This document shows, piece after piece, positions 1-64,000 of a stretch of 64,000 bases of DNA (its first letter is position 1; every line of letters begins with the position of its first letter). A model generated the notes under the pieces. It saw nothing but the letters and a program-made list of their open reading frames with translations. It ran no database searches and was not told the DNA's origin. This DNA comes from Pedobacter hiemivivus. GTDB lineage: Bacteria > Bacteroidota > Bacteroidia > Sphingobacteriales > Sphingobacteriaceae. The position numbers and the translations under genes are program-made. Where the stretch lies: positions 124,001 to 188,000 of the forward strand of contig NZ_SJSM01000008.1 of assembly GCF_004331685.1 (NCBI RefSeq). Reading direction: 5' to 3'.

Positions 1-1
1 A

Positions 2-2665
2 CAAGATTTCTCTTTCTATTCTCCAGAAGAAGTTATCATTGCTTACAATGAGAAAATGATTGATCTTCATGCATTTATCAAGGTTAAGGTAAATGTTAAA
101 TTAGAAGATGGTACGATCGTTAATAAATTGATGGAAACTACTGTTGGTCGTGTATTGTTTAACCAAATGGTACCGGTAGAAGTAGGTTATATCAACGAAT
201 TGCTAACCAAGAAATCTTTAAGAGATATTATTGGTGAGATTGTTAAAATCACAGGTATGGCACGTGCAGCAAGGTTCCTTGACGACATTAAGGAATTAGG
301 TTTCCAAATGGCCTTCCGCGGTGGTTTATCATTTAACTTGCAGGATGTAAACATCCCTGTTGAGAAGCAAGCGCTATTAGAGCAAGCATCTGCAGAAGTT
401 GATGAGGTAAGAAACAACTATAACATGGGTTTCATTACCAACAACGAGCGTTACAACCAAATTATCGATATCTGGACTCGTATCAATAACAGATTAACAT
501 CATTCGTGATGAATCAGTTATCGAGCGATAACCAAGGTTTCAACTCAGTATATATGATGTTGGACTCTGGAGCCCGTGGTTCGAAAGAGCAGATTCGTCA
601 GCTATGCGGTATGCGTGGTTTGATGGCTAAGCCTCAGAAATCAGGTTCAGGTGGTGAGATTATTGAAAACCCGATCTTATCAAACTTTAAAGAAGGTCTG
701 TCGGTATTAGAGTACTTTATCTCTACCCACGGTGCTCGTAAAGGTTTGGCGGATACGGCGTTAAAAACGGCTGATGCTGGTTACTTGACACGTCGTTTAC
801 ATGATGTGGCACAGGATATGATCGTTAATTCTGCGGATTGCGGTACATTGAGAGGTATGTTTACCACTGCATTGAAAGATAATGAAGACATCGTTGAGCC
901 ATTATATGACAGAATTTTGGGTCGTATTTCTCTACATGATGTATTCAATCCTTTAGATGGAAAGCTATTGGTTGGTGCTGGAGAGGATGTAACTGAAGAG
1001 ATTGCTAAAACAATTGAAGAGTCTCCTTTAGAAGGTATTGAAATTCGTTCGGTATTAACCTGCGAAAATAAAAGAGGCGTTTGTGCACTTTGCTACGGAC
1101 GTAACTTAGCAACTGGTAAGCGTGTTCAAAAAGGTGAGGCTGTTGGTGTAATTGCTGCACAGTCAATCGGTGAGCCGGGTACACAGTTAACATTACGTAC
1201 GTTCCACGTTGGGGGTACTGCATCGAACATCGCTGCAGAATCTCAGATCATGGCTAAATTTGATGGTGTCATCGAATTTGAAAACGTTCGTACTGTTGAA
1301 ACAAAAACTGAAGATGGCTTAACTAATATCGTATTGGGTCGTTCAGGTGAGTTCAAGATCGTTGAAGCTGTAACAGGCAAAGTGATCATGACGAATAACA
1401 TTCCTTATGGTTCATTCTTATACGTTCAGGATGGTGCTACCATCACTAAAGGTGATAGGATTTGTTCTTGGGATCCGTACAACGCGGTTATTATCTCGGA
1501 GTTTGCCGGTAAAATCGAATTTGACGCTATTATTGAGGGTGTAACCTTCCGTGAAGAGTCAGATGAGCAAACTGGTCACCGTGAGAAAGTAATTATCGAT
1601 ACCCGTGATAAAACTAAAAATCCTTCAGTAAGAGTTGTTGATAAGAAAGGTGAATTGATCCGTGGATATAACATCCCTGTTGGTGCACACATCGCAATTG
1701 ATGAAGGTGATATGGTTCAAACTGGTCAGATTTTAGTTAAGATACCTCGTACGACTGGAAAAACAAGGGATATTACGGGTGGTTTACCACGTGTAACTGA
1801 GCTTTTCGAAGCACGTAATCCATCTAACCCTGCTGTAGTAACAGAGATTGATGGTGTGGTAACGCTAGGTGGCGTGAAACGTGGTAATCGTGAGATGACT
1901 ATCGAATCTAAAGATGGTGAAGTTAAAAAATACCTTGTTCCATTGTCTAAACACATCCTGGTTCAGGATAATGACTTTGTAAAAGCAGGTATGCCTTTAT
2001 CTGATGGTTCGATCTCTCCTGCAGATATCCTGGCTATTAAAGGCCCGGCAGCTGTACAAGAGTACTTAGTAAATGGTATCCAAGAGGTTTACCGTTTACA
2101 AGGTGTGAAAATCAACGATAAGCACTTTGAGGTAATTGTTCACCAAATGATGCAAAAGGTTCATATCGAAGATCCAGGAGATACTACTTTCTTAGAGAAC
2201 AACTCTGCAGATCGTTGGGACTTCATGATTGAGAATGATGATATCTACGACAAAAAAGTTGTAGTTGAGGCTGGTGATTCAAACACTGTTAAACCTGGTC
2301 AGATAATTTCATTACGTAAATTAAGAGATGAAAATTCTCAATTGAGACGTAAAGACTTGAAACAAATTGAAGTTCGTGATGCAAGACCTGCAACTGCAAG
2401 CTCAATGCTACAAGGTATTACACGTGCTTCATTAGGTACGAAATCGTTCATCTCGGCGGCATCGTTCCAGGAAACTACAAAAGTGTTAAACGAGGCAGCT
2501 ATTGCTGGTAAACGTGATAACATGCTTGGATTGAAAGAAAACGTTATTGTTGGACACTTAATCCCTTCAGGTACTGGTGTACGTGGATACGAGCGTATCA
2601 TTGTAGGTTCTCAGGAAGAATACGATAAATTATTAGCTTCGAAACAAGAAGAAGTAGATGCTTAA
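2..2665 (+). CDS. rpoC: DNA-directed RNA polymerase subunit beta', C-terminal part (partial)
   Basis: This is the largest catalytic subunit of RNA polymerase, cut by the left window edge. The reading frame is open from base 2, so the ATG at 56 is internal. About 887 residues are visible. They include the second zinc site (Cys in SADCG, then [12 protein letters not shown]), the bridge-helix/trigger-loop block [16 protein letters not shown] followed by LRTFHVGG, and the conserved C-terminal segment ending near [16 protein letters not shown]. The upstream part with the NADFDGD active-site motif lies outside the window. A strong terminator follows the stop codon. The assignment is certain from family knowledge; only the 5' end is missing. 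Confidence 0.98.
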
Positions 2666-2684
2666 TATTTAAATACATTTTTCT

Positions 2685-2721
2685 AAAATCCCCCTTCTTT
2701 TAAGTTGGGGGATTTTTTTTT
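2685..2721 (+). terminator. Intrinsic terminator after rpoC
   Basis: A ten-base stem (AAAATCCCCC pairing with GGGGGATTTT) surrounds a 12-base loop and runs into a stretch of nine T. It lies 20 bases after the rpoC stop and ends the rpo transcript before the DUF3467 gene. Confidence 0.9.
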
Positions 2722-2752
2722 GCCAGTCAATACTAAAAATTATCTAAGTTTG
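2719..2752 (+). promoter_or_regulatory. Candidate promoter of the DUF3467 gene
   Basis: TTTG at 2719-2722 and TAAGTTTG at 2745-2752 match the Bacteroidetes -33 (TTTG) and -7 (TAnnTTTG) elements. The 22-base gap is slightly longer than usual. The start codon at 2757 is only four bases beyond the -7 box, so if this promoter is used the mRNA would be nearly leaderless. The -33 box overlaps the T tract of the rpoC terminator. Confidence 0.35.
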
Positions 2753-2756
2753 TCTT

Positions 2757-3071
2757 ATGGAAGAACAAAACAACGAGAACCAATTAAATATTGAGCTTTC
2801 TGAAGAAATCGCAGAAGGGATATTTTCTAATCTGGCTATTATCACACACTCGAATACGGAGTTTGTATTGGATTTTATCAGGGTTATGCCTGGTGTACCT
2901 AAAGCAAGAGTAAAATCAAGGATTATATTGACACCTGAGCATGCTAAAAGATTAGTAGCTGCAATGCAGGATAATATTGAAAAATATGAAGCTGTAAATG
3001 GACGTATAAAGACTCAAGAGGAGCCTCCAGGTTTTCCGATGAACTTTGGTGGCCCTACGGCGCAGGCTTAG
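2757..3071 (+). CDS. DUF3467 family protein
   Basis: This is a 104-residue protein of unknown biochemical role. The sequence (ELSEEIAEGIFSNLAIITHS, EFVLDFIRVMPG, SRIILTPEHAKRL) matches the small DUF3467 family, which Bacteroidetes commonly carry close to rpoC. It has no signal peptide or membrane segment, so it should be cytoplasmic. The C-terminus is rich in Pro and Gly. Its stop codon overlaps the miaA stop on the other strand by three bases within a four-base convergent overlap. The position beside rpoC is suggestive, but no link with transcription is shown by the sequence. Confidence 0.85.
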   Translation: MEEQNNENQLNIELSEEIAEGIFSNLAIITHSNTEFVLDFIRVMPGVPKARVKSRIILTPEHAKRLVAAMQDNIEKYEAVNGRIKTQEEPPGFPMNFGGPTAQA

Positions 3072-3985
3072 TCTGCTTTTTGACCGATATAATTGATGAC
3101 GGCATTATCTTGGCCAGGTTCAAACCAGGCGGTGCTGTCATCTCTTCTAAACCATGTAAGCTGGCGTTTTGCAAAACGTCTGGTGTTCTGCTTAATTTGA
3201 TCTACGGCGTCTTTCAACGCGATTTCGCCATCTAAATAAGCGAATAATTCTGAATACCCCACTGTATTGAGTGCATTGTATTTTCTGAAGGGTTGTAGAC
3301 CCTTTACTTCATCTAATAAACCCGCTTCCATCATTTTATCTACACGTTGGTTTATCCGGTTGTAGAGCTCCGAACGGTCCATATTCAGACCTATTTTGAT
3401 GATATTGAATGGTCTGATTTTTTTGCTGTTGGTAAGATGGGCAGATAGTTTTGTACCTGTAGATAGGTAAAATTCCAGACCTCTGATCATGCGTTGTGGA
3501 TTGGACTGATCCACTTTGTTATAGTATTCGGGATCATACTCGCTGAGCTGCTTTTTGATAGCTTCCAGGCCCTCGTTTGCTAGCTGTTGATTAAGTTTTT
3601 CGCGGATGTTCATATCTGTTTCCGGAAGATCATCTAATCCATTACATACGGCATCTATATACAAACCGGAGCCGCCAACCATGATCAACAGGTTATGCTT
3701 TTCAAACAATTGAGTAATTCGATCAATGGCTTGTATTTCGAAATCACCAGTACTAAATAAGTTTTCTATGCTATGGGAGTTGATAAAGTGATGGGGTGCA
3801 GCAGCCAGTTCTTCGGCTGAAGGTTTTGCTGTTCCAATTTCCATCTCCTTAAAAAATTGCCTGGAGTCGGCTGATATGATTTCAGTAGAAAAATGCCTGG
3901 CCAAAGCAATGGCCAGTGCAGTTTTTCCTATTCCGGTTGGACCAACAATTACAATTAATGTTTTATTTAATGCCATATCTGGCAT
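3068..3985 (-). CDS. miaA: tRNA dimethylallyltransferase MiaA
   Basis: The enzyme transfers a dimethylallyl group to N6 of A37 in tRNAs that read codons beginning with U, the first step to i6A/ms2i6A. The 305-residue length is typical. A P-loop GPTGIGKT lies at residues 15-22, followed by ISADSRQ with the catalytic Asp, the GGSGLYIDA segment, and a C-terminal QIKQNTRRFAKRQLTWFRRD block typical of MiaA. The start codon overlaps the stop of the upstream gene as TAATG, so translation is probably coupled. A second ATG nine bases downstream (MALNKT) is an alternative start. It is the last gene of a minus-strand run that also holds cca and tsaC. Confidence 0.97.
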   Translation of the reverse strand: MPDMALNKTLIVIVGPTGIGKTALAIALARHFSTEIISADSRQFFKEMEIGTAKPSAEELAAAPHHFINSHSIENLFSTGDFEIQAIDRITQLFEKHNLLIMVGGSGLYIDAVCNGLDDLPETDMNIREKLNQQLANEGLEAIKKQLSEYDPEYYNKVDQSNPQRMIRGLEFYLSTGTKLSAHLTNSKKIRPFNIIKIGLNMDRSELYNRINQRVDKMMEAGLLDEVKGLQPFRKYNALNTVGYSELFAYLDGEIALKDAVDQIKQNTRRFAKRQLTWFRRDDSTAWFEPGQDNAVINYIGQKAD

Positions 3986-4638
3986 TAATAGTCCTCTTTA
4001 CTATTGTATTCTTCGTCTTCGTAGTCATCATTGTCTGCAAATTCATCTGCATCATCAGTTTCTTCTTCATCAGCGTCGTCAGATTTTTCTTCTGCATTGA
4101 TGCCTCGGCCACCCATCGCTTCGATTTCTTCTGTGTCTTCAGGTACAAAATCCATTTCATTTAAGAAATCAAATTCTGTAGATGCTGGAGCCGCAGATAC
4201 TGTAACAGCGCCAAAGTTATCCTTTTCGATAATTTTAGGGGCTTCTCCTGTACTTTTTACCAAGAATGGATACTCTATGTTCGGATCTGGATCAAGGATG
4301 ATCTTGATGAGTTCTACGTGAAAATCAAATGGACGGTCGAAGTTATAGATGTAATAAAATTTCTGGTGTGGGTCTTCGATGAATCTGTTTAATTTAGAAG
4401 TTTCCATCAAGGCTACCCCTCTATCTGTTTTACGTTGCGTTGGCAGATAGGCAATTTCATCACCTTTTATCCAGTTGTCAGTACTTACAAAAAATGATGA
4501 TGATTTCTCCGCAGAGTACCCAGTTGAACGGTGTACTGCTTTATGCAAATCTTCAAATGTTTGGGTGGACTTGATATCTATTTCCCGTACTACTTCATCG
4601 AAATCTTCGAAACTTATTCTAAATCTATAAATTGCCAT
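3985..4638 (-). CDS. pRiA4b ORF-3-like / IS1096 passenger TnpR-like domain protein
   Basis: This 217-residue protein opens with YRFRISFEDFDEVVREIDI and continues through a beta-rich domain (SSSFFVSTDNWIKGDEIAYLP) typical of the plasmid pRiA4b ORF-3-like family. Despite the name, members are widespread chromosomal genes and no resolvase activity is established. From about residue 168 the C-terminus is a long Asp/Glu-rich tail with little predicted order. It is translationally coupled to miaA through a one-base TAATG overlap, which suggests co-production. No transposon features surround it. Function is unknown; nucleic-acid mimicry by the acidic tail is only a guess. Confidence 0.75.
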   Translation of the reverse strand: MAIYRFRISFEDFDEVVREIDIKSTQTFEDLHKAVHRSTGYSAEKSSSFFVSTDNWIKGDEIAYLPTQRKTDRGVALMETSKLNRFIEDPHQKFYYIYNFDRPFDFHVELIKIILDPDPNIEYPFLVKSTGEAPKIIEKDNFGAVTVSAAPASTEFDFLNEMDFVPEDTEEIEAMGGRGINAEEKSDDADEEETDDADEFADNDDYEDEEYNSKEDY

Positions 4639-4695
4639 TTTAGCCTCTTTTCTAGGTATAAAATTAAAAAATAAAATATACTTTATATAATTGTG

Positions 4696-6102
4696 TTAAC
4701 GCTTTATTGGCTGAAGCCCGAATTCTTTAGCTTTTTCAAGCATAAATTGTAACGCGTTATCGTATGTGTTTGTTATTTCTCCTTCCAGAATTGCTTCTCG
4801 GATGGCATTTTTAAGTAGGCCGACTTCTTTTCCAGCACTTAAACCAAAAATCTCCATGATGTCATTACCGGAGATAGGGGGTTGCCAATTTCTGATCTTG
4901 TCGCGTTCTTCTACATCTTTGAGTTTTTGTTTTACCAGTTCAAAGTTATTGCGGTATTTTTTTACCTTATACTCATTTTTGGTAGTCACATCGGCATTGC
5001 AGAGCAACATTAAGCTCTCTATGTCTTCGCCGGCATCAAATAATAGTCTTCTTACTGCCGAGTCTGTGACCACTTCTTGTGCCAATACAATGGGGCGAAG
5101 GTGTAGTTGCACCAGTTTTTGCACAAACTTCATCTTTTCATTTAGGGGAAGTTTAAGCTGAGCAAATATCTTAGGAACCATTCGTGCGCCTTTATCTTCG
5201 TGACCGTGAAAGGTCCAGCCATGTCCTTCTTCAAAACGTTTGGTGGCGGGTTTAGCAATGTCATGCAAGATTGCTGCCCAGCGTAGCCAAAGGTCTTTGG
5301 TAGTCTCGCAGATGTTATCGAGTACTTGTAGGGTGTGGTAAAAATTATCTTTGTGCCCTTTTCCATTAATGATGTCAACCCCATACAGGCCGGCCATTTG
5401 TGGAAATATGAGCTGAAGTAGTCCGGTATCAAATAAGTATTTAAAACCTATTGACGGAACATCCGACATTATAATCTTGTTCAGCTCGTCAGTGATGCGC
5501 TCTTTAGAAAGGATGCTAATGCGTTCTTTCTGCTTCTTTATTGCATTTAAAGCTTGTTCGTCGATACTGAAATTAAGCTGCGAAGCAAAACGAATTGCGC
5601 GCATCATGCGCAAAGGGTCATCTGAAAAGGTAAGCTCAGGTTCCAGTGGTGTCCGGATCAACTTGTTATTGAGATCGATTATCCCGTTAAAAGGATCAAC
5701 CAGCTGCCCGTAATTTGCTTTGTTTAAAGATATGGCCAGTGCATTAATGGTAAAATCTCTTCTCAGTTGATCATCTTCAATTGTACCATTCTCTACAATG
5801 GGTTTACGTGAATCTGAACGATAGGATTCTTTCCTGGCACCTACAAATTCTATTTCCAGATCCTGGTATTTAAGCATTGCAGTACCGAAGTTTTTAAAAA
5901 CAGCGACTTTACTTTTCAGGTGTTTACCTGCAAGCTCCGCAAATTCGATTCCGTTGCCTAGTACTACAATATCAATGTCTTTAGAGGGTCTGTTTAGGAA
6001 AATATCCCTTACATAACCGCCAATAATATAGGCTTCGATATGGTGTGTGTCAGCTATGCCGGCAAGCGCTTTAAAAATAGGATGTTGTAAATGTTGTTCC
6101 AT
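4696..6102 (-). CDS. cca: CCA tRNA nucleotidyltransferase with HD domain
   Basis: This enzyme adds or repairs the 3'-terminal CCA of tRNA. The 468 residues show the class II nucleotidyltransferase head with GGYVRD and the metal-binding DIDIVV, the [10 protein letters not shown] motif, and the RNA-binding helix block [12 protein letters not shown]. An HD phosphohydrolase domain follows (H in [14 protein letters not shown]) at about residues 250-380. Bacteroidetes usually have one such protein, so a CCA-adding role is preferred over poly(A) polymerase, which shares the fold. It lies between tsaC/sua5 and the pRiA4b-like gene on the same strand, 26 bases after tsaC. Confidence 0.93.
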
Positions 6103-6128
6103 CGATGAGATTGCAAAAGTAGTAAAAC

Positions 6129-6695
6129 TTACCTTCTAATAAAGGAAAATTGACCTCCGGGCGCTAATTTCATTATGGTTGATGGCTTTTTATTGGTTTT
6201 GAGTTCTTGCTCCAAGTCAACAATATAGTCTACTGCTTCTTTTATTTCGTCACTAATCTCGTCAAAAAAGAGTGGAGTTGGGGCACCAGATACATTTGCA
6301 GATGTTGAGGTAATGGGTTTGCGAAACCTTTGAATAAGTTGTTGGCAGAAATCATGTTTAGCAATCCTTATTCCAATGCTTCCATCGGCATTGATTACAT
6401 TTTTTGCTAGATTTTTAGCACCGGGAAATACTAAGGTAAGTGGGTTTTCTGCGTATTCTATCAGGTCGTATGCCACATCAGGTACTTCATTTACATAGCT
6501 TTGTAGTTTGTTATCGGTATCTAAAAGAATGATGAAGCTTTTGTCGGCTGCACGGCCCTTAATTTCATTGATTTTTGCGACTGCCTGTTCATTGGTGGCA
6601 TCGCAACCAAGTCCCCACACTGTATCTGTAGGATAAAGGATGACTCCTCCGTCTTTTAAAACAGCAAGGGCTTTTTCAATTTCTGTTCTTAGCAT
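6129..6695 (-). CDS. tsaC: L-threonylcarbamoyladenylate synthase (Sua5/YrdC/TsaC family)
   Basis: The protein makes threonylcarbamoyl-AMP from threonine, bicarbonate and ATP, the first step of the t6A37 modification of ANN-decoding tRNAs. The 188-residue length corresponds to a single YrdC domain without the C-terminal Sua5 domain. Visible family blocks are [18 protein letters not shown] near the N-terminus, the lysine-containing [20 protein letters not shown] and TSTSANVSG. It sits between a glycosyltransferase gene and cca on the minus strand and is likely co-transcribed with cca. The family is certain; the choice between the symbols tsaC and sua5 is by domain length. Confidence 0.93.
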
Positions 6696-6750
6696 AGGGT
6701 AAAATTACAATTTTATCCTTACTGCATCAAAGACGATTTTTATAGATGAT

Positions 6751-7866
6751 TTATTTAAAAGTTTTGATGTACAACTGCATCATCTGATTGCTGATGTGTT
6801 CGTTATTAAATTTCTGAACGTAAGCTATGCCTTTTTCTTTCATTTCGGCTTGTAGGTCAGGATTGGCCAATATCTTATTTATGGCATTCGCCAAAGCGGT
6901 ATGATCAGTAGGATGAACGTAAATGCTGTTGGGGCCGCCGGCCTCTTCAAGGCAAGAACCTGTTGCAGCCACTACAGGAACATGAGTGTACAAGGCCTCA
7001 ATGATGGGGATTCCGAAACCTTCATATACGGAAGGGTATGCAAAAACAGTGGCCATTTGGTAAATGACTGGGAGATCGGTAAAGGGGACATTTTGAAGAA
7101 AAAGAACCCGGTCGATTAAGCCCTGTTCTTGAATCTCTTTTTCTACCAATTTATAATAACCCGTCTTTTTTCCTATTACGACCAGCTTATATGCTTCGTT
7201 TACATTTTTCAATGCTTTTATTAAGGTAAGCAGGTTTTTCCTGGTCTCTATGGTACCTACATTTAAAATGTACTGATCCGGTAGGTTGTATTTTTCATGA
7301 ACAAGCTTTTTTGTTTCGGCTGTTGCTTGCAATTTGAAACTGTCATCGCAACTTTGATAAATGACTTCAATTTTATCGGGAGCAATTTTAAAAAACTGGA
7401 TAATGTCTTGTTTGGTTTGTTCACTTATGGCAATGATACCATCCGCATGTTTGCAGGCATACCTGGTTTTTAGGTTATAGATAAATCGATCAATGACACC
7501 GAAGTTTTTAGGGAACTTAATGAAGATCAGATCATGTATAGTTACTATAGAAGGGATGCCAGTTTTATGGATGCCAATTGGAATTTCATGGCTTAGGCCA
7601 TGGTAAAGATCTATTCTATCTTTTAACAGTTGTTTTTTTATCCCTAAGCTTCTCCACAATAAACCTTTTGTTTCGGGCAGTTTCAGGTGTATCGCTTTGG
7701 TGTTGATAAAAGCGTTAACCTGTGGGATGTCTTTTACTTTGGGGCTGTAAACAAAATATTGGTTTTGAGGGAAATATTTGGCCAGGTGGCCAATTAATGA
7801 GCGGCTGTAGTTACCTAAACCTGTAAGATTATTTGCTGCTCTTTTTCCGTCAAAACCAATATTCAT
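6751..7866 (-). CDS. Glycosyltransferase family 4 (GT-B fold)
   Basis: This 371-residue protein has the GT-B architecture: an N-terminal acceptor domain beginning IGFDGKRAANNLTGLGNYS and a C-terminal nucleotide-sugar domain with ILNVGTIETRKNLLTLIKAL and the retaining GT4 signature EGFGIPIIEAL. The acceptor is not evident. Similar single genes act in capsule, exopolysaccharide or lipopolysaccharide synthesis, but no other sugar-polymer genes flank this one. It starts four bases after the stop of dapD, so the two are probably co-transcribed. Confidence 0.88.
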   Translation of the reverse strand: MNIGFDGKRAANNLTGLGNYSRSLIGHLAKYFPQNQYFVYSPKVKDIPQVNAFINTKAIHLKLPETKGLLWRSLGIKKQLLKDRIDLYHGLSHEIPIGIHKTGIPSIVTIHDLIFIKFPKNFGVIDRFIYNLKTRYACKHADGIIAISEQTKQDIIQFFKIAPDKIEVIYQSCDDSFKLQATAETKKLVHEKYNLPDQYILNVGTIETRKNLLTLIKALKNVNEAYKLVVIGKKTGYYKLVEKEIQEQGLIDRVLFLQNVPFTDLPVIYQMATVFAYPSVYEGFGIPIIEALYTHVPVVAATGSCLEEAGGPNSIYVHPTDHTALANAINKILANPDLQAEMKEKGIAYVQKFNNEHISNQMMQLYIKTFK

Positions 7867-7870
7867 TATA

Positions 7871-8689
7871 TTATACTGCTACATTGTTTTCTCTCAATGC
7901 ATCATTAAGGGAAGTTTTTTTATCTGTTGATTCTTTACGTTTGCCAATGATCAGGGCACATGGTACGTGGTATTCTCCAGCAGGGAATTTCTTAGCGTAG
8001 CTACCAGGAATTACAACCGAGCGTGCAGGAACGATACCTTTATACTCAACAGGAGTTGAGCCAGTTATATCAATGATTTTTGTAGATGCGGTTAATACTA
8101 CGTTTGCACCTAGTACAGCTTCTTTTTCTACGCGTACACCTTCGACAACGATCGCTCTTGATCCAAGGAAACAGTTGTCTTCGATAATTACTGGAGCAGC
8201 CTGGATAGGTTCTAAAACACCACCAATACCAACACCACCGCTTAAGTGTACATGTTTTCCAATTTGAGCACATGAGCCAACTGTAGCCCAGGTATCTACC
8301 ATCGTACCTTCATCAACATAAGCACCTATGTTTACATAAGAAGGCATCATAATTACACCTTTAGCTAAGTATGCGCCATAACGGGCACTTGCACCAGGAA
8401 CAACTCTTACACCTATCTCTTTGTAATTGGTTTTTAATTTCATTTTATCATGAAAAACAAAAGGGCCCATTTCAATTTCCTTCATTTGTCTGATCGGGAA
8501 ATAAAGTATTACTGCTTTTTTTATCCATTCATTAATACCCCAAGAGTTAAGGACTGGTTCTGCAACGCGTAATTCGCCTTTGTCTAACTGCATAACTACA
8601 GTTTCAATTGCTTCGCAATGTTCGCTATATTCTAATAAAGTTCTGTCTTCCCAAGCGGCTTCTACCAACTTTTTTAATTCTGCTATCAT
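7871..8689 (-). CDS. dapD: 2,3,4,5-tetrahydropyridine-2,6-dicarboxylate N-succinyltransferase
   Basis: The enzyme uses succinyl-CoA to acylate tetrahydrodipicolinate in the lysine/diaminopimelate pathway. At 272 residues it has normal length. Evidence is the N-terminal helical domain (LLEYSEHCEAIETVV), VRVVPGASARYGAYLAKGVI, and the left-handed beta-helix hexapeptide repeats with GGVGIGGVLEPIQAAPVIIE and NCFLGSRAIVVEGV. It is the first gene of the minus-strand run and is divergent from the S4-domain gene, so the 78-base gap 8690-8767 should hold both promoters. Confidence 0.97.
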   Translation of the reverse strand: MIAELKKLVEAAWEDRTLLEYSEHCEAIETVVMQLDKGELRVAEPVLNSWGINEWIKKAVILYFPIRQMKEIEMGPFVFHDKMKLKTNYKEIGVRVVPGASARYGAYLAKGVIMMPSYVNIGAYVDEGTMVDTWATVGSCAQIGKHVHLSGGVGIGGVLEPIQAAPVIIEDNCFLGSRAIVVEGVRVEKEAVLGANVVLTASTKIIDITGSTPVEYKGIVPARSVVIPGSYAKKFPAGEYHVPCALIIGKRKESTDKKTSLNDALRENNVAV

Positions 8690-8767
8690 GATCGTTTGTT
8701 ATTTTTTGACAAAATAAATCAATTTTATGTATTGACGATGTGTTTTCTTAATGTATTTTTGATTTTT

Positions 8768-9166
8768 ATGGCTGAACAAGAGAAATTACGGATAGATAAA
8801 TACTTATGGGCAATAAGATTATTTAAAACCAGGAGCTTGGCAACTGAAGCTTGCAAGGCTGGGCGTGTGAAGTTTAATGGTCAAAATCTTAAAGCTTCGG
8901 CAATTGTAAAGCCCGGAGATGTTTATCAGGTATCTAAAGGAATTGAAAAGAAATTAATTGAGGTGGTAGAGCTTTTGTACAACAGGGTTGAGGCTAAAAT
9001 TGCTGTTACAAAATATAAAGATATTACTCCTATAGAGGAAACACATGGATTTAAGTCCATGTTTCATGCACCGGCGCTTAAGCGGGATCGAGGTACAGGA
9101 AGGCCAACTAAAAAAGACAGACGCGAAACTGACGATTTAATAGGGGGTATGTTTGAAGAGGATTAA
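8768..9166 (+). CDS. S4-domain RNA-binding protein (Hsp15-like)
   Basis: The protein is about 132 residues. An S4 RNA-binding domain occupies the N-terminal half (LRIDKYLWAIRLFKTRSLA, ACKAGRVKFNGQ, SAIVKPGDVY), and the C-terminus is basic (RDRGTGRPTKKDRRETD). This matches the Hsp15/RqcH-partner-like family, whose E. coli member binds 50S subunits with stalled nascent chains. The start is placed at the ATG at 8768 because S4 homology begins there; an ATG at 8696 would add a hydrophobic 24-residue stretch unlike the family. The stop overlaps the EcsC gene by four bases, tail to tail. Confidence 0.88.
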   Translation: MAEQEKLRIDKYLWAIRLFKTRSLATEACKAGRVKFNGQNLKASAIVKPGDVYQVSKGIEKKLIEVVELLYNRVEAKIAVTKYKDITPIEETHGFKSMFHAPALKRDRGTGRPTKKDRRETDDLIGGMFEED

Positions 9167-9900
9167 CTTAACAGTTTTGGATTTTCAATTAATCGTAACC
9201 TATAAGCTTGCATAGCTGTTTTTCCTAATTTTTTAATCAATTGGTAATTGGCAACGGCACCCACTGCTGCACCAACAACTGGGAGTAGCTGGGCTAGTTT
9301 AGCCAGGTCTATATAATCGCGGTATTCTTGCTGAAAAGTCAACCAGTCAAAATCATTAGGGTCTTCTGGAAGTGTTGACAATTGTTTTTCCCAGTCTTGG
9401 ATATGCATAAACACTTTTGTTGTGCCCTGTTTGCTCGAAAATGCCAATTGAAATATGTATAAGATGTAAAGTCGCTCCCGGTAATCTTTCACCTCAAAGC
9501 CGTATAAAGCCGCGATTTCAAAAAGCAATTTCATTTTAATGGCAATTAGAATTGGGAAATCCGCCATACTTGTTAAAAAACCACCTGCTCCTGTAATCCC
9601 ACCTTCTGCAGCTCCAGTTTTGCAGTAATTATCTATTTTTTGTAAGATCAGAGATTCGCGGTGTATCATACTCATCTCTTTTGGGGCCATAGCTGATGTT
9701 GTATAAGTAGAGCCATAGAGCACTGTTTTTACCATTGCTTTCATTGCTGTGGTAATGGTTTTGTGAACTTTATCTGGAATATAGCTATTGAGTTTTTTCT
9801 GGATATTATTGGTCATCCTATTTAGAAAAGATGGTTTGCGCAGCATCTCTCTTTTCCAGAACTCCAGTTCGATGTGTATTTTTTGGTTATAGCTATTCAT
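9163..9900 (-). CDS. EcsC family protein
   Basis: This 245-residue protein contains the EcsC-family core: AAEGGITGAGGFLTSMADFP, followed by an amphipathic region (IKMKLLFEIAALYGFE) and a C-terminal LPVVGAAVGAVANYQLIKKL. The family is named after a Bacillus protein linked to an ABC transporter, but its activity is unknown; no transporter genes are near. Glycine/alanine-rich segments suggest membrane association. It overlaps the preceding deaminase gene by eight bases and is likely its operon partner. Confidence 0.82.
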   Translation of the reverse strand: MNSYNQKIHIELEFWKREMLRKPSFLNRMTNNIQKKLNSYIPDKVHKTITTAMKAMVKTVLYGSTYTTSAMAPKEMSMIHRESLILQKIDNYCKTGAAEGGITGAGGFLTSMADFPILIAIKMKLLFEIAALYGFEVKDYRERLYILYIFQLAFSSKQGTTKVFMHIQDWEKQLSTLPEDPNDFDWLTFQQEYRDYIDLAKLAQLLPVVGAAVGAVANYQLIKKLGKTAMQAYRLRLIENPKLLS

Positions 9901-10396
9901 TGTTTGTGGTGCTTAATAGGCTATTCGTAAAGGACTTTTTTTTCCACAGTTTAAAGGCCTGTTGAGCTTCGTCTCTCATCATTTGTTGGATTGGGAGTTT
10001 GCGTTGGTCCATCGGTTTGTTCAATTCGTCATAAATAAATTTATCACTAAAGCCGATGTATTCAGCATCCTGTTTGGTGTTGGCATAATAAATAGTATCA
10101 ATTTTTGCCCAATAGACTGCGCTTAAACACATAGGACAGGGCTCGCAACTTGTGTAAATTACACAACCACTTAAATCAAACGTTTTTAACTTTTTACAGG
10201 CAATTCGTATTGCGGATACCTCCGCGTGGGCCGTTGGGTCGTTTGTTGAGGTTACTTTATTTGCACTTTTGGCGATCATTTTTCCGTCTTTCACTATTAC
10301 TGCACCAAAAGGTTCGCCCACATTATTCAGGACATTTTCTTCCGAAAGCTGTATGGCCATTTTCATGAATTTTTCGTGTTGGTTCATCTTTGTCAT
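9893..10396 (-). CDS. Nucleoside/guanine deaminase (cytidine deaminase fold)
   Basis: A zinc-dependent deaminase of about 167 residues. The zinc and catalytic motifs are HAEVSAIRIA (His ligand and proton-shuttle Glu) and SCEPCPMCLSA (two Cys ligands). The C-terminal segment YYANTKQDAEYIGFSDKF followed by LPIQQMM resembles Bacillus GuaD guanine deaminase more than the tRNA editing enzyme TadA. The ATG at 10396 is chosen because the longer ORF start at 10441 would place the first codons inside the terminator hairpin of the preceding gene; the ATG at 10387 is also possible. Guanine as substrate is inferred. Confidence 0.87.
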   Translation of the reverse strand: MTKMNQHEKFMKMAIQLSEENVLNNVGEPFGAVIVKDGKMIAKSANKVTSTNDPTAHAEVSAIRIACKKLKTFDLSGCVIYTSCEPCPMCLSAVYWAKIDTIYYANTKQDAEYIGFSDKFIYDELNKPMDQRKLPIQQMMRDEAQQAFKLWKKKSFTNSLLSTTNNE

Positions 10397-10410
10397 AATT
10401 AAAATATTGC

Positions 10411-10443
10411 ACAAAAAAAATGCCCCGATTGGTCGGGGCATTT
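10411..10443 (-). terminator. Intrinsic terminator after the OmpH-like gene
   Basis: The palindrome ATGCCCCGA/TCGGGGCAT with a four-base loop is followed, on the minus strand, by eight T. It lies about 20 bases beyond the stop of the OmpH-like gene and separates it from the deaminase/EcsC pair. Confidence 0.9.
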
Positions 10444-10462
10444 GAATGTCATTTATTAATGA

Positions 10463-11050
10463 TTATTTTTTGTAAGCATCATTTAAACCAACAATCACTT
10501 CGCTGGTTACATCTAAGCTTTCATCAGCAAATAAAATTGTACCGTTTCCTTTTGAGTAACCTAATACCATTTTATAACCTTTTTTCTTTGCGTATTCTTT
10601 TAAATAGTCAGCAACTTTATCGTATAATTTTTCGTTTTCAGCAGCTTGCTCATTTTGAATTGCAGCACCAGCGTTTTGACTGTATGCTTGTAATTCTTGT
10701 TGTTTACGAGCTAATCTTTCTTCTGTTGAAGCTCTTTGGTCAGCAGGTAGCGTGTTAGCTTGTTGTTGATACTGTGCAACTTCACGTTTAAATGCTTGCT
10801 CTTTTGAAGCAAGGTCAGTTTGTGCGGTTTTAGATTTTGCTTCTAATTTCTCTTTCAGATCTTTGAAATAATGATATTTTGTAAGTAGAGAATCAGAGTT
10901 TACGTAAACAATTTTCTCATTGTTTGAAACTGTGGTTGAATCAGATTTTTTAACCGTAGCGCCTTTATCATCTTTATTTTGGCATGATGCCATCACAGAA
11001 ACTAGTGCAACTGCAGTAGCAATACCGCTTAATTTTAATGTTGTCTTCAT
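10463..11050 (-). CDS. OmpH/Skp-family periplasmic chaperone-like lipoprotein
   Basis: This 195-residue protein has a lipoprotein signal peptide ending at VMASC (Cys near residue 23), then a long Lys/Glu/Gln-rich coiled coil (KEKLEAKSKTAQTDLASKEQ, EERLARKQQELQAYSQ) and the OmpH core VADYLKEYAKKKGYKMVLGY with FADESLDVTSEV. Skp/OmpH proteins hold unfolded outer-membrane proteins in the periplasm. The lipidation signal differs from soluble E. coli Skp but is frequent in Bacteroidetes members. It is a single-gene unit with its own terminator, divergent from gyrB. Confidence 0.9.
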   Translation of the reverse strand: MKTTLKLSGIATAVALVSVMASCQNKDDKGATVKKSDSTTVSNNEKIVYVNSDSLLTKYHYFKDLKEKLEAKSKTAQTDLASKEQAFKREVAQYQQQANTLPADQRASTEERLARKQQELQAYSQNAGAAIQNEQAAENEKLYDKVADYLKEYAKKKGYKMVLGYSKGNGTILFADESLDVTSEVIVGLNDAYKK

Positions 11051-11248
11051 TTATATTAATTGTTCTTTTTTGTCAAAAATTAGGTTTTTTACCTTGTTTT
11101 TTAAGCCTAATGAAGCGTAATTTAAGCTCGTTTGGTTTATTTTTTATGGGTAAATTTCAACAAATATAAAATTTCAAAATCAGTATCCTAAGGAAGTGTG
11201 TTTTTTAGAATGTTTTTAGGGCATTATTTGGTCAAATAGTTATCCACA

Positions 11249-11282
11249 TTTGCCTTAAATTGACCATAATTGGTTAAATTTG
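11249..11282 (+). promoter_or_regulatory. Candidate promoter of gyrB
   Basis: TTTG at 11249-11252 and TAAATTTG at 11275-11282 fit the Bacteroidetes -33 and -7 elements with a 22-base gap. Transcription would begin near 11289, giving a leader of about 18 bases before the ATG at 11307. Pattern match only. Confidence 0.4.
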
Positions 11283-11300
11283 AATCTTATTGTTTTATAA

Positions 11301-13265
<1,965 letters not shown>

Positions 13266-13285
13266 TATTAAAAATATATTATAGT

Positions 13286-13327
13286 AAAAAATGGGCTGGA
13301 TCATGAAAATGATTCAGCCCATTTTTA
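13286..13327. terminator. Bidirectional terminator between gyrB and the protease gene
   Basis: The stem AAAAATGGGCTG and its partner CAGCCCATTTTT, extended by GATC/GATT pairing, is flanked by A on the left and T on the right, so it can end transcripts from both converging genes. The last bases overlap the stop codon of the minus-strand protease gene. Confidence 0.85.
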
Positions 13328-13753
13328 TTCCTTATATAAGAACATTTTCATTTTCTTGTAGTTGATAATTGCATGGAATTTCAACAACAGATCGCCACCA
13401 ATAATGGCACTAATTGGTGGATGTCCCAATCCTTCATACGCCTGATTAACGGCTTCCAGATCAAGGGCAACAGTCTCATAATCTCTTAAAATCAAACTCC
13501 CTATCTTTAATTTAGGGATGCTTGCCTGTAAAGTGCTTGAAGTAGTGAAAAGTGTAGTCGCATGCGCTTCTTCGGTGTGTTCCAGTTCTTTAACATGCGT
13601 TTGAATAAACGTTTTATCAAACACAGATCTTGAAGCACCGGTATCCACAACAGCGAATAACTTTTGCCCAAAAACAACAATTTCCACCAAAAGGTGGAAA
13701 CCGTCGTCTTGTAAGTTTATTAAAGTTAGGGGAACAGCAATTGTTCTCATCAA
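13325..13753 (-). CDS. Retropepsin-like aspartic protease (clan AA)
   Basis: This 142-residue protein has one copy of the pepsin/retropepsin active-site motif in FAVVDTGASRSVFD, about residues 33-46, and a second hydrophobic glycine block SAIIGGDLLLKFHAIINY corresponding to the family's C-terminal ILG-type segment. A single-lobe protein of this size would be active as a dimer. There is no signal peptide, so it should be cytoplasmic. It lies one base after mdh on the same strand and is likely co-transcribed with it. Substrate unknown. Confidence 0.78.
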   Translation of the reverse strand: MMRTIAVPLTLINLQDDGFHLLVEIVVFGQKLFAVVDTGASRSVFDKTFIQTHVKELEHTEEAHATTLFTTSSTLQASIPKLKIGSLILRDYETVALDLEAVNQAYEGLGHPPISAIIGGDLLLKFHAIINYKKMKMFLYKE

Positions 13754-13754
13754 A

Positions 13755-14693
13755 TTAAACCAGTTTCATATCAGTTAACACTGCGTTCATGCTGCGCACT
13801 GCATCAGCGCTTTTAGCAAAGGCAGCTTGCTCTTCATCAGTCAGTTTAAAATCAAGGATTTTCTCAACCCCGTTTTTGCCAATGATGACAGGAACAACTA
13901 ATGAAATATCTTTTTGACCATATTCGCCATCCAGGTAAACACCTGAAGAGATTAATTTTTTCTCATCGCGTACAATACTTTCAACCATGGCAGCGGTTCC
14001 AGCTCCAGGAGCATACCAGGCAGATGTACCAATTAGTCCGGTTAATGTAGCACCACCTACCATTGTTGCTTTTACAACTTTATCCTGTTGTTCTTTACTC
14101 AATAATTGAGTAACTGGGATACTGTTCCAGGTTGCATGATTAATCAATGGAATCATAGTTGTATCACCGTGACCGCCAATAACTACGGCATTCAAATCAG
14201 CAGGAGAACAGCCCAATTCCAGACTTAAGTAATATTTAAACCTCGACGAATCCAATGCACCACCCATACCAAGAATACGGTTTTTAGGTAGTCCAGAAGT
14301 TTTTAAGGTAAGGTAGTTCATGGTATCCATTGGGTTTGATACCACAATGATGATGGTGTTCGGTGAGTATTTTAAAATATTCTCAGTAACTCCTTTTACG
14401 ATATTAGCATTAGTTCCGATCAGCTCTTCACGAGTCATTCCCGGTTTACGAGGTAGTCCCGAAGTAATCACTACAACTTCAGAATCCGCAGTACTTGCAT
14501 AATCGTTGGTAACACCTTTAATTTTAGTGTCAAAGCCGAGTAAAGCGGCAGTTTGCATCATGTCAATCGATTTTCCTTCAGCAAAACCTTCCTTGATGTC
14601 TAATAAAATAAGTTCTTCAGCTAATTCTTTTCTGGCAATGTTATCTGCACAGGTGGCACCTACAGCGCCGGCACCTACAACTGTTATCTTCAT
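13755..14693 (-). CDS. mdh: Malate dehydrogenase (NAD-dependent, LDH-like type)
   Basis: The enzyme interconverts malate and oxaloacetate in the citric acid cycle. At 312 residues it belongs to the LDH-like malate dehydrogenase group. Visible features are the NAD-binding GAGAVGATCADNIA at the N-terminus, SGLPRKPGMTREEL with substrate Arg residues, VVSNPMDTMNY, and the catalytic His in VVIGGHGDTTMIPL. MDH rather than lactate dehydrogenase is indicated by the Arg residues in the mobile loop. The following protease gene is separated by only one base. Confidence 0.95.
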   Translation of the reverse strand: MKITVVGAGAVGATCADNIARKELAEELILLDIKEGFAEGKSIDMMQTAALLGFDTKIKGVTNDYASTADSEVVVITSGLPRKPGMTREELIGTNANIVKGVTENILKYSPNTIIIVVSNPMDTMNYLTLKTSGLPKNRILGMGGALDSSRFKYYLSLELGCSPADLNAVVIGGHGDTTMIPLINHATWNSIPVTQLLSKEQQDKVVKATMVGGATLTGLIGTSAWYAPGAGTAAMVESIVRDEKKLISSGVYLDGEYGQKDISLVVPVIIGKNGVEKILDFKLTDEEQAAFAKSADAVRSMNAVLTDMKLV

Positions 14694-14836
14694 AATATTT
14701 GTTTTATGTATGTTACCTTCTGTCGAAGTTATAAAATTACATGAGTTTAAAAAATGCTTTTGAAAACTTTCTTCTTCGTTAGGGGTTTTATGAGAAAGAA
14801 TTTACATTTGCCTAATACTAAACGACCGGAGAACTT

Positions 14837-15322
14837 ATGGATAACCAACCAGTAAAACGAGTAGATATTATGGCTTATGCAGGGAAGTGGTATTCGCTGT
14901 ACTCCATTCCTACTTTTATGGATAAACACTGGCGCAGAAAGGTGGAGACTTATGTGATTCACCCAGATGGTTATTACGCCGTATTTACAACCTATAATGT
15001 TGTGGCTGAACAAAAACGAAAATACATCCGGTCTAAATTGTTTGTAGTGCGTGGCACGGGGAATGCTGTTTTCAAAGCACAATTGGTTTGGCCATTTAAG
15101 AATGATTATTGGGTGATTGAGCTCGCTGAGGATTATTCTTACGTAGTAGTTGGACATCCTAAACACAAAACCCTCGCTATTCTTTCTCGTAAACCAGAAT
15201 TGCCAAAAGACTTGTTAAAAGAGATTGTAGACCGTTGCCGCCAAAAAGGATATGACACCTCAAAACTTGTATTTCAGGAACATAAGGCTGTACATCCGGA
15301 GCCTGAAAAGGAACATGCTTAA
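14837..15322 (+). CDS. Lipocalin family protein (Blc-like)
   Basis: This 161-residue protein carries the lipocalin GxW signature in YAGKWYSLYSIPTFMD, a basic beta-barrel body (KRKYIRSKLFVV, FKAQLVWPFKNDYWVIEL) and the Blc-type segment DYSYVVVGHPKHKTLAILSRKP. Bacterial Blc proteins bind lipids at the outer membrane, but here no signal peptide or lipobox is visible, so the product may be cytoplasmic. A purine-rich GGAGA is seven bases before the ATG and a TACATTTG (14803-14810) could serve as the -7 promoter element. It is divergent from mdh and upstream of dnaE. Confidence 0.88.
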   Translation: MDNQPVKRVDIMAYAGKWYSLYSIPTFMDKHWRRKVETYVIHPDGYYAVFTTYNVVAEQKRKYIRSKLFVVRGTGNAVFKAQLVWPFKNDYWVIELAEDYSYVVVGHPKHKTLAILSRKPELPKDLLKEIVDRCRQKGYDTSKLVFQEHKAVHPEPEKEHA

Positions 15323-15410
15323 AATTACAATTGCTTTAATCAAGGGCAGCTAAAATTCCGTATTTTTGTCCCTTCATTTTGATTTCAGGAAACGAGAATA
15401 ATTACCAGCT

Positions 15411-18400
15411 ATGTATTTAATATTTGATACCGAAACCACCGGTTTACCACGCAATTGGAATGCTCCAATTACTGACACTGACAATTGGCCCAGGTGTATT
15501 CAGATTGCATGGCAACTACATGATGAATTAGGTAACCTGATAGAAAATCAGGATTATCTGGTAAGGCCTGATGGATTTAATATTCCGTATGATGCCGAGC
15601 GTATACATGGTATCTCAACTGAGCTAGCTGCCGAACAAGGTATTGGGCTAGACGAAGTATTAGAGAAATTTAATGTAGCCTTATCTAAAGCTAAATTTGT
15701 TGTAGGGCAGAACGTAGGCTTTGATGTGAACATCATGGGTTGTGAGTTTCACCGATTGGGTGTAGACAGTCCTATGGCCCAAATGCCGGTGTTAGATACC
15801 TGTACTGAAACCACTGCCGAGTTGTTAAAACTTCCGGGCGGACGTGGAGGTAAATTCAAACTACCTACACTAACAGAACTTCACCAGTATCTTTTTGGCG
15901 AACCATTTTCTGAAGCGCACAATGCGACTGCCGATGTTGAGGCTACTACCCGTTGTTTTTTACAACTAATCAAGTTAGAGGTTTTCAGACTCGACCAGTT
16001 ACAGGCTGATCAGGCTTACATAAACCGATTTAAACAAAGTACACCACAAGTATTTGAACGCGTTGGTTTAAATCATATTAACCTTAAGTCTGCTTCTGAG
16101 GAAATCAGAAAGCGGCTACAACAGGCCGAAGGTCCTAAGGTTTCTAAAACTGAACTTGCAGAGAATAAAAAGGAGCTGGAAGCAGCAACTTATGTTCATT
16201 TGCACAACCATACACAGTTCTCCGTTCTGCAATCTACCATCAATATCCCTTCACTGATAAAAGCGGCCGCAGGTTATAAAATGCCCGCAGTGGCGATGAC
16301 CGATCATGCAAACATGATGGGGGCTTTTCACTTTGTGGCTCAGGTACTGAACCATAACAAAGGTGTTGAGGCCAGAAATGAAGCTGCTGTAGCAGAAGGA
16401 AAAACGCCTGAAGAACAAATTATCAAGCCAATTATTGGTTGCGAATTCTTTGTGTGCGATAACCACCTGGACAAATCCAGAAAAGACAATGGTTATCAGG
16501 TAGTTTTATTGGCAAAGAATAAGACGGGCTACCATAACCTGGCTAAAATGTCGTCCATTGCCTATACCAAAGGTTTTTATTACATCCCAAGGATTGATAA
16601 GGCCGTTATAGAGCAATATAAGGAGGATATCCTGGTGCTCTCGGGTAACTTGTATGGAGAGATTTCAAGTAAGTTATTGAACCTTGGCGAAAAACAAGCC
16701 GAAGAAGCATTGCTGTGGTGGAAAGAACAGTTTGGCGACGATTTCTATATCGAACTGATGCGCCATAGTCAGGAAGACGAAGATATTGTTAATGGTATGC
16801 TAGTAGGACTGGCAAAGAAACATGAGGTAAAACTGATCGCCACCAATAACACCTATTACATCAATAAAAAAGATGCCAATGCCCACGATATTTTATTGTG
16901 TGTAAAGGACGGTGAAAAACAAGCAACACCAATTGGCCGTGGTCGTGGATTTAGGTTTGGTTTGCCCAATCAGGAATACTATTTCAAATCACCTGATGAA
17001 ATGAAAAAGCTGTTCACAGATTTGCCAGAGGCAATTGTGAACATTCAGGAGATTGTAGATAAGATCGAGATTTATAAACTGGCACGTGAGGTGCTTTTAC
17101 CTAAATTCGACATCTCTGACGAATTCTTGGTGAAAGAAGATGAAACCGATGGAGGTAAAAGGGGGGAGAATAAATATCTCCGCCATTTGACTTACGTAGG
17201 TGCTAAAAAACGATACGGCGAAATTACCCCTGAAATAGAGGAGCGACTAGATTTTGAGCTGCAAACCATTGAGAAAACCGGATACCCGGGATATTTCTTG
17301 ATTGTACAGGATTTTATTGCTGAGGCTAGAAATCTGGATGTTTCGGTTGGACCGGGCCGGGGATCTGCTGCAGGATCTGCTGTAGCTTACTGTTTGGGGA
17401 TTACCAATATTGACCCGATCAAGTATGATCTCCTTTTTGAGCGTTTCTTGAACCCGGATCGTGTATCCATGCCCGATATCGATATCGATTTTGATGACGA
17501 GGGTCGTGGTAGGGTTATGGACTACGTAATCAAAAAGTATGGTGCTAATCAGGTAGCTCAGATCATCACCTACGGTACGATGGCTGCCAAATCTTCCATA
17601 AAGGATACGGCGCGGGTATTGGATCTACCTCTGTTTGAGGCAGAGAAAATTGCTAAGCTGATTCCTAACATGAAGTTGGCCAAGATTTTCACCCTCGATG
17701 AAAAAAGCTTAAAAGAGGCACTTCGCCCAGATGAGTACGAGAAGGTGCTGGAGCTTAAAAATCTTGCTGAGGCTAAAGATTTAGGTGCTAAAACATTAGA
17801 GCAGGCTCAGATTTTAGAGGGCTCTTTAAGAAACACAGGTATTCACGCTTGTGGGGTAATTATTACGCCAAGCGACATTACCAACTTCGTTCCGGTAGCT
17901 ACAGCAAAAGATTCGGACCTGTATGTTACGCAGTTCGATAACTCGGTGGTAGAGAGTGCCGGTTTGTTGAAAATGGACTTTTTGGGGTTAAAAACATTAA
18001 CCCTGATCAAGGATACCGTTAAGCTGGTTAAGTTTAGGCACGATATAGATCTTGATCCTGATAGCTTCCCAATTGACGATGTCAAAACATACGAGCTTTT
18101 CCAAAGAGGTGAAACCATCGGCATTTTCCAGTATGAGAGTACCGGGATGCAGAAGTACATGAAGGAGTTAAAGCCTACCGTATTTGGTGACTTGATTGCC
18201 ATGAACGCTTTGTATCGTCCTGGGCCCTTGGAGTATATTCCAAGTTTCGTACGTAGAAAGAACGGTGAGGAAGAGATTAAGTACGATTTGGATGCCTGTG
18301 AGGAGTATTTGAAAGAAACTTACGGGATTACAGTATACCAGGAGCAGGTGATGCTTTTATCGCAAAAGCTTGCCGGATTTACCAAAGGTGAGGCCGACGT

Positions 18401-19841
18401 TTTGCGTAAGGCGATGGGTAAAAAGCAAAAAGAGGTATTGGATAAGATGAAGCCTAAGTTTGTGAAACAGGCGGCAGAGAAAGGCCATGACCCAGCAACA
18501 CTAGAGAAGATCTGGAAAGATTGGGAAGCCTTTGCATCTTATGCCTTCAACAAATCACACTCTACCTGTTATGCTTGGATTGCTTACCAGACCGCTTATT
18601 TAAAAGCACACTTCCCTGCAGAATATATGGCTGCAGTACTGTCCAACAACATGAGTGACATTAAGCAAGTTGCCTTCTTTATGGAAGAGTGCAAGCAAAT
18701 GGGTGTTCGCGTATTGGGCCCAGATGTAAATGAATCTGGTACTAAATTCTCTGTAAATATAGCAGGAGAAGTCCGCTTCGGATTATCTGGTATTAAAGGA
18801 GTAGGAGATAAGGCGGTAGAGAGCATTATCGAAGACCGCAAAGAAAACGGAATGTATAAGGATTTGTACGATTTTGCCAGAAGATCAAATACGCGTACCG
18901 TAAATAAAAAGGCTTACGAGAGTTTTGTTTACAGTGGAGCTTTTGATGGTTTTGGGAATCATCGTGCGCAGTATTTTTTTGTAGGGATCAACGACAAGCT
19001 GAATGGTATTGAAAAGGTGATTAAATATGCCAATGATTTCCAGAACAATGAATCATCTTCACAATCCTCTTTATTTGGGGGCTCTATTGCCGATCTGATT
19101 CTGGAGCCTTCTTTACCAGTTGCACCTGAATGGAGCTTGATAGACCGACTTAAATTTGAAAAGGATGCGATTGGTATCTTTTTATCTGGTCACCCCTTAG
19201 ATAACTATAAGTTAGAGCTAAAGGAGTTTTGCCAACATAAGGTAAGACACTTGGCTTTGGTAAATAAAATAAGAACTGGTGATACCAACGAAGAGGTGCT
19301 TGCTGAGTTTGAAACGATAAAGAATAGAGAGCTTGTAGTAGGAGGCTTGGTTGTTTTGTCAGCACAACGTATGACAAAAACCGGAAAACCTTTTGGTACC
19401 ATGGTTTTTGAAGATTATGATGACACCAGCGAAATGGCTTTATTTGGTGATGATTTTATCAAATTTAAACAGTTTTTAACTGATGGATATTTTCTTCAGA
19501 TTCGCGGAAGAGTTGGTGAGCGATTTAGAAAGGAAGGGGATTGGGAGTTTAAAATCACCTCTATCAATCTGTTATCTGAATTAAGAGACAAGCTGGCCAA
19601 GAGTGTAACTATCCAGGTACCCATAGAACGTGTGAATGATGATTTTATGAGTCAGATACTGGCTGTTCTGGAAAACAATAAGGCGAGTACTGACCAGCAA
19701 AACTGTCAATTGCTGTTTGATATATACGACAGGGAGCAAAATGTAGTGGTAAAAATGCCATCAAAATCATTTAAAATTAACCCTACAAACGATTTTCTTG
19801 ACCAATTGGAGGCTTTAAACGTGGGGTCAAAGTTGAACTAA
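15411..19841 (+). CDS. dnaE: DNA polymerase III alpha subunit with fused N-terminal proofreading exonuclease
   Basis: This is the replicative DNA polymerase, 1476 residues, about 300 longer than E. coli DnaE. The first 190 residues form a DnaQ-like DEDDh exonuclease: DTETTGL (Asp6, Glu8), VGQNVGFD (Asp105) and HNATAD (His170, Asp175). A PHP domain starts at about 261 (VHLHNHTQFS, AMTDHANM). The polymerase catalytic aspartates lie in PDIDIDFDD (Asp689 and Asp691). QSSLF at 1218-1222 matches a beta-clamp binding motif, and an OB fold follows (VVGGLVVLSAQRM, 1300s). All three exonuclease motifs are intact, so proofreading in cis is likely. It is flanked by the lipocalin and trxA genes, with TATTTTTG at 15361-15368 as a possible -7 element. 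Confidence 0.95.
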   Translation: MYLIFDTETTGLPRNWNAPITDTDNWPRCIQIAWQLHDELGNLIENQDYLVRPDGFNIPYDAERIHGISTELAAEQGIGLDEVLEKFNVALSKAKFVVGQNVGFDVNIMGCEFHRLGVDSPMAQMPVLDTCTETTAELLKLPGGRGGKFKLPTLTELHQYLFGEPFSEAHNATADVEATTRCFLQLIKLEVFRLDQLQADQAYINRFKQSTPQVFERVGLNHINLKSASEEIRKRLQQAEGPKVSKTELAENKKELEAATYVHLHNHTQFSVLQSTINIPSLIKAAAGYKMPAVAMTDHANMMGAFHFVAQVLNHNKGVEARNEAAVAEGKTPEEQIIKPIIGCEFFVCDNHLDKSRKDNGYQVVLLAKNKTGYHNLAKMSSIAYTKGFYYIPRIDKAVIEQYKEDILVLSGNLYGEISSKLLNLGEKQAEEALLWWKEQFGDDFYIELMRHSQEDEDIVNGMLVGLAKKHEVKLIATNNTYYINKKDANAHDILLCVKDGEKQATPIGRGRGFRFGLPNQEYYFKSPDEMKKLFTDLPEAIVNIQEIVDKIEIYKLAREVLLPKFDISDEFLVKEDETDGGKRGENKYLRHLTYVGAKKRYGEITPEIEERLDFELQTIEKTGYPGYFLIVQDFIAEARNLDVSVGPGRGSAAGSAVAYCLGITNIDPIKYDLLFERFLNPDRVSMPDIDIDFDDEGRGRVMDYVIKKYGANQVAQIITYGTMAAKSSIKDTARVLDLPLFEAEKIAKLIPNMKLAKIFTLDEKSLKEALRPDEYEKVLELKNLAEAKDLGAKTLEQAQILEGSLRNTGIHACGVIITPSDITNFVPVATAKDSDLYVTQFDNSVVESAGLLKMDFLGLKTLTLIKDTVKLVKFRHDIDLDPDSFPIDDVKTYELFQRGETIGIFQYESTGMQKYMKELKPTVFGDLIAMNALYRPGPLEYIPSFVRRKNGEEEIKYDLDACEEYLKETYGITVYQEQVMLLSQKLAGFTKGEADVLRKAMGKKQKEVLDKMKPKFVKQAAEKGHDPATLEKIWKDWEAFASYAFNKSHSTCYAWIAYQTAYLKAHFPAEYMAAVLSNNMSDIKQVAFFMEECKQMGVRVLGPDVNESGTKFSVNIAGEVRFGLSGIKGVGDKAVESIIEDRKENGMYKDLYDFARRSNTRTVNKKAYESFVYSGAFDGFGNHRAQYFFVGINDKLNGIEKVIKYANDFQNNESSSQSSLFGGSIADLILEPSLPVAPEWSLIDRLKFEKDAIGIFLSGHPLDNYKLELKEFCQHKVRHLALVNKIRTGDTNEEVLAEFETIKNRELVVGGLVVLSAQRMTKTGKPFGTMVFEDYDDTSEMALFGDDFIKFKQFLTDGYFLQIRGRVGERFRKEGDWEFKITSINLLSELRDKLAKSVTIQVPIERVNDDFMSQILAVLENNKASTDQQNCQLLFDIYDREQNVVVKMPSKSFKINPTNDFLDQLEALNVGSKLN

Positions 19842-19862
19842 TGTCATAATGGCATTAGCTGG

Positions 19863-19893
19863 CTTGATGGCATTACAATTGATTATATATTTG
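19863..19893 (+). promoter_or_regulatory. Promoter of trxA
   Basis: CTTG at 19863-19866 and TATATTTG at 19886-19893 are spaced by 19 bases, a good match to the Bacteroidetes TTTG/TAnnTTTG promoter. The start site would be near 19900, giving a leader of about 75 bases. Confidence 0.55.
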
Positions 19894-19973
19894 TAGTCTG
19901 CAAGCGGTATACATTAAGGAAGTAGAGAACGCTCAGGCAAAAACTAAGATAACTAATATAAAAAAATAGAATT

Positions 19974-20291
19974 ATGGCTTTAGAAATCACAGATGCTAAC
20001 TTCGAAGAATTAGTGTTAAAATCAGATAAACCCGTTTTAGTTGACTTTTGGGCGGAATGGTGTGGTCCATGTCGCATGGTAGGTCCTGTAGTAGATGAAA
20101 TCTCAAAAGAATACGAAGGAAAAGCGATTGTAGGAAAGGTTAATGTTGATAACAATCCTCAAATCTCTACTCAGTTTGGTATCCGTAACATCCCTGCTTT
20201 ATTGTTCTTCAAAAATGGTGAAGTAGTAGATAAACAAGTAGGTGCCGTGCCTAAATCAGTACTTGCACAGAAATTAGATAAACAGTTGTAA
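19974..20291 (+). CDS. trxA: Thioredoxin
   Basis: A 105-residue cytoplasmic dithiol-disulfide oxidoreductase. It has the full thioredoxin fold with the active site [13 protein letters not shown] near residues 26-38 and the cis-proline segment [13 protein letters not shown]. No signal peptide is present. It has its own promoter and terminator and so is probably monocistronic. The reductase partner is not in the window. Confidence 0.96.
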
Positions 20292-20311
20292 TAAACTTAA
20301 TATCATACAAT

Positions 20312-20347
20312 AAAAAAGCGTTCATAACATTAATGAACGCTTTTTTT
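20312..20347 (+). terminator. Intrinsic terminator after trxA
   Basis: The stem AAAAAAGCGTTCAT pairs with ATGAACGCTTTTTT around a short AT-rich loop and ends in a T tract. It separates trxA from the DUF58 gene, whose ATG is 11 bases later, so the DUF58 promoter must lie within or beside this hairpin. Confidence 0.9.
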
Positions 20348-20358
20348 ATATTTACACT

Positions 20359-21279
20359 ATGCAGTCGCCAATTGATGAACAAAGTCTACATTTTAATGCC
20401 AATCTCGAATTGCTTGCCCGGCAAGTAGTCGAAGGTTTTATTACAGGTCTGCATAAAAGCCCTTTTCATGGTTTCTCTGTCGAGTTTGCCGAACACAGAA
20501 TTTATAATGTTGGGGATAACGTTAAAAATATAGATTGGAAACTATATGCGCGTACCGACAAGCTGTTTAGCAAGCGTTACGAAGAAGAAACAAATCTGCG
20601 CTGCCAATTTATCATTGATGTTTCCTCATCGATGTATTTTCCGCTTAAAGAGTATAATAAACTCAATTTTTCAGTACAATCTGTCGCAGCACTGATTTAT
20701 CTGCTAAAAAGGCAGCGTGACGCATTTGGATTGAGCTTGTTTACTGACCATCTGGTTTTAAATACACCTGCAAAGTCTACCACAACGCATCAGAAGTTTT
20801 TGTTGGCCAAGTTGGAAGAGGTGCTGAAAACAGATCAAATGAACATTAAAACTGATCTTGAACAAGCATTACACCAGATCGCAGAATTGATTCATAAACG
20901 CTCTTTGGTTGTTGTTTTTAGTGATATGCTAAATACGGTACACGATGAGCATCAAATTGAGGGCTTGTTTGCTGCGCTGCAGCACCTAAAGTTTAACAAG
21001 CATGAAGTGATTATTTTTAACGTAACCGATAAGGCTAAAGAAGTAGATTTTAAGTTTGAAAACCGTCCTTATGAGTTTTTAGATATGGAGACAGGCGCTG
21101 TATTGAAAACACACACTTCAAAAGTTAAGGATGCTTATCTTTCCCGAATGCAGGAATATCGGCAGGCTATCCAATTAAAATGTACACAGTACAAAATAGA
21201 TATGATAGACGCCGACATTGCACAGGGCTTTCATCCTATACTACAGGCTTACCTGATTAAAAGACAAAAAATGAGTTAA
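20359..21279 (+). CDS. DUF58 domain protein with VWA-like fold
   Basis: This 306-residue protein has the DUF58 core GDNVKNIDWKLYARTDKLF and an adjacent von Willebrand A-like half with a MIDAS-type DVSSSMYF (about residues 90-97) and VVVFSDML. Members are usually encoded beside a MoxR AAA+ ATPase and Bat aerotolerance genes; neither is present here. No membrane segment is seen. The family is clear; its function is unproved, with a chaperone or metal-assisted adhesion role with MoxR proposed for relatives. Confidence 0.88.
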   Translation: MQSPIDEQSLHFNANLELLARQVVEGFITGLHKSPFHGFSVEFAEHRIYNVGDNVKNIDWKLYARTDKLFSKRYEEETNLRCQFIIDVSSSMYFPLKEYNKLNFSVQSVAALIYLLKRQRDAFGLSLFTDHLVLNTPAKSTTTHQKFLLAKLEEVLKTDQMNIKTDLEQALHQIAELIHKRSLVVVFSDMLNTVHDEHQIEGLFAALQHLKFNKHEVIIFNVTDKAKEVDFKFENRPYEFLDMETGAVLKTHTSKVKDAYLSRMQEYRQAIQLKCTQYKIDMIDADIAQGFHPILQAYLIKRQKMS

Positions 21280-21315
21280 ATAACTCGTTATTCGGTCTTC
21301 ATCCGCGCAAATACG

Positions 21316-22503
21316 CTATGCTAAAGCTTGAACATTCTTCAGGATAATCCCACAAGCCCATTCAATTTCTTCCTCAGTGATAATAAGCGGCGGTACTAAG
21401 CGCATCGAATTGCTGCAATGCAAAAACCAATCGCTAATTAGGCCATCTACGATACAGGCGTCTATGATTTTCTTATTGAGCTCAAAGTTTTCAAACTCTA
21501 TAGCCATCATCAAACCGATACCACGAACCTCTTTAATAGCCGGATGTTGAAGTAGCTTTTTAAACAGTAAGCCTTTTTCTGTTACCCCATCCGTAATGTT
21601 TTCACTTAGGATGGTCTGTAGGGTTGCCAAACCGGCAGCGCAGCTTACAGGATGCCCACCAAAGGTAGTAATGTGACCAAGGATAGGGTTTGTAGCAAGA
21701 GCTATCATGATTTCGTGTGAGCTGATAAAAGCTCCGATAGGCATACCGCCACCAATGCCTTTAGCTAATAAAAGGATGTCTGGAACGATGCCAAAATGCT
21801 CAAAGCCAAATAGCTTACCTGTACGTCCAAAACCACATTGTATTTCATCAAATACCAATAAAGTACCAGTTTCAGTACACTTTGTTCTTAAGGCTTCAAA
21901 ATAAGCCTTGTCGGCTACTCTTATGCCTGCCTCGCCCTGAACAGTCTCCATAAACACGGCCGCAGTATTGGTCGTAATCAGGTCCAGATCCGGTAACGAC
22001 CCGTAATTGATAAATTTAATATTGGGTAAAAGAGGTCTGTAGGCTTGTTTAAATTCTTCGTTACCCATTAGGCTTAGCGCACCCTGAGTACTGCCATGAT
22101 AAGAGTTGTGGCAGGCAATGATTTCAGCGCGATGTGTATATCTTTTGGCCAGTTTCATAGCGCCTTCCACAGCTTCAGCTCCTGAGTTTACGAAGTAGGT
22201 GCAATTTAAGTTGGCAGGTAATACATCTGCTAGTGCTTTTGCGAAGTTTACCTGTGGACTTTGTACAAACTCCCCATAAACCATAATATGCATATAACTT
22301 GCTGCTTGTTGCTGTACAGCACTTACAACTGCGGGGTGGCAGTGTCCAACATTGCTTACGCCAATGCCGGCAATTAAATCCATATATTTCCTGCCCTCTA
22401 CATCATAAAGATACATTCCGCTGGCTTTAACAAATTCTAATAAAAGCGGTTCTAAAGTCGTTTGAGCGTTGTGTTGAAGAAATAACTGACGTTGTGTAAG
22501 CAT
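21316..22503 (-). CDS. Class III PLP-dependent aminotransferase (ArgD-like)
   Basis: This 395-residue fold-type I aminotransferase has the PLP Asp in LLVFDEIQCGFGRTGK (Asp219) and the Schiff-base Lys in LLLAKGIGGGMPIGAF (Lys248). NSGAEAVEGAMKLAKRYT and CHNSYHGSTQGALSLMG are also class III blocks. Acetylornithine, ornithine or 4-aminobutyrate could be the amino donor; no arginine-pathway genes lie nearby, so the substrate is left open. It is minus strand, 37 bases beyond the convergent DUF58 gene and just after the sigma-factor module. Confidence 0.88.
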   Translation of the reverse strand: MLTQRQLFLQHNAQTTLEPLLLEFVKASGMYLYDVEGRKYMDLIAGIGVSNVGHCHPAVVSAVQQQAASYMHIMVYGEFVQSPQVNFAKALADVLPANLNCTYFVNSGAEAVEGAMKLAKRYTHRAEIIACHNSYHGSTQGALSLMGNEEFKQAYRPLLPNIKFINYGSLPDLDLITTNTAAVFMETVQGEAGIRVADKAYFEALRTKCTETGTLLVFDEIQCGFGRTGKLFGFEHFGIVPDILLLAKGIGGGMPIGAFISSHEIMIALATNPILGHITTFGGHPVSCAAGLATLQTILSENITDGVTEKGLLFKKLLQHPAIKEVRGIGLMMAIEFENFELNKKIIDACIVDGLISDWFLHCSNSMRLVPPLIITEEEIEWACGIILKNVQALA

Positions 22504-22519
22504 ACGCCAAAATTACAAA

Positions 22520-22972
22520 TTAATTTGGCTGCTGCTTGGTGCTATTTCTATATTTTGACAGTAATTCTCTTTTAAAGGCTTCCTGTGCCCTATAAAACTT
22601 GCCAACGATTTTTATCGGTAGATTTTCCCTCAATTTCGAATAATAGCGTCTATCCAGGTTTAATTCTCTTTGTCTCATATTAAAATCATTTGTAATTAAA
22701 GTTTGTACTTGATTGTCAGACAATTCCTCGATTTCAGTGATTTTTCTAAAGCTGATCATTTTTTGACTACGTTCTTTGCGTAGCTCATCTTGTTCACGTT
22801 GCCAATCGGTATAAATTGGCCAAAAAACTTTAGCCTCTTCTGCAGAAAGATCTAGCTTTTGGGTTAAGTAAGCAATTTTATACGATTCAATTTCATTTTT
22901 GCGGTCCCCATATCCTTGAGCCGAAACTATGATAGGGAGGATGAATAGAAAAGCAATAAGTAACTGTTTCAT
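22520..22972 (-). CDS. Small periplasmic protein of an ECF sigma module (Spy/CpxP-like helical)
   Basis: This 150-residue protein has an N-terminal signal peptide (LLIAFLFILPIIVSAQG) and is then almost entirely helical and charged, with AYLTQKLDLSAEEAKVFWPI and REQDELRKERSQKM. The LDLSxEEA-x-x-FWPxY pattern is typical of Bacteroidetes periplasmic proteins annotated as sensors of ECF sigma factors, distantly like Spy/CpxP. It is third in a minus-strand cluster after an ECF sigma gene and a membrane protein gene, 11 bases after the latter. A role in periplasmic stress sensing is inferred from that context. Confidence 0.7.
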   Translation of the reverse strand: MKQLLIAFLFILPIIVSAQGYGDRKNEIESYKIAYLTQKLDLSAEEAKVFWPIYTDWQREQDELRKERSQKMISFRKITEIEELSDNQVQTLITNDFNMRQRELNLDRRYYSKLRENLPIKIVGKFYRAQEAFKRELLSKYRNSTKQQPN

Positions 22973-22983
22973 TTGATATTGAT

Positions 22984-23631
22984 TTATAGATTCGAAGCGA
23001 TTTCATTTTGTGAATAATTGCTAAGAATATAGTTTTCCAAAGCTACATCTTTAGCTGCAGGCTTTGCTTGTTGCAAGTCATTGTCTTTTATATGGTCAAT
23101 AATGACGTCCTCATCAATGTCATATAAAATTTGCTCAGTCGCCAATTCATTATAGGCCAATTTTTGAGCCGGTTTGTGTTGTTGGTAAAAATAAACTCCG
23201 GTAGCACTCATTATCATAAAACAAGCTGCTGAAGCGTATTTTAAGAGCTTTGAATGCCATAAACGAACCACCCTTGGTGATTGTGGTGTTTTGGCTTCAT
23301 AAATCGTCTTACTCAAGATATTTGACTGTAGCTGCTCGAAGTAATTTGCTGGTACGGCATAGTCATGCCCTTCAGGCACAGCTGCTTTAATTTTTTCTTT
23401 CAGTAAGGCTGCATTGATGTCTTCCCTAAGCTCGTTAAAGTAGTTGATAGGCGTAGTAAAGCCGGATTCGGCCACTTTAGTCTTTATTTTTTCGAGATAT
23501 ACAGCGTTTGATATACGAAGCGGTAATTCCTCGAAATATCCTTCGGGAACAGAAAAAGGATGGTGTACAGATAAGCCAGCCAATATTGGCGCTTCCTTTT
23601 TCCAATCGTTATTTTCTTCTTGATTATCCAT
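22984..23631 (-). CDS. Single-pass membrane protein with three internal repeats, putative anti-sigma factor
   Basis: This 215-residue protein has no signal peptide. The N-terminal half holds three copies of a 15-residue motif at 26-40 (FSVPEGYFEELPLRI), 58-72 (FTTPINYFNELREDI) and 91-105 (YAVPANYFEQLQSNI), spaced 32-33 residues. One membrane helix follows at about 131-149, then an 65-residue acidic tail expected in the periplasm. Position directly after an ECF sigma gene and before a periplasmic helical protein suggests it is the membrane anti-sigma factor, with the repeats facing the cytoplasm. It lacks a recognisable zinc anti-sigma (HxxxCxxC) motif or FecR domain, so this role is inferred from context. 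Confidence 0.6.
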   Translation of the reverse strand: MDNQEENNDWKKEAPILAGLSVHHPFSVPEGYFEELPLRISNAVYLEKIKTKVAESGFTTPINYFNELREDINAALLKEKIKAAVPEGHDYAVPANYFEQLQSNILSKTIYEAKTPQSPRVVRLWHSKLLKYASAACFMIMSATGVYFYQQHKPAQKLAYNELATEQILYDIDEDVIIDHIKDNDLQQAKPAAKDVALENYILSNYSQNEIASNL

Positions 23632-23665
23632 TACAAGTATATTGATGCATTATATCCCAAAAGGT

Positions 23666-24226
23666 TTAAAAGGTAATGTCTTCATTTAGCATAAAAGTTT
23701 CAATTTTTTTTACGGCAATGTGAAATGAGGCTTTTAATGCCCCTACACTGGTGCCAGTAATTTCAGAAATTTCCTCATACTTTAAATCGTCGAAGTACTT
23801 CATATTGAATATCAGACGTTGCTTTTCTGGGAGCGTAAGCACTGCTTGTTGAAGTTTTAACTGAACTTTATCGCCATTAAAATGAGAGGAGGCAATTAAA
23901 GTCTCAGACAATTCTGCTGATACTTCATCTAAAGGGGTATTGTTCCGTTGTTTCTTTTTATTTAAAAAAGTAATGGATTCATTGGTCGCAATGCGATAAA
24001 TCCAGGTATACAGTTGAGCGTCGCTGCGGAATTTTTCAAGGTTCTTCCAAACCTTTACAAAGGTATCCTGCACCAGATCATCGGCGTCATCATGGTCAAT
24101 AACCAATCGTCTGACGTGCCAATATATCTTTTGCTGGTATTTATGTAGAAGCAGGTTAAAGGCTTCATCACGAGTTTTTGTATTTAAGAATTTCTCTAAA
24201 ATCTCTGAATCTTCAACCTGCTTCAT
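23666..24226 (-). CDS. ECF RNA polymerase sigma factor
   Basis: This 186-residue sigma-70 family protein has region 2 (LVQDTFVKVWKNLEKFR, YTWIYRIATNESI) and region 4 (LPEKQRLIFNMKYFDDLKYE, ISEITGTSVGALKASFH), with no region 1 or 3, as in the extracytoplasmic-function group. It is the first gene of a minus-strand module with a repeat-containing membrane protein and a periplasmic protein, and is probably controlled by them. It starts 19 bases after the transketolase C-terminal gene on the same strand, so part of its expression may come by read-through. Confidence 0.92.
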   Translation of the reverse strand: MKQVEDSEILEKFLNTKTRDEAFNLLLHKYQQKIYWHVRRLVIDHDDADDLVQDTFVKVWKNLEKFRSDAQLYTWIYRIATNESITFLNKKKQRNNTPLDEVSAELSETLIASSHFNGDKVQLKLQQAVLTLPEKQRLIFNMKYFDDLKYEEISEITGTSVGALKASFHIAVKKIETFMLNEDITF

Positions 24227-24244
24227 TAATCGATCTTTTTATTA

Positions 24245-25204
24245 TTATTTATTGGCTCTTTTCATTACTTTTTGAGCAGCCTCAATAATATTGATGCTGT
24301 CTAAGCCATACTTGGTCATCAACTGATCAGGAGTTCCACTTTCGCCAAAACTATCGTTTACAGCAACAAATTCCTGCGGTGTTGGTAATTCTGTTGAAAG
24401 CAATCTTGCAACACTTTCTCCAAGTCCACCAAATTTGTTATGCTCTTCGCAAGTAACCACACAACCAGTTTTCTTTACTGATTTCAATATAGCCTCTTCA
24501 TCCAAAGGTTTAATCGTGTGGATATTTATGATCTCAGCGTCGATACCTAATTCAGCTAATTTTTCGCCAGCCTCAATTGCTTTCCAAACCATGTGGCCAG
24601 TAGCAATAATGGTTACATCAGTACCTTCATTTACCATCCATGCTTTTCCGATTTCGAATTTTTGATCAGGATCAGTAAATACAGGAATTACCGGACGGCC
24701 AAAACGTAGGTAAACAGGACCATGATGTTCGGCAATAGCAATCGTAGCAGCTTTAGTCTGGTTGTAATCGCAAGTATTGATTACAGTCATACCAGGAAGC
24801 ATTTTCATTAAACCTATATCTTCAAGGATCTGGTGAGTTGCACCATCTTCACCTAAGGTTAAACCCGCGTGTGAAGCACAGATTTTAACATTTTTATCAG
24901 AATAGGCAACCGACTGACGAATCTGGTCGTATACCCTTCCGGTAGAGAAGTTAGCAAAAGTTCCTGTAAATGGAACCTTTCCCCCAATAGTTAAACCAGC
25001 AGCAATACCAATCATGTTGGCTTCAGCAATTCCGATTTGGAAAAAACGTTCTGGAAATTCCTTGATAAAGGCATCCATTTTTAAAGAACCGACTAAGTCC
25101 GCACAAAGTGCTACTACTTCAGGATTCTTTTTTCCTGCTTCAAGCAATCCAGCTCCAAAGCCAGAGCGTGTATCTTTTTTTTCAGTGTATGTATACTTCT
25201 TCAT
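24245..25204 (-). CDS. Transketolase, C-terminal subunit
   Basis: This 319-residue protein holds the pyrimidine-binding and C-terminal domains of transketolase: SGFGAGLLEAGKKNPEVVAL, FQIGIAEANMIGIAAGL (with the cofactor-activating Glu), FTGTFANFSTGRVYDQIRQS, and ICASHAGLTLGEDGATHQ. Together with the adjacent N-terminal subunit it makes one complete two-chain enzyme of the pentose phosphate pathway, transferring two-carbon units with thiamine diphosphate. The two genes are two bases apart. Split transketolases are common in Bacteroidetes and other phyla. Confidence 0.93.
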   Translation of the reverse strand: MKKYTYTEKKDTRSGFGAGLLEAGKKNPEVVALCADLVGSLKMDAFIKEFPERFFQIGIAEANMIGIAAGLTIGGKVPFTGTFANFSTGRVYDQIRQSVAYSDKNVKICASHAGLTLGEDGATHQILEDIGLMKMLPGMTVINTCDYNQTKAATIAIAEHHGPVYLRFGRPVIPVFTDPDQKFEIGKAWMVNEGTDVTIIATGHMVWKAIEAGEKLAELGIDAEIINIHTIKPLDEEAILKSVKKTGCVVTCEEHNKFGGLGESVARLLSTELPTPQEFVAVNDSFGESGTPDQLMTKYGLDSINIIEAAQKVMKRANK

Positions 25205-25206
25205 GC

Positions 25207-26052
25207 TTAATAATCTTTAAGGGTAGTACTTAATTGAGCTAAGGCAGCGGCAAGCTGCTCATCGTTAGGAGCTACGCCATGCCATTTGTGCGATCCCATC
25301 ATGAAATCAACACCAGCACCCATTTGCGTACTCATTAAGTTTAAAATTGGTTTTCCTTTACCCGTTAATGATTTAGCATAGTGTAATGCCTTGGTAATTG
25401 CATCCATATCATTACCATCAGAGTTGATGACATGCCATCCAAAAGCTTCAAATTTAGCTTGAAGGTTTTCCAGAGATAATACTTTTTCTGTAGGACCATC
25501 TATTTGCTGACCGTTATAATCGATAGAAGCAATCAGGTTATCTACTTTATTATGGGGAGCATACATAATGGCTTCCCAGTTTTGACCTTCTTGTAATTCA
25601 CCATCTCCAAGTAAAACAAATACAAGTGAATGATCTTTATTTAATTTTTTAGCCTGAGCTGCACCGATAGCAACAGACATACCCTGACCTAAAGAGCCAG
25701 ATGCGATTCTGATACCAGGAAGTCCTTCATGAGTGGTTGGGTGACCCTGTAACCTTGAGTTTAACTTTCTGAAAGTAGCAAGTTCACTTATTTCAAAATA
25801 ACCTGATCTGGCCAATACGCTGTAAAAAACTGGCGAAATGTGTCCGTTTGATAGAAAAAACAAATCTTCGCCTTTTCCATCCATCTTAAAATCAGTAGAG
25901 TGGTTCATGATTTCAAAATACAATGCAGTCATAAAATCTGCACATCCTAATGATCCGCCCGGATGACCCGATTGGCAGGCATGTACCATTCTAACAATAT
26001 CCCTTCTTACTTGAGCAGCGATATCCTCTAATTCACTTATTTTATGTTTCAT
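25207..26052 (-). CDS. Transketolase, N-terminal subunit
   Basis: This chain (281 residues) has the diphosphate-binding domain: ACQSGHPGGSLGCADFMTAL, IASGSLGQGMSVAIGAA, and the thiamine-diphosphate motif beginning VLLGDGELQEGQNWEA and ending in the DYNG block. The ATG at 26052 (MKHKISELEDIA) is chosen because homology starts there; the longer frame to 26139 adds 29 residues unlike the family. It pairs with the C-terminal chain two bases downstream. The 421-base gap upstream, shared with a divergent sugar transporter gene, contains operator-like palindromes. Confidence 0.92.
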   Translation of the reverse strand: MKHKISELEDIAAQVRRDIVRMVHACQSGHPGGSLGCADFMTALYFEIMNHSTDFKMDGKGEDLFFLSNGHISPVFYSVLARSGYFEISELATFRKLNSRLQGHPTTHEGLPGIRIASGSLGQGMSVAIGAAQAKKLNKDHSLVFVLLGDGELQEGQNWEAIMYAPHNKVDNLIASIDYNGQQIDGPTEKVLSLENLQAKFEAFGWHVINSDGNDMDAITKALHYAKSLTGKGKPILNLMSTQMGAGVDFMMGSHKWHGVAPNDEQLAAALAQLSTTLKDY

Positions 26053-26473
26053 TAATTGGGGTTGTTGATTAATACGACAAATGTAATTAAAAATACATTG
26101 GGCTGTATCCAAAAGTACAGCCTTCCTGTTGTTAATCACGCCCCTTAGTTGAATTGGTACTTATAATAACCAGTAAATCTCCTTAACGGCTCAAAATGTA
26201 GGGTCTGTAGGTTCAGAATGTTAAAACAAACGTTTGTGCAGAAAAAATTAAGTCCTAATAGTTAATAATAAAGTTACATCAGCTGTAATTGTAATCAACT
26301 CAATTGTTTTCAGCCGCAATCTTCCATAAAAACAACCGTTTGCGCTGATAAATAGCATAACTATATTTTAATTAAGCATGGAATTCAATGAAAATTTATA
26401 TTTTTAGAGCTTGAAGTTTTTAAAATTCTTAAAGAAGTAGGCCTTACACAAAATTAAAACATTAAACTTAATC
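26053..26473. promoter_or_regulatory. Divergent control region with two palindromic operator candidates
   Basis: This 421-base gap separates the transketolase pair (minus) from a sugar transporter (plus). It contains a perfect 12-base palindrome ACAAACGTTTGT at 26226-26237 and a related copy ACAACCGTTTGC at 26332-26343, matching at 10 of 12 positions. A central CG in such palindromes is typical of LacI-family operators. No gene for such a regulator is in the window. No ORF of note is seen in this gap. Confidence 0.4.
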
Positions 26474-27757
26474 ATGACAAACCAAACAAAATCGTCAGTA
26501 ATTTCTCCCATTGTAACGATTGGAGCTTTGTTCTTTATTTTTGGCTTTGTAACCTGGGCCAACAGTACGTTAATTCCCTTTCTGAAACTTGCTTGTGGTC
26601 TTAAAACCGATTTCGAGGCTTTTTTGGTTACTTTCGCATCATATATTGCTTATTTCTTTTTGGCATTACCATCTTCATGGATACTTAAAAAACTTGGATT
26701 TAAGAATGGATTGGTCATTGGTTTAATCATTTTGGGCGTAGGCTCTCTTGTTTTTATACCTGCGGCGAGTTCAAGAAGCTTTGGTTTGTTTTTAACCGGG
26801 ATTTTTATCCAGGGCGCAGCCTTATCTTTATTACAGACAGCTTCTAATCCATATATCAGTATCATTGGTCCAATAGAAAGTGCTGCAAAACGCATGAGTA
26901 TCATGGGCTTGTGTAATAAATTTGCGGGTATTATTGTACCAATTGTCATGGGTACCCTGTTTCTTAAAAATGCTTCTGGTATCGAAGCTAAGATTAATGA
27001 TGTAACCACAACTGTTGCCGAGAAAGAAGTATTACTTGCTGAAGTTTTAGGTCGTGTATACATGCCATACATTGTTTTAGCTGTTGTTTTCGTTGCTTTT
27101 GCATTGTTCATTAAATATTCACATTTACCAGAGGTAGACGTAGATAAAGAAGAAGTGATTGAAGATGAAGACGCAAAAACTGCTAAAACATCTATCTTCC
27201 AGTTTCCACACTTGTTTTTAGGTGCATTCTGTATTTTCGTTTATGTGGCTGCAGAAGTAATGGCCGGTGATATTATTGGCGTTTATGGTAAAGAATTAGG
27301 CATTAGTCCTGATATTAGTAAATACTTCACCACGTTAACCTTAACCAGTATGTTGGTCGGTTATTTTATTGGTATTGCAACTATCCCTAAATACATTACA
27401 CAACAGGCAGCCCTTAAAATCTGTGCAATTCTAGGCGTGATCTTTGTTTGTGCGGCTTACTTCACTGACGGTTATACCTCAGTAATATTTGTAGGACTTT
27501 TAGGATTGGCTAACTCATTAATGTGGCCAGCTATTTTCCCACTAGGTATCAAAGGATTGGGTAAATTTACTAAAACAGGTTCAGCGATCATGATTATGGG
27601 TATTGCAGGTGGCGCCATCTGGCCTTTAATTTATGGTTATTTGAAAGATTACACAGGTATGCATTTTCAATTAGCGTTTTTTGTTAGTGTATTACCTTGT
27701 TATTTATACATCTGGTTTTTTGCGGTATCCGGACATAAAATTGGAAAGAAAGCATAA
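26474..27757 (+). CDS. FucP-like sugar:proton symporter (MFS)
   Basis: This 427-residue protein has about twelve hydrophobic helices. The N-terminal block FFIFGFVTWANSTLIPFLKL, then LLQTASNPYISIIGP and the second-half block SLMWPAIFPLGIKGLGKFT place it in the fucose/glucose/galactose FucP family of the major facilitator superfamily. An acidic loop (EVDVDKEEVIEDEDAK) joins the two six-helix halves. It likely sits in the inner membrane and imports a monosaccharide; which one cannot be told. It is monocistronic, with a terminator downstream and operator-like palindromes upstream. Confidence 0.88.
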   Translation: MTNQTKSSVISPIVTIGALFFIFGFVTWANSTLIPFLKLACGLKTDFEAFLVTFASYIAYFFLALPSSWILKKLGFKNGLVIGLIILGVGSLVFIPAASSRSFGLFLTGIFIQGAALSLLQTASNPYISIIGPIESAAKRMSIMGLCNKFAGIIVPIVMGTLFLKNASGIEAKINDVTTTVAEKEVLLAEVLGRVYMPYIVLAVVFVAFALFIKYSHLPEVDVDKEEVIEDEDAKTAKTSIFQFPHLFLGAFCIFVYVAAEVMAGDIIGVYGKELGISPDISKYFTTLTLTSMLVGYFIGIATIPKYITQQAALKICAILGVIFVCAAYFTDGYTSVIFVGLLGLANSLMWPAIFPLGIKGLGKFTKTGSAIMIMGIAGGAIWPLIYGYLKDYTGMHFQLAFFVSVLPCYLYIWFFAVSGHKIGKKA

Positions 27758-27780
27758 CTGATCATAAAAGTTTAAAAGGT

Positions 27781-27815
27781 GGGGCTGTATCATACAAATG
27801 ACACGGCCCCTTTTT
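27781..27815 (+). terminator. Intrinsic terminator after the FucP-like gene
   Basis: GGGGCTGT pairs with ACGGCCCC (with small irregularities and G-T pairs) around an AT-rich loop, then TTTTT. It lies about 24 bases after the transporter stop. Confidence 0.75.
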
Positions 27816-27953
27816 GTGTGTAAACGCTTCATAATAACCCACTTTTTGCACTTTTTTTTGAACAAAATGAACAGTCTGAATAGGCATGTGTTTGCCTATT
27901 TTTAAATTGTATTTAAAATACTAGGGGTCAAAAATATTTAACGCGTACCATTT

Positions 27954-29522
27954 ATGGTTATTTCCACTCTATTAAGGAGGTTGAATGATATATCAATTTC
28001 AAGGAAATTGTATTTCATAATAAGCATCGTTGCTGTATTAGTTCTCATTGGGCTTTATGCCACCGGATTTGCTATAAATTCTCTTTCGTTGCTTTTATTG
28101 ATTTTAGGGGCAATGGGTACGATTACTATAATTACAATTAACCGAAGCTTGATTCAAGACCTCAACGGCATTACCAAAGGTGCCGACCTGGTTACAAAAG
28201 GAAGTTTCAAAACCAGGGTTCAAGTTTATTCCAGAGATGAGGTGGGGATTTTAGCAATGGCCTTTAACGATATGGCCAATACATTTGAACAAAAGATTGT
28301 GGAACTTAAACTTACCGAAGAGAACCTGATTCGGGAGAAGGAGCGGGCTGAGCATTTCGAAAAGGCAAAAAAGCACTTCCTGGTAAATATGAGCCATGAA
28401 ATCAGAACGCCTATGAATGCCATACTGGGCTTTGCAAGATATTTACAAGAGTCGTTAACAGACAAAGATCAACTGGAATCCATTAAAATGATTGTAAAAT
28501 CCGGTGAGCATCTGTTGGCAACATTAAATGATATTCTCGACCTCTCCAATATTGAAACAGGTGAAGTTAGCTTTATGAAACTGCCATTTACTTTAAGGGA
28601 TACTGTATCTTCTATTTATCAATTAATGGAGGGCAATGCTAAACAGAAAAAAATAGGGCTAAGCTACAGCCTGGATGACAATATTCCTGATTCCATTATA
28701 TATGGGGATTCAGTTCGACTTTCTCAAATTCTGTTAAGTTTAACTTCTAATGCGCTAAAATTTACTGAATATGGTCATGTTTCTATAACTGCTAAGGCTG
28801 TATCGTGTGATGACGACGAGCGGATTGCAATTGAGTTTAGGGTTAAGGATACAGGAATAGGGATACCGATAGAAAAGCAGGACAAGATATTTGAGCTTTT
28901 TGAGCAGGGTACAAACCACATGACCCGCAAATTTGGAGGCACAGGAATTGGTCTAAGCATTGTAAAACATTTAATTACATTGCAACAAGGCGAAATTCGT
29001 GTGCATAGCGTGCTTAATCAAGGTTCAGAGTTTTGTTTTAGCCTGTCATTTTTCAAAACTAACCTCTGTAAGGATAACTGGGATAAGCATAGCAAAGACC
29101 TAACTTTGACTTCTGATGTAGTGTCAGGAAAGGGAGTAAAAGTATTGATTGTTGAGGATAATGCTATAAATCAGCTGCTGGTGATCAAACTGTTGCAAAG
29201 ACATGGTTATGAAACTACAGTAGCCGAGAATGGTGAAATCGCCCTGCATAAGTATATTAATGATGATTTCGATATCATATTGATGGATTTGCAGATGCCT
29301 GAAATGGATGGATATGAAGCGACCGTTCAGATCCGTAATTTGAAATCATATAAAAAGGATGTGCCAATTGTGGCAATGACTGCCCATACCATTAAAGGAG
29401 AAATGGAAAAATGTCTTTCCATTGGCATGAATGATTATATCTCAAAACCCTTTCATGCCAATGAATTGTACGAAAAAATCAGCAGCTTAGTTAAGGAAGT
29501 AACTCCAATACCTGCGCAGTAG
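27954..29522 (+). CDS. Hybrid sensor histidine kinase/response regulator
   Basis: This is a 522-residue inner-membrane hybrid kinase. Two membrane helices lie at about 19-39 and 44-62 with almost no periplasmic loop, so the stimulus is likely sensed in the membrane or cytoplasm. A HAMP domain follows (about 63-115), then HisKA with VNMSHEIRTPMNAILGF (phospho-His148), HATPase (VKDTGIGIPIEKQDKIFELF, FGGTGIGLSIVKHL) and a receiver domain from 397 (VLIVEDNAINQ) with phospho-Asp445 in ILMDLQMPEMDGY. No DNA-binding output domain or partner gene is present. Its 3' end overlaps the convergent bcp gene by 32 bases. Confidence 0.93.
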   Translation: MVISTLLRRLNDISISRKLYFIISIVAVLVLIGLYATGFAINSLSLLLLILGAMGTITIITINRSLIQDLNGITKGADLVTKGSFKTRVQVYSRDEVGILAMAFNDMANTFEQKIVELKLTEENLIREKERAEHFEKAKKHFLVNMSHEIRTPMNAILGFARYLQESLTDKDQLESIKMIVKSGEHLLATLNDILDLSNIETGEVSFMKLPFTLRDTVSSIYQLMEGNAKQKKIGLSYSLDDNIPDSIIYGDSVRLSQILLSLTSNALKFTEYGHVSITAKAVSCDDDERIAIEFRVKDTGIGIPIEKQDKIFELFEQGTNHMTRKFGGTGIGLSIVKHLITLQQGEIRVHSVLNQGSEFCFSLSFFKTNLCKDNWDKHSKDLTLTSDVVSGKGVKVLIVEDNAINQLLVIKLLQRHGYETTVAENGEIALHKYINDDFDIILMDLQMPEMDGYEATVQIRNLKSYKKDVPIVAMTAHTIKGEMEKCLSIGMNDYISKPFHANELYEKISSLVKEVTPIPAQ

Positions 29523-29952
29523 AATTTTTGGTGTCAACCTTTCTGATGATATGCGCAATCAGCCCATTTTCATCAATGATAAAAGTTGTTCTGTTCGTTC
29601 CCATATACTTCTTACCATATAGGTTCTTTTCGCCCCAAACGCCGTAATCCGTTACAATTTTTTTATCGGTATCCGCTAGTAGTGTGAACGGTAAACTGTG
29701 CTTGGTTATAAATCTTTGATGAGACTTCTCATCATCCACACTTACCCCTAAAACAACAATTCCCTTAGCCGTTAGCCCCTGGTAGTTGTCTCTGAAATCA
29801 CAAGCTTCAGCCGTGCAGCCTGGAGTGTTATCCTTAGGGTAAAAAAACAGCACAACTGTTTTTCCGATAAACTGATCAAGAGATACCGTATTTCCATCCT
29901 GATCTTTTGCAGAAATAGCTGGTGCTTTTTGGCCTTCTTTTAATTCACTCAT
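29491..29952 (-). CDS. bcp: Thioredoxin-dependent peroxiredoxin (Bcp/PrxQ)
   Basis: This 153-residue thiol peroxidase reduces hydrogen peroxide and organic hydroperoxides using thioredoxin. The active site TPGCTAEACDFRD has peroxidatic Cys46 and resolving Cys51, the C-x4-C arrangement of PrxQ. VVLFFYPKDNTPG and NRTTFIIDENG are typical. No signal peptide is present. The gene precedes no other minus-strand gene; it lies five bases after the M23 peptidase gene and may be co-transcribed with it. Confidence 0.95.
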   Translation of the reverse strand: MSELKEGQKAPAISAKDQDGNTVSLDQFIGKTVVLFFYPKDNTPGCTAEACDFRDNYQGLTAKGIVVLGVSVDDEKSHQRFITKHSLPFTLLADTDKKIVTDYGVWGEKNLYGKKYMGTNRTTFIIDENGLIAHIIRKVDTKNSTAQVLELLP

Positions 29953-29957
29953 AATGT

Positions 29958-31682
29958 CTATTTGTAAAAAGTAATTGAATAGTTTTTATTATTGTCTTTC
30001 ATGTCAGTAACAATGATCTCCAGCGTATGTTTTCCTGAGGTGGTACGTTCATCGAAGTTGTGCCATAAAGTGGCCGACTTAGTGTCGAACTCCATTAAAA
30101 TCCATTTGCCATCAATGTAGCCATTAAAGCTTTTGATGCCCGAAAGGTTATCCCTGATTTTAAAAGACATTTTACTGATCCCTACCATACTTTTGCCATC
30201 CGCAATATTAATTGGTGTAACGGTAGGAGGTATCGTATCTACGGCTATAAAAAAGCTGCCAAAAGAGCGCGGTGTGGCTTTTACATATCCATTTTCAAAA
30301 GATCCACCTTGTGATGACCTGACCAGGTTTACGATAAGTGCCTTTTCTTTATATTTAGTTAAAGCGCTATCCGCTTTTATCCAAAGGTCAAAACCTGTAT
30401 GTAATGGGCTAAGGTTGTTTTGGATCTGGTGTATGGCAGAGTAGGCATTACCTGCTGGCTTAGGGAGTTTTTTATAGACAAAGCTCAAATCATTGTATAA
30501 GCTTCCTTTAGGGATAACAACCTTTGCCTCTGCATTGTTAAATTCATTTATAGTGTTGTAAGCAAAGTTTAAAGTACCTGGGCTTTCTGCGGGTGTGTTG
30601 ATTGTTGCTTTCGCATCAGCCTGTACATTAAAGGCCAGTACACTCTTGTTGCCCTTGCCATCAGTAATGGTATATTTTAACTGGTGCAGTTTTCCATCGC
30701 TGAATTCTATCCTTCCATTATTCACCAAGTTATAGTAAATTTTTAGTGGATTCCCCGGGTCCACAAAGCTCTTCTGGATGCTTTTCTTCGTATTGATGTA
30801 AGTAGGGTAATCAATATGTGAGTTGATGCCCTTACTGTTCTCAAAAGAAAATTTCTCTAATGCCGAGGTGTAAATGGTTTGACCATCTAATGCTAGTTCT
30901 ATAGAATAGACGCCGTTGGTTCCAGATGCGCCATTGTGCTTATCTGTAGTAATAATGCCAAAACCTACTTCGCCACCCAAGTTAATGGTGTTTACTTTAT
31001 TTAGATGGTAAGTGCCACCAGCTCCTATAACCTGAAAGTATTGTTTTGGAGTAAACTCATTAAAAGGTTTTTTGTTTAAGCGATACACATACATCGAATG
31101 AATCACTGGTGGGACGTTGTCCTGAACTTCAAGACCAAACAATAGCGGATTGATTGTCGCCTCAGTTTTGGTATCCCTGATCTCAAAATGAAGGTGAGGG
31201 CCACCCGAACTACCTGAATTCCCCGTGTAAGCTATAAGATCCCCTTTGCGTACTGGGAGAAATTGTGCATTAGGAAACTCATCAATCTCATAAGACTTTT
31301 TCTGATATTGAATCGCTTTAACCTGCTGCGCTATTTTAGGCGAAAATCGCTGTAAGTGCCCGTAAACAGAAGTATAGCCATTTGGGTGGTTTATATATAA
31401 TGCCAAGCCAAAGCCGCTATTCTGAACACGCAAACGTGAAATGTAGCCATCAGCAATTGCGTAAACCGGATAACCTTCGCGCTGATTGGTACGGTAATCC
31501 ATTCCTGAATGAAAGTGATTACCACGAAGTTCACCAAAAGAACCCGCTAAGGCAACAGGGACAATGTCTAAAGGCGATCTAAAGTCTACCAGAGGATATT
31601 TATTATTACTAAAAATTTGCTGGCTATAAGTATTTAATGAAAATAAGACTGTAAGACCCAGTAGTATATATTTTTTAATCAT
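29958..31682 (-). CDS. M23 family metallopeptidase (LytM-like)
   Basis: This 574-residue secreted protein begins with a signal peptide (YILLGLTVLFSLNTYSQ). The peptidase domain lies in the first 190 residues, with the zinc motif HFHSGMDYR (His58, Asp62) and GPHLHFEI. The remaining 380 residues are beta-rich and include Ig-like stretches (KMSFKIRDNLSGIKSFNGYI). M23 enzymes cut peptidoglycan cross-links or act as inactive LytM scaffolds; the metal ligands are present here, so activity is plausible. It is between an FAH-family gene and bcp on the minus strand, with short gaps of five bases on both sides. Confidence 0.9.
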   Translation of the reverse strand: MIKKYILLGLTVLFSLNTYSQQIFSNNKYPLVDFRSPLDIVPVALAGSFGELRGNHFHSGMDYRTNQREGYPVYAIADGYISRLRVQNSGFGLALYINHPNGYTSVYGHLQRFSPKIAQQVKAIQYQKKSYEIDEFPNAQFLPVRKGDLIAYTGNSGSSGGPHLHFEIRDTKTEATINPLLFGLEVQDNVPPVIHSMYVYRLNKKPFNEFTPKQYFQVIGAGGTYHLNKVNTINLGGEVGFGIITTDKHNGASGTNGVYSIELALDGQTIYTSALEKFSFENSKGINSHIDYPTYINTKKSIQKSFVDPGNPLKIYYNLVNNGRIEFSDGKLHQLKYTITDGKGNKSVLAFNVQADAKATINTPAESPGTLNFAYNTINEFNNAEAKVVIPKGSLYNDLSFVYKKLPKPAGNAYSAIHQIQNNLSPLHTGFDLWIKADSALTKYKEKALIVNLVRSSQGGSFENGYVKATPRSFGSFFIAVDTIPPTVTPINIADGKSMVGISKMSFKIRDNLSGIKSFNGYIDGKWILMEFDTKSATLWHNFDERTTSGKHTLEIIVTDMKDNNKNYSITFYK

Positions 31683-31687
31683 TAACG

Positions 31688-32299
31688 CTATTTTATATCA
31701 AAATTAAGTAGTTGCTTTCCTTGTAACCAGGCTTCTAGTTTATCGCCTTGGTGGACTTGTCCTACTCCTTCAGGTGTGCCCGTGAAAATCAGGTCTCCTT
31801 TTTTTAAGGTAATGTAATGCGATACGAAGGAGATGATCTTTTCAAACGAAAATATCATGTGCTTTGTATTCCCATTCTGTCTGCTGTTATTATTGATCTT
31901 TAATTCGAAGGGTAGATCGTAGATGTTTTCGAATTCTGTTTTAGGGACGAAGTTGCTAATTGCAGCCGAATGGTCAAATGCTTTTGCCAGCTCCCAGGGA
32001 AGCCCTTTTGCCTTATGAGCCGTTTGAATGTCGCGCGCTGTAAAATCTATACCTAAACCAAGTTCTTCGTAATATTTATGCGCAAACTTTTCTGATATAT
32101 GCTTTCCCTCTTTATTTATTTTTAGCACAACCTCAAGCTCATAATGAATATCTGAGGAGAAGTCAGGAATGTAAAAAGGCTTGTTGTCTTTTAATGCAGC
32201 TGTATCTGGTTTTAAAAAGATGACCGGGCTATCGGGAATGGGATTGTTTAATTCTTTGGCGTGTTCGGCATAGTTGCGTCCTATGGCAATTATCTTCAT
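31688..32299 (-). CDS. Fumarylacetoacetate hydrolase family protein
   Basis: This protein of about 203 residues has the FAH-fold metal and active-site pattern: MKIIAIGRNYAEHAKELNNP, VIFLKPDTA, DIHYELEVVLKI with acidic ligands, GIDFTARDIQ, and DLIFTGTPEGVGQVHQGD. Members include acylpyruvate and oxaloacetate hydrolases/tautomerases such as FAHD1; the substrate cannot be told. The ATG at 32299 is preferred because family homology begins there; the longer frame to 32335 adds 12 atypical residues. It is likely first in a small operon with the M23 peptidase and bcp. Confidence 0.9.
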   Translation of the reverse strand: MKIIAIGRNYAEHAKELNNPIPDSPVIFLKPDTAALKDNKPFYIPDFSSDIHYELEVVLKINKEGKHISEKFAHKYYEELGLGIDFTARDIQTAHKAKGLPWELAKAFDHSAAISNFVPKTEFENIYDLPFELKINNNSRQNGNTKHMIFSFEKIISFVSHYITLKKGDLIFTGTPEGVGQVHQGDKLEAWLQGKQLLNFDIK

Positions 32300-32404
32300 G
32301 CTGTGCGGATGTATTTTAAATGATGTAGCTAACAAGGATTAAGCCACGATGTTTTCTGATATCAAAAATACGAAAGAAATAGGAGGATACAAGGTTTAGG
32401 CCTA

Positions 32405-32920
32405 TTATAAAACGGAAATGCGTTTTACAATAGTTTCAGTGCCCGACATGATTTTAAGAAAATAAATGCCGCTATTTAAACGGTTAGGAATGGTGTAGCT
32501 CTTGGTCTGCTCACCTGCCGGCACACGCTCATTCGAGAGTGTAACGATCTCGTTGCCCAACAGATCCATTATTTTAACAGAAAGGTTAGACTCCCTATCT
32601 ATACGTAAAATCAGGTTAATTTGATCATCAACAGGATTAGGATAGACTTTTAAAACAGTAAGAATTTTTTCTTGCTTAAGGTTGTTCGCATTTTTATTGG
32701 CAGAAATGATGTCGTTGTACTGAACATAACCAAAATTGTATTTTGGTTTGTAAGTAGTTACACTTCCTTTGATCTGAGGCGTTTTATTGATCTTTTTCGC
32801 CCTGATACCAACCGCCGAACTATCTGTTTTTTGACCGAAAACACTAACGCTGCACAAAACACTCATGCATAATATGCAGGAAATGTTCAAGAGACGAGCA
32901 GCTTTTCGTTGTATCTTCAT
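32405..32920 (-). CDS. Small secreted protein with type A T9SS sorting domain
   Basis: This protein of about 171 residues starts with a signal peptide (ISCILCMSVLCSVSVFGQ) and ends with a complete type A type IX secretion sorting domain: KVYPNPVDDQINLIL, SVKIMDLLGNEIVTL, IYFLKIMSG and a terminal VKRISVL. Between them are only about 65 residues with no recognised domain, so the mature cargo is very short. It should be exported across the outer membrane by the T9SS. The start at 32920 (MKIQRK) gives a cleaner signal peptide than the ATG at 32935. Confidence 0.82.
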   Translation of the reverse strand: MKIQRKAARLLNISCILCMSVLCSVSVFGQKTDSSAVGIRAKKINKTPQIKGSVTTYKPKYNFGYVQYNDIISANKNANNLKQEKILTVLKVYPNPVDDQINLILRIDRESNLSVKIMDLLGNEIVTLSNERVPAGEQTKSYTIPNRLNSGIYFLKIMSGTETIVKRISVL

Positions 32921-33141
32921 GTTTGGTACTGCCAAAAATATAAATAATTAAATAAAAAAATCAATGATTTTGTTTACTATTTTCATATTTAACAATATTT
33001 AACATGTTTCTCCGTTGAATATCGTTTTTGATTCTTATGAAGCCAGGATTTCTTCTTAAACATTAATCGGTTAATTTTGTTTATTTACTGTACTTTTGCC
33101 CTCTGTTTTAATTAAATACTATCAATTTATATTATTAAATA

Positions 33142-35094
33142 GTGTCAAGTCATAAGAATTTTAATGCGCTTACTGCCGGCGGTTTACTAGTAAGTTTAGG
33201 CATTGTATACGGTGATATAGGTACTTCACCTCTTTATACCCTTAAGGCAATTTTTAATTCCGTAGTTGGAGGTGGACAGGTGGTCACACCCGACCTTGTT
33301 CTAGGTGCCCTTTCGTGTATCATCTGGACACTAACATTGCAAACTACAGTCAAATATGTAATCATTACCCTAAGAGCCGATAATAAAGGTGAAGGGGGGA
33401 TATTCTCTCTATATTCTTTGGTGCGTAAAAAAGCCAAGTGGTTAGTTATTCCAGCCGTTGTAGGAGGCTGTGCATTATTGGCCGATGGGATCATTACCCC
33501 AAGTATTACCGTCACTTCAGCTATAGAAGGTTTGCAGTTAAAATTTCCTAATGTAAGTGTAATACCCATTGTAATAGCCATTATTACCGGATTATTCATC
33601 ATACAACAATTCGGTACAAACCTTGTTGGTAAGCTGTTTGGGCCAATTATGTTTTTATGGTTTGGCGCTTTAGGTCTGTTGGGGATATTATTTGTAGTAA
33701 AAGATCCTACCATATTTGCAGCTTTAAACCCATATTACGCAGTTAAATTGCTGGTCAATAACCCTATGGCGCTGTTGATTTTGGGTGGAGTATTTTTATG
33801 TACAACTGGAGCCGAAGCCCTGTACTCAGATATGGGACATTGTGGGCGTTCTAACATCAGAGTGAGCTGGATCTTTGTTAAAATCATGCTGATCTTGAAT
33901 TACCTGGGACAAGGCGTATGGATTCTACATCATGGCAATTACGACACCGGATTAAATCCTTTCTTTGAAATTGTGCCTGCTCCATACTTATTGTTTATGG
34001 TGGCCCTGGCAACTGTTGCTGCGGTAATTGCCAGTCAGGCTATGATTACAGGTTCTTTTACGTTGATCTCTGAAGCCGTAAGGTTAAACCTGTGGCCCAA
34101 AGTACGGATCAATTATCCGAGTAACCAGAAAGGACAAATTTATGTGCCATCAATCAACTGGATTCTTTGGGCAGGATGTATAGCAATTGTTTTAATATTT
34201 AAAAACTCTGGCGCAATGGAAGGCGCTTACGGTCTGGCCATTAACCTTACATTTTTGGCTACCACCATTCTGATTGCGGCCTATATGAAACGCAAGAAGA
34301 TACCTGTATACATCATAGCGATATTCTTGATGGTCTATGTGATGATCGAGCTGACGTTTTTAGTGGGTAATATGTCTAAATTCTTCCATGGTGGCTGGGT
34401 GACCGTATTGATCGGTTCCGCACTGTTTACCGTAATGTGGAGTTGGTACATCGCCAGGAAAATCAAGAACAGATTTGTTAAATACGTTGAAATTGAAGAT
34501 TATTATCAGATTATAAGTGAACTGAGTGAAGACATCTCTGTGCCAAAATACTCATCGCAGCTAGTGTATTTGACAAGTGCGAATTTTAAGACAGAAATTG
34601 AGTCGAAAATCATTTACTCGATTATTCAGAAAGAGCCAAAACGGGCTGATGTTTATTGGTTAGTTCACGTTGATGTAGTTGATGAACCGTATACCAGGGA
34701 GTACAAAGTAGAGTTTCTGATTCCAGGTAAATTAATCAGGATTGACTTTAAACTAGGTTTCAGAGTAGAGCAGCGGGTTAATTTATTGTACAGGAAGGTA
34801 ATCGAAGAATTGGTTAAGAATGGTGAAGTAGATATTACCAGTCAGTATACTTCTTTGAACAAGCACAAAATTGCCGGAGATTTTAGGTTTGTATTGTTAG
34901 AAAAACATTTGTCTAAGTTCTCTAAGCTTAGCCTTTACGAACGGACCATTATGGATTATTATTTCATCCTTAAACGCTTGAGTCTTTCTGAAGAACGGAG
35001 TTTTGGATTGGATTCGAGTTATGTCGATGTGGAAAAAGTTCCGTTGATATTTGTAACGCCAGATGATATAGAATTGACTCGGTTGCCAGTTTAA
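33142..35094 (+). CDS. kup: KUP-family potassium transporter
   Basis: This 650-residue inner-membrane protein imports potassium with protons. It starts with the KUP signature LGIVYGDIGTSPLYTLKAIF and continues through GEGGIFSLYSLV, ALLADGIITPSITVTSAIEG and TGAEALYSDMGHCG. About twelve membrane helices precede a 200-residue cytoplasmic C-terminal domain. The start codon is GTG at 33142. A TACTTTTG at 33091-33098 may be the -7 promoter element. It is a single-gene unit. Confidence 0.95.
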   Translation: MSSHKNFNALTAGGLLVSLGIVYGDIGTSPLYTLKAIFNSVVGGGQVVTPDLVLGALSCIIWTLTLQTTVKYVIITLRADNKGEGGIFSLYSLVRKKAKWLVIPAVVGGCALLADGIITPSITVTSAIEGLQLKFPNVSVIPIVIAIITGLFIIQQFGTNLVGKLFGPIMFLWFGALGLLGILFVVKDPTIFAALNPYYAVKLLVNNPMALLILGGVFLCTTGAEALYSDMGHCGRSNIRVSWIFVKIMLILNYLGQGVWILHHGNYDTGLNPFFEIVPAPYLLFMVALATVAAVIASQAMITGSFTLISEAVRLNLWPKVRINYPSNQKGQIYVPSINWILWAGCIAIVLIFKNSGAMEGAYGLAINLTFLATTILIAAYMKRKKIPVYIIAIFLMVYVMIELTFLVGNMSKFFHGGWVTVLIGSALFTVMWSWYIARKIKNRFVKYVEIEDYYQIISELSEDISVPKYSSQLVYLTSANFKTEIESKIIYSIIQKEPKRADVYWLVHVDVVDEPYTREYKVEFLIPGKLIRIDFKLGFRVEQRVNLLYRKVIEELVKNGEVDITSQYTSLNKHKIAGDFRFVLLEKHLSKFSKLSLYERTIMDYYFILKRLSLSEERSFGLDSSYVDVEKVPLIFVTPDDIELTRLPV

Positions 35095-35112
35095 AAAATA
35101 ACCGTTCTCTTC

Positions 35113-35159
35113 AAGAGCTGCATTGCTTCGCTGAAAAAGCGAAGAACGCTGAGGCTCTT
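35113..35159 (+). terminator. Long hairpin after kup, possible terminator
   Basis: An outer stem AAGAGC/GCTCTT encloses an inner stem GCTTCGCT/AGCGAAG. A short T run follows about 14 bases later (35174 onward), farther than usual, so termination is likely but not certain. It may serve the convergent cupin gene as well. Confidence 0.45.
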
Positions 35160-35211
35160 TCTGAGAAGGTGATTTTTTTCTAAAGCAAGGCGGCTATTAG
35201 GCTTGGCTACA

Positions 35212-35610
35212 CTACATTTTGTCCATTTTACTTGCTTTTCCCTGTTTTAATTCAGTTACAATCAACTTTAGGGTGGTTTCTCCTATGTTTTTACCGGTGT
35301 GTGTTACCGCAGGCATAAACATAGCTTCACCGGCTTTAATTTCGGCAACCGTTGCGGCTTTGTCTTTTTCGGTAATCTCTAGCTTTCCATCTGTTAAAGC
35401 ATATATGACATGGTCAGGGTGACTGTGCCATGGTACTACCTCACCAGGAGCAATTTCAATTTGCATTACCCGTACCTTTTCATTTTCAAGAAGAACTTTT
35501 TTGTACGCATTTGGCGCAGCGGTCATTGGGTCTTGAGCATACACATTTGTGCTTAGGGTTAGGAATAATCCTAACAGTAAGAGCATTGAAGTAATTTTCA
35601 TCGTTTTCAT
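35212..35610 (-). CDS. Secreted small cupin-domain protein
   Basis: This 132-residue protein has a signal peptide (ITSMLLLLGLFLTLSTNVYA) followed by a single cupin barrel: APGEVVPWHSHPDHVIYAL with two metal-type His, and GEAMFMPAVTHTGKNIGE. One cupin domain of this size usually binds a metal and a small ligand; activity is unknown. Export to the periplasm is predicted. It is divergent from the ECF sigma gene of the first polysaccharide locus and is not obviously part of it. Confidence 0.83.
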   Translation of the reverse strand: MKTMKITSMLLLLGLFLTLSTNVYAQDPMTAAPNAYKKVLLENEKVRVMQIEIAPGEVVPWHSHPDHVIYALTDGKLEITEKDKAATVAEIKAGEAMFMPAVTHTGKNIGETTLKLIVTELKQGKASKMDKM

Positions 35611-35798
35611 TTTATTGGATTTTTAAGTGAAAAAATATGGGGGCGAACTTAGATCTTGAAGGCCAGAAGGTTATTGTGTCGGCTAGAACAATTAATAGCT
35701 GAGAATGTTTTTAGTACTTCTTTGGCTTTCATCTGGCCTACGAATTTGGGCCTTTTCAAAAAAATGTATAGCTTTCCCCCGCCTTATCTAACCAAACT

Positions 35799-36395
35799 TT
35801 GAAAAACCACACGGGCTATAACTTTTTAAGTGACAAAGATTTAATTGAACATCTCTCTGAAGGAGATGAGCGGGCTTTTGCTGAGATTTATACACGCTAT
35901 AAAACTATCCTGTTTTTACACGCCCGCAGAATGCTAAATGAGGATGAGCAGGCTAGAGATGTGGTACAGGAGATATTTACTACCCTTTGGATCAAAAAAA
36001 AAGAACTCCAGGTGAGCACTTCTTTAAAATCTTATCTGTTCAGTTCGGTTAAACATAAAATTCTGAATTTGTTACTGCACCAGAAACACGTTGTAAAACA
36101 CATGCAGCTGATGTTGACCGTTTATGACCTGGGGACTGCAAGTACTGATATTTTGATTCAGGAAAAAGAACTGAGCCAGCGGATTGAATCCGAGATCAAG
36201 GCCTTACCTGCCCGTATGCAAGAGGTGTTTGTTTTAAGCAGGAAAGAAGAACTTTCGAACCGTGAAATCGCACAAAGAATGAGCATTTCGGAAGAAACGG
36301 TTAAAAAGCAGATCGGCTATGCCTTAAAAATCCTAAGGTTAAAGATTAAACTGATATTATTCTTACTGGCGCTGTTTAGCCTGGTCCAAAAATAA
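35799..36395 (+). CDS. ECF sigma factor of the first polysaccharide locus
   Basis: This 198-residue sigma-70 family protein begins LSDKDLIEHLSEGDERAFAE and has region 2 (ARDVVQEIFTTLWIKKKEL) and region 4 (LPARMQEVFVLSRKEELSNR, EIAQRMSISEETVKKQIG). It belongs to the Bacteroidetes-expanded ECF group that is paired with FecR anti-sigma factors. It starts with TTG at 35799; no ATG or GTG is in frame nearby. The FecR-like gene follows after 64 bases and an STN-type SusC after that, forming a trans-envelope signalling chain. Confidence 0.9.
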   Translation: MKNHTGYNFLSDKDLIEHLSEGDERAFAEIYTRYKTILFLHARRMLNEDEQARDVVQEIFTTLWIKKKELQVSTSLKSYLFSSVKHKILNLLLHQKHVVKHMQLMLTVYDLGTASTDILIQEKELSQRIESEIKALPARMQEVFVLSRKEELSNREIAQRMSISEETVKKQIGYALKILRLKIKLILFLLALFSLVQK

Positions 36396-36459
36396 ATTTT
36401 CATTTCTTCTACCTCTTTCTGATTAATCAGATGTCTTAACATTATAAACATACCATTAC

Positions 36460-37683
36460 ATGTTGGAAAAGGAAATCTCTATACTGGTAGAAAAATATAA
36501 AAATGGAACACTGACGGATGAAGAAAGTGCTTTCCTGAATGCATGGTATATAAAATATGCGCAGGAGAAATCTTCGTCGTTTGATATAGAAAACTTAGAT
36601 GAAAACCTGGATCAGCTCTGGGGTTCGGTTGAAGAAAATCTGGTCGCCCATGGTTTCCGCACAGAACGCTTAAAAACTGCTAAAGTTTCATTATGGCCAC
36701 GTATTGCTGTTGCCGCCTCCGTACTTGTGGTTTTGGGTACAGCATTGTATTTCTTTAAGGCAAGTCCAGTTAAAGAAAAATCAATTGATCGGCTTGTAGC
36801 TGCGGATATCAAACCGGGTAGCAACAAAGCTTTTTTGACGCTTGCTGATGGTTCAAGGATTTCATTGAATGATGTCGCAAATGGAGAATTGGCTAGCCAG
36901 GCGGGTATAACCATTACCAAAACAAAGAATGGACAACTTATTTATACCATAGCTGATAAACAATTGGCCGGTTCTGAGGATAAATTTAATACCATTGAAA
37001 CGCCCAGGGGAGGACAGTACCAGATCAATCTCCCTGACGGTTCAAGGGTTTGGCTAAACGCTGAAACAAAACTGAAGTTCCCGGTTAGCTTTGCGCACAA
37101 AAAGCAACGAAAAGTGCAGCTGACAGGAGAAGCATATTTTGAAGTGGCGAAAGTAATGCAGAAGGAGCAAGGATTAGACCGCAAGGATAAAGTAACCAGA
37201 ATGCCTTTCATTGTAGCTAGTAAAGGACAGGAAGTAGAGGTGTTGGGGACACATTTTAATGTGAATGCCTATAGTGATAAAATCTTAACAAAAACTACGT
37301 TGCTTGAAGGTGCTGTTCGTGTTTCATCGTCGGGCCAAATTGTCAATCGTCACGCTAAACCTGTAAATCTTATCCCAGGTCAGCAGGCTAGCTTAAGCCC
37401 AGGAGGTCTTACGTTAAAAAATGTAGATACCGAAGAAGCCATAGCCTGGAAAAATGGTCAGTTTATGTTCAGCAATGAGCCATTGCCAGAGGTGATGAAA
37501 GAAATCTCAAGATGGTACGATGTAGATGTGGCATACAAAGGAGATTTTTCAGCAGTAGTAATTGGAGGAAGTGTGTCTAAGTTTACGAACATTAAGGAAG
37601 TATTGGACGTATTAGCACTGACAGGAAAAATAAGCTTTAAAATAGAAGGACAAAAGGTAATCGTAAGCCCCCTGGCCAATTAA
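36460..37683 (+). CDS. FecR-family anti-sigma factor
   Basis: This 407-residue inner-membrane protein has a cytoplasmic N-terminal sigma-binding region (residues 1-80), one membrane helix near 82-100 (VAASVLVVLGTALYFF), a periplasmic FecR domain (GGQYQINLPDGSRVWLNAET, EAYFEVAK, EVLGTHFNVNAY) and a C-terminal DUF4974-type domain (EVMKEISRWYDVDVAY). In the FecA model it receives the signal from the SusC STN domain and releases the sigma factor encoded just upstream. Confidence 0.93.
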   Translation: MLEKEISILVEKYKNGTLTDEESAFLNAWYIKYAQEKSSSFDIENLDENLDQLWGSVEENLVAHGFRTERLKTAKVSLWPRIAVAASVLVVLGTALYFFKASPVKEKSIDRLVAADIKPGSNKAFLTLADGSRISLNDVANGELASQAGITITKTKNGQLIYTIADKQLAGSEDKFNTIETPRGGQYQINLPDGSRVWLNAETKLKFPVSFAHKKQRKVQLTGEAYFEVAKVMQKEQGLDRKDKVTRMPFIVASKGQEVEVLGTHFNVNAYSDKILTKTTLLEGAVRVSSSGQIVNRHAKPVNLIPGQQASLSPGGLTLKNVDTEEAIAWKNGQFMFSNEPLPEVMKEISRWYDVDVAYKGDFSAVVIGGSVSKFTNIKEVLDVLALTGKISFKIEGQKVIVSPLAN

Positions 37684-37727
37684 CGATTTAACCAATCAAC
37701 AAATTTAAATTAACTAAATCAAACCAT

Positions 37728-37763
37728 ATGAATCGAAGGAACCAGCCCAGCAAAAAAAATTAA
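37728..37763 (+). other. Short leader ORF before the first susC
   Basis: An 11-codon frame (MNRRNQPSKKN) lies 128 bases before the SusC start. The bases before it, AAATCAAACCATATGAA, resemble those before a nine-codon frame at 57143 ahead of the second susC (AAACCAAACCACATGAA). Translation is unproved. Confidence 0.3.
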
Positions 37764-37806
37764 GAAAAAAAACCGGAATCAGCATGTTGCGCAGCCGACC
37801 CCGGTT
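37764..37806 (-). terminator. Minus-strand terminator-like hairpin before susC
   Basis: AACCGG at 37771-37776 pairs with CCGGTT at 37801-37806, and on the minus strand the stem is followed by eight T. It would end an RNA transcribed antisense to the start of susC. The stem is short and the loop long, so the call is weak. On the plus strand it could be a leader hairpin instead. Confidence 0.3.
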
Positions 37807-37891
37807 ATTAGAGTATTGTCTATTTAACAACTAACGTTTGTCCTCCAATCCTTGAAAATTATGGGACAATCGTTTAACCCTAACCAAATGT

Positions 37892-40800
37892 ATGAACTTT
37901 TACGATCATTTTGTGCATCGGCTGAAAGGCTATGTACCCAAATTAATGCTGATTATGAAACTAACCCTTGTTTTAATGATCACCGCTTTTCTGCAATTCT
38001 CATTTGCTGCAAGCGCACAGAAAGTTACCCTTCAGGAAAAGAATACTCCTCTTGAAAAGGTATTTAAAAAAATCAGGCTGCAAACAGGCTATAACATTAT
38101 ATGGAATCAGGCTTTATTAAAAAAGACACAGCCAGTAAGTGTTAATATTAAAGATGTAGACCTGGAACAGGCGATGGATATGGTGCTGGAAGACCAGGAT
38201 TTGAGTTTTGTCATTAAGAATAAAACCATTATTGTCCAGGAAAAAGAGGAGGTAATGCCCAAGCTTCCCGTTGTAGATGTAATAGAGATTAAAGGAAAAG
38301 TAACCGATGAGAAAGGACTGCCAATACCCGGCGTAACTGTTAAAGTTAAGTCGACAGGTAAAGTTGTGATTACAGATCCTAATGGTAATTATGTCCTGCA
38401 GACCGAACAACAGGCTGTATTGGTGTTTTCTTATATCGGCTTTAAATCAATTGAAGAGCAAGTTAACGACCGTAAGGTCATTAATATTGTATTGCTCGAA
38501 GATTTAGGTCAACTGAAGGAAGTGGTCGTTACTGCATTGGGGATTAGTAAAGACAGTAAAAAGATTGGTTACGCAGTAACCAGTGTAAAAGGAGATCTGC
38601 TAAACCAGGCTAAGGAACCTAACGTGGCGAATAGTTTAACCGGTAGAGTAGCCGGATTAAATGTAAGTGGAGTAAGTAGTGGGCCCGGTTCATCCGCAAG
38701 AATTTTGATTAGAGGAGTATCCAATTTTTCGTCTTCTTCAAGCCCTTTATTTGTGATTGATGGCGTGCCGATGGATAATACTCAAAAGGGTTCTCCAGGG
38801 GTGTATGGCGGTCAGGATATGGGGGATGGGATTTCGAGTATCAATCCAGACGATATTGAGACCGTAACGGTATTAAATGGATCTTCTGCTTCAGCACTAT
38901 ACGGTGCCAGAGCCGCCAATGGTGTGATACAGATTACCACCAAAAGTGGCAAAGGACAAAAGGGCATTGGTGTAGAATACAGTGGCAACTTTAGTCTAAA
39001 CAGCATTGTTGATAATACAAACTATCAGAAAGCCTATGGTCAGGGATTGGATGGAAAAATACCCTTGACTAGTGCCGACCTTGTGGGGGCCAGTTTAAAT
39101 AGTTGGGGTGGAAAACTGACTGGAGAATTAGCGCTTGGACAGGATGGAAAAATGCATCCTTATTTACCAGTAGAAAACCAGTTGGATAAATTTTACCGTG
39201 ATGCACCCGCATTCTCAAACACACTGGCATTTTTAAATGGCGGAGAAAAAGGAAATATGCGGTTGTCGCTTTCACAAACAAACAACCAATCTGTTATTCC
39301 GAACAGCGGTTTGAAACGGTATTCAGGAAACCTGAACATCAATCAGGAACTCATCAGTAAGTTAAAGCTGACCGCTATGGTTAATTTTTTAAATGAAGAT
39401 GTAAAACTGCGACCTAACCTGGGCGACATGAGTCGGAACCCCAATTTTACAATGGGATTGCTACCTCCTAATGTGAGTCCTGATTATCTAAAAGTAATTT
39501 ATAATCCTGATGGAGATCTCGAAAACCACCTGGGTAACGGTGGTTATATTCCTAATCCATGGTTTGTGGTAGAAAAAGTAACGTCTAATACGCGTAGAAA
39601 ACGTTTGATTTCTTCTACCGCATTGCGTTACGATTTTACCAGCGAATTGTATATCCAGACGCGTATGGGCTATGATTATATCGCCGACCATACATTAAAG
39701 ATAGAACCTTTGGGAATTGGTTATAATCCGAAAGGAAAACTGGAAGATCTCTCTGACGCGACAACCACAGAGATGAACTTAGATGTTTTGGCTGGTTATA
39801 GCAAAAAACTCGTGACCGATTTAAGTATGGATGTGGCAGTAGGTGGAAACATCCGTAAATTTAATTATGAAAAGGTAGGTATCTCCGGTTCTCAATGGAA
39901 AAGTGCCGATTTCTATGTGCCCTCTAACTTAACTACTTTATTGGCACTATACCCATCGCCAAACCGATCACAAACTAATTCGGCTTATTATACATTAGAT
40001 TTTAACTATAAAAATTACCTTACCTTAAGTAATACAGGTCGTTATGATAGGTTTAGTACCACTACTAAAGGGGTATTTACACCCTCAGTTAGTGCTAGTT
40101 TTGTGTTTACAAACCTGATTCAAATTCCTGCGCTAACTTTTGGAAAGCTAAGGTTGGCTTATGCCAAGACAAGCGGCGAGGCTTTACCTTTTAGAAATGC
40201 CAAATACTATGTGCCTGTTTCCGGAGAAGCCGATGGTAAACCCTATGCAAATCTAAACTTAGAAATTTTACCTGAAGACTTAAATCCATATACCATGCAG
40301 GAGCTGGAAGCTGGTTTAGAGTTAAAAGGACTGAAAGGGCGGTTTGGATTGGTAGCATCTTATTTTGCGCGTAAAACAAAGGATGAATTGGTTTCACAGC
40401 AAATCAGTCTGGCCTCTGGAGGATATAGATCGACTTATATTCCCCTGGGGTCCACACAAAACCGCGGATTGGAGTTAACCTTGAATGGTATGCCTATACA
40501 ACAGCGTGATTTTAGCTGGGATGTTTCCTTTAACTTTACCTTGGTTAACAATAAACTCCTGAACATCGATGGGATAACTACAAGAATCCAAAATGCAGAT
40601 GAAGGACAGTATAGGCCAACAGTTGGGCCATACGCTAACGGTGCAGGTGTATTTGGTGTAGTCGGTTTACCACTTGCCCAGATCATGACTTATGATTATA
40701 AATATGATGCCAATGGCAATATCATCGTTGGTAATACAGATGGTATACCTTTAAGGGGAACTGACTTAAAACCTATGGGCTCAGGCCTGCCTAAATATTA

Positions 40801-41311
40801 CGGAGGTTTAAATAACAATTTCGTTTATAAGTCCTTTAATTTATCCTTCCTGATTGATTACCGTTTTGGAAATAAAGTGCTTTCGGCAACGGATTTCCTG
40901 AGTATGTATTACGGACTAAATAAAAAGACCCTTGAAGGAAGAGAAAATGGTATCGTGGTAAAAGGGGTAACAGAGGATGGAAAAGAGAATACAAAGGTGG
41001 TAAGTGCACAAGATTATTATCCTGGTCTGGTAAGAAACGTTTCGTCAGTTACTGTGTTTGATGGTAGCTTTATTAAGCTCCGTCAGATTACTATGGGTTA
41101 TAATCTGCCATCAAGCTTCTTGAAAAACAGTCCACTAGCTTCGGTTAACATCAGCTTTGCGGCGCGTAACCTGCTTACTTTGATGAAGCATACTGAAAAT
41201 TTTGATCCTGAAGATACCTTCTCATCATTAACAGGAAACGCAGGTTTAGAAGGTGCAGGCTTGCCACAAACACGTAATTATGGATTGAGTTTAAACATTA
41301 AGCTAAAATAG
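37892..41311 (+). CDS. SusC/RagA TonB-dependent transporter with STN signalling domain
   Basis: This 1139-residue outer-membrane importer takes up oligosaccharides with its SusD partner. A signal sequence ends near residue 42 (FSFAASAQ). An STN domain follows (about 48-116, NTPLEKVFKKIRLQTGYNII), then a carboxypeptidase-regulatory-like domain (132-202, GKVTDEKGLPIPGVTVKV), the TonB-box region LKEVVVTALG, the plug (GRVAGLNVSG, ILIRGVSNFSSSSSPLFVID) and a 22-strand barrel. The N-terminal extension before the signal helix is common in Pedobacter-type SusC proteins, so the first ATG is kept. The STN domain links it to the upstream FecR/sigma pair. Confidence 0.95.
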   Translation: MNFYDHFVHRLKGYVPKLMLIMKLTLVLMITAFLQFSFAASAQKVTLQEKNTPLEKVFKKIRLQTGYNIIWNQALLKKTQPVSVNIKDVDLEQAMDMVLEDQDLSFVIKNKTIIVQEKEEVMPKLPVVDVIEIKGKVTDEKGLPIPGVTVKVKSTGKVVITDPNGNYVLQTEQQAVLVFSYIGFKSIEEQVNDRKVINIVLLEDLGQLKEVVVTALGISKDSKKIGYAVTSVKGDLLNQAKEPNVANSLTGRVAGLNVSGVSSGPGSSARILIRGVSNFSSSSSPLFVIDGVPMDNTQKGSPGVYGGQDMGDGISSINPDDIETVTVLNGSSASALYGARAANGVIQITTKSGKGQKGIGVEYSGNFSLNSIVDNTNYQKAYGQGLDGKIPLTSADLVGASLNSWGGKLTGELALGQDGKMHPYLPVENQLDKFYRDAPAFSNTLAFLNGGEKGNMRLSLSQTNNQSVIPNSGLKRYSGNLNINQELISKLKLTAMVNFLNEDVKLRPNLGDMSRNPNFTMGLLPPNVSPDYLKVIYNPDGDLENHLGNGGYIPNPWFVVEKVTSNTRRKRLISSTALRYDFTSELYIQTRMGYDYIADHTLKIEPLGIGYNPKGKLEDLSDATTTEMNLDVLAGYSKKLVTDLSMDVAVGGNIRKFNYEKVGISGSQWKSADFYVPSNLTTLLALYPSPNRSQTNSAYYTLDFNYKNYLTLSNTGRYDRFSTTTKGVFTPSVSASFVFTNLIQIPALTFGKLRLAYAKTSGEALPFRNAKYYVPVSGEADGKPYANLNLEILPEDLNPYTMQELEAGLELKGLKGRFGLVASYFARKTKDELVSQQISLASGGYRSTYIPLGSTQNRGLELTLNGMPIQQRDFSWDVSFNFTLVNNKLLNIDGITTRIQNADEGQYRPTVGPYANGAGVFGVVGLPLAQIMTYDYKYDANGNIIVGNTDGIPLRGTDLKPMGSGLPKYYGGLNNNFVYKSFNLSFLIDYRFGNKVLSATDFLSMYYGLNKKTLEGRENGIVVKGVTEDGKENTKVVSAQDYYPGLVRNVSSVTVFDGSFIKLRQITMGYNLPSSFLKNSPLASVNISFAARNLLTLMKHTENFDPEDTFSSLTGNAGLEGAGLPQTRNYGLSLNIKLK

Positions 41312-41341
41312 TTTAGTAGCTAAAAGTTAAAAAATAAAAGG

Positions 41342-42952
41342 ATGAAAAATATAATTTTTTATTTATGCCTGATGGCAGTCCTAACCACTGGTTGTACTAA
41401 AGGGTTTCAGGAATTGAACCGTGATCCTACGAAGGCCAATGAGGACAATATGGACCCCAATAATCTGTTCACGGCAGGACAGTTGAATTATGGGAACATT
41501 ACAGAATTTCAATTGTATGAACTGGCGCCAATGGTACAGGTACTGGCTTCTACCGCGATACAGACTTCATACAGTGCGGGAGATAAATACAGTTCACAAC
41601 TGTTTTCGTACAACGACCGCTTTTTTGATGATGGACAAACTGCAGCAGGCTTGTTTGCCGAAGCTCAATCGCTTGCAGAAAAAAAGGATCCTGATAAATA
41701 TGCTAACCTGATCCAGGTTAGTCGCATTATGCGTGTGATGGCTATGCAACGCATTACAGATGTTTACGGTGATATTCCCTATTTTCAGAAAAATGGCACC
41801 CTGTATCCAAAGTATGATTTGCAGGCAGATATTTACAAAGATATGCTGGCTACACTAGAGGATGCCGCGGAAAAACTGGATCCAAAAAAAGATAAAGTTG
41901 CTGGCGATATGTTTTATGATGGCGATACAGAGAAATGGAAAAGGTTAAGCTATTCGTTTATGTTGAGAGTGGCTATGCGTCTAACCAAGGCAGATCCGGC
42001 TACAGCACGTCTGTATGCGGAGAAGACAAAAGATAAAACCTTCAAGGATTTTACAGACAATGCCATTTTGAAATTTGATGGAAACGCCGATGAGCGTAAA
42101 AATAAATCTGCAAACTCCTGGTTTGGGGATGCAGTTACCTTTGGACAGGTAAGATGGTCTAAAACATTCATCGATTTCATGAAAAATAGCGACGACCCAA
42201 GGCTTTACCTGATTACCGAGAAAGCAGACACAGGTATGAGGTATAACAATGATTTAAGCAGACCTGCGCTTGGTTATACAAAAGTAAATCCGGCCCCTCC
42301 GGGAAAAATTAATGAAGTACCTATGGGGATGCCGAATGGTTATGATATAAATGGTGTGCGCAGCATAGAAACTGCAGCTGCTTATCCTGGTGCAACAGGG
42401 ACTAAGGACAACGTTTCTCCTCTGGGTAATTATGCCAGACCTTTAGCCCGGGTATTTGCCCAGCCAAACTTTCCTTCATTTGTGATTACTTATGCTGAAA
42501 CGGAATTGTTGCTGGCCGAAGCTAAGGTAAGAGGCTGGGATGTTGGGACGGTTTCGGCACAAGATCATTATAAAAATGGGCTTGTGTTTGCGATGAAATC
42601 ATTAGAACAGTTAAATGGAATGTTAACTATGGGTGGAGAAGTGGAAACTTTTGCCAATGCACATCCACTGGATGAAAGTTCTCAGGCAAAGGCTTTGGAG
42701 ATGATCAATTCGCAATATTGGGTGGCTACATTGTTCGATTTTGTGGAAACCTGGGCCAACTATCGCCGCAGTGGTTATCCAATACTTACACCGGTAAACT
42801 ACCCGGGCAACCGAACAAATGGTGTGATACCACGCAGACTGAATTATCCGAATAGAGAAGCTGCCTACAACTCTGTGAATTATAATGACGCTGTAGGCCG
42901 TTTGGGTGGTAACGATCTGGATCTGACTAAAAGGGTTTGGTGGGATAAATAA
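41342..42952 (+). CDS. SusD-like outer-membrane lipoprotein (SusD_like-2 type)
   Basis: This 536-residue lipoprotein has a lipobox at TTGC (Cys18) and the SusD-like family start FQELNRDPTKANEDN. It carries helical TPR-like blocks (RIMRVMAMQRITDVYGDIPY, TYAETELLLAEAKVRG) and the C-terminal pattern of the SusD_like-2 group, distinct from classical RagB/SusD. It caps the SusC barrel at the cell surface and binds glycan. It follows susC by 30 bases and is co-transcribed. Confidence 0.93.
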   Translation: MKNIIFYLCLMAVLTTGCTKGFQELNRDPTKANEDNMDPNNLFTAGQLNYGNITEFQLYELAPMVQVLASTAIQTSYSAGDKYSSQLFSYNDRFFDDGQTAAGLFAEAQSLAEKKDPDKYANLIQVSRIMRVMAMQRITDVYGDIPYFQKNGTLYPKYDLQADIYKDMLATLEDAAEKLDPKKDKVAGDMFYDGDTEKWKRLSYSFMLRVAMRLTKADPATARLYAEKTKDKTFKDFTDNAILKFDGNADERKNKSANSWFGDAVTFGQVRWSKTFIDFMKNSDDPRLYLITEKADTGMRYNNDLSRPALGYTKVNPAPPGKINEVPMGMPNGYDINGVRSIETAAAYPGATGTKDNVSPLGNYARPLARVFAQPNFPSFVITYAETELLLAEAKVRGWDVGTVSAQDHYKNGLVFAMKSLEQLNGMLTMGGEVETFANAHPLDESSQAKALEMINSQYWVATLFDFVETWANYRRSGYPILTPVNYPGNRTNGVIPRRLNYPNREAAYNSVNYNDAVGRLGGNDLDLTKRVWWDK

Positions 42953-42982
42953 CAAGATTTGAACTTTTAAATGATATTAATC

Positions 42983-44023
42983 ATGAAAAATATATATCTA
43001 ATGGCTTTTTTATTGATGATCATGGTATCATCCTGCCGCAAAATAAAAACAGAACAGGCCTTTCCGGAAATCAAAGATCAGTTGGAAACCCAGCAAGATG
43101 TTTGGACAGCCGAGAGAATTGAGCAGATTGCGAAGCAAAAAAAGGATTCTATAGACCGGGCAAAGATTGACAAGCCCAATGAAGTAGATCCTAATTCGTT
43201 GATGAATAAAAAGAACATTTTAATCGCTTACGTGGAAGTAAATAACAGGGCTTTTAAAAATGTAACCTGCTTTTTAAATGATGAAGGAAAGCCGGTAATT
43301 GACTTGGCTTGGGTGTTTGCACCGAATATCAATATCAACTCCGGAACAAAGAAAGCATATATCACCTACAACAAGCAAGTACAGGGATTGATTAACAAAG
43401 GATATATCAGATATGTGCAGAGTAAGGGGATTAAAGTGGGAATGACACTATTGGGTAACCACGACAACGCAGGTTTCAGAAATTTTAAAAACCTGGAGGA
43501 GGCTACAGATTTTGCACAACACGTAGCCATAGAGGTACGCCGCTTAGGACTTGATGCAATAGACTTTGATGATGAATACTCAGAAAATCCATCATGGGCC
43601 AATAATGAATCTTTCGTGATGGTGGTTTCGGAAATTAAACGATTGTTGCCTGATAAGTTTGTACACTGCTATATTTTTGGTGGCGCTTCAGCTTCAAGTT
43701 ATAAAGGAAAACGGATGGGGGATGTTGCAGATGCAGGTGCTTCTGCATTTTATCCGCAAACGCCTTCACCTGGATCAGCAGGATTTCCTATAGAGCGACT
43801 TTTTCCTAGTACCAAACCTTTTTCGGGTGGTGGATACCCTGAAGCAACACTCCGGTCGCTAATGGCACAAGGTTATAAAGGTATTATGATGTTCGATTTT
43901 AATATGTTCCCAAACAATTACCTGGATATATTAAAAGGCTATGTAAAAGGAGTTAAAGAACAAAATGTAATAGAGATACCAGGTTGCGTTGATCGTCGTG
44001 AAAGTGATGATGTAAACCTATAA
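42983..44023 (+). CDS. GH18 endo-beta-N-acetylglucosaminidase-like lipoprotein (EndoH-like)
   Basis: This protein of about 346 residues has a lipobox MVSSC (Cys18), then a TIM-barrel with the GH18 catalytic motif DxxDxDxE in LDAIDFDDEYSE (acid Glu at residue 198). The same stretch in EndoH reads very similarly (VDFDDEYAE). ILIAYVEVNNRAF and GIKVGMTLLGNHDN fit the endo-enzyme subgroup. Such enzymes cut between the two core GlcNAc residues of N-glycans. A lipoprotein in a Sus locus is probably surface exposed. An ATG at 42971 is four codons upstream. Exact glycan preference cannot be told. Confidence 0.85.
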   Translation: MKNIYLMAFLLMIMVSSCRKIKTEQAFPEIKDQLETQQDVWTAERIEQIAKQKKDSIDRAKIDKPNEVDPNSLMNKKNILIAYVEVNNRAFKNVTCFLNDEGKPVIDLAWVFAPNININSGTKKAYITYNKQVQGLINKGYIRYVQSKGIKVGMTLLGNHDNAGFRNFKNLEEATDFAQHVAIEVRRLGLDAIDFDDEYSENPSWANNESFVMVVSEIKRLLPDKFVHCYIFGGASASSYKGKRMGDVADAGASAFYPQTPSPGSAGFPIERLFPSTKPFSGGGYPEATLRSLMAQGYKGIMMFDFNMFPNNYLDILKGYVKGVKEQNVIEIPGCVDRRESDDVNL

Positions 44024-44078
44024 CCGCGCATTTACTAAAAGATATAAACACGTTTTTATACAGTTTAAACTAATTACT

Positions 44079-47000
44079 ATGAATACAAAATTCATAAGGA
44101 TATGCATTTTTATAGGCCTCTTTTTGCAAACTACTGCAATGATGGCACAAAGAAATGTATTCAGGGCGGCGAATGCAACGATCACCGCCTCCTTACCCCT
44201 CAGCTCTGGGGCAATTGCGAACCTTAATGATGGTAGCACTACAACTACAGCCTTTTTTAACAGGCCTGCCTCTAGTACCTTAGAGCTCACCATTGTTTGT
44301 GCTAAACCCGAAAGAGTAGAAGATTATACCATCAACTTTACTACTGCAACTTTTTCGGCAAGGGATATTACCTTTTTTGGCTCTCAGAATGGAACCACCT
44401 GGACCTTATTGGATACAAAAACGGGACCTCTGGTAACCATCAATTCCGTTTTTACCAATGTCAATAGTTATACTTATTACAAGTATGTATTTACCAACTT
44501 TAACACCACAACAATAAGGATTTCGGAAATATCGGGCTTTGGTACCGAAATTCTTGCGCCTATTCTAACCACAACGCCTGGGGCAACAGGAAACCTGGGG
44601 ATGCTGAGTTGGACTCAGGAAATAAGAGGCACAGGAGAGTATGAAATTCAACGTTCATCACCGGGGAGTAGTCTTGCCTTGATCAAGACAGTCGCTCAAT
44701 CGGTATTGTCGTTGCAAGAGGATACGCTGAAAAGAAATACTACTTATTTTTATAAGGTTAGGGTGAAAAAGGGTAGTGTATTTGGCCCATATTCAGAAAT
44801 AAAGGAATTGATCACCACCGATGATAAGTTGGTTAATAAACCTACACTTACCGGTACGGCCTCTTTAACAACCAGCACAACAGCTAATTTAAACTGGAGC
44901 CTCCCTATGGGAGGTCCGGGAACCTTCACGCTGGAAAGATCGCTAAACGGGACTGATTTTACACTTTTGAAAACCCTGGATAAAGCTGTAAATACTTTTG
45001 CCGATACAACGCTAACCCACAACACCAGTTATTGGTATCGTGTGATTGGAAAAAATGACATCTCTTCTTCGCCTTATTCTGATGCGATTAAAATAACAAC
45101 GATAAATGACGCGCTTTTAACTGCTCCTGTAATGCAGGCAACTGCCCCTACAGGGACCCAGGCCGTTTTATCATGGAACCTTGCTTTTAATACCAAGGGA
45201 GGCTTTGAAGTGGAAAAATCGACTGATGGAACCAACTTCACCTTGATGGGTAAGTTTGATAAAGCGGTTATTACGTACACAGAAGAATCTTTGAAACCCA
45301 ATACTCCTTACTGGTACCGGGTAAGGGCTTTTAATTATATAGGTAAGTCACCGTATTCCACTCCAGTAAAGATAACTACCAATGGTATTAAAGGCTTGCC
45401 TGCAGATATTACCGATGACGGGGGCGCGCTGACAGTTACTGCGGATAATAGTGGCGGAGCAAATGCAGCTGAGGGATCTTCAAAATTTATTGATAACAAT
45501 ATTTCAACCAAATGGCTGGTATTCAATGCGCAGGTAGGACAAAGTTTATCGGCAGTATATGCACCAAAGGGAGCTTATATTGTAACCGGTTATACTTTAA
45601 GCACAGCTAATGATTCACCTGCTCGTGACCCCAAAGACTGGCGTTTTGAAGGCTCGGATGACAATGCCGCCTGGACAGTACTGGATACCCGCACAAATCA
45701 GCTTGGAGCAGCAGCAGAAAGAATAACAACTTACAGTTATTCTATTGCGAACCCTGGAACTAAAGCTTTTAAATTTTACCGTATAGCTTTTACATCGAAC
45801 AACAACTCTACCGATATTGTGAGATACCAGATCGCAGAGTGGCAGATTCTGGGCCTCGACCCAGGCTCTCCGGATATTCCTACTAATTTAGCCGTTACTG
45901 CAAGTAGCACTAATACCATTAGCTTAAGTTGGGCGCAGGATAAAACGATACCTGTGAAAGGGTTTATCTTGCAACGTTCAGTAGATGGATTGTTTTTTGA
46001 AGCCATTGATACCCTGGAAAGTACAGCTACGAGTTTTATAGACCGTAATCTGTATGATGGAGCCAATTATTATTATCGTTTAAATGCAATAGGTGATAGA
46101 CCTACAGCAGTATCGGCCTGGTCTAACGTGGCCATGGGCAAAACGACGGCTACGGATGGACTGCCTTTAACGCCGGCTTACCTGATGGCGATTGCGGTGG
46201 GCGAAAAAGAAATTAAATTACAATGGACTGATCGTTCGACAGATGAAACGGGTTTCCTACTAGAAAGATCACAGGATAATGTCTTATTTGAAGAACTTAA
46301 AACTTTAGCCCCTAACACCAGCACCTTTGTTGATGCTTCGGTATGGCCAGCAACTAACTATTATTATAGGATAAGTGCAATCAAAGAAAAAACCAAGTCT
46401 GTCTATTCTAATGTACTTAAAGTACTAACGATGGGTGCAAACTCTGCTCCTTTAAGACCAAATGCAGAGGCGCTGAGCATATGTACCGGAACTGGTGAAT
46501 TTAAACTGGCCATTAACGCGATTTCGCCCGGACCTGGTAATGAAAGTACACAAAAGCTAAAAGTTACGGGGATAAAAGCCGGAGATGAACGAAGCGTCAA
46601 ATTCTTTTCATCGTATTCATTTAATCCTGTAGTGGCGCCGAGTACAATTTTTGGGAAAGATGAAATCCCTACCATAGGTGGGATTGCTAATTTTAGCGTG
46701 ACAACAACCGGGATCGCTGTTCCGGGTGATTCGGCACTGGTGATGCTTACTGTAAAAGATAACGGCGGAACCAATGGATTTGCTTCTGATAGTACTGAAT
46801 TTCTGGTAAAGATTAAGTTTACAACATTAGCCCTAAAAGTAATTTCCGACCAAAAGAACGATACTGTCGCGAGATATGCGGTAGTTAATTTTACCGGTAT
46901 CACTAATTTTCCTGATCAGACCCGTTTTCAATGGGCCGATGCTGAGGGGATTATTGGTAGTCGTAATGGAATTAAGCTGTCGGTAATTCCTAAACGGAAA

Positions 47001-47342
47001 ACCACCTATACCTTAACTGCAACTACGCCAATGGGCTGTACCGCAACAGCCAGCATTACTGTTCTTCCTAAAGACTCGGTGCTACTGGTATCTAATGTCC
47101 TTACACCTAATCAGGATGGTAAAAACGATACCTGGATGGTATGGGGAATTGAAAAGATACCAAATAATGAAGTAAAGGTGATGGATCGCCAAGGGCGTCT
47201 GGTGTTTACCACAAGGAACTATAGAAACGATTGGGATGGTACACATAACGGTGTTGTTTTACCACAAGGTGGATATTATTATGTGATAGAAACAAATGAT
47301 GGTAGGAAAGCTCAGACTGGTGTATTAACGATCATTAAATAA
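44079..47342 (+). CDS. Large surface protein: discoidin and FN3 domains with type B T9SS sorting domain
   Basis: This 1087-residue secreted protein has a signal peptide (ICIFIGLFLQTTAMMAQ), a discoidin-like domain at about 25-158 (SAR, WTLLDTKTGPL), three FN3 repeats (about 160-438, each with the YWYR/YFYK strand), a second discoidin/F5-8C domain at 440-592 (DNNISTKWLVF, DPKDWRFEGSDD), two more FN3 repeats to about 785, Ig-like segments, and a type B gliding-motility C-terminal domain at 1004-1087 (LTPNQDGKNDTW, GGYYYVIET). No catalytic domain is seen, so it is likely a surface glycan-binding or adhesin protein exported by the T9SS with the PorP/SprF protein encoded two bases downstream. Confidence 0.9.
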   Translation: MNTKFIRICIFIGLFLQTTAMMAQRNVFRAANATITASLPLSSGAIANLNDGSTTTTAFFNRPASSTLELTIVCAKPERVEDYTINFTTATFSARDITFFGSQNGTTWTLLDTKTGPLVTINSVFTNVNSYTYYKYVFTNFNTTTIRISEISGFGTEILAPILTTTPGATGNLGMLSWTQEIRGTGEYEIQRSSPGSSLALIKTVAQSVLSLQEDTLKRNTTYFYKVRVKKGSVFGPYSEIKELITTDDKLVNKPTLTGTASLTTSTTANLNWSLPMGGPGTFTLERSLNGTDFTLLKTLDKAVNTFADTTLTHNTSYWYRVIGKNDISSSPYSDAIKITTINDALLTAPVMQATAPTGTQAVLSWNLAFNTKGGFEVEKSTDGTNFTLMGKFDKAVITYTEESLKPNTPYWYRVRAFNYIGKSPYSTPVKITTNGIKGLPADITDDGGALTVTADNSGGANAAEGSSKFIDNNISTKWLVFNAQVGQSLSAVYAPKGAYIVTGYTLSTANDSPARDPKDWRFEGSDDNAAWTVLDTRTNQLGAAAERITTYSYSIANPGTKAFKFYRIAFTSNNNSTDIVRYQIAEWQILGLDPGSPDIPTNLAVTASSTNTISLSWAQDKTIPVKGFILQRSVDGLFFEAIDTLESTATSFIDRNLYDGANYYYRLNAIGDRPTAVSAWSNVAMGKTTATDGLPLTPAYLMAIAVGEKEIKLQWTDRSTDETGFLLERSQDNVLFEELKTLAPNTSTFVDASVWPATNYYYRISAIKEKTKSVYSNVLKVLTMGANSAPLRPNAEALSICTGTGEFKLAINAISPGPGNESTQKLKVTGIKAGDERSVKFFSSYSFNPVVAPSTIFGKDEIPTIGGIANFSVTTTGIAVPGDSALVMLTVKDNGGTNGFASDSTEFLVKIKFTTLALKVISDQKNDTVARYAVVNFTGITNFPDQTRFQWADAEGIIGSRNGIKLSVIPKRKTTYTLTATTPMGCTATASITVLPKDSVLLVSNVLTPNQDGKNDTWMVWGIEKIPNNEVKVMDRQGRLVFTTRNYRNDWDGTHNGVVLPQGGYYYVIETNDGRKAQTGVLTIIK

Positions 47343-47344
47343 AG

Positions 47345-48259
47345 ATGGAAATGAGAAAGCAAATTCAAATCATACTATTTCTGTTGACCATAGGTTTTGG
47401 CTTGCCGATTGGCGTTAATGCCCAGACTGGAAATTTTGGTACAGGATATTTTCAAAATCAATATGTGCTTAACCCTGCAATGGCGGGGTTAAATTCTAAA
47501 GAATTCAATATCAATACGGCATACAATAAGGAATCTACTGCTGTGAGTAACAGCGCCAAAACCATATACATAACTGCTGACTATGGATTGAGTAATGCGG
47601 TAGGACTTGGTGTCAATTTAATAATGGACAATATAGGCGCATTGAGCACCACCAGAATCATGGGTACTTATGCTTACCAGGTAAAACTGAACGAAGATAA
47701 TCAGAGCCTGCATTTTGGTGTATCCGCTGGTGGGGTAAAGGAAAGGTTTAACGCAAATGACATTAGCGGAGATCCTTCTGACGTGTTCCTTTACAATTTT
47801 AATGATCGTAAAATGCAGTTTGAGGCCGATTTTGGTGTAGCTTACCTTCGTGATAGGCTTACGCTTCAAGCCACAGCACCAAACTTTGTTTCTACATTGC
47901 GAGATACAGAAAAAACAATATTGAGTCAGGGTACTTTTGTTGCTTCGGCAGCTTATAAAATAAGCATTGCCGATGGTGGAGATCCCATTAATTTAGAACC
48001 TAAAATTGCTTTTCGCAGTTTTAAAGGCTTAAAAAGTATTATAGATGCTGGCGCAAATGTTGATTTTGTACAAAATACAATCAACCTGTTTGCGTTATAT
48101 CATTCCAATAAAAGCGTAACTGCCGGAATTGGTTTTAAGGTGTTAGGTGCCTTTCAGGTTTCTGGCGCTTACAATTCGGGGAGCGATAATTTTAGCGGTG
48201 GTACTATAGGAAACTCATTTGAATTAGGTTTACGTTTTTACACAAAAGGAAATAAATAA
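47345..48259 (+). CDS. PorP/SprF-family type IX secretion membrane protein
   Basis: This 304-residue outer-membrane beta-barrel protein has a signal peptide ending near GVNAQ, then the family start YFQNQYVLNPAMAGL and GLGVNLIMDNIGALSTTRIM, with a C-terminal strand GNSFELGLRFYTKG. In Flavobacterium, SprF is needed to export SprB, which carries a type B sorting domain. The gene starts two bases after such a cargo gene, so it probably serves that cargo. A leader hairpin lies between it and the next gene. Confidence 0.93.
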   Translation: MEMRKQIQIILFLLTIGFGLPIGVNAQTGNFGTGYFQNQYVLNPAMAGLNSKEFNINTAYNKESTAVSNSAKTIYITADYGLSNAVGLGVNLIMDNIGALSTTRIMGTYAYQVKLNEDNQSLHFGVSAGGVKERFNANDISGDPSDVFLYNFNDRKMQFEADFGVAYLRDRLTLQATAPNFVSTLRDTEKTILSQGTFVASAAYKISIADGGDPINLEPKIAFRSFKGLKSIIDAGANVDFVQNTINLFALYHSNKSVTAGIGFKVLGAFQVSGAYNSGSDNFSGGTIGNSFELGLRFYTKGNK

Positions 48260-48284
48260 GAAAAGATAAAATTCTTGTTCATCA

Positions 48285-48327
48285 TAAAGCCGGGATTCAG
48301 ATGGAATATTCTGGCCCCGGTTTATTT
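48285..48327 (+). terminator. Intra-operon hairpin between porP/sprF and GH92
   Basis: TAAAGCCGGG pairs with CCCCGGTTTA (one bulged G), followed by an AT-rich T-containing run. It may reduce read-through from the porP-like gene into the GH genes. The hairpin covers the first codons of the longest GH92 frame, which argues for the downstream ATG at 48349. Confidence 0.45.
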
Positions 48328-48348
48328 AAACTTTTAACCCTAAATGTT

Positions 48349-50598
48349 ATGCATTTTTTTTATAAGCGACTACCTACTATTTTATGGGTTTTCTCCATTG
48401 TTTTCTTTAGTTCCGTTCTAAATGCACAAACGACTATAAAAAGTAAACTTACCGGCAATGTCAATCCCTTTATTGGCTCAGCTAAACACGGCCATGTTTT
48501 TGTTGGCGCAAATGTTCCTCATGGAGCAGTACAGCTAGGCCCTTCGCAAATCATGCAAACCTGGGATAAATTTAATGGCTGGGATTGGTGCAGCGGATAC
48601 AATTATGATAGCCCTGAAATTTTGGGCTTTACACATACCCATTTAAGTGGCACCGGTATAGGTGATCTGAATGATATTTTGTTACTGCCTGCAAATGGTA
48701 AAACGCAGATAGTAAGGGCTAAATTCAATGATATGGAAAGTGGCTATGGTTCTTTCTTTTCTAAGCAAAAGGAAGTAGCCAAACCCGGTTATTATGAGGT
48801 TTACCTGGATAAGTACAAAGTAAAGGCGCAGTTAACTGCTACTGAACGCGTAGGCTTTCATCAATATACTTATGAAAAAAAGGACAATGCTCATTTGCTG
48901 GTAGACCTTGGGTTTGGCATGGGCTGGGACGAACCTGTGGAAACCTATTTCAAGCAGATCAATGCCACTACCTTTGAGGGCTATCGCTTTTCAAAAGGTT
49001 GGGCTGTAGATCAGCGTATTTATTTTGCCATTCAACTTTCTGTTCCTGTAACCAAAGCTGAACTCTACAATGTTTCAGCATTGCAGCAAGGTACACAGGC
49101 CACTGGCAAAGAGATAAAGGCAGCGTTGTTTTTTGATGCAGAAAAAAACGCACAGCTAAAAGTAAAAGTTGCGATATCGCCAGTAAGTGCAAGCAATGCG
49201 TTACTCAATTTAAAAACGGAGCTGCCAGGTTGGGATTTTAATGCGGCAGTTCAGCAAGCTGATGCCAAATGGGAAAAAGCTTTATCCAGCGTAAGAATTG
49301 AGGCCTCCCCAATTCAAAAAACAAAGTTTTATACCGCTTTATACCATACCATGATTGCGCCTTCCCTGTTTAATGACGTGAATGGAGATTACCGTGGTGC
49401 AGATAAAAAGGTTTATAAAAATGCGACCTTTAACAATTATACCACCTTTTCTTTATGGGATACTTACCGAGGCCTCAACCCGCTAATGACCATTTTACAA
49501 CCCGAACGTGTAAACGATATCGTAAACACCATGCTGGCTATCTATCAGCAGCAAGGGAAATTACCAGTATGGCACCTACATGGCAATGAAACCAATTGTA
49601 TGATCGGTTATCCGGCCGTACCGGTTATTGTCGATGCCTATTTAAAAGGGTTTAGAAATTATGATATTGAATTAGCCTACAAAGCCATTCGTCAATCAGC
49701 AATGCAAGATACCAATGGCATTCAATATATACAGAAACTGAAATTTATTCCTGCCGATGGGGAAGAGGAATCTGTTGCAAAAGCAATGGAATATGCAATT
49801 TCAGACGCTAGCATTGCTCAGATGGCTAAAGCATTAGGGAAAAAGGACGACTTCAAATATTTTACAGATAGGAGCAAGCTATACCAACAATATTTCGATA
49901 AAAGTACAGGTCATTTCCGTGGACGAATGGCAGATGACTCATGGCGAACGCCTTTCAATCCTTATAACGCAGTGCACAGGCAAAATGATTACTGCGAAGG
50001 CAATGCCTGGCAGTACACCTGGTTGGTACCTCAGGATGTGAAGGGATTAATTAACTGCTTTGGCGGTACGCAGCCTTTCCTGACCAAATTAGATTCTTTA
50101 TTTACCATTTCATCAAAGTTGGATGCAGAGACTTCCCCAGATATCTCGGGCCTGATTGGCCAGTATGCACATGGTAACGAACCCAATCATCATATTCCCT
50201 ATTTGTACAGTATGGCTGGACAACCCTGGAAAACTGCCGAAATCATTAGACAAATAGATCAGCAATTTTATACCGACAAACCGGATGGCTTATGTGGCAA
50301 CGATGATGCTGGAGAAATGAGTGCCTGGTATGTGTTTTCTGCATTAGGTTTTTACCCTGTTCACCCCACGAGCGGAGAATATGTATTTGGTTCTCCTTTG
50401 ATTGATCAGGCGACCATAAAATTGCCGGGAAATAAAACCTTCCGCATCACCGTTATGGGGAATAGCAAGGACAATCCCTATATCCGTAAAATTGAACTGA
50501 ACCATAAACCTTATACCAAATCATTTGTTACGCATCATACCATTGTAGCCGGTGGGGAAATGAAAATTTACATGGGTAATAAACCTTTAGCCTATTAA
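48349..50598 (+). CDS. GH92 alpha-mannosidase
   Basis: This protein of about 749 residues is a calcium-dependent exo-alpha-mannosidase of family GH92. After a signal peptide (LPTILWVFSIVFFSSVLNAQ) it shows VNPFIGSAKHGHVFVGANVP, PHGAVQLGPSQ, WDTYRGLNPLMTI, HGNETNCMIGYPAV, the catalytic-acid block YCEGNAWQYTWLVP (Glu near 550) and the base region GNDDAGEMSAWYVFSALGFY. GH92 enzymes remove alpha-1,2/1,3/1,6-mannose from N-glycans. The start at 48349 gives a clean signal peptide. The GH2 gene follows after eight bases. Confidence 0.95.
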   Translation: MHFFYKRLPTILWVFSIVFFSSVLNAQTTIKSKLTGNVNPFIGSAKHGHVFVGANVPHGAVQLGPSQIMQTWDKFNGWDWCSGYNYDSPEILGFTHTHLSGTGIGDLNDILLLPANGKTQIVRAKFNDMESGYGSFFSKQKEVAKPGYYEVYLDKYKVKAQLTATERVGFHQYTYEKKDNAHLLVDLGFGMGWDEPVETYFKQINATTFEGYRFSKGWAVDQRIYFAIQLSVPVTKAELYNVSALQQGTQATGKEIKAALFFDAEKNAQLKVKVAISPVSASNALLNLKTELPGWDFNAAVQQADAKWEKALSSVRIEASPIQKTKFYTALYHTMIAPSLFNDVNGDYRGADKKVYKNATFNNYTTFSLWDTYRGLNPLMTILQPERVNDIVNTMLAIYQQQGKLPVWHLHGNETNCMIGYPAVPVIVDAYLKGFRNYDIELAYKAIRQSAMQDTNGIQYIQKLKFIPADGEEESVAKAMEYAISDASIAQMAKALGKKDDFKYFTDRSKLYQQYFDKSTGHFRGRMADDSWRTPFNPYNAVHRQNDYCEGNAWQYTWLVPQDVKGLINCFGGTQPFLTKLDSLFTISSKLDAETSPDISGLIGQYAHGNEPNHHIPYLYSMAGQPWKTAEIIRQIDQQFYTDKPDGLCGNDDAGEMSAWYVFSALGFYPVHPTSGEYVFGSPLIDQATIKLPGNKTFRITVMGNSKDNPYIRKIELNHKPYTKSFVTHHTIVAGGEMKIYMGNKPLAY

Positions 50599-50606
50599 TA
50601 AATACT

Positions 50607-53225
50607 ATGAAAAAAATACTGTTCTTAGTTTATTGCGTATTTACTTTTTCAACTTTGTCGGCGCAGCAGCGGTACGAGTTAACTGATGGATGGCGCTGTG
50701 CAAATATTAAAGAAGTACAGGTTGGCGGCAGTCAAATCTCTACAGTAGGATATTCTTTAAACAATTGGATGCCAGCAACAGTTCCCGGAACAGTACTGAC
50801 TACCTTACTGAACAATAAAAAAGTTCCCGATCCTTTTTATGGGATGAATAACCTGCAGATCAAAGATGTGTATGATACCGGCAATGCTTATTATACCTAC
50901 TGGTTTGTAAAATCTTTTACCCAAACTGCTGTGGGTGATGAACAAATTTGGTTAAAACTAAGAGGCGTAAATTACAAATGTGAAGTTTTCTTGAATGGCA
51001 AAAAGGTAAATGCTATCACACATGAAGGAATGCACCTTCGCCAGCAATACAACATTACCAAGCTTTTGGCCGCAAATGGAGAGAACAGACTGGCCATATT
51101 GGTTTATCCACCAGATTTCCCCGGTGCACCAAACGGTGGGCAGGGAGGTGATGGTACCATCGCTAAAGGTTTAACTACCGCCTATACTGCGGGTTGGGAT
51201 TGGATTCAGCCTGTTCGTGACCGCAATACAGGAATCTGGGATAAAGTCTTCATCGAAAAAACTAAAGGTATAAACCTTGAAAATCCGCATGTGGTGACCC
51301 TGGTGCCAGGCATCCGTTTACCAGAAGGTATCCAACAGCCTGCCATGATCCGTACTTCATGCGAAATAGAAAATCCTTTAAACCGGACCGTTAGCGGATT
51401 CATCCAATACACCCTGGATGGTAAGGTTATTAAAACAGCTGTAGCTTTAAAATCGGGAGAAAAGAAAACCGTAAAGCTGCCTGATTTCGAATTGAAAAAT
51501 CCGAAGCTCTGGTGGCCAAGTGGCTATGGTAAACAACCATTGTACAAAATCAGTTTTAGCTTTGTTGATGCTGCGGGCAAAACCGCAGACCTGGAAAATG
51601 TTCAGTTTGGGGTTAGAGAAATCTCTACCCGCTGGAACGAACAAACCCGTAGTAGGGAAAACCTGGTAAACGGACAAAAGATATTTATAAAAGGCGGCAA
51701 CTGGATCATCTCTGATGCGATGCTCCGCTTTTCTAATGAACGTTATGATGCCGAGGTGCGGTTCCATAGGGATATGAACCTTAACCTGATTCGGATCTGG
51801 GGTGGTGCAATTATCGAAAGACCGGAGTTTTATGAGGCTTGTGATAAATATGGTATGTTGGTGTTTCAGGATTTCTGGTTCAGTGGCGATTGCAATGGCA
51901 AATGGCAGGATCCTTTGAAAAAGGACGACCAGTGGATCCGCAGGCAATACCCAGATGATCATGGGCTGGTATTGACCGCTGCTGCTGATCAGATCAAGAT
52001 GATCCGGAACCATGCTTCCCTGGCCTTTTGGTGCGGTGGCAATGAAATTACCCCGCCGGATGATATTCTGCTCCCACTGAAGGAGAGGATTCTTCCTGAA
52101 CTAGATGGCACACGTTATTTCTTTGATTATTCCAATACCAACGACATGTCCTACAATTCCATTGGTGGAAATGGCGATGGGCCATATAACATCCAGGACC
52201 CTAAAACTTTTTGGTCTTACAAAACTTATCCTTACAATTCTGAGGTCGGCTCAGTAGGCGTTGGCGACTATGCTTCATTGGAGCGCTTTATTCCGAAGCA
52301 AAATATGATTGCACCGCAAAACGGGCAGGAGCCAGATTCGGTATGGGCTTACCACAAATATATTCCCTACGATCATCACATTGATCCTTACGGGAAAGCG
52401 AAAGATGCGAGAGATTTTGCGATGAAAGCGCAGCTGGTAAATTATGACCAATACCGCGCATTGATGGAAGGTTTTTCGGCCCACATGTGGGATTGGTATA
52501 CTGGAACGATCATCTGGAAAACCCAAAACCCATGGACATCTATGCGTGGACAGATGTACGATTATTACCTGGATGTAAATGCCTGTTTATACGGTACCCG
52601 GAAAGGTGCGGAACCCCTGCACATTATGATGAACCCATTGGATAGTATGCTTACTGTAGTCAATAATGGTTTTGCTACACAGCGTAACATCATGGTGCAG
52701 GCCAGTATATATGACCTGGACGGGAAACTACAGGATCAGGTGCAGGCATTTGCCGAAATCGCACCTTCGACAGTACAGCGTATGTTTCCGATCCAGACGC
52801 AGTTAAAGAAAATGAAGGGCAAGGATGGTGCTTTTGTGTTATTGAAATTGCTAAATCCCCAGCAACAGGTATTGAGCGAAAATTTCTACTGGCTGCCGGG
52901 GTCGGACGGAAAGTATACCGGCCTGCAGCAGATGAAATCGGCTGAATTAAAAGTTACAGCTACGAAGACAACAAAAGGGGAAATTGAAGTCAGGTTAAAA
53001 AATGATGCAACCAACACCCTGGCCTTTTTTAATCGGGTGGCCCTGGTCAACACCACAACAGGCGAACGGATTCTTCCTGCTTTCTATTCCGATAATTATT
53101 TCAGTGTATTGCCTGGCGAAGAAAAAATGATAGTTGTGGGGGCTTCTGAACAAGGAAACACGTCTTTAAGTGTAGCGGTTTATGGCTGGAATGTTAAAAG
53201 GCAGCTGTTCCCAATAAAAAAATAA
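50607..53225 (+). CDS. GH2 beta-mannosidase / Man-GlcNAc beta-mannosidase-like enzyme
   Basis: This 872-residue GH2 protein has a signal peptide (ILFLVYCVFTFSTLSAQQ), a jelly-roll sugar-binding domain (LRGVNYKCEVFLNGKKV), the block GWDWIQPVRDRNTGIWDKV, an Ig-like domain, and a TIM barrel with acid/base Glu480 in FWCGGNEITPPDD and nucleophile Glu546 in YNSEVGSVG. The RDRNTGIWD block and the CGGNE motif place it in the endo-beta-mannosidase/exo-glucosaminidase branch rather than beta-galactosidases. Beside GH18 and GH92 the likely substrate is the core Man-beta-1,4-GlcNAc of N-glycans. Confidence 0.88.
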   Translation: MKKILFLVYCVFTFSTLSAQQRYELTDGWRCANIKEVQVGGSQISTVGYSLNNWMPATVPGTVLTTLLNNKKVPDPFYGMNNLQIKDVYDTGNAYYTYWFVKSFTQTAVGDEQIWLKLRGVNYKCEVFLNGKKVNAITHEGMHLRQQYNITKLLAANGENRLAILVYPPDFPGAPNGGQGGDGTIAKGLTTAYTAGWDWIQPVRDRNTGIWDKVFIEKTKGINLENPHVVTLVPGIRLPEGIQQPAMIRTSCEIENPLNRTVSGFIQYTLDGKVIKTAVALKSGEKKTVKLPDFELKNPKLWWPSGYGKQPLYKISFSFVDAAGKTADLENVQFGVREISTRWNEQTRSRENLVNGQKIFIKGGNWIISDAMLRFSNERYDAEVRFHRDMNLNLIRIWGGAIIERPEFYEACDKYGMLVFQDFWFSGDCNGKWQDPLKKDDQWIRRQYPDDHGLVLTAAADQIKMIRNHASLAFWCGGNEITPPDDILLPLKERILPELDGTRYFFDYSNTNDMSYNSIGGNGDGPYNIQDPKTFWSYKTYPYNSEVGSVGVGDYASLERFIPKQNMIAPQNGQEPDSVWAYHKYIPYDHHIDPYGKAKDARDFAMKAQLVNYDQYRALMEGFSAHMWDWYTGTIIWKTQNPWTSMRGQMYDYYLDVNACLYGTRKGAEPLHIMMNPLDSMLTVVNNGFATQRNIMVQASIYDLDGKLQDQVQAFAEIAPSTVQRMFPIQTQLKKMKGKDGAFVLLKLLNPQQQVLSENFYWLPGSDGKYTGLQQMKSAELKVTATKTTKGEIEVRLKNDATNTLAFFNRVALVNTTTGERILPAFYSDNYFSVLPGEEKMIVVGASEQGNTSLSVAVYGWNVKRQLFPIKK

Positions 53226-53304
53226 CCCGGTTAAAATAGCTATAGCTAGAACCACAATGGATAAATAAAATATTTATATATTCGACAACCAAAACTATAA
53301 ACGA

Positions 53305-54732
53305 ATGCAGACTGCTGATCAAAAAGAAAATTCCCCTGTAGGGCAAAATTATACTACACCTCTGGTTTCCCTTACTTTCCTTTTTTTTATGTGGGGATTT
53401 ATCACCTGCATGAACGATATCCTGATCCCTCACTTGAAGGGACTGTTTGTCTTGAATTACCTGGAAGCCATGCTGGTTCAGTTTTGCTTTTTTGGGGCCT
53501 ATTTCATTGGCTCATTGGTGTATTTCCTGATCTCCCATTTTAAAGGGGATCCTATTAATAAAATCGGGTATAAAAATGGTTTATTGCTAGGCTTAGTGGT
53601 TTCGGCGCTGGGCTGTCTGATGTTCTATCCGGCGGCAACGCTGTCTGTGTATGGTTTATTCCTGGCCGCATTTTTTATTTTAGGACTGGGTTTTACCTTA
53701 CTACAGATTACGGCAAATCCTTATGTTTCCTTATTGGGAAAAGAAAGCACCGCATCCGGCAGACTCAACCTGGTACAAGCCTTTAACTCGTTTGGTACCA
53801 CCATCGCTCCAATTTTTGGTGGTTATCTGATCTTTCATTTTTTCGCCACAAATGGGCATCTTTCTGCTGGCGCTACTAAAATGCCTTACCTTATATTTTC
53901 GGGCATATTCGTGTTACTAACCCTTTTCATTTATAAAGTAAAGTTACCTGATTTTAAAAGTGATCACTCGGCGCTGGATGGTCTGGGGGCACTACGATTC
54001 CCGCAGTTAAAAGGTGGGATTTTTGCTATTTTCTTTTATGTAGGTGCCGAAGTAACCATTGGTAGTTTCATGATCAGTTTCCTGGAACATGGCGATATCA
54101 TGGGATTAAAAGAAACGGTAGCTAAAAATTATCTGTCTCTATACTGGGGCGGTGCCATGATTGGCAGATTTTTAGGGGCCATCAGCATGAATGATGTGCT
54201 GAGTAACAGTAAAAAAATGTTGTACATGGTATTGGTTTGTGTAGGTCTATTTGTATTGCTTTACACGATTGTAGATCTTGATTTTGCACAGATGCAGTGG
54301 TTCATCATCTTTATTGTCATTAACCTTGTAGGCTTCAGCATCGGCAAATCTGCTCCAGCTTTGATGCTTGCCATTTTTGCGGTAATTAATATTGCACTAC
54401 TACTCATTACGGTATTTACAGGAGGTGCGCTTTCTATGTGGTGTCTTTTGGGGATAGGCCTTTTCAACTCGATTATGTGGTCTAATATCTTTACCCTTTC
54501 TATTTCAGGACTGGGCGAATATAAAAGTCAGGGTTCTTCTCTGTTGGTGATGGCCATACTGGGCGGAGCCGTAATTCCATTGATACAAGGTAGTTTGGCC
54601 GATGCGATTGGTATTCAGAATTCCTTCCTGTTACCTGCCGTATGTTACTTGTATGTAGCCTGGTTCGGTATGTTCTGCTTCAAGAAATTCAAATCTACCA
54701 TATTAGAAAAGCCAGCAAGGTCAGGTCATTGA
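53305..54732 (+). CDS. FucP-like sugar MFS transporter of the first polysaccharide locus
   Basis: This 475-residue protein has about twelve membrane helices and the FucP-family start FLFFMWGFITCMNDILIPHL, then LLQITANPYVSLLG and SIMWSNIFTLSISGLGEYK. It should import a monosaccharide, here probably mannose released by GH92, across the inner membrane. It is the last gene of the locus, 79 bases after GH2, and is followed by a strong terminator. A 12-base palindrome lies in the gap before it. Confidence 0.9.
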   Translation: MQTADQKENSPVGQNYTTPLVSLTFLFFMWGFITCMNDILIPHLKGLFVLNYLEAMLVQFCFFGAYFIGSLVYFLISHFKGDPINKIGYKNGLLLGLVVSALGCLMFYPAATLSVYGLFLAAFFILGLGFTLLQITANPYVSLLGKESTASGRLNLVQAFNSFGTTIAPIFGGYLIFHFFATNGHLSAGATKMPYLIFSGIFVLLTLFIYKVKLPDFKSDHSALDGLGALRFPQLKGGIFAIFFYVGAEVTIGSFMISFLEHGDIMGLKETVAKNYLSLYWGGAMIGRFLGAISMNDVLSNSKKMLYMVLVCVGLFVLLYTIVDLDFAQMQWFIIFIVINLVGFSIGKSAPALMLAIFAVINIALLLITVFTGGALSMWCLLGIGLFNSIMWSNIFTLSISGLGEYKSQGSSLLVMAILGGAVIPLIQGSLADAIGIQNSFLLPAVCYLYVAWFGMFCFKKFKSTILEKPARSGH

Positions 54733-54766
54733 TAAAAATACAGTGATTTGTCTAGAGGCATATGAT

Positions 54767-54806
54767 TTGGGTTATGGAGCTAAAAAGCTACATAACCCAA
54801 TTTTTT
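54767..54806 (+). terminator. Strong terminator at the end of the first polysaccharide locus
   Basis: TTGGGTTATG pairs exactly with CATAACCCAA, with an inner AGCT/AGCT pair and a T6 run. It marks the end of the locus. Confidence 0.93.
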
Positions 54807-54878
54807 GTATAAATTGACCGCTATGGGCAGGGGTCACAAATGGCCATAGCACATAGTACAATCAGAAATCAACAATAG

Positions 54879-56735
54879 ATGATAAAATTTGTCCGGGTAT
54901 TTTTCTTTATTACCATTACGTTTTTGGGATTCATGCTTTCTTTCTGTAATGCACAGCAGACTGTTAAAATTGATGATCAAGTACCACATCATATATTTGG
55001 GTATGGGGAGATTGAGCAATTCGAAGATACGAGTGGTACTTTGAAATTTGAAGACATCCTAAAAGGAAGAACAGATATTCACTTCGCAAAAAGTAAGGTT
55101 TATACCCCCAAAAGTCCTAATCCTAAATCTGCTTATTGGTTTAAAATAAGAATTGCGTTTGTTCCACAATCAAAAGAACATTGGGTGCTTGAATTTTTTG
55201 ATCAGACCATTGATGACATCAATTTGTATGCGCCCGAGGGAAACAATACCTACAAGAAATACACATTTGGTGCGCAGTACAATTTTAGCCTAAGAGAATA
55301 TGCCCATAAGAACTTTTTATTCAATCTGGACAATTCCAACGCAAGGGAAGAAACCTATTACATAAGGGTAAAATCTTCGCAAACGGCCAGCGTGATTGTC
55401 GTACTCAGAAACCTTCGCTGGATTGTTCATTACGCGACTGAGGAATATCTTTTTTTCGGTGTCTTTTATGGAATGATAGTAGTGTTTAGCTTTTATAACC
55501 TTTTGATGTTTTTGGCCGTTCGGCAAAAGCAATACCTATATTATGTAGCGTACAACCTTAGTATTGGTTTGTATGAAATGTGTGTTGATGGAGTTGCATT
55601 TCAGTATTTATGGCCCAATCATCCTGAATGGAACCAATATGCTTACGGTGTGTTTTTGTATTCCAGCAGTATATTTGGCTTGCTTTTTACCCTGAATTTT
55701 TTGTACGTAAAAAGCAAGGCCCCCCGACTTTACTGGAGTATAATTGCGGTTATCGTTCTTCGAACGGTCTTTTTTATCTGCTGCCTGTTCGATCGTCATT
55801 TGTTTACTTATAAAATGATTGAAGTGATTCCTCTGGCCCTTGCTCTAGGCTCAGGGATCTATATCTGGAAAAGAGGGTATAAGCCGGGCCGTTTTTTTGT
55901 GGTAGGCTATTCATTTCTATTTCTTGGACTGGTTATTAAAGCATTGGTACTTTTAAATGTGCCTTGGCTTCCTTATGGGCCGATCACTCATTATAGCTTA
56001 AGCTTCTGCTTTGTCGTTGAAATGATTTTGGTTTCCTTTGCTATTGGCGATAGCGTTCGGGGGCTAAGAAAAAAGAAGGATAAAGCACAGCGGAGAATGA
56101 TTCAACAGTTGCAGATCAATGAAAGATTGAAAGATACATTGAATAAAGAGCTCACTGTATTGGTTGATGAACGAACAAAAGAGGTGAGTGATAAAGCCGC
56201 CACTATCGAGAAGCAGAATGAAGAAATCTCGCTGATGAATGCAATGCTGGAAAAGGACAACCAGGAGCTGCATTTGAATATTGAAAAGGTAACGCGTGCA
56301 CGTGTAATGTCAGATGAAGTTGATTTTGCTGAGTTCAGTAAAATATATCCAGACAGGGAGACCTGCTTTAAATACCTGTCCGAATTAAAGTGGGCAAACG
56401 GCTATGCCTGTAGGAAGTGCCAGAATACACAATATCTTTCAGGTTTTTTACCTTTTAGCCGCAGATGTACAAAATGTGGATACGACGAGTCTGTTATTGC
56501 TTATACCATTTTTCAGAACAGTAGGATTCCAATCAATAAAGCCTTCTACATGCTTTTTCTTGTTTACTCTACCAAAGGTAAAATATCCTCTCATAAACTG
56601 TCCCAGTTACTCTTGATCCGGCAAGGAACCTGCTGGGCATACAACAGTAAAATGCAAAAGATACTGGAAGAAAGAAAAAAAGAGTTGAAAAATGCGGGCG
56701 AAGGGGGATGGAGTAAGCTAATTTTTGAGTCTTAA
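54879..56735 (+). CDS. 7TM-DISM receptor fused to an IS1595-type transposase zinc-ribbon domain
   Basis: This 618-residue membrane receptor has a signal peptide (residues 1-25), an extracellular 7TMR-DISMED2-like beta domain (about 45-180, SAYWFKIRIAFVPQ), seven membrane helices (about 185-392), a coiled coil (about 393-472, EKQNEEISLMNAMLEKDNQE) and a C-terminal zinc ribbon with Cys511, Cys514, Cys530 and Cys533. The block before and after (FSKIYPDRETCFKYLSELKW, YTIFQNSRIPINKAFYMLFL) follows the N-terminal region of IS1595/ISXO2 transposases through the helical part. The DDE catalytic domain is absent. It probably senses a ligand outside and binds DNA or RNA inside. It lies between two polysaccharide loci, the second of which lacks sigma/anti-sigma genes. 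Domain identities rest on residue patterns only. Confidence 0.8.
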   Translation: MIKFVRVFFFITITFLGFMLSFCNAQQTVKIDDQVPHHIFGYGEIEQFEDTSGTLKFEDILKGRTDIHFAKSKVYTPKSPNPKSAYWFKIRIAFVPQSKEHWVLEFFDQTIDDINLYAPEGNNTYKKYTFGAQYNFSLREYAHKNFLFNLDNSNAREETYYIRVKSSQTASVIVVLRNLRWIVHYATEEYLFFGVFYGMIVVFSFYNLLMFLAVRQKQYLYYVAYNLSIGLYEMCVDGVAFQYLWPNHPEWNQYAYGVFLYSSSIFGLLFTLNFLYVKSKAPRLYWSIIAVIVLRTVFFICCLFDRHLFTYKMIEVIPLALALGSGIYIWKRGYKPGRFFVVGYSFLFLGLVIKALVLLNVPWLPYGPITHYSLSFCFVVEMILVSFAIGDSVRGLRKKKDKAQRRMIQQLQINERLKDTLNKELTVLVDERTKEVSDKAATIEKQNEEISLMNAMLEKDNQELHLNIEKVTRARVMSDEVDFAEFSKIYPDRETCFKYLSELKWANGYACRKCQNTQYLSGFLPFSRRCTKCGYDESVIAYTIFQNSRIPINKAFYMLFLVYSTKGKISSHKLSQLLLIRQGTCWAYNSKMQKILEERKKELKNAGEGGWSKLIFES

Positions 56736-56933
56736 GTAATGAAATCGCCTCTTAGTTGACTGTTAATAGCATTTTTTTTACTTTTTTTTAATGTTTTTTT
56801 AGCGTATCGTCACAAAAGGGCGAATACATGTTAAAGCCATCATGATTAAAGAAAATCCCTATTCATGCTTGTAAATGAAGTGTATTGCTTTTTATTTAAG
56901 TTATTATTTATCAATGTGTTATGATTTATTTTT

Positions 56934-56965
56934 CTTGCACTTGTCATATGATTGGAATAGCTTTA
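56934..56965 (+). promoter_or_regulatory. Candidate promoter of the second polysaccharide locus
   Basis: CTTG at 56934-56937 and TAGCTTTA at 56958-56965 are 20 bases apart, resembling the TTTG/TAnnTTTG promoter with one mismatch in each box. Transcription would begin near 56972. Confidence 0.35.
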
Positions 56966-56997
56966 CGTTATTAAACCTCATTCTAACCAAATAAACG

Positions 56998-57093
56998 ATG
57001 AAAAGAATTACTGCTCCTGTGAATCGACAGACCTGTCGTGTTCAATTTCTACAAAACAATTTATTACCACAATTAACAATCGGAACTGCCTAA
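56998..57093 (+). other. Possible 31-codon leader ORF
   Basis: A frame from ATG 56998 to TAA 57093 encodes MKRITAPVNRQTCRVQFLQN and 11 more residues. It has no recognised domain. It could be a leader peptide of the second locus or a chance frame; the inverted repeat lies inside it. Confidence 0.2.
57025..57038. repeat. Perfect inverted repeat, operator candidate
   Basis: CGACAG-AC-CTGTCG is a perfect 6-2-6 inverted repeat. It is G/C-rich within an A/T-rich leader, upstream of susC. It might be an operator or RNA hairpin. Confidence 0.45.
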
Positions 57094-57142
57094 AACTTTC
57101 CGCTTTTGCTAACTAACCAATTGTAAACCTAAACCAAACCAC

Positions 57143-57172
57143 ATGAACAAACTTAGACTCACACTTCCTTAA
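57143..57172 (+). other. Short leader ORF before the second susC
   Basis: A nine-codon frame (MNKLRLTLP) lies 146 bases before the SusC start. Its upstream bases resemble those of the mini-ORF at 37728 before the first susC. Confidence 0.3.
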
Positions 57173-57193
57173 CCACAGGCAATTTATCGTATT

Positions 57194-57235
57194 TCCATTT
57201 TAACTAAGGCAGATTCCTAAAATCTGTCAGTGGAA
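57194..57235 (+). promoter_or_regulatory. Leader hairpin before the second susC
   Basis: An inner stem GGCAGATT/AATCTGTC (one G-T pair) with a five-base loop sits within an outer TTCCA/TGGAA stem. It falls between the mini-ORF and susC. It has no T tract, so it is not a terminator. Confidence 0.35.
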
Positions 57236-57288
57236 TCCTATGGCCTAAAATTTAATTAACAATACCTAAACCATTACAAATATGTATT

Positions 57289-60200
57289 ATGAAGTATAAA
57301 TTATGCGATTTTTTAATCTTTCTTTTGCTGATTTTAATATCTGGGAGTGGCATAGCCCAAGACATGGTAAAAGTAAGAGGATCTGTAAAAGATAGTGTTG
57401 GCGCTTTACCTGGGGTTGGTGTTTTAGTATCAGGAACTAAAATATCGACATCAACAGATGTAGCCGGAAATTATAAAATTGAAGCACCCAAAACTGGTGT
57501 TTTATCGATCTCGTTTATTGGTTATGTAACCCAAAGATTTGATATAAAAAGCCTTAAGGCTTCCGCTACGGGCGACTATGTACTGAATGTCGTGATGAAA
57601 GCCGATGACAATTCATTGAATGAAGTGGCCGTAGTGGGTTTTGGTACGCAAAAGAAGATGACAATGGTCGGTTCGGTTACCACAATCAATCCTAAAGAAC
57701 TGAAGGGCCCTACCAGTAACCTTACCCAAATGCTTGCCGGCCGGTTGGCTGGGGTAATTGGCTATCAAAGTGGGGGAGAGCCGGGATCCGACAACGCGTC
57801 GTTCTTTGTCAGAGGGCTTGGTTCTTTTGGTGCAGGTAAAGTAGACCCCCTGATTTTGATTGATGGGGTCGAATCGACACAAAATGATCTTGCCCGTTTA
57901 CAACCGGATGATATTGCCAGTTTCTCTGTGTTAAAAGATGCTACTGCTGCGGCTGTTTATGGTGCCAGAGGTGCAAATGGGGTAATTTTAGTTAAAACAA
58001 AGGAGGGTGAACCGGGGAAAACCAAATTTGCTTTCCGTACGGATCATACCATATCTGGTAATACAGAAAATCTTAAATACACAGATAATATTACCTATAT
58101 GAATTTGGCGAATGAAGCTGCATTAACCAGGAATCCGCTAAATCCCATCCCTTATTCTCAGACCAAGATTGACCGGACTGCGTCTGGTACGGCCAACCCT
58201 TATTTGTACCCAAGCAATGACTGGATAAAACAGACCATAAAGGATTATACTTACAATCAGCGTTTCAATACGAGTGTAACTGGTGGTGCTGATAAGGCCA
58301 GCTACTATGTTGCCGGGACTTTGAATATAGATAACGGTATCTACAAAGTTGATCAATTAAATAATTTTAACAGTAACGTTAAGCTGATCAATTATTCAAT
58401 AAGATCTAATGTGACCTTAAATTTAACAAAAACCACAAGAGCCGACATCAGGGTATATGGCCAATTTGATGATTACAACGGCCCACTTGGCAGCGGGAAG
58501 GACGTTTTTCAAAGGGCTATGTTTTCAAATCCGGTTAATTTCCCTATGACTTTCCCTTCATCTTATGCGCCACGTGTAAAACATGTTTTATTCGGTAATG
58601 CTGTGGTAGAGAATGTCCCAGGATCTATCATTGGTGGGAACCTATATATTAATCCGTATGCCGACCTTGTTAGAGGGTATAAGCAATCTAATAACTCTAA
58701 TCTTCAACCCCAGATTGAAGTGAACCAGGATTTAGCTGCTATACTTCCGGGCTTGAAAGCACGCTTTATGGGCTATGTGCAACGTAACAATAGTTATGCA
58801 GTTTCACGTGCTTATAGCCCGTTTTATTACAATGCCAGTTCAATCGACGGGAATGATATTACTTTAACTGAACTAAACAATGGAGGTCCAACCAATGTCG
58901 GCCAGGTGGGTAGTGATTACTTAAGTTATGGTGAAGGAACTAAAGATATCAAGTCTTCGCTGTACACTGAGGCGGCCATTAATTATAATCAGGTATTTAA
59001 AAAAAATACGGTGGGTGGAATGCTCGTTGGAATTTTACGGAACTCTCTTTCTGGTAATGCGGGGAGCTTGCAAAATTCATTGCCAAAACGAAATGTTGGC
59101 CTCTCAGGTAGATTTACTTATGGATATGACGATAAGTACCTGACCGAATTTAACTTTGGATACAATGGAACAGAACGGTTTGCAGAAAAGAATCGCTTTG
59201 GTTTTTTCCCCTCTATAGGTGTTGGTTATGTTTTATCTAATGAGCAGTTTTTTAAACCTTTAAGTAGGGTGGTAAGCTTATTTAAAATCAGAACTTCCTA
59301 CGGATTTAATGGCAATGACCAGATTGGAAACGATACGGATAGGTTCTTTTATTTATCGAATATAGATCTGACCAATGGTAATGGAGCCTCATTTGGTGAG
59401 GATCCTACTACACTATATTACCGAAATGGAGTGAGTATTTTAAGATATGCCAATCCCGCAATTACATGGGAGGAATCGCGGCAGCTTAACATAGGTTTGG
59501 ATCTTTCCTTTTTCAATGCTGTAAATTTCACTATAGATGCCTATCAGAAAAGGACCTCTAATATTTTGCAAGTACGAAGTGGCATCCCAACAACAATGGG
59601 TTTAGTCGCAAATGCAAGTGCTAATGTGGGTGTTCAGGATAGTAAAGGTGTTGATTTTCAAACCGATTATAGCAAGTCCTTTAGAGGAGGATTTGTTCAG
59701 GTAAGGGGCACATTTACATTTGCAACAAATAAAATTGTAAAATATGATGAACCGGTTTATCCGGCAAGTCTGGCTCATTTGTACAGAGTAGGTCACTCTT
59801 CTGGAGAAATGATGGGTTTTATTGCGGAGCGTTTATTTACAGATGATATAGAGGTGGCCAACTCACCAAGCCAGAAAGCGATAGCCGGAAATATGGAAGT
59901 AAGAGGCGGGGATATCAAATACAGAGATGTGAATCGAGATGGCGTTATTAATGATGACGATAGGGTTTTTATGGGGCTACCTAATACCCCGGAAATTACT
60001 TACGGCTTTGGATTTTCTGCTGCCTACGGAAACTTTGACCTGAGCGCACAAATGCAGGGGAATGCCCGTATTGCTTTCTTTGTGAATAGTGGTGGATTTG
60101 ATACCGAAAATTTGAGTAAAAGTGGTATAGCTCCCTTTCTCCAAATCGGCGGATATCAAACCCGGGTATTGCAAGCCGTCGCTGATGACCATTGGTCTGA

Positions 60201-60507
60201 AGACAGTCGAAATTCTTACGCATTTTTCCCGCGTTTAAGCAGTGTTGCAACGCCCAATAATTACGTTAATTCGAGTTGGTGGTTGCGTAATGGTGCTTTT
60301 TTAAGGCTTCAGCAAGTGGAAATTGGTTATACGCCAAAAGGCAATTTCAAAAAAAGAGTTGGTTTAAGCTCATTCCGGATTTATGCAAGCGCAAGGAATC
60401 TTTTTGTGATAAGCAAGTTCAAATTATGGGACCCGGAAGTGCGTGGGAATGGCCTGGACTATCCGCTTCAAAGGATATATAATCTGGGTGTTAATATTGG
60501 CTTTTGA
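57289..60507 (+). CDS. SusC/RagA TonB-dependent transporter without STN domain
   Basis: This 1072-residue outer-membrane importer has a signal peptide (FLLLILISGSGIAQ), a carboxypeptidase-regulatory-like domain (about 27-105, GSVKDSVGALPGVGVLVSGT), the TonB-box region LNEVAVVGFGTQKK, the plug (MLAGRLAGVIGY, FFVRGLGSFGAGKVDPLILI) and the barrel ending NLGVNIGF. Unlike the first locus there is no STN domain, so the FecR/sigma pathway is not used here. It starts 553 bases after the fusion-receptor gene and is followed by its SusD partner after 42 bases. Confidence 0.95.
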   Translation: MKYKLCDFLIFLLLILISGSGIAQDMVKVRGSVKDSVGALPGVGVLVSGTKISTSTDVAGNYKIEAPKTGVLSISFIGYVTQRFDIKSLKASATGDYVLNVVMKADDNSLNEVAVVGFGTQKKMTMVGSVTTINPKELKGPTSNLTQMLAGRLAGVIGYQSGGEPGSDNASFFVRGLGSFGAGKVDPLILIDGVESTQNDLARLQPDDIASFSVLKDATAAAVYGARGANGVILVKTKEGEPGKTKFAFRTDHTISGNTENLKYTDNITYMNLANEAALTRNPLNPIPYSQTKIDRTASGTANPYLYPSNDWIKQTIKDYTYNQRFNTSVTGGADKASYYVAGTLNIDNGIYKVDQLNNFNSNVKLINYSIRSNVTLNLTKTTRADIRVYGQFDDYNGPLGSGKDVFQRAMFSNPVNFPMTFPSSYAPRVKHVLFGNAVVENVPGSIIGGNLYINPYADLVRGYKQSNNSNLQPQIEVNQDLAAILPGLKARFMGYVQRNNSYAVSRAYSPFYYNASSIDGNDITLTELNNGGPTNVGQVGSDYLSYGEGTKDIKSSLYTEAAINYNQVFKKNTVGGMLVGILRNSLSGNAGSLQNSLPKRNVGLSGRFTYGYDDKYLTEFNFGYNGTERFAEKNRFGFFPSIGVGYVLSNEQFFKPLSRVVSLFKIRTSYGFNGNDQIGNDTDRFFYLSNIDLTNGNGASFGEDPTTLYYRNGVSILRYANPAITWEESRQLNIGLDLSFFNAVNFTIDAYQKRTSNILQVRSGIPTTMGLVANASANVGVQDSKGVDFQTDYSKSFRGGFVQVRGTFTFATNKIVKYDEPVYPASLAHLYRVGHSSGEMMGFIAERLFTDDIEVANSPSQKAIAGNMEVRGGDIKYRDVNRDGVINDDDRVFMGLPNTPEITYGFGFSAAYGNFDLSAQMQGNARIAFFVNSGGFDTENLSKSGIAPFLQIGGYQTRVLQAVADDHWSEDSRNSYAFFPRLSSVATPNNYVNSSWWLRNGAFLRLQQVEIGYTPKGNFKKRVGLSSFRIYASARNLFVISKFKLWDPEVRGNGLDYPLQRIYNLGVNIGF

Positions 60508-60549
60508 CCTTAGTTCTTGATTTAATATAGATTATTAAAATAAATTCTG

Positions 60550-62481
60550 ATGAAAAATATAATGCAATCAAAAAAGATTTGGCCAATATTAGCTTTATTA
60601 ATATTTGCGAATTTTTCCTGTAAAAAATACCTGGATGTAGTTCCAGATAATGTGCCTACGATCGACAACGCCTTTACCAGTAAAAGCGAGGCAGAAAAGT
60701 TTTTGTTCAGTTGCTATTCTTACTTGCCTAATGATGGAAATCCAACTAGTAATCCTGGTTTTCTTGGAGGCGATGAAATATGGATACCCAGTAGCCGCAG
60801 GGGCACATTTGATACCAGAGGTGCGTTGATGATGTGGGATATAGCCCTGGGGCGCCAAACTGCTGCAAGTCCAATCTCGAATGTTTGGAATGGAAGATAT
60901 CAAGCGATCAGACAATGTAATATATTCATAGAAAATGTGAGTGATGAAGAAAAGGTCTACGACCTGACATCCGATATGAGGTCGCGCTGGTTGGCAGAAG
61001 CAAAAATTCTCAAAGCATTTAATAATTACCAACTTTTAAGAGCTTACGGCCCCATTCCGCTTATTGACAAAAACATTGACATCGATGCGCCTACTTCAGA
61101 CATGATGGTAACCAGAGCGCCTTTTGATGACTGTGTGAATTATGTGGTTAACCTAATTGACGAGGCTGTTCCTTACCTTCCTGTTGTGATAGGTGAGCGG
61201 GCCACAGAACTTGGTCGGATGACGCAGCCGATCGCCTTGGCTATAAAAGCGAAATTATTGATTTTGGCCGCGAGTCCATTGTTTAATGGTAATCCGGATT
61301 ACGCATCCCTTAAAAATAAAGACGGAACTCAATTGGTAAACCCAATCTTTGATAAAACCAAATGGGATCGTGCAGCATTAGCCACAAAAGCTGCCATTGA
61401 TATTTGTGAGCAAGCGGGAATTAAACTGTATACAGCGGTACCATCATCGGTATTGTCACCATTTACCAATCAGCAAATGACATTGAGAAATGTGATTTCA
61501 GAGAGATGGAACACAGAGCGGGTATGGGGCTTGTCCAATAGTTACGCGGGGCAGCTTCAACGGGTTGCTATGGGATGTCTGGCCGCTAGTTTCACACCGA
61601 ATAACTCAAATGGACAGCTCTCTGCTCCTCTGAAGATCACAGATTTGTTTTATACCAAGAACGGAGTGCCGATGAATGAAGATAGTGAGCTTGATTTCTC
61701 TATAAAAAACCAATTGCGTACGGCAACAAATGAAGAACGTTTTGCAATTAGTCAAGGCTACCAAACGGCGCGGGTTAACTTTGATCGTGAACCTCGTTTT
61801 TATGCCGATCTTGGATTTGATGGGGGTGTGTGGTATATGGTCGCTAATAATCCGGGAGCAGGTGGTGGTGATGAAGGAACCTTCTATATGCAGGCAAAAT
61901 ATACTCAACCCGGTAATTCTGGGGCTGAAGGCTATTATAACGAAACCGGATATTTTATTAAAAAATTAGTGGAAGCTAACCTGACTAATTCCTCAAATTC
62001 TAATACAGTTAAGCCCTATGACTGGCCGGAAATTCGATTGGCTGATTTGTACTTGATGTATGCCGAGGCTTTAAATGAAGCGAATGGTCCAACAGATCCG
62101 GATATCTTTAAATACCTGGATTTGATTCGGGTAAGAGCTGGACTATTAGGCGTTCGGGAATCCTGGACACAGTTTACAAAAGATAGAGGTGCAAGATTAG
62201 GTAATCAGGATTACATGAGGAAACTGATTAGACGAGAAAGAGGTATCGAACTGGCATTTGAGGGAAGTCGTTTTTGGGATCTTAGAAGATGGAAGACGGC
62301 TGCTGAAGAATTAAATGCAGCAATTACGGGTTGGACAATCAGTCAAAGTTCTGCTATAGGTTATTATCAGCCAAGAGTAATTTACAACCAGACATTTATT
62401 GCTCCGAGAGACTATTTATGGCCAATTCAAACCGGAGCTTTCAGAGTAAACACAAATTTAGTTCAGAATCCAGGATGGTAG
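60550..62481 (+). CDS. RagB/SusD outer-membrane lipoprotein
   Basis: This 643-residue lipoprotein has a lipobox at NFSC (Cys24) and the classical SusD start KKYLDVVPDNVPTIDNAF. Further SusD blocks are ILKAFNNYQLLRAYGPIPLI, LADLYLMYAEALNEANG and the C-terminal RRERGIELAFEGSRFWDLRR. It partners the SusC encoded just upstream and should bind glycan at the surface. The family is certain; the glycan is not evident. Confidence 0.95.
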   Translation: MKNIMQSKKIWPILALLIFANFSCKKYLDVVPDNVPTIDNAFTSKSEAEKFLFSCYSYLPNDGNPTSNPGFLGGDEIWIPSSRRGTFDTRGALMMWDIALGRQTAASPISNVWNGRYQAIRQCNIFIENVSDEEKVYDLTSDMRSRWLAEAKILKAFNNYQLLRAYGPIPLIDKNIDIDAPTSDMMVTRAPFDDCVNYVVNLIDEAVPYLPVVIGERATELGRMTQPIALAIKAKLLILAASPLFNGNPDYASLKNKDGTQLVNPIFDKTKWDRAALATKAAIDICEQAGIKLYTAVPSSVLSPFTNQQMTLRNVISERWNTERVWGLSNSYAGQLQRVAMGCLAASFTPNNSNGQLSAPLKITDLFYTKNGVPMNEDSELDFSIKNQLRTATNEERFAISQGYQTARVNFDREPRFYADLGFDGGVWYMVANNPGAGGGDEGTFYMQAKYTQPGNSGAEGYYNETGYFIKKLVEANLTNSSNSNTVKPYDWPEIRLADLYLMYAEALNEANGPTDPDIFKYLDLIRVRAGLLGVRESWTQFTKDRGARLGNQDYMRKLIRRERGIELAFEGSRFWDLRRWKTAAEELNAAITGWTISQSSAIGYYQPRVIYNQTFIAPRDYLWPIQTGAFRVNTNLVQNPGW

Positions 62482-62500
62482 TCACCTTAAATTAATAGAA

Positions 62501-63724
62501 ATGAAATTATTTAAATCAATTTTAATGATAGCGCTGATATTCATCGTGCTATACGGATGCCAAAAGGACATCATTGGCCCTTTAGGCAATAATATGACTC
62601 CACCGGGGACTGTATCCAATGTCAAAGTACTCAACCAATCTGGGCAAGCTACCCTAACTTATACTTTGCCTACGGATGATGACATCGCTTATGTAAAAGC
62701 AGAATATACTTTGTTATCTGGTGCTAAACGTGAGGTTCGGGCTTCTTTTTATACCAGTCAGATGGTGGTTGATGGATTTGGTGATACAGAAGTACATACG
62801 GTAACCTTGAGGGTAGTTAATAAAAGTGAAGTTCCCTCTGCTCCAATAACCGTTCAGATTAAGCCCTTGGAAAATGCAATACAAATTGCTTTTAGAACCA
62901 TGAAGGTTGTGGCGGCTTTTGGAGGGATTAATGTTTCTTTAACGAACACCGCCAAAGCAAATTTGTCGATTATTCCGATGAGACAACAAGGCTATAAAGG
63001 TTGGGTTCCGTTTGATGGTATTTATACGGCTGCCGAGGTGGTTAGTAAAAATATAAGAGGATTAGAGACTGTTCCTATTAAAATAGCAGTGGTTATCCGC
63101 GATCGGTTTTTGAACCAAACAGATACGCTATTTGCCGAAGTTACCCCGCTATTTGAAATGCCACTCGCTAAATCTTTGTATAAAGAAATGCCAGGGGTAA
63201 TATGGCCTGGAGATCAGAAAGCTAATTTTTCGAATAATGGAATAGATGCAACGGGGATAAAAAGGATGTGGGATGGGGAGACAGTGGCTTGGCCAAGTTG
63301 TGCTTATACACCGCCAACCGTAACAGATCAAGGGCCACATTCAATTACATTTGATCTCGGTCAGACCGCTCAACTTAGTCGCCTTGTGATCTGGGATTAC
63401 CCTGAAACGATTAGTGCAAGAAAGACATACTTTTATAGGGGGAACATGAAAAACTTTGAAATATGGGGTTCCGCAAATCCTAATCCTGATGGATCATATG
63501 ACAGCTGGTACAAATTGGGCACCTATCAATCTGTGAAACCTTCCGGGTTACCATATGGAGAAGTCAGCGATGAGGATTTAACCACCGCACAGGCAGGATT
63601 TAGCTGGGATCTTGATATCAATGTTCCTAAACTACGCTATCTGAGAATAAAAAATCTAAGTAACTGGCAGGGGACGAATTTCCTATTGATTACGGAAGTT
63701 CAGGCATACGGAAATCCTAAATAA
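62501..63724 (+). CDS. DUF4959/DUF5126/DUF5000 lipoprotein of the second locus
   Basis: This 407-residue lipoprotein has a lipobox VLYGC (Cys20), an FN3-like DUF4959 domain (about 35-120, PGTVSNVKVLNQSGQATLTY), a DUF5126-type middle domain (about 125-225, FGGINVSLTNTAKANLSIIP) and a C-terminal discoidin-like DUF5000 domain (about 240-405, FDLGQTAQLSRLVIWDYPE, NFEIWGS). This arrangement is a standard third gene of many SusC/D loci and is likely a surface glycan-binding protein. The gene follows SusD by 19 bases. Confidence 0.85.
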   Translation: MKLFKSILMIALIFIVLYGCQKDIIGPLGNNMTPPGTVSNVKVLNQSGQATLTYTLPTDDDIAYVKAEYTLLSGAKREVRASFYTSQMVVDGFGDTEVHTVTLRVVNKSEVPSAPITVQIKPLENAIQIAFRTMKVVAAFGGINVSLTNTAKANLSIIPMRQQGYKGWVPFDGIYTAAEVVSKNIRGLETVPIKIAVVIRDRFLNQTDTLFAEVTPLFEMPLAKSLYKEMPGVIWPGDQKANFSNNGIDATGIKRMWDGETVAWPSCAYTPPTVTDQGPHSITFDLGQTAQLSRLVIWDYPETISARKTYFYRGNMKNFEIWGSANPNPDGSYDSWYKLGTYQSVKPSGLPYGEVSDEDLTTAQAGFSWDLDINVPKLRYLRIKNLSNWQGTNFLLITEVQAYGNPK

Positions 63725-63739
63725 TTAATGATTAATTGA

Positions 63740-64000
63740 ATGGAAATGAAGAATATTCTAAATATCAGATCTCTATTGTTCCTGCTTGCGATATGCATGG
63801 CAGGTATAGCATCCTGCACAAAGATGGATGATTTTAAAAAGTATGTTAAGGACGGTGAAATATCTTATACCGGCAGAGTGGATTCCTTGATCATACGATC
63901 AGGACGGAATCGCGTGCTGGTTCAAGGGCTATTTATTTCTGATCGTAAAATCACCCTCTGTAAAATCTATTGGAACAGTCGACAGGATTCTTTAATAGTG
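63740..64000 (+). CDS. DUF4998 lipoprotein, N-terminal part (partial)
   Basis: The first 87 residues are visible before the window ends. A lipobox AGIASC is followed by TKMDDFKKYVKDGEISYTGR, VDSLIIRSGRNRVLVQGLF and KIYWNSRQDSL, matching the DUF4998 family, which often follows DUF5000 proteins in SusC/D loci. The ATG at 63746 (MKN) is an alternative start. The rest lies outside the window. Confidence 0.75.
   Translation, partial: MEMKNILNIRSLLFLLAICMAGIASCTKMDDFKKYVKDGEISYTGRVDSLIIRSGRNRVLVQGLFISDRKITLCKIYWNSRQDSLIV

Follow-up and report, generated by a model that had tools for sequence, protein, structure and literature searches.

The window, as we call the whole stretch of 64,000 nucleotides of Pedobacter hiemivivus DNA that was analysed, encodes a membrane receptor that ends in the zinc ribbon and helix-turn-helix (HTH) of an IS1595-type transposase, and this receptor is likely to be a membrane-bound one-component regulator of a glycan-utilisation locus that most probably activates the adjacent susCD genes. 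The original prediction, made from the sequence alone, had proposed a one-component regulator in which an output of transposase origin is tethered to a receptor, and this is supported as the best reading by the nesting of the output domain among transposases in a tree, by the loss of the catalytic DDE domain, by the association with SusC/SusD and glycoside hydrolase genes, by an operator-like motif and by a second type of sensor carrying the same output. DNA binding and activation of expression are inferred, as there is no experiment.

Domain architecture of the receptor

The receptor-regulator gene (54879..56735, on the + strand like all features of the window given below) is an intact open reading frame of 618 amino acids. 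The N-terminus is signal peptide-like, the first hydrophobic helix spanning residues 1-25 (54879..54953; helix 2-24 in the structural model); no predictor was used, and of the signal peptide claimed originally only this helix in sequence and model can be confirmed. It is followed by a periplasmic 7TMR-DISMED2 domain (residues 44-176, 55008..55406; PF07696, E 3.1e-29, 102.1 bits against a Pfam cut-off of 22), the model of which is closest to the periplasmic domain of RetS (Foldseek 3jyb_A, E 4.8e-7, TMt 0.82), and by the seven-helix membrane domain 7TMR-DISM_7TM (residues 189-391, 55443..56051; PF07695, E 2.8e-47, 161.7 bits against a cut-off of 29). With both domains above cut-off, the predicted 7TM-DISM receptor with a DISMED2-like domain and seven helices held. 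A long helical linker at about residues 393-480 (56055..56318) is modelled as helices 368-440 and 450-478, with low confidence from about residue 430; that it is a coiled coil, as had been claimed, rests on inspection of the sequence, without a coil predictor.

The C-terminal output consists of an IS1595-type zinc ribbon (residues 493-535, 56355..56483) with Cys511/514/530/533 and the HTH part of IS1595 transposases (residues 547-603, 56517..56687). When the whole receptor is compared with PF12760 (Zn_ribbon_IS1595) the score lies slightly below the cut-off of 25.4 (E 1.8e-5, 25.0 bits), and the C-terminal 137 residues alone exceed it (29.2 bits). The HTH corresponds to positions 1-58 of the 215 positions of the NCBIfam model NF033547 (transpos_IS1595; E 1.1e-4 for the piece), and its score of 22.2 bits is far under the cut-off of 75, as would be expected without the catalytic part. 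The predicted zinc ribbon and helical segment of IS1595 type are thus borne out by PF12760 and NF033547.

The structural model of the output domain has a pLDDT of 89.4 and a pTM of 0.80; a Foldseek search with it returned no match at E<=0.001, and a second fold search returned weak matches (best Z 4.8 over 54 residues, rmsd 3.1), among them HTH proteins and DNA polymerase I fragments, which may reflect a common arrangement only. A sequence search of solved structures gave a single match (E 0.9). The helix-sheet-helix fold of the ChiS domain (PDB 7KPO) did not come up among the fold matches inspected for the output domain, which does not exclude such a match. PADLOC gave no match. Pfam finds neither histidine kinase, receiver or AraC domains nor a sigma or anti-sigma domain in the receptor. 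The combination of sensor and DNA-binding domain within one membrane protein is the layout of a membrane-bound one-component regulator, by domain assignment only.

Origin of the output domain

In a midpoint-rooted tree of 47 zinc-ribbon/HTH segments, in which long branches are present, all 22 sampled receptor outputs fall into one clade (support 94/94), which also includes two short stand-alone proteins and is nested in a larger group (100/99) that holds eight of the 16 transposases. A single clade of receptor outputs fits one domestication. The protein stops after the HTH, and when the catalytic parts of related transposases were compared by tblastn with 112 regions comprising a receptor plus 1.5 kb, some genes being counted twice and some regions being shorter at locus ends, no DDE remnant was matched at E<=0.01, so that the claimed absence of the DDE domain held. 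Sequence and tree show that zinc ribbon and HTH were inherited from an IS1595-type transposase after loss of the catalytic domain.

Three loci (L170, L179, L181) contain intact IS1595-type relatives with perfect 8-bp target duplications at their ends. The idea that the operator described below is a relic of such a transposon end is unsupported: the six arms of these elements aligned with it no better than with shuffled sequences, the fraction of equally good shuffles in local alignments being 0.25 to 0.98.

Further proteins of this kind were seen. Stand-alone zinc ribbon-HTH proteins are encoded at L129, L124 and L173:1081-1560 in open frames of 151-189 amino acids, too short for a DDE domain, and those of L124 and L173 fall among the receptor outputs in the tree. 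A single genome (G407; L123, L145-L152) has ten IS1595-like matches. Eight of the proteins were examined and are 304-332 amino acids long; the catalytic motif is altered in the seven that were aligned (e.g., VEVMTCE for VEVDE), one protein still matches the DDE Pfam model, and no convincing terminal repeats were found at the copies examined. These proteins could perhaps represent a separate domestication.

Distribution and conservation

Relatives of the receptor at E<=1e-60 are found in 86 of 251 genomes of the same taxonomic family, its own included, often several in each genome. The source genome has one full receptor and, in addition, four proteins whose similarity is confined to the receptor part (no further than query residue 448). 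The output domain alone, for which free transposases are included in the counts, has matches in 89 of the 251 family genomes (E<=1e-15), in 138 of 300 genomes at the level of the order (E<=1e-20) and in 40 of 395 at the level of the phylum (E<=1e-8). More distant receptor members occur in other families of the class, and among the best 80 of 205 matches the loci that could be named belong to Pedobacter, Mucilaginibacter, Arcticibacter, Desertivirga, Dyadobacter, Chitinophaga, Siphonobacter and some unplaced Bacteroidota bins.

Mean pairwise identity, from 600 random pairs among 79 sequences, is 75% for zinc ribbon and HTH, 65% for the 7TM domain, 62% for the linker and 46% for DISMED2. The four cysteines are invariant in 46 aligned members, as is among receptors an R-Q-x-T-C-W stretch that opens the last long helix of the HTH; RQKTCW is present in related transposases too. 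These data bear on the explanation that the protein is a chance fusion or a decaying transposon remnant without function. In its favor, the transposase character of zinc ribbon and HTH is clear. Against it, the output is the best-conserved part of the protein, occurs in several genera, forms one clade and is accompanied by conserved neighbours and sites, which all but excludes a functionless remnant.

Gene neighbourhood

In the window a GH92 enzyme (48301..50598), a GH2-type enzyme with an Ig_GlcNase domain (50607..53225) and, directly upstream of the receptor, an MFS transporter (53305..54732) precede the receptor gene, all assigned by domain matches like the genes that follow it. These are the predicted targets, a SusC-type TonB-dependent transporter (Plug, CarbopepD_reg_2; 57289..60507) and SusD (SusD_RagB, SusD-like_3; 60550..62481), and next a DUF4959/DUF5126/DUF5000 protein (62501..63724). 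In the only other locus scanned with Pfam, L085 of Mucilaginibacter, GH30 and GH16 enzymes flank the receptor.

This arrangement is conserved. SusC is the next gene after the receptor in 45 of 78 loci and lies within two genes in three more, as compared with three of 831 other open reading frames of the same loci that are directly followed by SusC. The 78 loci are those with + strand receptors of 590-690 amino acids (79 minus one without a next open reading frame), and the control omits SusD frames and the last frame of each locus. Outside the family all nine receptor-sized matches sit 0-2 genes before SusC-SusD, with outputs 39-65% identical. Three findings would have refuted the original prediction, namely no zinc-ribbon match, a frameshifted DDE domain in homologues or the lack of a conserved neighbour; each was tested and none was met.

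Conserved sites and promoter elements

Between receptor and target a motif of about GGTATTTAAGCGTATCA is conserved and is frequently present twice, as direct repeats with a spacing of 77-93 bp. In the window it is found in the region 56736-57288, which the original prediction had flagged. Predicted operator site A, GTTTTTTTAGCGTATCG (56793..56809), is the window's best match to the matrix (18.6 bits; the next has 12.5), and predicted site B, GTAAATGAAGTGTATTG (56871..56887), 78 bp after site A, was assigned by alignment with relatives of 78-bp spacing. The core of site B is changed (AAGTGTAT), AGTGTAT standing where site A has AGCGTAT, and its score is under the scan threshold, so that only site A passes in the window. 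The same 250 bases follow the receptor in a genome of the same genus (G209) and in a Pedobacter gandavensis locus (L036).

For statistical comparison 94 downstream regions were used (109 minus exact duplicates and short ones), which as orthologous regions share ancestry. The 10-mer AAGCGTATCA is present in 50 of them and the 7-mer AGCGTAT in 64, as compared with 4 and 24 for the best 10-mer and the best 7-mer of shuffled sequences. Two exact cores 70-100 bp apart are found in 47 regions, with observed spacings of 77-93 bp and in 23 of the 47 of exactly 92 bp. A matrix scan at 12 bits detects a site in 73 regions and two or more in 53, as compared with 0 in shuffled sequences, 3 on the reverse strand and 5 in 93 regions upstream of the receptor; these counts are partly circular, because 65 of the same 94 regions had served to train the matrix. 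No site was detected within 700 bp at 11 bits in 21 of the 94 regions, and with a relaxed matrix none within 2.5 kb for 30 of 127 receptor entries (duplicates kept, some stretches cut short). An attempt to relate the third core base (G or C, AAGCG/AACCG) to covarying receptor residues gave no clean classes, since in some loci one site of a pair has G and the other C.

A genome-wide test is less circular, though its pattern was derived from the same loci. The strict pattern GGTANNNAAGCGTATYR has 112 matches in the 251 whole genomes, of which 42 follow a receptor at a distance of 23-2033 bp, every one of them in the receptor's orientation; the comparison used 113 receptor places at E<=1.9e-43, and ten weaker ones (E 1.8e-32 and above) were excluded. 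The 70 matches away from receptors comprise 30 from the 85 receptor genomes (0.35 per genome) and 40 from the 166 other genomes (0.24 per genome). Since they exceed the about 38 matches of the pattern read backwards (a hand count) and are denser in receptor genomes, the background is not cleanly flat, and some of the 70 may be further real sites.

In 44 of the 47 paired loci the site pair is followed by TTG-N17-23-TAnnTTT (shuffled mean 2.8, maximum 7); the Bacteroidota-type -7 promoter consensus is TAnnTTTG (PMC9723704). In the window, by pattern and alignment, the -33 element TTG is at 56935..56937 and the -7 element TAGCTTT, of the TAnnTTT type, at 56958..56964, 20 bp after the TTG. Both sites are located upstream of the -33 element, by about 55-68 bp and 130-160 bp. 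A third conserved box C with a consensus of about CTAatTATCAa.aa.TTAc, identified by comparison of the window (56902..56923) with relatives, lies between site B and the promoter.

The position of the sites favors activation. Alternatively, the same regulator could act through the same sites as a tethered repressor of susCD until the signal arrives. No evidence fixes the sign of regulation, and box C and the promoter elements could take a separate activator. However, neither site overlaps the -33/-7 elements, both being about 55-68 bp or further upstream, and the HTCS regulators found at such loci increase the expression of their targets (PMC10766802), which makes repression unlikely. Sites placed this far upstream of a promoter are usual for activation. 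It could also be imagined that the repeats function as RNA, in a leader or attenuator, and not as DNA sites; their one-strand conservation and fixed spacing within groups might be quoted for this. However, they are upstream of the conserved promoter elements and would thus be outside the transcript started there, and an RNA element is considered very unlikely.

Locus variants as natural experiments

Insertions that part the receptor from its target show that the sites remain with the target in two genomes. In G066 an element, which from its open reading frame layout we take to be of IS3 type, lies between receptor and sites, and the last site is still 152 bp before SusC (cores 154 bp apart); in G206 an insert of about 1.9 kb and of unidentified kind lies there, and the last site is still 128 bp before SusC. 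Where an extra open reading frame intervenes (L053, L059, L075), the sites precede the next large gene. In four loci (L037, L038, L039, L040) paired sites are found 120-255 bp before the receptor itself as well, suggesting autoregulation. In addition, one locus has a second site pair away from the receptor, 88 bp apart (L086:14557-14661), possibly marking an extra target, and in L017 the site is an inverted rather than a direct repeat.

The motif is also kept when SusC is replaced, as shown by comparison of 11 close relatives of the window receptor (64-77%). Only L035 has a window-like SusC (85%), the SusCs of the other ten being 27-33% identical to the window's (local alignments, some short). 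All ten relatives with a dissimilar SusC carry the motif, nine of them as a pair. The pairs of L037, L038, L044 and L046 are seen downstream of the receptor only with A or C as third core base, the paired sites of L039 are beside SusC, 3.4 kb on, and L043 has a single copy that is a near-perfect palindrome (L043:9934). In the window a leader of about 320 nt (56967-57288) with two ATG starts that soon reach stops precedes SusC; in L036 SusC begins about 120 bp past its second site. It is conceivable that the long leader of the window is a scar of SusC replacement.

In genome G031 the same helix-zinc ribbon-HTH output is attached to a different sensor, in a protein of 1078 amino acids (L153:9109-12345, - strand) with seven Reg_prop repeats, Y_Y_Y and, by sequence, a membrane segment, about 5 kb from a 7TM version (2202-4124). 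This propeller fusion, too, is without histidine kinase, receiver and AraC domains. Downstream of it AGCGTATC and AACGTATTG are 78 bp apart, as are sites A and B of the window; AGCGTATC reaches 13.1 bits, and both fail the relaxed scan. Instead of SusC, the next genes encode a protein of the Beta-lactamase family and one that resembles polysaccharide lyase 14. Weak sites behind this fusion in the absence of SusC suggest that motif-like sites go with the output and not with sensor or target, albeit in one case: it is the only fusion among 113 strong output-domain places, and there is no second one in the part of the order-level matches that was inspected.

Other loci lack the motif. In all five f8 loci (L156, L157, L158, L160, L161) the receptors precede SusCD and the motif is absent. 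A search for an alternative f8 operator gave no convincing repeat, and shared 8-mers, each in three of the five loci, sum to CAATCGATTTCGGA, which we take to resemble LacI-type operators. In the f9 loci L154, L155 and L159 one weak site resembling the motif is seen in each (GTGTACTAAGCGTATA or similar), with matrix scores of 9.0, nothing over 6, and 6.7. These sites are suggestive at most and were excluded from all counts.

These variants bear on the possibility that the motif is bound by another factor and that the receptor output acts by protein contact or signals elsewhere. In its favor, there are no binding data for the output, 30 of the 127 receptor entries are without a nearby site, the further conserved box C exists, and the 70 strict matches away from receptors exceed the backward-read control. 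However, only 40 strict matches occur in the 166 genomes for which no receptor is listed (0.24 per genome), so that such a factor would need to act mostly at receptor loci, and motif-like sites are found behind the propeller fusion too. We therefore regard another factor as unlikely and binding by the receptor itself as the preferred reading.

Proposed mechanism

The inferred sequence of events is as follows. The periplasmic DISMED2 domain would sense a sugar or glycan fragment, the type of ligand being inferred, and the 7TM domain and the long helix would relay the change to the cytoplasm. Zinc ribbon and HTH would then bind the two sites, arranged as direct repeats, that precede the promoter of the adjacent susCD genes; the sites themselves are established by comparative genomics. 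Binding would most likely activate transcription.

A bolder joint reading, for which there is no experiment, remains a mere possibility. It combines a single domestication in Bacteroidota with a portable output of helix, zinc ribbon and HTH that would have been swapped between unrelated glycan sensors (7TM-DISM and HTCS-type propeller). The output may have kept the transposase habit of gripping two ends, such that one membrane dimer would bridge sites 77-93 bp apart, and the bridged sites would loop the promoter at the membrane; looping is inferred. The location of the gene just before its own operator would be explained by membrane capture, as insertion of the nascent receptor into the membrane would drag the operator there.

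Comparison with known systems

No published description of such a receptor was found in the open-access PMC literature searched, in line with the statement in the original prediction that no characterised member was known. If the proposal is true, there is a further regulatory system for carbohydrate-active enzyme genes in Pedobacter, Mucilaginibacter, Dyadobacter, Chitinophaga and others, in addition to HTCS, ECF sigma/anti-sigma systems and carbon catabolite repression, which commonly control such genes (PMC10766802). It would also exemplify, in bacteria, the conversion of a transposase DNA-binding domain into the output of a receptor. The motif could be used to predict which glycan loci belong to which sensor, and as a likely operator is already defined, the system is directly testable.

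With the 7TMR-DISM receptors NicD and RetS of Pseudomonas aeruginosa the window receptor has DISMED2 and 7TM domains in common, and DISMED2 of NicD was reported to bind carbohydrates (PMC8544897). It differs from them in its output, which is neither a kinase nor a cyclase but a transposase-type DNA-binding domain. That a 7TMR-DISM receptor can end in a DNA-binding domain is, in general terms, not without precedent: the ChiS family likewise has sensor and DNA-binding domain in one protein, and its DNA-binding domain occurs with 7TMR-DISM in proteobacteria (PMC8092284, Fig. 5 legend). However, the ChiS domain is a helix-sheet-helix variant, and neither a zinc ribbon nor a transposase origin is mentioned in the relevant sections of that paper (PMC8092284). 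IS1595 and ISXO2 transposases share zinc ribbon and HTH, whereas the receptor is without DDE and is fused to a sensor. TnpB-derived repressors (TldR) and eukaryotic transposase-derived transcription factors are transposon proteins turned regulators as well. They use a different transposon protein, TldR being RNA-guided, and to our knowledge have no membrane-bound member. ECF sigma/anti-sigma systems also govern carbohydrate-active enzyme loci (PMC10766802); in contrast to these, the window receptor has no sigma or anti-sigma domain. The HTCS of Bacteroidota glycan loci are alike in being membrane sensors beside SusCD with the same job as proposed here, and the receptor relative in G031 has a Reg_prop/Y_Y_Y sensor. 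Such a sensor is typical of HTCS. Unlike HTCS, the window receptor has no histidine kinase, receiver or AraC domain and would act on its sites through a transposase-type zinc ribbon and HTH.
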